From positions 1-26,377 of the IMG/VR virus record IMGVR_UViG_3300021961_000541: a stretch of 26,377 bases of DNA; one strand, 5' to 3'. This DNA comes from a virus. Positions 1-26,377 of the stretch are shown in pieces. Positions within the stretch are counted from its first letter, which is position 1. The number at the start of each line of letters is the position of its first letter. The position numbers and the translations under genes are program-made. The notes below the pieces were generated by a model, which worked only from the letters and a program-made list of their open reading frames with translations, had not been told where the DNA came from and ran no database searches.

Positions 1-293
1 TCAAACATCTCTTTGATTGCAGGGATGAGTTTGTTGGTTATGAACTCATCTAGTTTTTTGCCCTTGAGGTTGAGTGGGCATACTGGAGGATTGAGAGTAT
101 GGGTCAGGAGATTGATGGCTCTCAAGTCTCCTGCTGTCCCTATCAAGTATTTCCCGTTAACCGCTATTTTGGAAGTCTCGGGTTTGAGGGTCATGATTTG
201 GTATGGGACGCCCGCGCTGTCTGTGGAGGTGATGCGGGTATCTGCGGCTAGTAGGCAGTATCCGTCTCCTTGTATCCCTACTACTGTTGTCAT
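1..293 (-). CDS. Proteasome-beta/HslV-like Ntn hydrolase, N-terminal part (runs off window)
   Basis: The minus strand reads open from an ATG at 293 to the window edge, giving 97 residues that begin MTTVVGIQGDGYCLLAADTR. If the initiator Met is removed, Thr1 is exposed. Counting from it, Asp falls at position 17, as in proteasome beta subunits and HslV. SKIAV is then a plausible match for the segment carrying catalytic Lys33, and IGTAGDL matches the G-x-x-G(S) strand that lines the active site. Family T1 enzymes are self-compartmentalised threonine proteases or their Ntn relatives. The start overlaps the preceding stop by one base (TAATG), indicating translational coupling. The C-terminal half lies outside the window, so ring formation, propeptide and activity cannot be judged. 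It might instead be a non-proteolytic Ntn-fold protein. Confidence 0.72.
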   Translation of the reverse strand, partial: MTTVVGIQGDGYCLLAADTRITSTDSAGVPYQIMTLKPETSKIAVNGKYLIGTAGDLRAINLLTHTLNPPVCPLNLKGKKLDEFITNKLIPAIKEMF

Positions 294-577
294 TAGAAGT
301 TGATTGGTTTGACGATGATGGGGGTTTGTTCGCCTACCCATGCGCCGATGCAGTTGTACTGTATGTATTCGTCGGCTTCGTCGTAGGTCATGTTGTCGCG
401 CTTCATTAAGGTTTGGATCATTAGGTCGTGGTTGTAGACGGCTAGGAGTGGTTCGTTGATGCGTTGGGAGAAGCCGATGATTGCGTGTTCGAAGCCGTCC
501 ATGAGTAAGGCTTGTTCGCCTATGTCTTCTAAGTACCATTGGATGTCATCTTTTGTGAAGTAGGGGTTTAGTGTCAT
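293..577 (-). CDS. Conserved phage protein of unknown function (94 aa)
   Basis: This is a small acidic protein. Its second half reads like a recurrent phage family I recognise only by pattern: a hydrophobic DGFEHAIIGF strand, a conserved LAVYNHD segment, then MTYDEADEYIQYN and the closing GAWVGEQTP. No catalytic motif or membrane segment is visible. An AAGGAAC ribosome-binding sequence lies just upstream of the ATG at 577. Its stop overlaps the start of the proteasome-like gene by one base, so the two are probably made together. It follows the phosphoesterase gene after a 45-base gap. Function unknown. Confidence 0.8.
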   Translation of the reverse strand: MTLNPYFTKDDIQWYLEDIGEQALLMDGFEHAIIGFSQRINEPLLAVYNHDLMIQTLMKRDNMTYDEADEYIQYNCIGAWVGEQTPIIVKPINF

Positions 578-622
578 GTTGAGTTCCTTGTCGTTTAGAT
601 TTATCTGACGCGCCGCTTTGTG

Positions 623-1831
623 TTAGAGGACTGCCATATCTGACCAACCTTTAGGGTCGTGTTTACCCACAAGGAAAGTGAGTGTCCCTGGTGTAGACCA
701 GTTACCCGTCATATCCGTATACCACTTTGAACCACCATCGTTTGATGGGCATTGGAACCTGTACCAAGGTCCGAAGTCTTGTACCTGTAAATGGTGTCTG
801 TGTGCTGTAACCCAGATATCTGGCTCTCTGCCTTCTTCGCGAAGTATCTTTATTGACTGCCCGCGAAGCCATTCCACTTCTTTACCACTGATTTTGTGAC
901 CGTGATGAAACGCCACTTTGACCCCTGATAGCACTGAGGTGATAACCATCTCATCATGTGGGATACGCCATTTAAGTTTATCTAACTCTGGTCTGTCTTC
1001 TACGATCCGTTTCACAGTGTCAGCAAGAAAGCCACCCACATTGTCCGAATCGCTAGTTACCTGTTTGCCGTTACGGCGCATCCACTCACCGTGGTTGCAA
1101 TGAACAGAAATGAACTCTGCTTGGTCAGCCAATGGTGCTAACTGTCGTAAACCTTGAGACCAAAGATCTATCGCTAAAAGAAGTTGTTCCCGTTGAGTTA
1201 ATTCAACTGTGAACAACTGGCTTGAATACTGCCCGTCACATCCTTCTACAGGGTCACCCATGTTCACAATGGCTATCTTCTCAATGTTGCGTCCGATCTT
1301 GCGGAGTTCTTTGACCCGTTCAATCGTTGCTGTGTAACTGTCAAGGATTCTTTCAACTGTTGCGTCTACTCCACCACCAGCAGATTTACCTAACTGTTGG
1401 TCAGCCCAACAAACAACCAATGTTGCGCCCGCCTCTTTTGAAGGGGTGGTTGTTGGTTTGTTTACAGGTTTCCATTTCTGTACATAGTTACGGATCTCAT
1501 TAACTTGTTCGTCGTTTAAACCTGTGAGACTTTTGCGTCGGAACCTAGCCTTATATGAGTAAAGCCATATCACATCTCTGTCGCCGTTCTCTAAGCGTTT
1601 AGATGACTGCCATTTAGACATTTTGACGGTATCGTCCGCTATTTCAAAGATGTTCGGGTCTAAACCGAATCCTTTAAGAACAGTGTCCCAGTCTGTGCCA
1701 AGTTCTGTGAGCATTGCTCCTGTGGATAACTCTCCGCCTTCTGGTGAGACTGTCGCCCATGCTTTGTCCCCGTTGGGGTGACCGTCAGCGTCTAAGGCGA
1801 TATCAGTCAATGCGTTTTTGAGTTTGCTCAT
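623..1831 (-). CDS. Calcineurin-like metallophosphoesterase
   Basis: A 402-residue protein whose C-terminal two thirds carry the ordered motifs of the calcineurin-like phosphoesterase fold: WADQQLGK (about 142-149), GDPVEG (192-197), the CNHGEW version of the GNHE motif (245-250), FHHGH (308-312) and TAHRHH (342-347). These supply the Asp, Asn and His ligands of a two-metal centre. The first motif has Gln where many members have His (D-x-Q rather than D-x-H). The first 130 residues are a separate, unrecognised region ending in a Thr/Pro linker. Related proteins in actinophages are often annotated as Mre11-like nucleases or phosphoesterases; the substrate (DNA or nucleotide) cannot be told from sequence. 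It overlaps the upstream small HTH-like gene by 4 bases (ATGA). Confidence 0.88.
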   Translation of the reverse strand: MSKLKNALTDIALDADGHPNGDKAWATVSPEGGELSTGAMLTELGTDWDTVLKGFGLDPNIFEIADDTVKMSKWQSSKRLENGDRDVIWLYSYKARFRRKSLTGLNDEQVNEIRNYVQKWKPVNKPTTTPSKEAGATLVVCWADQQLGKSAGGGVDATVERILDSYTATIERVKELRKIGRNIEKIAIVNMGDPVEGCDGQYSSQLFTVELTQREQLLLAIDLWSQGLRQLAPLADQAEFISVHCNHGEWMRRNGKQVTSDSDNVGGFLADTVKRIVEDRPELDKLKWRIPHDEMVITSVLSGVKVAFHHGHKISGKEVEWLRGQSIKILREEGREPDIWVTAHRHHLQVQDFGPWYRFQCPSNDGGSKWYTDMTGNWSTPGTLTFLVGKHDPKGWSDMAVL

Positions 1832-2124
1832 TTTGATGCTCCTAGGTTGCTAGGGAAACATTGGCATTCTTTGTGCCCGCCTTCTCTGAAGCATCCTCGT
1901 TTTTGGTTGATGGTTGTGCGAGATATTGAGAACCCTTCATCTATTAGGGCTCTGTGTATCTGCGAGTTTGACGCTGGTGATTGCAATGCGTTCATTAACG
2001 CAACTTGTGTTTCGGGATCTAATTGTTTGTGTATTTTCCCTATTGGGCACGGCGCGCTAACGGTTTTAGACATCTGCGAAAGTTTGTTGAGCAGGTCTTT
2101 CTTTGACTTATCTGGACTAGTCAT
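1828..2124 (-). CDS. Small HTH-like protein upstream of the phosphoesterase
   Basis: A 98-residue, Lys-rich protein. Residues about 54-75 (SNSQIHRALIDEGFSISRTT) look like a helix-turn-helix of the type in which a short helix is followed by a recognition helix rich in Ser/Arg/Thr. The C-terminus has two Cys and two His in a CFREGGHKECQCF cluster that could bind zinc. A strong AGGAGA ribosome-binding sequence precedes the ATG at 2124. Its stop overlaps the phosphoesterase start by 4 bases. It is the first gene of the leftmost minus operon. It could be a regulator or a terminase-small-subunit-like DNA binder; neither is proven. Confidence 0.8.
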   Translation of the reverse strand: MTSPDKSKKDLLNKLSQMSKTVSAPCPIGKIHKQLDPETQVALMNALQSPASNSQIHRALIDEGFSISRTTINQKRGCFREGGHKECQCFPSNLGASK

Positions 2125-2143
2125 GTGTTCTCCTGTCTTTCTA

Positions 2144-2154
2144 GTATGACATAC
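2144..2154. promoter_or_regulatory. Perfect inverted repeat GTATG-A-CATAC, candidate operator
   Basis: An 11-base perfect palindrome with a one-base centre overlaps the proposed -10 of the minus promoter and lies about 20 bases upstream of the small HTH-like gene. Location suggests a repressor site. No second copy was noticed in the window. Confidence 0.3.
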
Positions 2155-2179
2155 AACTACATTATTTCTCTTGTGTCAA
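2151..2179 (-). promoter_or_regulatory. Candidate sigma70-type promoter for the leftmost minus operon
   Basis: Reading the minus strand, a perfect TTGACA (2179-2174) is followed after 17 bases by TTGTAT (2156-2151). The -35 is consensus but the -10 matches only 3 of 6 positions. It sits 27 bases before the HTH-like start, which has its own AGGAGA ribosome-binding site, so this transcript would have a normal short leader. Confidence 0.4.
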
Positions 2180-2256
2180 GCACTGTTATTCACTTATAGC
2201 AAATACAAATGTAAATAAATAAAATATTTAAGGGGTTTTAGGAAAAACATCTCTGA

Positions 2257-2271
2257 TATCACTGTGATAAT
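2257..2271 (+). promoter_or_regulatory. TGTGATAAT extended -10 overlapping the palindrome TATCAC-T-GTGATA
   Basis: A 13-base perfect inverted repeat (2257-2269) overlaps a TGn-GATAAT element (-10 at 2266-2271). The start codon of the winged-HTH gene lies 8 bases after the -10, and no ribosome-binding sequence is visible between them. A leaderless or nearly leaderless mRNA is therefore likely. The palindrome is well placed to be an operator for the adjacent regulator. Confidence 0.42.
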
Positions 2272-2279
2272 CTGCGCAG

Positions 2280-2723
2280 ATGGTTTCAAATCATGACAAC
2301 AGAAGAGACCACGCAATACGCGGACCCTTAGAACGAGTAGTGAAAAACGCTCAAGCAAAGAACCTTTCCGCCAAACAACTAGTTGAGTCAATCCTTGAAG
2401 AACTAGATGAACAAAACATCATCGCCTACACCCCTAAAAGCAATGTAAACCTTTTGACCCCACCCGGCAGAGTATTGCTTTACCTCATACAAACCCCAGG
2501 TTTAACAGTGCGAGAACTATCCACAACCCTTGGCGTCACAAACACTGCCATTATCAAAGCCATATCCTTATTGAGTAAAAACAAGTTAGTAGCAAGAACA
2601 AAAGTCAAAGGACGCTACGAATATCGGATAAACCTAAACGAGGTGGTATATCATCCCGACCTTCGTAGGTTAATAAAGACACTTTTTGAAGCACTCCCTT
2701 CAACTAATGTGATATCACCATGA
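2280..2723 (+). CDS. Winged helix-turn-helix (MarR-like) DNA-binding protein
   Basis: A 147-residue protein. Residues about 60-120 form a winged HTH: TPPGRVLLYLIQTPGLTVRE is the lead helix, LGVTNTAIIKAISLL the HTH, and a basic wing (VARTKVKGRYEYRI) follows. The N-terminal 50 residues are polar and probably helical. Similar proteins are common in actinophages, where their function is mostly unknown. It is the first gene of a plus-strand operon and overlaps the 2OG oxygenase gene by 4 bases (ATGA). A palindrome covers its own -10 element, which suggests autoregulation (inference). Confidence 0.85.
   Translation: MVSNHDNRRDHAIRGPLERVVKNAQAKNLSAKQLVESILEELDEQNIIAYTPKSNVNLLTPPGRVLLYLIQTPGLTVRELSTTLGVTNTAIIKAISLLSKNKLVARTKVKGRYEYRINLNEVVYHPDLRRLIKTLFEALPSTNVISP
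2709..2718. promoter_or_regulatory. Perfect palindrome GTGATATCAC, second copy of the GTGATA half-site
   Basis: A 10-base palindrome lies immediately before the oxygenase start at 2720. It uses the same GTGATA/TATCAC half-sites as the 2257-2269 repeat but in the opposite arrangement. It lies inside the end of the winged-HTH coding sequence, so chance cannot be excluded. Confidence 0.22.
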
Positions 2724-3490
2724 GTTTACTTCTAATCAAAGACGCAAACATGGGTGAAATACCCCCCACCCCCACATCCCTAGAAGAAATTCCCGAAACA
2801 CCGCAAGCACAAAAAACATTAAAACAAGTCGCTTACCAACACGGCTTACCAGCATCCTACAAACAAGAACAAGACGGCAAACTAACCCAAAATATTTTCC
2901 CTATCCGAAAACGGGAAACCACACAAATTTCATCCTCATCTAAAATAGATCTACAACTACACACCGAATCAGCATTCCACCCATACTCACCAGCGTTCGT
3001 GATCCTGATGTGTCTACGAGAAGATTTAAACGCTGTAACTACCTTCGCCACCGTGGACGACATCGTCTCATCATTAGACAACGAAACACTGTTTTGCTTA
3101 AAAGAACCATTGTTCATCACAGCAATAGATGAAAGTTTCAGAACACACGGAGAACCAAACAAAAACATTATTTTACCCATACTGACAGAAACCACAAACG
3201 GGTTAAATATACAATTTGACGAATTCTATATGCGAGGGAAAACATTCCAAGCACAAGAAGCACTAGACAAACTTCTTGAATCAATCAAAACACACACCAA
3301 AGAAATAGTTTTAGAAACAGGTGACATCCTCGTCATGGACAACCGAAAAGTAGTTCACGGAAGAAAATCTTTCACAGCCAAATATGACGGAACAGACAGA
3401 TGGCTACAACGAATGCTTGTCTTAGACAAGATGCCCCCTGAAACAGACTATGTGTACGAAGACCATTTGATTGTCACGACAGAAATGTAG
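2720..3490 (+). CDS. Clavaminate synthase/AsnO/VioC-like 2OG-Fe(II) oxygenase, short N-terminus
   Basis: A 256-residue member of the TauD/clavaminate-synthase-like superfamily. The iron-binding motif is the HxE form characteristic of the clavaminate synthase/AsnO/VioC group, in LHTESAFHP (His81, Glu83). The distal His213 lies in VVHGRKSF. Arg227 in TDRWLQR lies 14 residues later, the spacing at which this family binds 2OG. The start LLLIKDANMGEIPPTPTS matches the family's strand plus PPTPT segment, so about 85 N-terminal residues present in VioC-type enzymes are missing. This is not a wrong start: an in-frame TAA lies at 2705-2707 and the ATGA overlap supports the ATG. Family members hydroxylate free or carrier-bound amino acids (Arg, Asn); the substrate here is unknown. 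Confidence 0.88.
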   Translation: MSLLLIKDANMGEIPPTPTSLEEIPETPQAQKTLKQVAYQHGLPASYKQEQDGKLTQNIFPIRKRETTQISSSSKIDLQLHTESAFHPYSPAFVILMCLREDLNAVTTFATVDDIVSSLDNETLFCLKEPLFITAIDESFRTHGEPNKNIILPILTETTNGLNIQFDEFYMRGKTFQAQEALDKLLESIKTHTKEIVLETGDILVMDNRKVVHGRKSFTAKYDGTDRWLQRMLVLDKMPPETDYVYEDHLIVTTEM

Positions 3491-3495
3491 GTTGT

Positions 3496-3975
3496 ATGTT
3501 CCAGACAATAGACACTTTTATCAGAAAATATTTTCGTGGGTTAATACCGCACACATCAACAGAGTGGCAACAACTACACGAAAACGACGAAGATTATGTG
3601 GACGACAAACCCACAGCCATAAAGGGTGATATCTTCCGTAGTTTTGGAGACAAATGGATTAAACATATTGACTGCGATGATGGTTGGCTTGATCTAATCG
3701 CCGATTGCCACAGCGAACTTTTTGCAATAGACCCCAACTACACAGTTTTTCAAATCAAACAAAAGTTTGGAACACTGCGATACTACGCCGAACCATCTCA
3801 AGAAAAATTTGCCAAAAAATTTAGGACGGTTATCGGCAGGTACGAACAACTCTCATCGCGGACATGTGAAACCAGTGGGGCAAAAGGTGTGTTGATGAAA
3901 AAAGGTGGTTGGTATAAAACGCTAGACCCTACGCTTGGGCGTGTTTTGGGCTACGAAGAAGCGAACAAAAAATAA
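3496..3975 (+). CDS. Conserved phage-type protein of unknown function (159 aa)
   Basis: The protein has a recognisable but uncharacterised pattern: CDDGWLDLIADCHSELF, then a strand VFQIKQKFGTLRYYAE, then a C-terminal TCETSGAKG and GGWYKTL. In relatives I recall, the C-terminal element is usually a CxxC zinc knuckle. Here the second Cys is Ser (C-E-T-S-G), so metal binding is probably weakened or lost. It starts 5 bases after the oxygenase stop, so it is in the same operon. Function unknown. Confidence 0.8.
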   Translation: MFQTIDTFIRKYFRGLIPHTSTEWQQLHENDEDYVDDKPTAIKGDIFRSFGDKWIKHIDCDDGWLDLIADCHSELFAIDPNYTVFQIKQKFGTLRYYAEPSQEKFAKKFRTVIGRYEQLSSRTCETSGAKGVLMKKGGWYKTLDPTLGRVLGYEEANKK

Positions 3976-3977
3976 AT

Positions 3978-4076
3978 ATGGTTGTTATCGGTGCAAGATC
4001 CTTTAAGTGTCCATGCAAGGAACCGATACCCGAAAACCCTGAATGCGGGGACAAAGGCGTTGAAGACGACGAATAA
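3978..4076 (+). CDS. Very small Cys-containing protein (32 aa)
   Basis: An ATG two bases after the preceding stop opens a 32-codon frame, MVVIGARSFKCPCKEP... ending GVEDDE. It has three Cys (CPC and PEC) and an acidic tail. Support comes from tight spacing and from the frame filling exactly the space up to the abutting minus-strand stop at 4077. No ribosome-binding sequence is convincing and no family is recognised. Confidence 0.45.
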   Translation: MVVIGARSFKCPCKEPIPENPECGDKGVEDDE

Positions 4077-4412
4077 CTATTGTTGTGTAGAGATCCAAGC
4101 AGAGAACGCTTCATCTTCTGTTGGGATAATCCAAACTTGACACGCCCCTAAATCTTTGTGCCTGTCGCCAAGAAAAGCCCATGCTATAGAAATTTTCCCG
4201 CTAGGTTCCACAACCCCAACATTACATTCAAGCCCGTACAACTTTAAGAAATGCTCCACTACGCATTCGACATCATCGTGTGCGCAGGACGAATCTTCTT
4301 TACCTCTGTTGGGGCAGCCAACATCAACGATCTCAAGTTTGTCTTTATTCAACAAAAGGGAAACAACATGTCCGTCGTTATGCCATTTGATTTCTTCGTC
4401 GGTGTCAACCAT
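4077..4412 (-). CDS. Unrecognised protein (111 aa), probably from a leaderless mRNA
   Basis: The protein has mixed alpha/beta character. It starts MVDTDEEIKWHNDGHVV and carries Cys in CPNRG, SSCAHDD and ECVVEHF, then a strand-rich end (GKISIAWAFLGDRH, CQVWIIPTEDEAF). No catalytic motif is recognised. There is no ribosome-binding sequence. Instead a TAGTCT hexamer lies exactly 6 bases before the ATG. Its stop codon abuts the stop of the plus-strand 32-aa gene with no base between. Function unknown. Confidence 0.72.
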   Translation of the reverse strand: MVDTDEEIKWHNDGHVVSLLLNKDKLEIVDVGCPNRGKEDSSCAHDDVECVVEHFLKLYGLECNVGVVEPSGKISIAWAFLGDRHKDLGACQVWIIPTEDEAFSAWISTQQ

Positions 4413-4418
4413 AAGGAA

Positions 4419-4424
4419 AGACTA
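4419..4424 (-). promoter_or_regulatory. TAGTCT -10-like hexamer 6 bases before the 4412 start
   Basis: On the minus strand TAGTCT (4424-4419) fits the actinobacterial TAnnnT -10 consensus. It is followed by six bases (TTCCTT) and then ATG. The same geometry recurs before three other genes in the window. No good -35 is seen. Confidence 0.35.
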
Positions 4425-4467
4425 GTTCGTTTAAACTACAAAAACTAGTAACAGCACCCCTACGCGC

Positions 4468-4488
4468 AAAAAGAAGAGGCTTCCTTTC
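4468..4488 (-). terminator. Weak stem-loop with U-rich 3' arm after the ferredoxin gene
   Basis: On the minus strand GAAAGGAAG-CCT-CTTCTTTTT can pair over nine positions including G-U pairs, and its 3' arm is a run of T. It lies 20 bases downstream of the ferredoxin stop, at the end of a long minus operon. The stem is A-U rich and may be weak. Confidence 0.33.
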
Positions 4489-4507
4489 CTACTATCTATT
4501 CTACCAT

Positions 4508-4756
4508 TCAGTCCGCTTCTATAAAAATGCACTCACCCGGACAATCCTCAGCCGCATCTATCACATCTTGAAGCCTGTCTTCGCCAAAAGAAGCGCAACC
4601 CGCCGCACCTTCGGGATTCCCTCGCGCTTTGGAAAATATCTTCCCATTCTCCTGAACGTACGCCAACCCATCCTCCAGCATGATGAACACATCGGGGGCT
4701 ATCTCCGCGCAGAGACCATCTCCAGTGCATAAGTCTTGGTCAATCCAAACTTTCAT
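4508..4756 (-). CDS. [3Fe-4S]-type ferredoxin
   Basis: An 82-residue ferredoxin of the kind found beside actinobacterial cytochromes P450. The start MKVWIDQDLCTGDGLC gives C10-x2-D13-x2-C16, and the third cluster ligand is C72 in CPGEC. Asp at the position where a [4Fe-4S] protein has Cys predicts a [3Fe-4S] cluster. There are two extra Cys (54 and 76) and about 15 extra residues (GKIFSKARGNPEGAAG) before the last helix compared with the usual 63-66 residues. No P450 or ferredoxin reductase lies in the window. It would need host reductase and could feed electrons to host or phage redox enzymes (inference). It is the last gene of the lysis-type operon and overlaps the upstream gene by 17 bases. 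Confidence 0.9.
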   Translation of the reverse strand: MKVWIDQDLCTGDGLCAEIAPDVFIMLEDGLAYVQENGKIFSKARGNPEGAAGCASFGEDRLQDVIDAAEDCPGECIFIEAD

Positions 4757-4937
4757 TTACAACCACCTCTTCGGGTTCGTGAGGTAAACCTTTGTCTCGT
4801 CTTCCACAGAAAATGCCATCAGATTGATAGTCACACCAAACAGTGAATTCTTTATACGGTTCCTCATGTATCTGCCAGCGACAATGTTTACATAAACGGG
4901 ATTTTTTTACTATTTGTTCTCCGTTACCGTATCCCAT
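4740..4937 (-). CDS. Small zinc-ribbon-like protein (65 aa)
   Basis: The sequence has a CKHC knuckle at about 16-19, then WCDYQSDGIFC and a closing LPHEPE. This C-x2-C...C...C/H arrangement is typical of small zinc proteins of actinophages. It overlaps the ferredoxin start by 17 bases and follows the membrane-protein gene by 14 bases. Function unknown; a nucleic-acid or protein-binding knuckle is likely. Confidence 0.7.
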   Translation of the reverse strand: MGYGNGEQIVKKSRLCKHCRWQIHEEPYKEFTVWCDYQSDGIFCGRRDKGLPHEPEEVVVNESLD

Positions 4938-4951
4938 TAATCAAGTTTACT

Positions 4952-5248
4952 TTATTCTTGGTCGTCTGAAATACCGTTACCGTTTTTATCTTCAGCGCTT
5001 TGACCTGAAGAAATCATTAAACCAGCGAGTGTCCCCGTTATGAATGTGGCGACTGATGAGAGTACGGTGAAAAACATCTTGTCATTCTCTGCCTGAGCGC
5101 CAATTGGCTGTGAAACGAATATAAGTGCGTATAGTACTCCAATAGTAGTAGCCAGAAGCACTACCCCCAGAACGCAGCCAATAACAAACCTGAGCCGTGC
5201 ATCTAGTTCTGTTGATGTCATTCTTGGACGATTACTGAATTTGTTCAT
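4952..5248 (-). CDS. Two-TM membrane protein, holin-like, with DxNxNG tail
   Basis: This is a 98-residue protein. A charged N-terminus is followed by a strong membrane helix at about 21-46 (VIGCVLGVVLLATTIGVLYA), a short polar loop, and a second hydrophobic stretch at about 59-83 (FFTVLSSVATFITGTLAGLM). The C-terminus DKNGNGISDDQE resembles a Ca-binding DxNxNGxxD loop. Two helices, size and place in a lysis-type operon fit a class II-like holin or antiholin, but three other membrane proteins in the operon compete for that role. Confidence 0.78.
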   Translation of the reverse strand: MNKFSNRPRMTSTELDARLRFVIGCVLGVVLLATTIGVLYALIFVSQPIGAQAENDKMFFTVLSSVATFITGTLAGLMISSGQSAEDKNGNGISDDQE

Positions 5249-5251
5249 AAT

Positions 5252-5926
5252 TTACCCCGTGAATGCCTTGGTGAATCCTTGAGGACAAGTTTTCTTGCAA
5301 ATCAAATCTGAAATAAATGGCGAAACTGCCCATCCGATTGCAAGCCAAACACCTGCTGGTGTTTCCCACATTTCTGGATGTTTGAAACTTTCAGCCAAAC
5401 AATTTGAAATTACGTTGTCCAACAGTGAGTGGTCAATGCTGTTGCTGACTGCTGGTATCAGCAAAAATGCATCAGCAATTATTTCAGTCATTGCTTTTAC
5501 TACGACTGCTTTTTCTGCTTTATCTATTGCTTGCGCCATCACAGACAGAGTCGTGGATGCTGCTAAACCTTCAGGTTGCTCTGGTCCAAACGCGGCAAGA
5601 ACCAACCCATTGACCATTGCGGTTACTGCTATGTTGCAAGCGTTTGCATCAACCCATGCGACCGCATCTTTCACGCCTTCTTCTACTCTTTCCCAACCTT
5701 CTTCGAGTACTGGAAGAACATATGTATTCCACTCCATAGCCACAATGTCTTCGACTCTATGGTTTATTTCGGGATGGTCATGAATGTACTTAATTGCTTG
5801 GGGAGCAAGTCCCCATGTCTCACAGGTTGAACACGGACCATCGCCACCAAAGCCGTACCATCTCACATAATCGTCGCCACAATCTGAACGATGATAAACA
5901 ATCCCGTCGCCATTTCTGTCAGCCAT
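5252..5926 (-). CDS. Unknown protein with a duplicated N-terminal Ca-loop/Cys domain
   Basis: A 224-residue protein. The first 60 residues (MADRNGDGIVYHRSDCGDDY... to HPEINHRVED) match the neighbouring 68-aa protein at 48 of 60 positions by eye. This domain has an EF-hand-like DxNGDG loop and Cys pairs (SDCGD, CSTCETWGL). The remainder is mostly helical and moderately hydrophobic, with two conserved-looking C-terminal Cys (CKKTC) and a hydrophobic stretch (GVWLAIGWAVSPFISDLI). An AGGAG ribosome-binding sequence lies inside the end of the upstream copy. Function unknown. Confidence 0.8.
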   Translation of the reverse strand: MADRNGDGIVYHRSDCGDDYVRWYGFGGDGPCSTCETWGLAPQAIKYIHDHPEINHRVEDIVAMEWNTYVLPVLEEGWERVEEGVKDAVAWVDANACNIAVTAMVNGLVLAAFGPEQPEGLAASTTLSVMAQAIDKAEKAVVVKAMTEIIADAFLLIPAVSNSIDHSLLDNVISNCLAESFKHPEMWETPAGVWLAIGWAVSPFISDLICKKTCPQGFTKAFTG

Positions 5927-6134
5927 TTCAATCTCCTATTTCCATGGTTGCAAGGTCTTCGGCTCTATGGTTTATTTCAGGATGGTCGTGAATCCATCGT
6001 ATTTGTTCAGGAGTTAGTCCCCATGTTTCGCATGTTGAACTTGGACCATCGCCGCCAAGTCCATACCACCTCACATAACCATCGCCGCAATCTGAACAGT
6101 TGTAAACAATTCCGTCGCCATTTTTGTCAGCCAT
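5747..6134. repeat. Tandem duplication: two 180-base copies, 208 bases apart
   Basis: The copies are 5747-5926 and 5955-6134. They are the same length with no insertion or deletion visible and encode matching 60-residue domains. The 28-base spacer holds the end of the short paralogue and the ribosome-binding site of the long one. Confidence 0.85.
5928..6134 (-). CDS. Short paralogue of the adjacent Ca-loop/Cys domain (68 aa)
   Basis: This gene consists of the 60-residue domain alone, then diverges (LATMEIGD, stop). It keeps the DxNGDG loop, SDCGD and STCETWGL, but has Ser for one Cys of the neighbour (position 32) and an extra Cys at 13. The stop lies one base before the start of the longer copy. 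It precedes the longer copy in transcription and probably arose by tandem partial duplication. Function unknown. Confidence 0.78.
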   Translation of the reverse strand: MADKNGDGIVYNCSDCGDGYVRWYGLGGDGPSSTCETWGLTPEQIRWIHDHPEINHRAEDLATMEIGD

Positions 6135-6136
6135 AA

Positions 6137-6394
6137 TTATTCATCTCCTTTTGTTGCTTTGGCACCGAAGTAGCCTCCGATGATTCCGATTAGACCTACA
6201 AGAGCATTTTGCACCAAACCAATAACATCAGGCTCAGTTCCAACAACTTCTCCTGTTTTGGACTGCGAATACATAACCACGACATATTCTCCAGCGATTA
6301 CAAGAGCAATAAACCCTAGAACTCCTAGAGTAATGTAAAGCATCAGTTTGTCTTTCACGCCTATTTGTTTTTTGTCCTCATTTTTATCAGACAT
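6137..6394 (-). CDS. Small two-TM membrane protein, holin candidate
   Basis: An 85-residue protein with a charged N-terminus (SDKNEDKKQ). It has a membrane helix at about 18-42 (MLYITLGVLGFIALVIAGEY), then a polar loop, then a second helix at about 56-77 (VIGLVQNALVGLIGIIGGYF) and a charged end (AKATKGDE). This is the usual plan of small phage holins or antiholins. It follows the lipoprotein gene by one base and precedes the duplicated Ca-loop genes by two. Confidence 0.78.
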   Translation of the reverse strand: MSDKNEDKKQIGVKDKLMLYITLGVLGFIALVIAGEYVVVMYSQSKTGEVVGTEPDVIGLVQNALVGLIGIIGGYFGAKATKGDE

Positions 6395-6395
6395 T

Positions 6396-6611
6396 TTATT
6401 CTCCTGTATCTTGTGTAACTTCTATAGTAGTTTCTGTTGGGTCGAACCCAAGCAAGTCCTTCGTACACTCTCCGCTTGCTAAACAAAGAGGCGGATTACA
6501 TTCTTCGTTTTTCCAGTTTTCTGGAATCTGGCATTCGTATCTGTAGTTGCCTTCGTAACCACAAGAAGCAAGAGCAAGTATGGATACGAGAACGAGACTA
6601 AGCCGTTTCAT
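6396..6611 (-). CDS. Small Cys-rich lipoprotein
   Basis: From the internal ATG at 6611 the product is 71 residues: MKRLSLVLVSILALASC followed by a mature Cys-rich region. L-A-S-C at 14-17 is a classical lipobox, predicting signal peptidase II cleavage and lipid attachment at Cys17. The mature part has RYECQIPENWKNEECNPPLC and a SGECTKDL segment, a pattern I recognise from many phage proteins without known function. A longer open frame exists upstream, but its extra 36 residues are not signal-like and overlap the previous gene deeply, so the short form is chosen. Roles such as superinfection exclusion or outer spanin-like function are only guesses. Confidence 0.8.
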   Translation of the reverse strand: MKRLSLVLVSILALASCGYEGNYRYECQIPENWKNEECNPPLCLASGECTKDLLGFDPTETTIEVTQDTGE

Positions 6612-6870
6612 TTGATTTAGATTTCGCTGGTGATTTCCGATCAACCTTATTAAACACATCGTTGATTTCCGATGTTGTAAGTTTTCCATCATCAAGAAAG
6701 GCTCTAGAGAGACCTTCAATGACTACTGCAACCCCTGCAATTCCAGCCATAAAGACAGCCTTGACTAATGGAACACCAGCGATAGTTCCTGCACCGATAA
6801 CACCCAAGCCAGATGCAGCAAAAGTAGCAAGAATTCTAAGAAGGACATTTACAAACAAATCTTTCTTCAT
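6598..6870 (-). CDS. Membrane protein with acidic C-terminal helix, holin-family-like
   Basis: A 90-residue protein. A hydrophobic region spans residues 7-52, with GLGVIGAGTIAGVPLVKAVF and GIAGVAVVIEGLSRAFL enough for two short membrane passes. It is followed by a cytoplasmic LDDGKLTTSEINDVFNK segment and a Lys/Ser tail. This arrangement recurs in actinophage lysis regions. It overlaps the upstream zinc gene by 4 bases and the lipoprotein start by 14. Confidence 0.78.
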   Translation of the reverse strand: MKKDLFVNVLLRILATFAASGLGVIGAGTIAGVPLVKAVFMAGIAGVAVVIEGLSRAFLDDGKLTTSEINDVFNKVDRKSPAKSKSNETA

Positions 6871-7097
6871 ACGGTTTCAACCTCTGTGAGTCTTTTGTGT
6901 TTCATTACGCAACCTGTTCCGCAATACAAAACAGTTTTATATTCGCGAACCATACCTTTACCTCTTTGGCTTCCGCATATCGGGCAGGTATGGGGAAAGC
7001 CTTTAGAGCCTATGAAGCGAACATTAAAACCCGTGTCAACTTTCTTAACTACAACTGACGGATCGCTAGTGCGTCGTTTAGCGGGTTTCTTGCTCAT
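6867..7097 (-). CDS. Small zinc-finger protein (76 aa)
   Basis: A basic N-terminus (MSKKPAKRRTS) leads to a strand-rich core and two Cys pairs: HTCPICGSQRGKG and LYCGTGCVMKHK. Four Cys in C-x2-C...C-x3-C spacing suggest one zinc ribbon. It overlaps its neighbours by 4 bases on both sides, showing tight coupling between two membrane-protein genes. Function unknown. Confidence 0.72.
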   Translation of the reverse strand: MSKKPAKRRTSDPSVVVKKVDTGFNVRFIGSKGFPHTCPICGSQRGKGMVREYKTVLYCGTGCVMKHKRLTEVETV

Positions 7098-7318
7098 TTC
7101 TTTTTACCGCCATGCCCCTTTGGGTCATTAAGGTGTGCATCAAGTTTGTGTTCAATGACAGCGATATCTCCGTCAATGTCTTTCACATCTGCTTTTAGGT
7201 CATCAAGTTTTTGTGCAACATAGCCGTGGTCACGAACATTTTCGCGGCGACCCTTTTCTATCAACAACATTAAAAGAGCAAAAGCGCCAGTTACAACAGC
7301 AGCCCATGTAGCGTCCAT
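7094..7318 (-). CDS. Single-TM protein with coiled-coil tail (74 aa)
   Basis: From the ATG at 7318 the product is MDATWAAVVTGAFALLMLLI followed by a charged helix (EKGRRENVRDHGYVAQKLDD...). The helix has heptad-like spacing through about residue 62, and the tail is HLNDPKGHGGKKK. An AAGGAGT ribosome-binding sequence stands 7-13 bases upstream of this ATG and overlaps the stop of the 44-aa gene, so this start is preferred over an ATG 60 bases earlier. One N-terminal helix plus a coiled coil next to the endolysin gene is typical of small actinophage lysis-region proteins, possibly a spanin- or holin-like partner. Confidence 0.75.
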   Translation of the reverse strand: MDATWAAVVTGAFALLMLLIEKGRRENVRDHGYVAQKLDDLKADVKDIDGDIAVIEHKLDAHLNDPKGHGGKKK

Positions 7319-7325
7319 AACAAGA

Positions 7326-7460
7326 TTACTCCTTCGTTGATTTCTTTTTTTTAGAAGTTTTCTTAGATGGTTTAGCAACGGCTTCAGTTATGACAGAAGA
7401 AAGAAACGCTTCGTTGCGAACTTCTTTTACTGTTGCTTCACCTTGTGCGTACTTACTCAT
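7326..7460 (-). CDS. Small Lys-rich protein (44 aa)
   Basis: The product begins MSKYAQGEATVKEVRNEAFL and ends in a highly basic tail (PSKKTSKKKKSTKE). Its ATG overlaps the endolysin stop by 4 bases (ATGA), and its end carries the ribosome-binding site for the next gene. These two junctions are the main support. The basic tail could bind nucleic acid or membrane lipids. No family is recognised. Confidence 0.68.
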   Translation of the reverse strand: MSKYAQGEATVKEVRNEAFLSSVITEAVAKPSKKTSKKKKSTKE

Positions 7461-8245
7461 TTCAAACCCAACAGTTTTTTAACTTTTCCGCCGATAAGGA
7501 AATCTGGATTCAAACCATTCTTTCGTTTGAATCTCTTGAGTGCCTGTTGGAATTCCCCACTAGCAATGTTTCCGTCAATCGCTCCGTTGTAAAATCCTTT
7601 ATCTTTCAACGCTTGCTGAATAGCATGGTTTTCGTCTGCTAGTGCTGAAGCGGAAACTGAAACTTTTGCGGATGGTGCTGCGGTCGGCTGTGCGACGGCT
7701 GGTTGTCCACTTGTAAAAGCAACGACTGCTGGTGGTGGATTATCACCACATACATAGCGAATGTGCCATGGTTCCGATGGGACCACTTCCCACGAAAATC
7801 CAAAATCTTTAACATTTGCAATCAACCAATTGATACGCTTTGGTTCACCCGCTGAATGAACATCAACCGCCAAACCGAGATTATGCTGACTTTTACCCGG
7901 TGTGGCAAGCATCGCATATCCCTTCTTTAGATACCAAGTTTTCCCTTCAAAGGTTTTAGTGCTTGCACCTTTGATTGGTTCAAGTTGATATCTTTGCAAA
8001 AATCCTCTTTTTTGCATTTCGTATTCCCGATATAGGTCGCCCGATGATGTCGGCTTAAGTTCAAGTCCATCTGCTTTGGCTTTGGCGACCATTGCGTTCC
8101 AAGCGTTGGCGGCTAGCCAATGAAGTTTTCCACCGCTCTTGATTGGGCGCAGGAGTGAGTCAGGGAGTTTGCCAGGCTCAATACCTTTTAAATCTTTGGG
8201 CATTTTTACAGGAACAATGTAATCCCATGCAACTTTTTTTGCCAT
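7457..8245 (-). CDS. Endolysin: M15 (VanY-like) peptidase plus peptidoglycan-binding domain
   Basis: A 262-residue lysin. The central domain carries the M15 metallopeptidase motifs SQHNLGLAVDVH (zinc ligands His121, Asp128) and EPWH (catalytic Glu158, zinc ligand His161), as in D-Ala-D-Ala carboxypeptidases and L-Ala-D-Glu endopeptidases. Residues about 170-203 are a Pro/Ala/Ser linker. Residues about 204-262 (IQQALKDKGFYNGAIDG... FKRKNGL) are a PG_binding_1-type three-helix domain. No signal peptide is present, so release would depend on a holin. It is first in the lysis-type operon, with a clear TGTATAAT promoter element upstream, and ends in a 4-base overlap with the 44-aa gene. Confidence 0.94.
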   Translation of the reverse strand: MAKKVAWDYIVPVKMPKDLKGIEPGKLPDSLLRPIKSGGKLHWLAANAWNAMVAKAKADGLELKPTSSGDLYREYEMQKRGFLQRYQLEPIKGASTKTFEGKTWYLKKGYAMLATPGKSQHNLGLAVDVHSAGEPKRINWLIANVKDFGFSWEVVPSEPWHIRYVCGDNPPPAVVAFTSGQPAVAQPTAAPSAKVSVSASALADENHAIQQALKDKGFYNGAIDGNIASGEFQQALKRFKRKNGLNPDFLIGGKVKKLLGLK

Positions 8246-8282
8246 GTGAAAAAACCTTTATCTTTATGGGTACAACTTAAAT

Positions 8283-8290
8283 ATTATACA
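8283..8290 (-). promoter_or_regulatory. TGTATAAT promoter element for the lysis operon
   Basis: On the minus strand TG (8290-8289) directly precedes a consensus TATAAT (8288-8283). The endolysin ATG lies 37 bases downstream with an AAAGG-type site between. The same TGTATAAT octamer drives the divergent plus-strand tail gene at 13111. No good -35 is visible. Confidence 0.6.
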
Positions 8291-8307
8291 CCATAAGATA
8301 TATTACA

Positions 8308-11300
8308 TTAATTGTTGTCAGGTTCCCGCATGTGCAGATACATTGCGCCGACAAACGCAAGAATGGAGGAAATACCAGCAATTCTTTGGATGGTTCCCGA
8401 CAGCGTCAAGTAGACAATTAGCGATCCTGAAATAGTGAACCCCAAATTTAAGAAACCATATATAAATTTTTTCACAAAAAGACCCCAATCTAAAATTTTA
8501 ACCCCATTATTATACCTGAAAATACTTAACTGCTTTATCCACTCCACACCATCCCAAGCAAGTTCCCCATTCATCTCTTCTTCTTCGGGCTTACGAGCGA
8601 CATTATTGTTCTGCCCTGAGGGGCTTCCAGGGCCACCAGATGGCGCTCCACCACCAGACGAAGGACTTGCTCCGCCAAGTGCAACCGCAGCGCCTGCGAG
8701 GCTCACAGCGGCTCCTACGGCAATAACTGTACGACGGTCGCCAACATTGATTTCTGAACCCAAAGCAACATAAGTATCAAACACACCCGCAAAAACATTG
8801 ATCTCTTCTTCGAACGCCTCTTTTACATCAGTAGGCGCTTCCGCAAGTGCCTCGGCAATTTCAGCACCCGCTTCTTCCGAGACCTCGGCAACAATGATCG
8901 CATCAAACACTTCCGTTGCTTGTTCTCCACTGATGCTTTCCAAGACCTTTGGGCTTGTTGCCAGTTCTGTTGCTTGTTCCGCATCAACACCACCTTCTTG
9001 TTCGATGATTAATGTGACAACTGTTGCTACCTGTGCTTCTGAAATGGATTCTGACTCAAGGACATTCACGATTACCTCAACGGAATCCTCGTTGAGTTCG
9101 TTGCCCAAGACAGCAGTGAAAGTTTTAACCAAAACTTCGTTGCTTACTTCTTCGTCAAACACGGCACCCAAGGCAGAACCAAGTGCTTCGGAGGTGAGGT
9201 CTTCTGCTAACACATCAACGATGAGGTCAATGGTTTCTTTGTCTGTGAGGTCTCCGTCAAACGCCGCCTCAAACATTGCGTCAAGTTCTTTGGCGTCAAG
9301 GTTTTTGCCAAGAAGGTCGGTCATGACATCAGACATTTGGTCAACGGTTGCGTCTTCGCTAAAGACTGCTTCCATGACTGAATCAAGTTCTTCATTACTG
9401 AGCGGACCATTAAACAAATTGGTCAACACTGCAACTGTTTCTTTCGTGTCTGATATGTCCTCAAACACCTTGTCCATGATTGTTTGCAGTTGAGTAATCG
9501 TGACAGGACCATCAAGCAGTTCTTCCAATATCTCTGTGGTTTCGTTAGCGGTCATCGGACCGTCAAAGACTTTGTCTAAGACTGCGTCAAACTGTTCGTC
9601 GGAAATATCCGCTTCGAGGAATGAGCCAATCACATCGGCTACGTCTTCGGGATTTTCTATGTTGTCAAATACGGCATCAATCGTGTTGTCAAAGTCGCTG
9701 TCTGAAATTTCCGTAAAGTCAACTTCTTCAATCACTGCACCGATTTCTTCTGGGGTGGCGTCGGCTGGAAGTTCGTCAAATTCTTCTGGTGTCCCAGTAG
9801 AATCACCCCATGGATTTTCTTCTTCGTCTTCCCGTAGAATTTCTTCTTCGTATTTCGGAACTGTTATGGTTGGCAGTTCAATTTCAGGTTCTGTTTCTGT
9901 TGGAAGCGTCGTGGTGGTGGATCCTTCTTCAGGGTCTGGGTATTGCGGGAGTGTTGTTGTTGTATCGTCTGTGGGAACAACGGCGACGGGAACGGTTGAA
10001 GTGGTGGTCGTAGTTTCTTCAACCGGCGGAATAACAACAACAGGCGGCTGGTAAACAGTGGTTGTAGTTCCACTATCAACAGGCGGTACGTAAACGGTAG
10101 TTGTAGTGGTAGTGCTACTCGTAGTTGTAGTAACTGGAGTTGGGTCAAGAACAGTTGCGTCAACAGTTGCTTCAGGACCGTAGGTGCAACTGCCGCTTCC
10201 AACACCAACACATTGACCACTCATTGCTTTGATACCAAAGCGCACAGGTCCGAATCCAGTCGTGACAGGATTGCTTCCAGAGAACATCCACTCACCTAGT
10301 GAGTAGTCGGTTCCTTGATTAGTCCAAACTCCCCAGCCACCCGATGCGGTTCCACCAATTTCGTCAAGGTCATAGAAACTAACTGAGTAACCGTAGATAG
10401 CAGTATTGCTTGACGTTGGTTCATCCCAGTCAAGGTTGACGCTTCCGTCTGAGTTTGCAACAGCCGTCAGATTTGCGACTGCATTGAAATACGCGGCAGT
10501 GATTGTGTCGTCTTCGGTTACATATCCAGTCCCTGAATAATTTGCTGTATTTATTGTGGTGGCACCGAAAGTATTGCCAGTTGATGTTGACCACGAGTTG
10601 GCACTCACGCCGTTGTATGTGGTTGAACCGTTATTGAAGTTGTTTGCAAACTGAATAGCAGTTGTGTTGCCATTAAAAGTACTTCCTGAAACAGTCTGAT
10701 TTCCTGCTCCGGGCGTCCAAGTTGTTGGAATCCAAGAGGCAAAGTAAACACCAACAGAGTTGCTCGTAAACACCGAGTTGATTACTTGCTGGCGATTGAG
10801 TCCTCGCAAAATCGCGCCATAAGTGTTGTCAGTAAATTGACTGTTGTTTATTTTTACAAAACGCTCGGTATAAACACCATAAGTGTTGTTTGTGAATGTT
10901 GAGCCGTCAATGTAGATGCGGTTTGTGTAATCGCTATCTGTCTGACTCAACGCAGAAGGAGTGGAGCCATAGTCAGATTTAACACCTGAAGCAAGAGCAC
11001 TGAACTCAGAGTCAATAAAAGTTGTGACGTTTGCATTGGACTGGAACCATGCACTACCAGAAGTCATGTCGGTGAACTTGACTCGTGTAAAGGTGAACGT
11101 GCCTCCGTTGTTTGTGTATCCAATTCCGCCGTTAGTGGCTTTGCCTCGCTTGAAAGTCATATCACTAACAGCAATTGTTCTCGTGCCATTATTATTGAGT
11201 GAGCGATAGAGGTTGTCACCATCAATAATCGTTGTAGCCATTCCTGTACCTGTGATTGTTACGCCTTCGGTAATCGCAGGCAGGTCAGAAGTTAGCGTTA

Positions 11301-13008
11301 TTGTTCCATCAACACTAAAAACAATTGCATCGTAAATCCCACCAGCAGTTGCGTTGGCTTGGTTGATAGCCCAACGAAGAGTTCCGTTGGAACCATCGTC
11401 CGCAAGGCTTGTTACAACTATTCCTACTGGCGCGACGATATCTGCTGGCACAAACGAGATGGTTGAACCATATGCCGAACCTGAAGCATTAGTAACTTTT
11501 AGACGGAAGTAGTAAGTAGTTGAACCAGTCAAACCTTCAACAACTGTTGAAACCGTTGAAAGCGATGTGCCAGTAAAAGTTCCCGAAACAGGAATATCAA
11601 CTACCGTGCCAGAGAAGTCTGATGTAGTGCTGTATTGGAATACTGCGGTAGAACTAAAACCGTTAGGGTTCAGAGTTCCTGAAAGAGTTACAGGACCGTC
11701 GTCAACGGAGACTGTCGGCTCCTCTGATGAAACAATTGGTGCATCCGCCGCGAGGGTATCAAATTCAAATACTGCGGACTCTGTTTCACCAGTTTCGTTA
11801 GTCGCAACGATCTTTGCGTAATAAATTTCACTCGGGTCAAGACCAGTGATCTCTGCATCAATAGCCACCTCGTCTGTGCCAGTAAATGTCCCCATTGAGA
11901 CCGAACTAGAAGTACCAAAATCTGGGTCAGTTGAGTAAAATAGTTCTGCCGTAGTGGAGAAACCTTTTGGGTTGACTGTTGATGCAACGGTTGCGGAAGT
12001 TTGACCAATGCCGCTGACTACGGGTGCACCAAGAACTGGAGCATTATTGCCGTCTGCCGAAAGCACATAACTGATACGGAAAGATGTTGAAGCGCCAGCG
12101 CCAAGCGTTGGAACATTCAGAGCAACATAGATACCTGCGTCGGCATACATCTCACCGACATTGCCAAGATAGGTTCCACTGGTCGCCAATGTGTTTCCAG
12201 CATTCCAAATATCGGCAGGATCTGGTGAAGAGAATCCGCCAGTTTGTCTCGCTACCCGGGCGCGAGCATCAAACGACTGAAGAGCAATAAACGCGTTATT
12301 TCCCCAACGGGCTGTTGCTTGCGCCTCTGTCCCTTGACCAGTCACAGCATTGCAAGACTGAAACATATTCGTTCCAGCCTCTGAGCCAGCACAGGTCATT
12401 GAGCCAGAACCTGTTGCATTGTCTGGGTCAAAGCCACGACCAAAGAAGACATCACTAATTGCATCACTAGTCGTATTGGTGAGCGTCACATCCGTATGAA
12501 GCGCCTGACCTGCCGTTGGTACGCAATACCTCTGCGAGATACTGACACCGTTATACGGGCTTGCACTAATCCAAGAAACACACTGAGATGAACCAGAGTT
12601 CTGAATGTCAGAAACTGCGCCAGAAACACCTGTTTGGTAGTGGTCATTTAGACCTAGGCTTGAACCGACCTTTACCTGCCAACCTTCAAATGGTGAACCC
12701 GGACAGAAGTAATCACCATCGTCTGTGGTGCTTCCCCATCCGTCCATTTCACGGTCAACACGGAAACCAAGGCAGTTAGCAGGGTTTGCGTGGAAACCGC
12801 TAGGGACACTCGTTGAACCAAAAGCGCCGTTTGCTCTTACACCAACCTCGGCGAACTCGCCCTGAAGGAACCCTTGCCCGTTAGAAATCTGTGTATTCGT
12901 TGCAAATGTTGCCTCAGCGGCAGAGACAGGGACAAAAAGGGCGAGCAGAACTAACGAGACGATGAGCGCTGACACGCGCCGAAATGACAAATTAGATCGT
13001 TGAAGCAA
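8308..13008 (-). CDS. Giant exported beta-helix/repeat protein with C-terminal membrane segments (1566 aa)
   Basis: Domains in order (approximate residues): signal peptide 1-30 (RR then ALIVSLVLLALFVPVSA); a Cys-containing beta-rich domain 31-325; two Fn3-like domains 330-520; a right-handed beta-helix opening with a CSLREA-like segment (VTSLADDGSNGTLRWAINQAN) 523-845; a third Fn3-like domain to 960; a Thr/Pro linker 955-1060; an acidic region of exact 17-residue helical repeats 1086-1323 with looser copies to about 1410; an Ala/Gly hydrophobic segment 1424-1448; a Gly/Ser linker; and two likely membrane helices 1519-1563. The TTG at 13008 is used because no ATG or GTG precedes the signal peptide; an internal TTG six codons on is an alternative. 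This is built like a bacterial surface protein rather than a virion protein. It could coat the infected cell, alter adhesion or exclude other phages (inference). Confidence 0.88.
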   Translation of the reverse strand: MLQRSNLSFRRVSALIVSLVLLALFVPVSAAEATFATNTQISNGQGFLQGEFAEVGVRANGAFGSTSVPSGFHANPANCLGFRVDREMDGWGSTTDDGDYFCPGSPFEGWQVKVGSSLGLNDHYQTGVSGAVSDIQNSGSSQCVSWISASPYNGVSISQRYCVPTAGQALHTDVTLTNTTSDAISDVFFGRGFDPDNATGSGSMTCAGSEAGTNMFQSCNAVTGQGTEAQATARWGNNAFIALQSFDARARVARQTGGFSSPDPADIWNAGNTLATSGTYLGNVGEMYADAGIYVALNVPTLGAGASTSFRISYVLSADGNNAPVLGAPVVSGIGQTSATVASTVNPKGFSTTAELFYSTDPDFGTSSSVSMGTFTGTDEVAIDAEITGLDPSEIYYAKIVATNETGETESAVFEFDTLAADAPIVSSEEPTVSVDDGPVTLSGTLNPNGFSSTAVFQYSTTSDFSGTVVDIPVSGTFTGTSLSTVSTVVEGLTGSTTYYFRLKVTNASGSAYGSTISFVPADIVAPVGIVVTSLADDGSNGTLRWAINQANATAGGIYDAIVFSVDGTITLTSDLPAITEGVTITGTGMATTIIDGDNLYRSLNNNGTRTIAVSDMTFKRGKATNGGIGYTNNGGTFTFTRVKFTDMTSGSAWFQSNANVTTFIDSEFSALASGVKSDYGSTPSALSQTDSDYTNRIYIDGSTFTNNTYGVYTERFVKINNSQFTDNTYGAILRGLNRQQVINSVFTSNSVGVYFASWIPTTWTPGAGNQTVSGSTFNGNTTAIQFANNFNNGSTTYNGVSANSWSTSTGNTFGATTINTANYSGTGYVTEDDTITAAYFNAVANLTAVANSDGSVNLDWDEPTSSNTAIYGYSVSFYDLDEIGGTASGGWGVWTNQGTDYSLGEWMFSGSNPVTTGFGPVRFGIKAMSGQCVGVGSGSCTYGPEATVDATVLDPTPVTTTTSSTTTTTTVYVPPVDSGTTTTVYQPPVVVIPPVEETTTTTSTVPVAVVPTDDTTTTLPQYPDPEEGSTTTTLPTETEPEIELPTITVPKYEEEILREDEEENPWGDSTGTPEEFDELPADATPEEIGAVIEEVDFTEISDSDFDNTIDAVFDNIENPEDVADVIGSFLEADISDEQFDAVLDKVFDGPMTANETTEILEELLDGPVTITQLQTIMDKVFEDISDTKETVAVLTNLFNGPLSNEELDSVMEAVFSEDATVDQMSDVMTDLLGKNLDAKELDAMFEAAFDGDLTDKETIDLIVDVLAEDLTSEALGSALGAVFDEEVSNEVLVKTFTAVLGNELNEDSVEVIVNVLESESISEAQVATVVTLIIEQEGGVDAEQATELATSPKVLESISGEQATEVFDAIIVAEVSEEAGAEIAEALAEAPTDVKEAFEEEINVFAGVFDTYVALGSEINVGDRRTVIAVGAAVSLAGAAVALGGASPSSGGGAPSGGPGSPSGQNNNVARKPEEEEMNGELAWDGVEWIKQLSIFRYNNGVKILDWGLFVKKFIYGFLNLGFTISGSLIVYLTLSGTIQRIAGISSILAFVGAMYLHMREPDNN
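9040..9753 (-). repeat. Fourteen consecutive 17-codon repeats in the giant protein
   Basis: Residues 1086-1323 divide without gaps into 14 units of 17 residues, such as DEQFDAVLDKVFDGPMT and ANETTEILEELLDGPVT. Each reads as an amphipathic helix, L/I/V at inner positions, a turn at D/N-G-P or equivalent, then S/T/D before the next unit. Alternate units are more alike, giving a 34-residue superperiod. Looser 17-18-residue units continue to about residue 1410. Confidence 0.8.
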
Positions 13009-13026
13009 TGAAGAACCCCGAGGATA

Positions 13027-13034
13027 ATTTTACA
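13027..13034 (-). promoter_or_regulatory. TGTAAAAT element upstream of the giant exported protein
   Basis: On the minus strand TG plus TAAAAT (13032-13027) lies 18 bases before the TTG start, leaving a short leader that contains a G-rich stretch (CGGGG) usable as a ribosome-binding site. It is part of a 102-base divergent promoter region shared with the plus-strand tail gene. Confidence 0.4.
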
Positions 13035-13068
13035 ATATTCAGTTCTCATTAAAAAATACCTGTTTTGA

Positions 13069-13076
13069 TGTATAAT
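13069..13076 (+). promoter_or_regulatory. TGTATAAT promoter element for the plus-strand tail module
   Basis: TG at 13069-13070 directly precedes consensus TATAAT at 13071-13076, 34 bases before the ATG at 13111. A GAGG ribosome-binding sequence lies just before the ATG. The octamer is identical to that before the endolysin gene. Confidence 0.6.
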
Positions 13077-13110
13077 CTAAATAACTTTTAATAAAGAAAC
13101 AGAGGTTTGA

Positions 13111-13881
13111 ATGGCTGGCGCAGGCGTCAAACTGTTTACTGCCGGTAGTCAATTAACCGCAACCGAAGTAAACACATACTTAATGGATCAGGTTGTCGCA
13201 TATTTTGCGGACAGCGCCGCCCGTGATGCTGCTTTCGGAGGCGCGGGCGAACCGTCTTTAAGCGCAGGTCGTCTTGCCTATCTTTTTTCCGACAACAAAC
13301 TTTACTTGTACGACAACACAAACAATTGGGTTGAAATTGGCGCACAGATAGAAGACGGTGAAATCACTACAGCCAAAATTGCTGCACTTGCAGTCACCGC
13401 AGCCAAGATTGCTTCTGATGCAGTGACTACAGCAAAGATTTTGGACTCAAATGTCACCACAGCAAAGATTGCTGATAGTGCTATAACCTCAGCGAAAATT
13501 GCTGACGGCGCAATTGTTAACGCAGACATCAGCACCACAGCCGCTATTGACTTAGGCAAACTAGCAGACGCAACAATTGACGAAAAAAGCGCTTCATATA
13601 CGCTCGTACTGACCGATAAAAACAAGTTTATTAAAATGAGCGTCACCTCAACAGCCAATACCGTCACGGTGCCGACGAACGCTTCTGTGGCTTTCCCTAT
13701 AGGTTCACAAATCCATATCATTCAGTACGGCTCTGGCAAGACACAAGTAATTCCTGTTTCAGGAACTGTAATCCTTTATGCGACCCCTGGCACTTACTTG
13801 CGAGCACAATACTCGTCGGCGACACTCCTTAAGTGCGACACGAACATTTGGATGCTGATGGGTGATTTGAGTGCCTCGTGA
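13111..13881 (+). CDS. Minor tail/tail-tip protein with decapeptide repeats
   Basis: The first 75 residues (GVKLFTAGSQLTATEVNTYL... YFADSAARDAAF... LAYLFSDNKLYLYDNTNNWV) are a familiar N-terminal module of actinophage minor tail proteins that probably anchors to the tail tip. Residues about 85-140 are decapeptide repeats of the type (I/V)TTAKIADSA, expected to form a trimeric fibrous stem. The last 100 residues are a beta-rich head (KFIKMSVTSTANTVTVPTNA... IHIIQYGSGKTQVIPVSG) like those on phage and bacterial surface fibres. Trimerisation and receptor contact are inferred. The next gene overlaps by 4 bases. Confidence 0.87.
   Translation: MAGAGVKLFTAGSQLTATEVNTYLMDQVVAYFADSAARDAAFGGAGEPSLSAGRLAYLFSDNKLYLYDNTNNWVEIGAQIEDGEITTAKIAALAVTAAKIASDAVTTAKILDSNVTTAKIADSAITSAKIADGAIVNADISTTAAIDLGKLADATIDEKSASYTLVLTDKNKFIKMSVTSTANTVTVPTNASVAFPIGSQIHIIQYGSGKTQVIPVSGTVILYATPGTYLRAQYSSATLLKCDTNIWMLMGDLSAS
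13363..13530 (+). repeat. Decapeptide coding repeats in the tail-tip protein
   Basis: Five to six 30-base units encode (I/V)TxAKIxxxA. They resemble a short-repeat array on the DNA but stay in frame and vary at wobble positions, so they are protein repeats. Confidence 0.8.
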
Positions 13882-14372
13882 TTCCAGGCAATACATCTAG
13901 CCAAGGGAAGTACGTCGACCCACCTACATCGGTTAGTGCTTCGGCAGGCAACGCTCAAGCAACAGTTACTTTCACTCTCCCCGTTTATGACGGCAAAGGA
14001 ACTGCAACCTACGTAGCCACCTCTAGTCCAAGCGGTATTACTGCATCTGGTGCGAGTTCTCCGTTGGTCGTAACTGGATTAAGCAACGGCACCTCTTACA
14101 CCTTTACAGTCTCGACAATTAGTGGTTATGGAGTAAGTGCCACCTCTGCGGCTTCTGCTGCTGTGACACCAACAGCGCCAGCGCCATCGTTTCCACCGTC
14201 TTTCCCGCCGCCCTCTTTCACGCCAGTATGTACGCCAGGCAACGAGTGCTTAAACGATTCTTGTTCGGTTTGTGGCTCACCATGTTGTGTTGGTGGCGTT
14301 AAACAATGCTCATGCAATGTTTATTTAAATTCAAACTGTTCAAGAAGTTGCCCTAGTCCTTCATGCTGCTAA
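13878..14372 (+). CDS. Fn3-domain protein with Pro hinge and 12-Cys tail
   Basis: A 164-residue protein starting at a GTG in a GTGA overlap with the preceding gene. Residues about 14-99 form one fibronectin type III-like domain (PPTSVSASAGNAQATVTFTL ... SYTFTVSTISGYG). Residues about 99-115 are a Pro/Ser/Phe hinge. The final 48 residues hold 12 Cys, including two CC pairs (SVCGSPCCVGG, PSPSCC). Fn3 domains are common adhesive modules on tail tips. The Cys-rich end could be disulfide-knotted or metal-binding. No signal peptide is present, so it probably acts on the virion. Confidence 0.82.
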   Translation: MIPGNTSSQGKYVDPPTSVSASAGNAQATVTFTLPVYDGKGTATYVATSSPSGITASGASSPLVVTGLSNGTSYTFTVSTISGYGVSATSAASAAVTPTAPAPSFPPSFPPPSFTPVCTPGNECLNDSCSVCGSPCCVGGVKQCSCNVYLNSNCSRSCPSPSCC

Positions 14373-14402
14373 GATATAAAAAATAATATGACCGTTTTGA
14401 GA

Positions 14403-14410
14403 TGTAAGGT
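14403..14410 (+). promoter_or_regulatory. TGTAAGGT -10-like element 6 bases before the 14417 start
   Basis: TG plus TAAGGT (14405-14410) matches TG-TAnnnT. The ATG follows after exactly six bases (AGCAAT) and no ribosome-binding sequence fits better, though AAGG in the hexamer itself could act as one. The 44-base intergenic gap leaves room for a separate start of transcription. Confidence 0.38.
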
Positions 14411-14416
14411 AGCAAT

Positions 14417-14767
14417 ATGAGCAATCAATCAGAAAGTCTTCCAGATATTTACTATGCACTGGTTGTAGATGGTGAAGTCGCGTCTAATTTTAAAAATTGC
14501 GTAGCATTTGAAGCAATCAACGCAGCATTTCAATCTGACCCTACAATTGTACTAAACGATACTTTGGATGAAAATTTTCACAGTTACGATTTTATTGTTG
14601 ATAACGAAGTTGCTCATATCCAAAGAATTCCAAAAAACGACGAGTTCATGAATGCGATACTCCAATCAAATCCAACTGTTATTCAACTGACCGATGAGCA
14701 ATTAGAGATAGGTGTTGGTCCTGGTTGGTTTTGGAATGGCACAGAATTTACAGAGACACCACAATGA
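14417..14767 (+). CDS. Phage protein with internal duplication (YALVVD-type), tail-associated
   Basis: A 116-residue protein made of two related halves. The first is YYALVVDGEVASNFKN plus NAAFQSDPTIV (residues 12-45). The second is YDFIVDNEVAHIQRIPKN plus NAILQSNPTVI (57-92). The end GPGWFWNGTEF resembles short phage proteins found beside tail-fibre genes in cyanophages and other marine phages. The role is not established; a fibre-assembly or accessory structural role is possible. It overlaps the zinc-ribbon gene by 4 bases. Confidence 0.78.
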   Translation: MSNQSESLPDIYYALVVDGEVASNFKNCVAFEAINAAFQSDPTIVLNDTLDENFHSYDFIVDNEVAHIQRIPKNDEFMNAILQSNPTVIQLTDEQLEIGVGPGWFWNGTEFTETPQ

Positions 14768-14991
14768 ACGCTTGGCAAGAGTACAAAAAAAAGTTAGGTA
14801 CCACACGCCCTTGGGACGTGCTAAACCCATCTACTGTATATTTAGCAGAAGAAGAATCACAAAATAGATGGTCTATTTGCGAAGAATGCCCTAGATTGCT
14901 CAAGACCACTAATCAATGTAAAGAGTGTGGTTGTTTTATGAAACTCAAAGTAAAACTTAAGGAAGCAGTGTGCCCACTCGGTAAATGGTGA
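14764..14991 (+). CDS. CxxC...CxxCGCFM zinc-ribbon protein, copy A (75 aa)
   Basis: The ATG at 14764 overlaps the preceding stop (ATGA); a longer frame upstream merely runs through the previous gene. Key residues are CEECP (39-43), CKECGCFM (52-59) and CPLGKW (70-75), giving up to six Cys for one or two metal sites. A paralogue with the same ordered motifs sits on the opposite strand at 19373-19546. Proteins with this signature occur next to 2OG oxygenases in T4-like cyanophages as far as I recall. Here an oxygenase gene follows after 3 bases. Function unknown. Confidence 0.82.
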   Translation: MNAWQEYKKKLGTTRPWDVLNPSTVYLAEEESQNRWSICEECPRLLKTTNQCKECGCFMKLKVKLKEAVCPLGKW

Positions 14992-14994
14992 TTT

Positions 14995-15525
14995 GTGAAA
15001 ACGGTATTAATTGGCGCCATCGCCATTTATCGTTCGGTAATTAAAAACCCCCAATCAATAGTTGAAGAGATAAAAAAATCCTACGGCGATTTATGGGAAG
15101 ATTCATTGCTCTACGGATGCAATAAAAACTCAAACATTAGAACAAGTAGCGAAATAAAAAATATTCCCGAAGACATAAACAGCAACCTTGATTCAGACTT
15201 CAAACAAGCCGTTAGTGATTATGTGTGTAGGTTTAATGCCCCTATATCTTCTGGTTCAAGTGCTTATATTTTATTAAAATATGAAGTCGGTCAGGAATTT
15301 AAACTACATTATGACGACTCTTTTGCGACCCCTAGAAGAATAAGTGCAGTTGGGTTCCTGAACGACGACTACGGAGGTGGACAGTTATCTTTTGATTTAA
15401 TGAATTTTACCTACGAACCAGTAGCGGGTGACATAGTTGTTTTCCCATCAAACTTTCCCTATATGCATGCTGCCAGACCAGTAATAGAGGGCACTAAATA
15501 TTCGGTAGTAAATTGGTGGAATTGA
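14995..15525 (+). CDS. 2OG-Fe(II) oxygenase, prolyl-4-hydroxylase-like (A)
   Basis: A 176-residue enzyme with the signature Y-x-V-G-Q-x-F-x-x-H-x-D (YEVGQEFKLHYDD: His105, Asp107). The distal iron ligand is His158 in MHAARPV, and the 2OG-binding Lys168 is in GTKYSVVNWW. LNDDYGGGQLSF is the usual strand pair between them. Members use Fe(II), 2OG and O2 to hydroxylate protein side chains or other substrates in the cytoplasm. The start is GTG, three bases after the zinc-ribbon gene. The gene is followed after two bases by a second oxygenase of the same type. Substrate unknown. Confidence 0.88.
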   Translation: MKTVLIGAIAIYRSVIKNPQSIVEEIKKSYGDLWEDSLLYGCNKNSNIRTSSEIKNIPEDINSNLDSDFKQAVSDYVCRFNAPISSGSSAYILLKYEVGQEFKLHYDDSFATPRRISAVGFLNDDYGGGQLSFDLMNFTYEPVAGDIVVFPSNFPYMHAARPVIEGTKYSVVNWWN

Positions 15526-15527
15526 AT

Positions 15528-16163
15528 ATGGACTACATAGATGTTGGTGACCCAAAATTTGGACTTCGTGTTTATAAAAATGCAATAAAAACCTCACTTC
15601 CAATAATAGAAACTATAGATAAATCAATTAACAATTCATCAAAATTACCGCTTGTTTGGTCAAAAGCATTGGTTGGTCATAATCAGAAGATGTTGGATTA
15701 CAGAGATTGCTGGGATTGTAAATTAAACCCTCAAACGGTTGATTCACTCAAGGAAGAACACAATGATTTCAAAACGCTTTATTCAGAAATCGTATTATCA
15801 ATAGCATCATGTGTCGAGGATTATTCAAAAAAATATGATTTAAACCTTAGGTACATGGAGGCAGTCAACTTTGTCAAGTATGGAGTTGGCCAGCATTTTG
15901 ATACCCATTCAGACCATGGTTTTTCTTACGTTTGTACCGTATCTACTGTTGCTTATCTAAATGATAACTATGAAGGCGGAGGGCTTTGGTTTAAGCATCT
16001 TGACCAAACAATAAAACCAGAAGCAGGAGATATTGTAGTTTGCCCGTCAACATTTATCTATTCGCATGCATCTTTGCCAGTTAAATCAGGTGTTAAATAT
16101 TCTGCAGTGACAATGTTTGACTACAACGACGCCACCCATAAAGCAGGCGGCTACTCGGGCTAA
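15528..16163 (+). CDS. 2OG-Fe(II) oxygenase, prolyl-4-hydroxylase-like (B)
   Basis: The ATG at 15528 gives 211 residues; a TTG 15 bases earlier would overlap the previous gene and is less likely. The signature YGVGQHFDTHSDH provides His127 and Asp129. YLNDNYEGGGLWF is the central strand pair, AGDIVVCPS precedes the distal His180 (YSHASLPV), and Lys190 in GVKYSAV binds 2OG. The N-terminal 110 residues are longer than in copy A and may set specificity. Spacing and motif match suggest copies A and B are related by an old duplication. The stop codon abuts the stop of a minus-strand oxygenase. Confidence 0.88.
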   Translation: MDYIDVGDPKFGLRVYKNAIKTSLPIIETIDKSINNSSKLPLVWSKALVGHNQKMLDYRDCWDCKLNPQTVDSLKEEHNDFKTLYSEIVLSIASCVEDYSKKYDLNLRYMEAVNFVKYGVGQHFDTHSDHGFSYVCTVSTVAYLNDNYEGGGLWFKHLDQTIKPEAGDIVVCPSTFIYSHASLPVKSGVKYSAVTMFDYNDATHKAGGYSG

Positions 16164-16784
16164 TTACTTTTCAAACTCAAGCCATGAAGTAAGAATATAC
16201 TTTTCGCCCTCTAGTGGTGGGTTACCTCTATGCATGTGGGTGTAGGCAGCAGGTGCCAAAACTAGACGCCCCTGAGAAGCCTCGACACGAGCAGACTGGT
16301 AAAGGAACTCTGTTTCACCACCAGACACAACATCGTTGAGATAAAGAATAATAAAAGCAAACCTTCGTCCAGTTTCAATGTTGGCATGTTCACAATGCCA
16401 AACATGATAACCACCCTGAGGAAGCGTTTTTTGTATTTTGATTGTAGACAAGACTGGTGTTGATACCGATGAAACCATTTGCGGATGCTTCATAAGATAC
16501 ATCGGGTAACACTTCATCCAGAATTGTTCCAAGAATTCATGGACACACTCATCACTCATTGATGGGTCTAATAAAAGTTCCCTCATTGCTGTCTCGGTGC
16601 CTATGTTTATTGAAAAATCTTGTTTATCCGATGTGCTTCTTTGAAACGCAATCTTGGAGCGGTACTCATAAAAATCAATAAACTTTTGACACAATTCGGG
16701 TGAGAAAAAATTATCCCACACACCTATATGGTCGCCCTCTGAGTATTGTTCCTCTTTTGAATTAGAACGGGATAAAACTGACAT
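16164..16784 (-). CDS. 2OG-Fe(II) oxygenase with HxE motif
   Basis: A 206-residue enzyme of the prolyl-hydroxylase-like fold. GGYHVWHCEHAN gives His130-x-Glu132, where most members have HxD. FIILYLNDVVSGGETEF is the central strand pair. The distal His is 183 or 185 in YTHMHRGNPP, and Lys195 in GEKYILTSW is the likely 2OG ligand. Similar proteins are frequent in cyanophages and marine phages, without known substrate. The start overlaps the end of the upstream gene by 23 bases; no closer start is available. It is the last gene of the minus operon and faces the plus-strand oxygenase stop-to-stop. Confidence 0.85.
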   Translation of the reverse strand: MSVLSRSNSKEEQYSEGDHIGVWDNFFSPELCQKFIDFYEYRSKIAFQRSTSDKQDFSINIGTETAMRELLLDPSMSDECVHEFLEQFWMKCYPMYLMKHPQMVSSVSTPVLSTIKIQKTLPQGGYHVWHCEHANIETGRRFAFIILYLNDVVSGGETEFLYQSARVEASQGRLVLAPAAYTHMHRGNPPLEGEKYILTSWLEFEK

Positions 16785-17298
16785 TTTTTAACTTCCCCCC
16801 AACTTGGTCGGTTACATCAAATCCAATTGTTGTGCGAAGGTCATGATAACTTTCAAGGACTTCAACTTTATGAAAAGTGTTACCTTCCCCAAAATAAATT
16901 TGACCAGGTTTGTTTTCTACCCGGTACTCTGAGCCATCTTTGTGGTCTCTAAAAACTGTGTTCGTTTTCTTGGGGTCAATACAAATATAACCGTGCCACG
17001 GCCAGGCGTGGTCATGCCAATCAAGTACTGCCCCCTCAGAGTGGGCATTCAGCCATGCCTGCATCCATAGTGGCTTATCGTATCCAAGAACACCTCTAAC
17101 CCTGTGTTGCAACTCCGCGTATAGGTTGTAAAAATTTAAATCTAGAGAGAGCAGGGAAAACAAATTGTAATTTGCGTGATTGGTTGTCATCTCGTGGTCG
17201 CCAAAATTGTCGTGGTACTTGAATATTGCAAAATTAAGCGATTCGTTCATTTCCTCTATGTTGTCAACGATTAGTGACGATGTTTCAAGAAATATCAC
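16762..17298 (-). CDS. Putative 2OG-Fe(II) oxygenase of the PF13759 (HxH) type
   Basis: This 178-residue protein has WHDHAWPWHGYICIDP (His95, His97, with WHG where related sequences have xSGV) and GQIYFGEGNTFHKVEV (His143), then LRTTIGFDV (Arg155). This is the layout of the 2OG-FeII_Oxy_5 group, in which a paired-His motif replaces HxD. The assignment is by pattern only, and a cupin without hydroxylase activity remains possible. The ATG at 17298 overlaps the preceding gene by 4 bases. Confidence 0.75.
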   Translation of the reverse strand: MIFLETSSLIVDNIEEMNESLNFAIFKYHDNFGDHEMTTNHANYNLFSLLSLDLNFYNLYAELQHRVRGVLGYDKPLWMQAWLNAHSEGAVLDWHDHAWPWHGYICIDPKKTNTVFRDHKDGSEYRVENKPGQIYFGEGNTFHKVEVLESYHDLRTTIGFDVTDQVGGKLKNVSFIPF

Positions 17299-18071
17299 AA
17301 AAGGTTGTCCTTTATCTCTTTAAGAATAATTTTTCTGACTGGCGAGCGGTCAAATATTTGGTATCTCTTAAGCAGGCTGGGAGTAAATTTTTTATTTCTT
17401 GTGTTTATTGCATCAGCAACAATTTCTTTAAGTTTGTGGGTTGCTTCAAATCTTTGAAACCTTATTTTTTTGTCTGTTGCAAACTCAAGGTAGCCCATAG
17501 GTTCGTCTTCTAAGTATTTTAGTTTTGTCTGCCCTTGCCATAGGTTTACTTCAAAATTGACTGGTCTCAACCAACGACCAATGTCGTACATACCTGGAAC
17601 AGCAGCGCCGTATTGGAGGTGAGGTGCTTCGTGAAACCATGGAGCCGTCATTCTCATCTGTAACGATTCTTCGCAAAAAAAGATATGCGAAAACTCAGTT
17701 ACCACAAGTAATTCATTTTCTTTAGATGGGGCATGGGCTAGTTGCATGCCCACTTGAGACATAAGGTCTGGGATATCTTTAGCCCAGTCCTGTTCAATTT
17801 TGTCTACGGCACCATCTTCTTTGAGCAATACCTCTGCTTCACTATTAAATGGACACCTAATTACATAAACATTTTGTAAAGCGTCTCGTGTTGCAGGACA
17901 TTGAAAGAAATTTTTAGTTATTTTTTGGTCACTCTTCTTGGAAAGAATATCTTTGTAGGCACTTTGTGGTTCTTGATAAACCCATTGACTAGCAAGTAAT
18001 TTGTTTCTTTCGCGATATTGGTATTCGCCATCAATCCATGGTGCCCAGTAGACGGTTATTTCGTTGCTCAT
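17295..18071 (-). CDS. Unrecognised 258-aa protein within the oxygenase operon
   Basis: The protein starts VYWAPWIDGEYQYRERNKLL, contains NFFQCPATRDALQNVYVIRC (about 54-73) and a central WFHEAPHLQYGAAVPGMYDI segment, and ends with a basic helix-rich tail. Short proteins with the NFFxCPA pattern occur in marine phages without assigned function, as far as I recall. It has no signal or membrane segment. It is locked by 4-base overlaps between two oxygenase genes, which suggests it works with them, for example as substrate-binding partner or glycan enzyme (speculation). Confidence 0.78.
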   Translation of the reverse strand: MSNEITVYWAPWIDGEYQYRERNKLLASQWVYQEPQSAYKDILSKKSDQKITKNFFQCPATRDALQNVYVIRCPFNSEAEVLLKEDGAVDKIEQDWAKDIPDLMSQVGMQLAHAPSKENELLVVTEFSHIFFCEESLQMRMTAPWFHEAPHLQYGAAVPGMYDIGRWLRPVNFEVNLWQGQTKLKYLEDEPMGYLEFATDKKIRFQRFEATHKLKEIVADAINTRNKKFTPSLLKRYQIFDRSPVRKIILKEIKDNLL

Positions 18072-18685
18072 TTAAATTTATCCCCCTCGCACCATACGAC
18101 TAATGAAAATCTCTGTCCAGACAGAACTGGACTGACTTTATGCCACATAAAAGATGGAAACAAAACAACAGAGCCTTGTTCATTTTGAATAATGTCTTCA
18201 TGTGTGCCGTCTGTTTTTCTGCCAATCATGAATTCTCCTCCCGTAAAGTCCTCAGGTTTTGATAAGAAAACAGTGGCAGAAAGTTTTCTCATAAACAAGT
18301 TTGGGCATGGGTTGGACATCAGTAGGTCCATGTGCCAATCATAGAAATCGCCCTCTTGATAAAGAGTGAATTGAGGCGGAGCAAAATATTTAAGTTCGTA
18401 TTCGTAAACCCTGTCGTTTACATTGTCTATGATTTCTTTTAATCTTTCAAACATCCAACCTATTCTCTCAAGATTAAGAGGTTCAATAAACCTTAAGTCA
18501 GAACTTCTGATTTCGGATTGGACTTGACCGCTGGCAATCTTGGCAGGCTCTAGAGCCTTGGAGTTTCCAGTGCTTATTATTTCTGCACATTCTTTTGGGG
18601 TAAAAACTTTAGAGACAACAATGAAGGGCGGTGTGCAATTATGCACTGGTTTGTCATACCTAATGTCGGATTGTGGTCTATTCAT
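18068..18685 (-). CDS. 2OG-Fe(II) oxygenase, PKHD/PiuC-like hydroxylase
   Basis: A 205-residue enzyme close to the PKHD-type hydroxylases. YQEGDFYDWHMDLL gives His118 and Asp120, RKLSATVFLSKPEDFTGGEF is the classic strand pair, and GSVVLFPSFMWHKVSPVLSG gives distal His182. Arg192 in QRFSLVVW binds 2OG. All catalytic residues are present. Cellular PiuC/YbiX-like proteins have this architecture, usually slightly longer with a C-terminal extension lacking here. It overlaps both neighbours by 4 bases. Substrate unknown. Confidence 0.92.
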   Translation of the reverse strand: MNRPQSDIRYDKPVHNCTPPFIVVSKVFTPKECAEIISTGNSKALEPAKIASGQVQSEIRSSDLRFIEPLNLERIGWMFERLKEIIDNVNDRVYEYELKYFAPPQFTLYQEGDFYDWHMDLLMSNPCPNLFMRKLSATVFLSKPEDFTGGEFMIGRKTDGTHEDIIQNEQGSVVLFPSFMWHKVSPVLSGQRFSLVVWCEGDKFK

Positions 18686-19080
18686 TGTTGTTTAAGGGCA
18701 TAAAAATCATTTATATCGCTACGATTTAACCGCCTTGTCTCTCTTTCTACTTGAGGTTGGTTCATCTCTGGATTGTTCTGCTGTGTTCTGTTGTGCAGAT
18801 AATTAATATACTCGGTACTTGCAAATTTGTAAAAGTTGTCCATCGCCGCCAATGCATCTAGAACCAACTTGGTATGGGGGTTTTTCTTAGTTAAAAAATT
18901 TTCTTTTGAAAATTCAACCACAGTAAGTAGATGCTCAATAATTAATTTTTCTAAATCTTGAAGGAGATTGGGGGTATCATCAACCGCACAAATCATACCT
19001 TCGGTATCAGACATACGAAGAACCAACCCTTCGTAGATTACGACTGGTCCTTGACTGCTTGGGAGTATTTGCGCTGCCAT
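18682..19080 (-). CDS. Unrecognised helical protein (132 aa)
   Basis: An N-terminal strand segment (PVVIYEGLVLRMSDTEG) is followed by helices (LLQDLEKLIIEHLLTVVEF, KLVLDALAAMDNFYKFASTE) and a polar Asn/Gln/Arg-rich tail. No motif is recognised. It ends in a 4-base overlap with the PKHD-type oxygenase gene and follows the 92-aa gene by 21 bases, so it belongs to the same operon. Function unknown. Confidence 0.7.
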   Translation of the reverse strand: MAAQILPSSQGPVVIYEGLVLRMSDTEGMICAVDDTPNLLQDLEKLIIEHLLTVVEFSKENFLTKKNPHTKLVLDALAAMDNFYKFASTEYINYLHNRTQQNNPEMNQPQVERETRRLNRSDINDFYALKQQ

Positions 19081-19101
19081 GGCGCAATACTAGCAAAATT
19101 T

Positions 19102-19380
19102 TTAATACTCTGGTATTTGTTTGGCTTGAATGTAGAATTCTTCCAACGAAAATTGACCATCTTCGGGAATGGCATCGCTACTGGGGAGCGAAGACAAACT
19201 GTAAATTGCCGCAAGCAATGCTCGGGCTTCATCAAAAGGCATGACGATTTCATTAGTTGTTGGATATTCCGAATCTGCCAAAATTCTATCTTTTGCTACA
19301 TTTAGATAGAACAGAAGAGAGTTTACAGCCTTAACGACATCTTCGGAATTTGTGTTGAAAGTTACAGTCCTGTTATACAT
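19102..19380 (-). CDS. Unrecognised small protein (92 aa)
   Basis: The ATG at 19380 (MYNRTVTFNT...) is chosen over a TTG 18 bases upstream because a GGAG ribosome-binding sequence ends six bases before it. The product is acidic and mostly helical (EDVVKAVNSLLFYLNVAKDR, FDEARALLAAIYSLSSL). It overlaps the end of the zinc-ribbon copy B gene by 8 bases. No family is recognised. Confidence 0.7.
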   Translation of the reverse strand: MYNRTVTFNTNSEDVVKAVNSLLFYLNVAKDRILADSEYPTTNEIVMPFDEARALLAAIYSLSSLPSSDAIPEDGQFSLEEFYIQAKQIPEY

Positions 19381-19546
19381 TTGCGCTCCATTTTCCAATT
19401 GGGCAACTAGCCGTAGCCAATTGTGTTTTTAATATCATAAAACATCCGCATTCACGACAGGTTGTTGTCAGCCTGAAATAGCGAGGACATGCCTTGCAGA
19501 TGTCAAGCCTCTCTTTAGGGAAACTAAGCGCCAGGGGTGTACTCAA
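19373..19546 (-). CDS. CxxC...CxxCGCFM zinc-ribbon protein, copy B (57 aa)
   Basis: Reading between two annotated genes reveals a frame with ICKACPRY, TTCRECGCFM and SCPIGKW, the same ordered motifs as copy A at 14764 (CEECPRLL, QCKECGCFM, VCPLGKW). The only usable start before the first motif is a TTG at 19546, just downstream of an in-frame TAG, overlapping the tail-protein gene by 23 bases. No ATG exists before the Cys pairs, so the exact start is uncertain. The paired-Cys spacing and match to copy A make it a real gene rather than a chance frame. Function unknown. Confidence 0.78.
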   Translation of the reverse strand: MSTPLALSFPKERLDICKACPRYFRLTTTCRECGCFMILKTQLATASCPIGKWSANV

Positions 19547-20534
19547 TGGCTTCTACTTTCGGGTTCGCATAGGCAGTTGATGGGGTATAGACAACACCAA
19601 ATTTTTGTGCAGGGAGTGGCAGACCAGCAATAGCATTGACTGTTGCAACAGTATTCGGTGCCGAACTATCAACTGCTGTCACCGTAACTCCAGTAGGAGT
19701 AGTTGTCGCTTGAATGTATGTTAAATACGAAGCCGAATTCGGATTGGCGACCTGTGTTGTTGAAACAGTAGATACAACTCCAGCAGTTTTCTTAATAATT
19801 TTTATATCTGAGCGATTGAAACTACTTGCAGTACCAGCATAAGTGACAGTTGTCGGCGTGTAATTGTATGGAGCGTTATAGGGGGATGGGGCTACGTAAA
19901 CACAGCATGCGATATACCCCGTACCAAACTGAACCCAAGTAGAACCATTGTAATACCAGCATCCATTGCCAAACAAAGTTCCGCTACTGCATGCCCAATA
20001 TTGATAATTACCACCAGGAGACACGCCAGGACCACCGCCTTGTGCACCATAGGTGTACGCACAGTTGCCCGTTGAATTGTTTGCGGAACCAGGACCAGAA
20101 CAATTATATGGCGCACCAGTTGTATCCACTTTGTCAGCAACAGCCGCCCACCAGTTATTGCTATCAGTAACCCAAAATGCAACACCTGCACCCGCAGACC
20201 TAGTAGTTGGCAAAGTTGCTTTTACAGTTGCGGCTACGGTGCCTGCATCAAAAGTTACAAGTGGATAAGAAGCAGCGGCGGTAGATGTTGATGCTTGGTT
20301 TGTGTCAATACCCCAAGTGCCACTTTCCGCTAACCAATCTACTGGACCCCCCGCAATTACGCTTCCGTTGTTGCTTCGCGTAAATGAATCCAAGAAGGCA
20401 GAAAGAATTGATTTGCCTTGAGCAAACCAATACGCAAATATACCATCCGTTTTATTACCCCTACCCGAGCGAGGGGACAGCGGACCACCACTTACTGCCT
20501 GACTAACTGCGCCTCGTTTAAGAAATTCAGACAT
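19524..20534 (-). CDS. Tail-associated protein with jelly-roll-like domain
   Basis: A 336-residue protein, rich in Ser/Thr/Gly/Asn. The N-terminal 40 residues (SEFLKRGAVSQAVSGGPLSP) look like an anchoring peptide. Residues about 48-140 (FTRSNNGSVIAGGPVDWLAE...TWGI, VAFWVTDSNNWWAAV) resemble concanavalin/LamG-like beta-sandwiches on phage tails. A loop with seven Cys (about 144-213) is embedded in it (NCSGPG, GNCAY, WACSS, NGCWYY, ACCVY). The rest continues the beta fold. No signal peptide is present. Adhesion to host glycans is plausible but inferred. Confidence 0.8.
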   Translation of the reverse strand: MSEFLKRGAVSQAVSGGPLSPRSGRGNKTDGIFAYWFAQGKSILSAFLDSFTRSNNGSVIAGGPVDWLAESGTWGIDTNQASTSTAAASYPLVTFDAGTVAATVKATLPTTRSAGAGVAFWVTDSNNWWAAVADKVDTTGAPYNCSGPGSANNSTGNCAYTYGAQGGGPGVSPGGNYQYWACSSGTLFGNGCWYYNGSTWVQFGTGYIACCVYVAPSPYNAPYNYTPTTVTYAGTASSFNRSDIKIIKKTAGVVSTVSTTQVANPNSASYLTYIQATTTPTGVTVTAVDSSAPNTVATVNAIAGLPLPAQKFGVVYTPSTAYANPKVEAIEYTPGA

Positions 20535-20537
20535 AAT

Positions 20538-20906
20538 TTATGCCGTGATTCGGTTGACGTATCCTGACAACGAAATAACGTTTGTAGTGCCCGCAGCCGC
20601 CACGACTGTTAGAGGTGTTGCGTTACCCTTGAGAAGCAAACCTGGAACAACAAGGTACAAACCACCTTTTGTTTTTACTGTGTATTCAATGATGTCATCT
20701 GGGTCTGTTGCGCCACCAAAACCAATTCGTACAGCAACGTCTGCTGTGTGGTTGTTTTGTGCGTAAAGCCAAACTTCTTCCAAAATAGTTGTTGAAGTTT
20801 GACCAGTGTGAATCAAAGTTGGTGAAGAAGCAATCGCTGTTGCTACAACCTTTGTTGCTCGACCGTCAGTGCTTTCTGAAAGTAGTTGTTTGCTATATGT
20901 TGCCAT
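20538..20906 (-). CDS. Small virion structural protein (122 aa)
   Basis: A short beta-rich protein (ILEEVWLYAQNNHTADVAVR, YLVVPGLLLKGNATPLTVV, ending ISLSGYVNRITA) typical of proteins encoded between fibre genes in aquatic phages. Members I recall are annotated as virion or tail structural proteins. A strong AGGAGAT ribosome-binding sequence precedes the ATG. The next gene begins three bases after its stop. Confidence 0.75.
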   Translation of the reverse strand: MATYSKQLLSESTDGRATKVVATAIASSPTLIHTGQTSTTILEEVWLYAQNNHTADVAVRIGFGGATDPDDIIEYTVKTKGGLYLVVPGLLLKGNATPLTVVAAAGTTNVISLSGYVNRITA

Positions 20907-20930
20907 GTTTTATCTCCTATATGAAGGTTA

Positions 20931-22928
20931 CTAGAATACTTGCCCTGCGAGAACGAACTGGTCATTATCTACAGAACTAAAGACAAACGCCGTAGTAGCG
21001 ACCTGTGTCGTACTAGTTCCTGCTGTCGCCGTTGGTGCTGCGGGCGTACCCGTAAAGGTTGGGCTGGCAAGGTCTGCCTTTAAGTTGTCTGCCGTAGTAA
21101 CAAAAGCAGTGGTAGCAACAGCAGTTGTGCTATCAGCCGCGACTTGTGTTGTGGCGATAGTTCCTGTAGGGAGAGTTGGTGTGCCTGTAAATGTCGGAGA
21201 AGCCAATGGTGCTTTATCGTTTAACTGTGTTTGAATCGCAGAAGTGACACCATCCAAGTAGCCAATTTCCGTATCAGTTACGTTCGTGACTCTTGCTTGA
21301 ATGACGGTCGTATCAACAGCGATAGTTGCTGTGGAACCTTCGCCTGCGGTGTGAGTGACAGTGATACCTGTTCCAGCCGACACATCAGTCATGTAGTTGC
21401 CGGTTGTGTCAGTGCCGAGAGTAATTGCTTGGTCTACCCAGTTAGTGCCGTTGTACATCAAGAAGTCTTTATCGGCAGCAGCGGTGATGACTACATCCGT
21501 CAAGTTGTCTACGGTGAGTGCTGTTGCGCTTGAGACGCTTGACGCAGTTGCAATCGCTGAATAAGTTGAACCGTCGTTCGTCAATTCCCATGCATCGTCA
21601 GTTTCATTCCAACGGAGAACAACATTCGTGGACGAGCCACGCTCAATTTCTATGCCAGCATTCTCTGTCGGCGCGCTAGTTACGTTGTTATTAAGAACAA
21701 TAATATTGTCATCAACAGTTAAAGTTTCTGTGTTGATTGAAGTAGTAGTGCCCGAAACAGTCAAGTTACCTGTCACGGTCAAGTTGTCGTCAATTGTGAC
21801 AGTTCCGCCTGCTGAGTCAATTGTCAAATCACCCGATGTTGTGTCAATTTCGTTAGCGCCAGTGACACCAACTTTAATTGCATCGGCTGTTACGCCAGCA
21901 AAAGTTACGTTGTCGGTTGTCGCTACAGCCTGACCGATTGACAGCGAATGCGTTGTGCCTTCGCCGGTAGTAGCGGCTGTTGAAGTAACACCCGTACCGC
22001 CAGTAATTGTGGCTACATAATCACCAGTTGTTTTAGTTCCGAGAGCAACCGTGTTGTCTGGAAGAACTACTGTTCCTGTAAAGGTGGGCGAAGCAAGGTT
22101 TGCTTTGAGGTCTAGGGCGGTTTGACCTGCTGTGGATACTGGTTTATTTGCATCCGAAGTATTGTCAACGTTTCCTAAACCAACATCACCTTTTACTAAA
22201 CCAGCAGGTGTAGTAATTGTTTTATTCGTGAGTGTCTGTGTTCCTGTTGTTGTGACAAGAATAGATGTATCGGCAATTCCGTGGATATTTGTTGTATCTG
22301 CCTCGTGGTTGGTAAGCGCCGTAGCAGCATTACTTGCAGTGGTTGAGGCGGTCGAATCAACATACACTTTTGTTGAAGCATCAGTGTTGCTTACTGGTGT
22401 GGGAACTGTAACTGTTCCAGTAAAGGTTGGCGAAGCAAGTGGCGCTTTTGTGTCAATCTGAGTTTGAATAGCAGAAGTTACGCCGTTCAGATAACCAATT
22501 TCTGTATCAGAAACATCTGCAACTCTGGCTTGAATAACACTTGTATCAACAGCGACAGTTGGTGTTGCGTTTTCGCCAGAGTTGTTGGAAAGCGTTACGC
22601 CAGTACCAGCAACAAGGCTTTGAACAAAAGAGCCGATTGTGTCGGTTGAAAGGTTTACAGCGTCATTAATCCAAGCAGTACCATTCCAGCGCAAAAAGTC
22701 GCCGTCAGCGGCACTAGTGATAGTTACATCACCAAGGTCATTGAGGACAGACGCAGCAAGGTTTGTGGTGATTGAATAGGCTAAAGAAGTCCACGCCGTA
22801 GAGCCGTTACCAATCTTGAACTTGCCAGTGTTGGTCTCATAGCCAATCTCGCCCGCAGCAAGTACAGCATTACCCGACGTCCAGTTAGACGAGGTGTCTC
22901 GTCGTAGAAGAATTCTCTTAAAAGCCAT
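20931..22928 (-). CDS. Long tail fibre with Mtd-N-like head and PLASPTFTGT repeats
   Basis: Residues 1-51 (FKRILLRRDTSSNWTSGNAV... GEIGYETNTGKFKIGNGSTA) match the N-terminal module used by many fibres to attach to the tail. The shaft contains four KA(P/N/D)LASPTFTGT units, each followed by a Pro-rich step, and a GDVGLGNVDN element. There is a long internal duplication: residues about 62-177 and 471-586 align throughout (LNDLGDVTITSAADGDFLRW versus DNLTDVVITAAADKDFLMYN, then DTEIGYLxGVTSAIQTQ). The product probably trimerises and mediates host binding. A GGAGGAG ribosome-binding sequence precedes the ATG. Confidence 0.9.
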   Translation of the reverse strand: MAFKRILLRRDTSSNWTSGNAVLAAGEIGYETNTGKFKIGNGSTAWTSLAYSITTNLAASVLNDLGDVTITSAADGDFLRWNGTAWINDAVNLSTDTIGSFVQSLVAGTGVTLSNNSGENATPTVAVDTSVIQARVADVSDTEIGYLNGVTSAIQTQIDTKAPLASPTFTGTVTVPTPVSNTDASTKVYVDSTASTTASNAATALTNHEADTTNIHGIADTSILVTTTGTQTLTNKTITTPAGLVKGDVGLGNVDNTSDANKPVSTAGQTALDLKANLASPTFTGTVVLPDNTVALGTKTTGDYVATITGGTGVTSTAATTGEGTTHSLSIGQAVATTDNVTFAGVTADAIKVGVTGANEIDTTSGDLTIDSAGGTVTIDDNLTVTGNLTVSGTTTSINTETLTVDDNIIVLNNNVTSAPTENAGIEIERGSSTNVVLRWNETDDAWELTNDGSTYSAIATASSVSSATALTVDNLTDVVITAAADKDFLMYNGTNWVDQAITLGTDTTGNYMTDVSAGTGITVTHTAGEGSTATIAVDTTVIQARVTNVTDTEIGYLDGVTSAIQTQLNDKAPLASPTFTGTPTLPTGTIATTQVAADSTTAVATTAFVTTADNLKADLASPTFTGTPAAPTATAGTSTTQVATTAFVFSSVDNDQFVLAGQVF

Positions 22929-23103
22929 CGTAATCTCCTCCGTCCACAGTGTCTTCGTCAGTAGTTATCACTATGGTGCTTAAACCACCATCAATAATAA
23001 CAGACCTGTAACGTCGCCATTTAGGACTTGTAAATTGGTATTCTTTGCCAGCCAGAATTGTCCTATCGCCATTTGTTGGAGATGCGGGGAACGCTAAAGC
23101 CAT
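22918..23103 (-). CDS. Small tail protein, N-terminal module of fibre proteins (61 aa)
   Basis: The start MALAFPASPTNGDRTILAGK and SPKWRRYRS resemble the short FPxSPxxGD...W modules at the start of phage fibres, here as a stand-alone gene overlapping the long fibre by 11 bases. The acidic end (TTDEDTVDGGDYDGF) may contact the next protein. It appears to be leaderless: GATAAT ends six bases before the ATG. Confidence 0.75.
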   Translation of the reverse strand: MALAFPASPTNGDRTILAGKEYQFTSPKWRRYRSVIIDGGLSTIVITTDEDTVDGGDYDGF

Positions 23104-23109
23104 GCGTTA

Positions 23110-23118
23110 ATTATCGCA
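23110..23118 (-). promoter_or_regulatory. TGC-GATAAT extended -10, 6 bases before the 23103 start
   Basis: On the minus strand TGCGATAAT (23118-23110) is followed by TAACGC and ATG. This is a good extended -10 placed so that the transcript would begin at or next to the start codon. There is no ribosome-binding sequence. Confidence 0.5.
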
Positions 23119-23152
23119 TATTTTCTTTCTCTGAGACTCAAAGGTTCAATAT

Positions 23153-23160
23153 TGTAGACT
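23153..23160 (+). promoter_or_regulatory. TGTAGACT -10-like element, 6 bases before the halogenase GTG
   Basis: TG plus TAGACT (23155-23160) is followed by GATTTT and the GTG start. A CTGAGA at 23131-23136 could be a weak -35 (18-base spacer). With the opposing element at 23110-23118 it makes a divergent pair within 63 bases, both leaderless in geometry. Confidence 0.45.
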
Positions 23161-23166
23161 GATTTT

Positions 23167-24666
23167 GTGAAAATAACTGTTTTGGGCGGTGGGACTGCGG
23201 GCTGGTTGGCGGCATTCATGATTAGCAAAGTTCAACCAAGTCATCAAATAACCGTTATTGAATCTAGCGAGATAGGCATAATTGGTGCCGGGGAAGCCAG
23301 TACGGGCACTTTGACGGACATCATAAAAGGCTCACGTTTTGACTACGGATGCGACGAGACAGAGTTTTTTAAAGAAACAAACGCAACTCCAAAGATGGCG
23401 ATTACTCATGTCAATTGGCGAAAACTTGGTCACGAATATATTGCCCCAATAGATGGCACAAGCGAATTGGGGTACGGAACCTTCCCATCCTTCATGCATG
23501 TCATCGCAAACGACATCCCTATGCACCTGGCTAGCAAAAATGGGTATCTGACAAGCAAATCCTTGTCCCCATTTCACTTTGATGGCGAGGTTTTGATGGC
23601 AGGAAATAATTACGGCTACAACTTTGACGGTCACTCGGTAGGACAATATTTTAAGCGACGATGCCAATCAGTCAAAGTTATTGACGGCAAGATTTCAGAT
23701 GCAATCATAGATGAGTCAGGGAATGTCAAGTCTGTAATACTCACATCTGGGCAACAAGTAGAGTCTGATTTCTTTATTGACGCAACAGGTTTTGGTCGAG
23801 TACTCCCCAAAAAACTAGGCGTCAAATGGGAATCTTATGCAAAACATCTGCCAGTCAATACAGCAATGCCGTTTATTCTTCAGCACAAAGAAGAATTCAG
23901 AATTGACCCAATAATTGTCGCCTACGCACAAAAATCAGGCTGGATGTGGATGACCCCAACTCAGGACAGAATGGGTTGTGGTTACGTTTTTGATTCTCAC
24001 TACACAAGTAGAGAAGAAGCCCAAAAAGAAATAGAAACACTTTTAGGACACGAAATTACGCCAATAAAATTTATTGACTGTGATGCAGGCAGACTGTCCG
24101 AAGTTTGGAAAAAAAACTGTCTATTTATCGGTCTTTCGTCAGCATTCCTAGAACCACTAGAAGCAACAAGTATTCATGGGACAATAATACAACTTCATTA
24201 TTTTATTTTTAATTACCTTAAAACAGACATTGAATCAACCTGTAATTGGGCTTCGGTTGCCTCATACAATAAAATGATAGGTGAACTCTATGAGGGGTTC
24301 AAAGATTTCATCAGTATCCACTATGCCAGCGAAAGAACCGATACAGAGTTTTGGCGCGACATATCCAAGCCTGAAAGGCGCACCGAAAGAGCATTGTTAG
24401 TTCTTGAATCATCAAAACACAAGACCGTTCTTGATGATGAGTTGAATGTGATGATGGGTTTTGCCGGTAATGGAATCTACAACTGGGTTCTTGCAGGTCT
24501 TGGCTACATTTCTAAAGAAATGGCATCAAAAGAATTAAAGCAATACAACCAAGAAGAACAAGGCAAAAAAGATTATGAATACCATATAGAGCATATGGAT
24601 TTGATTTCAAAAGATTTTATGGACAATACAGAATTTATTGAACTTTTAAGAGCAAGCAGGTTTTAA
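23167..24666 (+). CDS. Flavin-dependent tryptophan-halogenase-like enzyme
   Basis: The 499-residue length is typical. The FAD-binding GGGTAGWLAA lies at 7-16 and GAGEAS at 40-45. The catalytic-lysine region reads NATPKMAITHVNW, with Lys76 matching the conserved halogenase lysine (K79 of PrnA/RebH by pattern). The hallmark WxWxIP motif is present as WMWMTP (259-264), with Thr for Ile. FLEPLEATSIH (327-337) is the conserved halide/flavin-loop segment. Such enzymes use FADH2, O2 and halide to halogenate aromatic substrates. A cyanophage homologue, VirX1, is reported to prefer iodide. FADH2 must come from a separate reductase, and none is in the window. The GTG start fits a leaderless mRNA. It lies alone on the plus strand between fibre genes. 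Confidence 0.93.
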   Translation: MKITVLGGGTAGWLAAFMISKVQPSHQITVIESSEIGIIGAGEASTGTLTDIIKGSRFDYGCDETEFFKETNATPKMAITHVNWRKLGHEYIAPIDGTSELGYGTFPSFMHVIANDIPMHLASKNGYLTSKSLSPFHFDGEVLMAGNNYGYNFDGHSVGQYFKRRCQSVKVIDGKISDAIIDESGNVKSVILTSGQQVESDFFIDATGFGRVLPKKLGVKWESYAKHLPVNTAMPFILQHKEEFRIDPIIVAYAQKSGWMWMTPTQDRMGCGYVFDSHYTSREEAQKEIETLLGHEITPIKFIDCDAGRLSEVWKKNCLFIGLSSAFLEPLEATSIHGTIIQLHYFIFNYLKTDIESTCNWASVASYNKMIGELYEGFKDFISIHYASERTDTEFWRDISKPERRTERALLVLESSKHKTVLDDELNVMMGFAGNGIYNWVLAGLGYISKEMASKELKQYNQEEQGKKDYEYHIEHMDLISKDFMDNTEFIELLRASRF

Positions 24667-24667
24667 T

Positions 24668-26371
24668 TTACGCCCAACTTATATTCCCACTACCTGCAGT
24701 AATTCTCTTGATTGAATACGAGCCGCTTGTCGTGGTCGCATCTGCGGTCAAGCCTGCCCCAACAGTAATTGTTCCTGCCGATGTCAGCCAACGGAGGATA
24801 ACTACACCGCTTCCGCCGTTTTTACCATTTTTGGGTGAAGAGTTATTCCACCCTCCGCCACCGCCACCGCCAGTGTTTGCGCTTCCAGCAGTTTCGTTAT
24901 TGCTATTCAAACCATATTCGCCGTTCCCGCCGCCATATGAAGTATTCCCTTGAGCACCACCAGGATTCCCTCCACCAGCATAACCAACCGATGAACCTGT
25001 AATTAAAACATTGACACCAAGACCAGCAGAATTTGTGCCATTAAAAGCAGTGACTCTAGAACCAGAACCACCAGCACCACCACCACCCGATGCGCCAGTA
25101 TTGGTTGACCCATAGCCCTGATACGCAGTTGCGCTACCAGCAGTCCCTGCGTGTGAGTCCATTCCTACTCCGCCACCACTTCCACCACTTCCACCATTTC
25201 TGTTTGCAGCACCATAACTGCTACCACCTTGCCCCCCGTAGCCTCCACCTATTGATGTGATAGATGCAAATGAACTATTTGTGCCATTTGTCGCCACCGT
25301 ATCTGAAGCATGGATTCCTCCGTTCCCACCACTACCGATGGTGATTGCATAGTTGATTCCTTTGGCGATATTTAAAGGTTGTTCAACTCGCCCGATATAA
25401 GTTCTTTCGTTTGCCAATACGCCTCCCGTCGCAGTAACCGAACTGCGCAAACCTCCTGCACCACCACCCGAAGAAGCATTACTGTTAACTGCCCCACTAC
25501 CACCGCCACCAGCAACAACAAGATAATCCATTGCTATCAAATCATTTGATACAGAACTAATTGGATAACGAATAATTACAATTCCAGAGCCACCAGAATA
25601 TCCACTTGTCCCATTACCGCCCGATGCTCCACCACCAGTGTTTGCCGCGGCATTACCACCAACATAATAAGTTCCGCCGCCACCTAAACCAACTTGACCT
25701 GCGGTAAATGCACCACCAGTGCCACCTCCGCCGCCTGCCCTCCATGTATCCACTCCGTTAATGTTTGAATTTGCGCCAGTACCACCATTACCAGAATTAT
25801 TAGAAGTTGCTGGTGTTTTTCCTGCAGTGGTTGCACCACCTCCGCCACCGCTTGCATTACCACTGGCATTGCTTCCTGCAAATCCTTGACCAGCAGTACC
25901 AGCACCGCCGTTAGCATTTGCACCGCCACCACCACCAGAACCGCCAGCCGAACCAGCAACTCCACTTAATCCACCTTTTCCTCCGCCTATTGCTGTTACT
26001 GAACCAAAAACTGAATTACCACCATTAGAACCAGACGCCCCTCCGTTACCAACAGTTACCGTATAAGTCGTACCTGCAATTAAATTCATTCTTCCGAATA
26101 AATAACCACCAGCACCACCGCCACCACCATACGCAGTACCACCAGAACCACCACCGCCTGCGACAACAACATATTCAACTGCATCAATGTTTATGTTTGG
26201 GGTTATTGTGACAGTACCAACCGTCGTGAAAGTGTGGACTTTATACAAAGCCCTAGTAACTGAATCTTCTATAAGAGATTCACTACCACCAGATAATGCA
26301 TTTTGTTTACGAGACAGCCCAGACAAGCCTGCTGTGGCAATGTATTGACTTACACGAGAACGGTCACGCAT
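24668..26371 (-). CDS. Glycine-rich tail fibre/adhesin with two repeated Gly domains
   Basis: A 567-residue protein. The first 60 residues (MRDRSRVSQYIATAGLSGLS) form a likely attachment segment. Two homologous Gly-rich domains follow, at about 65-272 and 279-530. Each opens with EY/DYxVVAGGGGSG, passes a TxxxTVTVGNGG or YAITIGSGG strand, and ends GGSGIVIIRY or GGSGVVILRW. Runs of Gly/Asn/Ser fit polyglycine-II type packing as in T4-group gp38-like adhesins. A 30-residue tip (VGAGLTADATTTSGSYSIKR) closes the protein. A receptor-binding role is inferred. Its stop is one base from the halogenase stop. Confidence 0.88.
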   Translation of the reverse strand: MRDRSRVSQYIATAGLSGLSRKQNALSGGSESLIEDSVTRALYKVHTFTTVGTVTITPNINIDAVEYVVVAGGGGSGGTAYGGGGGAGGYLFGRMNLIAGTTYTVTVGNGGASGSNGGNSVFGSVTAIGGGKGGLSGVAGSAGGSGGGGGANANGGAGTAGQGFAGSNASGNASGGGGGATTAGKTPATSNNSGNGGTGANSNINGVDTWRAGGGGGTGGAFTAGQVGLGGGGTYYVGGNAAANTGGGASGGNGTSGYSGGSGIVIIRYPISSVSNDLIAMDYLVVAGGGGSGAVNSNASSGGGAGGLRSSVTATGGVLANERTYIGRVEQPLNIAKGINYAITIGSGGNGGIHASDTVATNGTNSSFASITSIGGGYGGQGGSSYGAANRNGGSGGSGGGVGMDSHAGTAGSATAYQGYGSTNTGASGGGGAGGSGSRVTAFNGTNSAGLGVNVLITGSSVGYAGGGNPGGAQGNTSYGGGNGEYGLNSNNETAGSANTGGGGGGGWNNSSPKNGKNGGSGVVILRWLTSAGTITVGAGLTADATTTSGSYSIKRITAGSGNISWA

Positions 26372-26377
26372 TATTTA

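Follow-up and report, generated by a model that had tools for sequence, protein, structure and literature searches.

The window, by which we mean the whole 26,377-nt stretch of viral DNA analysed here, carries a conserved gene cluster suggesting that these aquatic phages chemically modify the proteins with which they contact the host. We interpret the locus as probably a cassette for modifying virion adhesins, for which we infer the reactions, the substrates, the part played by the zinc-ribbon and the benefit. The gene identities, the conserved linkage, the enzyme folds and motifs, and the pairing of proline arrays with oxygenases are what the analysis shows.

Table 1. Features of the locus in the window, with supporting matches and motifs.
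Feature	Coordinates	Strand	Evidence
Fibre / minor tail protein, opens plus arm	13111..13881	+	phrog_8780 minor tail 6.4e-23; phrog_892 tail fiber 4e-17
FN3 + proline-rich linker + Cys-rich knob protein (FN3-Cys)	13878..14372	+	PF00041 2e-6
Proline-rich linker VTPTAPAPSFPPSFPPPSFTPVCTP, 10 Pro / 25 residues	14163..14237	+	read from translation and DNA
Small protein, PGWFWNGTEF near C-terminus	14417..14767	+	no family above cut-off
Zinc-ribbon A, DUF6171 / phrog_13558, C-x2-C...C-x2-CGCFM...CP..KW	14764..14991	+	PF19668 4.9e-7
Prolyl-4-hydroxylase-like 2OG-Fe(II) oxygenase	14995..15525	+	PF13640 4e-13; H105, D107, H158, K168
Second plus-arm 2OG oxygenase, HSD...H...K	15528..16163	+	PF13640 1e-11
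2OG oxygenase with HCE motif, last minus-arm gene	16164..16784	-	PF13640 2e-8; nearest PDB bacterial P4H 2e-6
Oxygenase-like protein, conserved HDH...H...R motif	16762..17298	-	phrog_2696 1.7e-42; phrog_81 7e-7
Virus-only protein, encoded alongside zinc-ribbon, 2OG and halogenase genes	17295..18071	-	phrog_17480
PKHD/PiuC-type 2OG oxygenase	18068..18685	-	PF13640 4e-14; PDB 3dkq 4e-17
Conserved small protein	18682..19080	-	no family; colinear in L003-L010, L088, L094
Conserved small protein	19102..19398	-	no family; colinear in minus-arm relatives
Zinc-ribbon B, DUF6171	19373..19546	-	PF19668 6.9e-8
Putative fibre protein, Tyr/Trp/Asn-rich, immediately before zinc-ribbon B	19524..20534	-	no family match
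Fibre-associated protein	20538..20906	-	phrog_30535 1.4e-41
Tail fibre with Mtd N-terminal domain	20931..22928	-	PF18454 1.4e-12
Flavin-dependent halogenase	23167..24666	+	PF04820 1.6e-87

An ORF check of the window found all named genes at these positions. In each of two arms, fibre-type genes are followed by a DUF6171 zinc-ribbon gene and then by 2OG-Fe(II) oxygenases, and the two arms run into each other at 16163/16164, where their stop codons abut. Such facing, stop-to-stop tail-plus-oxygenase arms were the core of the original prediction and are confirmed: the minus-arm order is kept in L003, L004, L005, L007, L008, L009, L010, L088 and L094, to ~45% identity (the HxH gene is missing in L010 and L094), and six related contigs (L004, L005, L008, L009, L010 and L094) also have the plus arm facing it. 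This recurrence of both arms among relatives exceeds chance. The arms need not face each other: L096 has its extra oxygenases on the same strand. The proposed extent, 13111–20534, holds for the named genes but omits the halogenase and the Mtd-type fibre of the same neighbourhood. A promoter scan of the window found promoter-like sites no commoner than in shuffled sequence.

The arms had also been read as two versions of one module, which the analysis does not support. A-type and B-type zinc-ribbons form separate old groups, the four PF13640 enzymes of the window fall in four different places of their tree, and the tail proteins of the two arms lack a sequence match; recent duplication of one arm is ruled out by the trees and the mutually unmatched tail proteins. 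The minus arm alone is a strict operon by inheritance, while the plus arm is variable. Nor are the oxygenases five unrelated recent acquisitions, since those of the minus arm are vertical orthologues with conserved neighbours.

Both zinc-ribbon proteins score above the curated DUF6171 cut-off of 27 bits (30.5 and 33.2); the start of copy A was corrected to ATG 14764, in an ATGA overlap with the upstream stop. Zinc-ribbon and 2OG genes lie within 500 bp of each other in 36 cases, against 19.1 (sd 3.0) expected, and about half of zinc-ribbon loci have no 2OG gene. Among 80 loci drawn by endolysin, a set not fully neutral because the endolysin stems from the same phage lineage, nine carried both genes, none the zinc-ribbon alone, 17 a 2OG gene alone and 54 neither (Fisher 1.3e-5). 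Zinc-ribbon, fibres and 2OG oxygenases thus belong together as predicted, rather than showing the lack of co-occurrence that was named as evidence to the contrary. The gene immediately 3' of the zinc-ribbon encoded PF13640 in 14/72 cases, PF11397 in 4/72, and GT61 and HPAT in one each. The association is not exclusive, because the zinc-ribbon of Stenotrophomonas phage Moby has annotated neighbours without fibre or oxygenase. A literature search on DUF6171 and DUF6065 found no papers.

The 14995 oxygenase is prolyl-4-hydroxylase (P4H)-like by motif, sequence and fold, its prolyl hydroxylation itself being putative. The HxD...H iron triad (H105, D107, H158) is invariant in a 17-sequence alignment, and the predicted 2OG-binding Lys, K168, ten residues past H158, is K or R throughout. 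Its nearest PDB sequence is a bacterial P4H (2e-7). A Foldseek search with the AF2 model (pLDDT 92.1) returned as top matches Chlamydomonas P4H-1 (2jig, 4e-11), an algal P4H with (Ser-Pro)5 (3gze, 7e-11) and a chlorovirus P4H (5c5t, 1e-10). The second plus-arm oxygenase, listed at 15513, probably starts at ATG 15528, judging from its L004 orthologue; further orthologues occur in L005, L094, L040 and L084.

Upstream, the FN3-Cys gene (in a GTGA overlap with the preceding stop) follows a homologue of the 13111 gene in L009, L010, L092 and L094 as well, and its product had no match among cultured phage records. The small protein at 14417 is perhaps a tail-fibre chaperone, to judge from its PGWFWNGTEF motif. 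FN3-Cys homologues carry at the linker position arrays that vary in sequence (PPFF, SFPP, VTPP, PVVPP, PPPT or poly-P; for example (PPFF)n, (SFPP)n and (VTPP)n) and are always proline-rich. When proline-rich genes were first compared with 2OG genes among the endolysin-drawn loci, no significant link emerged (P 0.2), because the arrays there include unrelated proteins of 1,400–1,500 aa. A substrate-side test run after this null result used loci drawn only by FN3 homology and counted 2OG genes within 4 kb: these accompanied 33/36 proline-array FN3 proteins vs 1/29 others (6e-14), a P value that overstates independence because the sequences are related, a bias that clustered and paired tests reduce. 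With one protein per 75% FN3 cluster, the counts were 16/19 vs 1/18 (1.3e-6), and per 65% cluster 8/9 vs 0/9; among 29 nearest-FN3 discordant pairs, 25 favoured the proline member, none the other, and four were ties. The earlier tests set the proline threshold at 12 of 30 and the FN3 test at 10 of 30; with 12 in the latter, a single locus would change sides by the listed values (32/35 vs 2/30). Between the tails of the two kinds of FN3 protein, no residue differed nearly as much as proline (median 15.5 vs 3 per 30 aa, 8e-12). Long proline-rich phage proteins without a nearby 2OG gene occur in L179 and L192. This test covers substrates of the plus-arm type. The linker in the window is itself short.

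The FN3-Cys protein is, on this evidence from sequences, the likely hydroxylation substrate of the plus arm. Where virion fibres or host surface molecules had been named as targets, the pairing supports a virion protein much better than host surface molecules.

Glycosyltransferases join the cluster in relatives: L005 and L008 (PF11397), L010 (GT61), L012–L014 and L155. In relatives a fusion protein joins the zinc-ribbon to a transferase of GT60 type (PF11397, E 4e-39), and in L155 one enzyme combines an HPAT (hydroxyproline-arabinosyltransferase) domain with a 2OG oxygenase, its gene following immediately on those for a zinc-ribbon and a PVVPP FN3 protein. HPAT-family domains also occur in L213 and L214; zinc-ribbon, 2OG gene and strong proline array were absent from the stretch fetched around the HPAT homologues in L213–L216. 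Among 79 GT60-drawn loci, 22 had a zinc-ribbon and 14 a 2OG gene within 4 kb. Hyp-linked glycans require prior prolyl hydroxylation (PMC8724618). The sugar acceptor of the phage PF11397 enzymes is not settled, because the GT60 group also includes Ser/Thr GlcNAc-transferases. No glycosyltransferase, hydroxyproline type included, was recognised among the window proteins scanned.

A variable region beside tail genes might simply gather mobile auxiliary genes whose association lacks functional meaning, and the variable plus-arm content and the halogenase's changes of place fit such a hot-spot. We consider this unlikely, as it gives no reason for oxygenases to follow the proline content of a neighbour, for a fixed minus-arm operon, or for zinc-ribbon–GT60 and HPAT–2OG fusions. 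Less probable still is that the oxygenases target host translation proteins, as bacterial P4Hs do EF-Tu: the closest P4Hs by sequence include 5v7y, solved in an EF-Tu modification study, and the structure matches of 14995 also contain 4iw3, a P4H–EF-Tu complex, but the proline-array and fibre linkage and the fused glycosyltransferases would be left unexplained.

In the favoured reading, adhesin modification, each arm would set a fibre-type protein next to a small zinc-ribbon protein of the DUF6171 family and modifying enzymes that use oxygen. The P4H-type oxygenases 14995 and 15528 would hydroxylate linker prolines of the FN3-Cys protein, with the zinc-ribbon most likely serving to dock enzymes onto the fibre or its chaperone. 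GT60-type PF11397 or HPAT enzymes would then, in many relatives, add sugar, yielding a hydroxyproline-rich glycoprotein like plant extensins; the window has the proline-rich protein beside a P4H-type oxygenase expected of such a system. The minus arm would be a second, older operon with other 2OG enzymes and a DUF6065-like protein, and together with the mobile halogenase would probably hydroxylate or halogenate side chains of the Tyr/Trp/Asn-rich fibre 19524, a candidate substrate whose homologues stand before a zinc-ribbon in many loci. Hydroxyproline, glycans and halogens are accordingly predicted features of the virion, and the benefit may lie in rigid, protease-resistant or glycan-coated host-contact proteins.

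The 17295 protein may be a distant relative of DUF6065 (PF19541) by hhalign (prob 78%, E 1.9e-5), the Pfam search giving no match. A search of genome contigs found no cellular homologues, and its AF2 model (pTM 0.77) had no significant or convincing PDB fold match; a weak likeness to dCTP deaminase/dUTPase (E 6e-3, low TM) was not adopted. A 244-aa protein in L098 resembles DUF6065, and no direct homology to it was seen with the 17295 profile.

Published readings of cyanophage 2OG genes invoke host nitrogen/2-oxoglutarate metabolism or DNA repair and name no substrate (PMC3037559, PMC9602691). Marine phages carry such genes in abundance (76/153 cyanophages, PMC10452541), and the clusters of S-SCSM1 (with 24) and S-H35 belong to the same PF13640 group (phrog_61). 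Applied to this locus, that explanation is very improbable given the operon position after fibre genes, the P4H fold and the proline-array pairing. In S-H35, four 2OG genes lie directly upstream of a DUF6171 zinc-ribbon.

The halogenase carries GGGTAGW (GxGxxG), WMWMTP (WxWxxP) and, as catalytic Lys and Glu, K76 and E332, all in alignment with residues of RebH. Its position shifts around the locus between relatives; it adjoins 17295 homologues in L019, L025, L044 and L100, and DUF6065-like genes in L052, L211 and L329. Free tryptophan is a common substrate of flavin halogenases. The phage halogenase VirX1 (PDB 6qgm) is reported, in a title cited by PMC10452541, to iodinate diverse substrates; the window enzyme is of the same family (3e-41), but its match to bacterial tryptophan halogenases is stronger (1e-54) and it sits in a fibre/2OG locus. 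The enzymes might instead make or alter a small molecule or a glycan of the host surface, the halogenase using free tryptophan or a metabolite; this too is very improbable, as halogenase relatives lie mostly in fibre/zinc-ribbon/2OG neighbourhoods and P4H-type enzymes act on peptides. Least probable is DNA hypermodification as in TET/JBP phages, where 2OG oxygenases and glycosyltransferases are likewise combined: the weak secondary Tet_JBP scores are below cut-off with PF13640 the best family throughout, the transferases are of protein/hydroxyproline type, and the scan of window proteins showed no cytosine methyltransferase.

We know of no zinc-ribbon/FN3-Cys fibre cassette in a chlorovirus. 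A close viral precedent is the PBCV-1 P4H, a virus-encoded fold among the top three structures for 14995 with proposed substrates in the virus's own proteins (viral peptides, in the passages of PMC9301287 and PMC7019647 that cite Eriksson 1999). That virus infects eukaryotic algae, whereas here tailed phages carry several enzymes per locus, with an adjacent fibre substrate, a halogenase and, in relatives, fused glycosyltransferases. The locus points to specific substrate proteins, even residues, for 2OG enzymes, and hints that phage halogenases act on a protein. If true, it would extend hydroxyproline-type protein modification to the virions of phages and provide compact natural sets in which substrate, hydroxylase, glycosyltransferase and adaptor come together.

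More broadly, aquatic tailed phages may make extensin-like hydroxyproline glycoprotein adhesins from a proline-array fibre, their own P4H, hydroxyproline GlcNAc- or arabinosyl-transferases and a zinc-ribbon adaptor, with a sister arm halogenating and hydroxylating a second fibre, as the main role of many aquatic-phage 2OG oxygenases and halogenases; we hold this generalisation tentatively, as slightly short of an even prospect. In protist Skp1 glycosylation (PMC8724618) a P4H (PhyA) is likewise followed by a GlcNAc-transferase, the activity of PF11397; the phage transferase differs in its fusion to a zinc-ribbon and in belonging to a GT60 group that is not only hydroxyproline-directed. Plant and algal extensins share the P4H-1-like fold, the proline-rich repeats and HPAT; the window itself has no HPAT, and in phages the setting is the virion, with HPAT and 2OG domains in one protein.

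All open reading frames named in the original prediction were found in the 26,377-bp IMG/VR viral fragment, and the two arms converge as described there, with stop codons abutting at 16163/16164. Neighbouring genes in both arms mostly overlap by a few bases, which makes a single transcript per arm probable.

Genes of the two arms, each in its direction of reading (2OG, 2OG-Fe(II) oxygenase)
Feature	Coordinates	Strand	Place
Fibre/minor-tail gene	13111	+	plus arm
FN3-Cys gene	13878-14372	+	plus arm
Small gene	14417	+	plus arm
Zinc-ribbon A (DUF6171)	14764-14991	+	plus arm
2OG, PF13640	14995	+	plus arm
2OG, PF13640	15528-16163	+	plus arm
Fibre-like gene	19524	-	minus arm, first when read from 20534 down
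Zinc-ribbon B	19373	-	minus arm, after 19524
Two small unknowns	between the 19373 and 18068 genes	-	minus arm
PKHD-type 2OG	18068	-	minus arm
Unknown protein 17295	17295	-	minus arm, after 18068
HxH protein	16762	-	minus arm, after 17295
HxE 2OG	16164	-	minus arm, last gene

Relatives (viral contigs and loci, designated L) were retrieved using the 17295 protein and the zinc-ribbon proteins as queries. Gene-order comparison revealed a colinear minus arm in L003-L005, L007-L010, L088 and L094, with the HxH gene absent from L010 and L094, and a minus arm kept with gaps in L098-L100 and L105. The facing plus arm was seen again in L004, L005, L008, L009, L010 and L094; its end varies between relatives, carrying a halogenase (L004), a PF11397 transferase (L005, L008), GT61 (L010) or, in others, DUF6065 and additional 2OGs. 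The mirrored arms had been read as two versions of one module. The shared layout is borne out, and recent copying is not: zinc-ribbons A and B belong to two old groups in the trees, and the window's four PF13640 enzymes to four separate groups.

The co-occurrence of zinc-ribbons with 2OGs exceeds background. For 98 zinc-ribbon copies in a set of 83 loci, the nearest 2OG is less than 1 kb away in 47 cases and 1-3 kb away in none; within 500 bp the count is 36, vs 19.1 ± 3.0 expected under random placement in the same loci. In a background sample of 80 loci drawn by an endolysin, a 2OG was present in 9/9 loci with a zinc-ribbon vs 17/71 without. The gene directly downstream of the zinc-ribbon is most commonly PF13640 (14/72), followed by PF11397 (4/72), with GT61, HPAT (hydroxyproline-arabinosyltransferase) and radical-SAM/SPASM in one case each. 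Among cultured phages, Synechococcus phage S-H35 has a run of four 2OG genes just upstream of a DUF6171 gene, one of the four annotated as prolyl 4-hydroxylase (P4H); in S-CBS2 the zinc-ribbon lies immediately 3' of an annotated tail fiber gene, and in Sf-FP1 amid virion structural genes. The cultured cyanophage S-SCSM1 is likewise rich in 2OG genes, and mass spectrometry has identified its virion proteins (PMC9602691). Five loci (L040, L045, L072, L017, L084) pack 5-8 PF13640 oxygenases next to the zinc-ribbon, and one contig reaches 11. In L030, L035, L076 and L081, DUF6171 is fused at the C-terminus of proteins that by eye resemble tail-fibre chaperones and gave no Pfam match outside DUF6171.

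A clue to the substrate comes from the FN3-Cys homologues, whose FN3 domain is separated from the Cys-rich end by proline-rich arrays, among them (PPFF)n, (SFPP)n, (VTPP)n, (PVVPP)n and poly-proline; the window protein has VTPTAPAPSFPPSFPPPSFTPVCTP at this position, and a homologue with a long array lies at 7626-8150 of L009. An enzyme–substrate pair predicts arrays that are unlike in sequence, equal in proline and track the hydroxylase. Loci were drawn by FN3 homology alone to avoid selection by enzyme or zinc-ribbon. A 2OG lay within 4 kb of 33/36 array-bearing FN3 proteins vs 1/29 array-less ones (P 6e-14), of 16/19 vs 1/18 with one FN3 per 75% identity cluster, and of 8/9 vs 0/9 at 65%. 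Nearest-FN3 pairs differing in the array (n = 29) gave 25 for the link, 0 against and 4 ties, and proline is by far the residue differing most between the two classes. Linkage and proline pairing are established computationally. Of the three array proteins lacking a 2OG within 4 kb, L264 has two farther along the locus; the sole array-less protein with a 2OG, in L228, has a Thr-rich stretch, with a PF11397-type gene in the locus. In L182 a radical-SAM/SPASM gene (2722-3771) lies immediately 3' of the zinc-ribbon beside a PF11397-type gene, and L228 has a gene of the same length (1865-2914) near its PF11397-type gene and Thr-rich FN3 protein; these loci possibly encode another fibre modification.

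The enzyme at 14995-15525 has H105, D107, H158 and K168, and its closest solved sequence is a bacterial P4H, as for 16164; 18068 is nearest to PKHD/PiuC. The three structures nearest to the AF2 model of 14995 (pLDDT 92) are Chlamydomonas P4H-1, the algal enzyme in complex with (Ser-Pro)5 and the PBCV-1 chlorovirus P4H. Beyond both arms lie a further oxygenase of TauD/CsiD type (2720-3490, +) and a small ferredoxin (4508-4756, -; Fer4_15, 2e-16), a possible electron donor.

In relatives, glycosyltransferases also accompany the system. L012, L013 and L014 encode fusions of DUF6171 with the GT60-type family PF11397, and L155 encodes a single 720-residue protein comprising an HPAT domain, a central part that on our reading resembles another oxygenase fold, and a PF13640 domain. 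A zinc-ribbon and a PVVPP FN3 protein precede it, in a locus that also has a DUF6065-like gene, a halogenase and further 2OGs. HPAT matches recurred in L213 and L214 with neither 2OG nor array seen nearby; HPAT-like genes thus occur outside the fibre/zinc-ribbon/2OG system as well.

The window halogenase, with intact motifs, lies between fibres, as in L005 and L007; in L003/L004 it lies between the arms. It is immediately 3' of the 17295 homologue in L019, L025, L044 and L100 and adjoins DUF6065-like genes in L052, L211 and L329. The gap in these seven loci is 0-4 bp, which suggests a halogenase-DUF6065 pair. Judged by sequence, 17295 is possibly related to DUF6065 at a distance, and we infer a partnership of DUF6065-type proteins with the halogenase or with the 2OG enzymes.

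For the system as a whole we infer virion hydroxylation, glycosylation and halogenation, the minus-arm substrates being the least certain part. Elsewhere in the window, adjacent genes at 5252-5926 and 5928-6134 (-) share near-identical N-termini (MAD[RK]NGDGIVY...) and form a tandem duplication in which one copy is short. Adjoining the plus arm, a position kept in L010 and L094, the gene at 8308-13008 (-) encodes a 1,566-aa protein with a signal-like N-terminus, FN3, a Thr/Pro linker and C-terminal hydrophobic segments.
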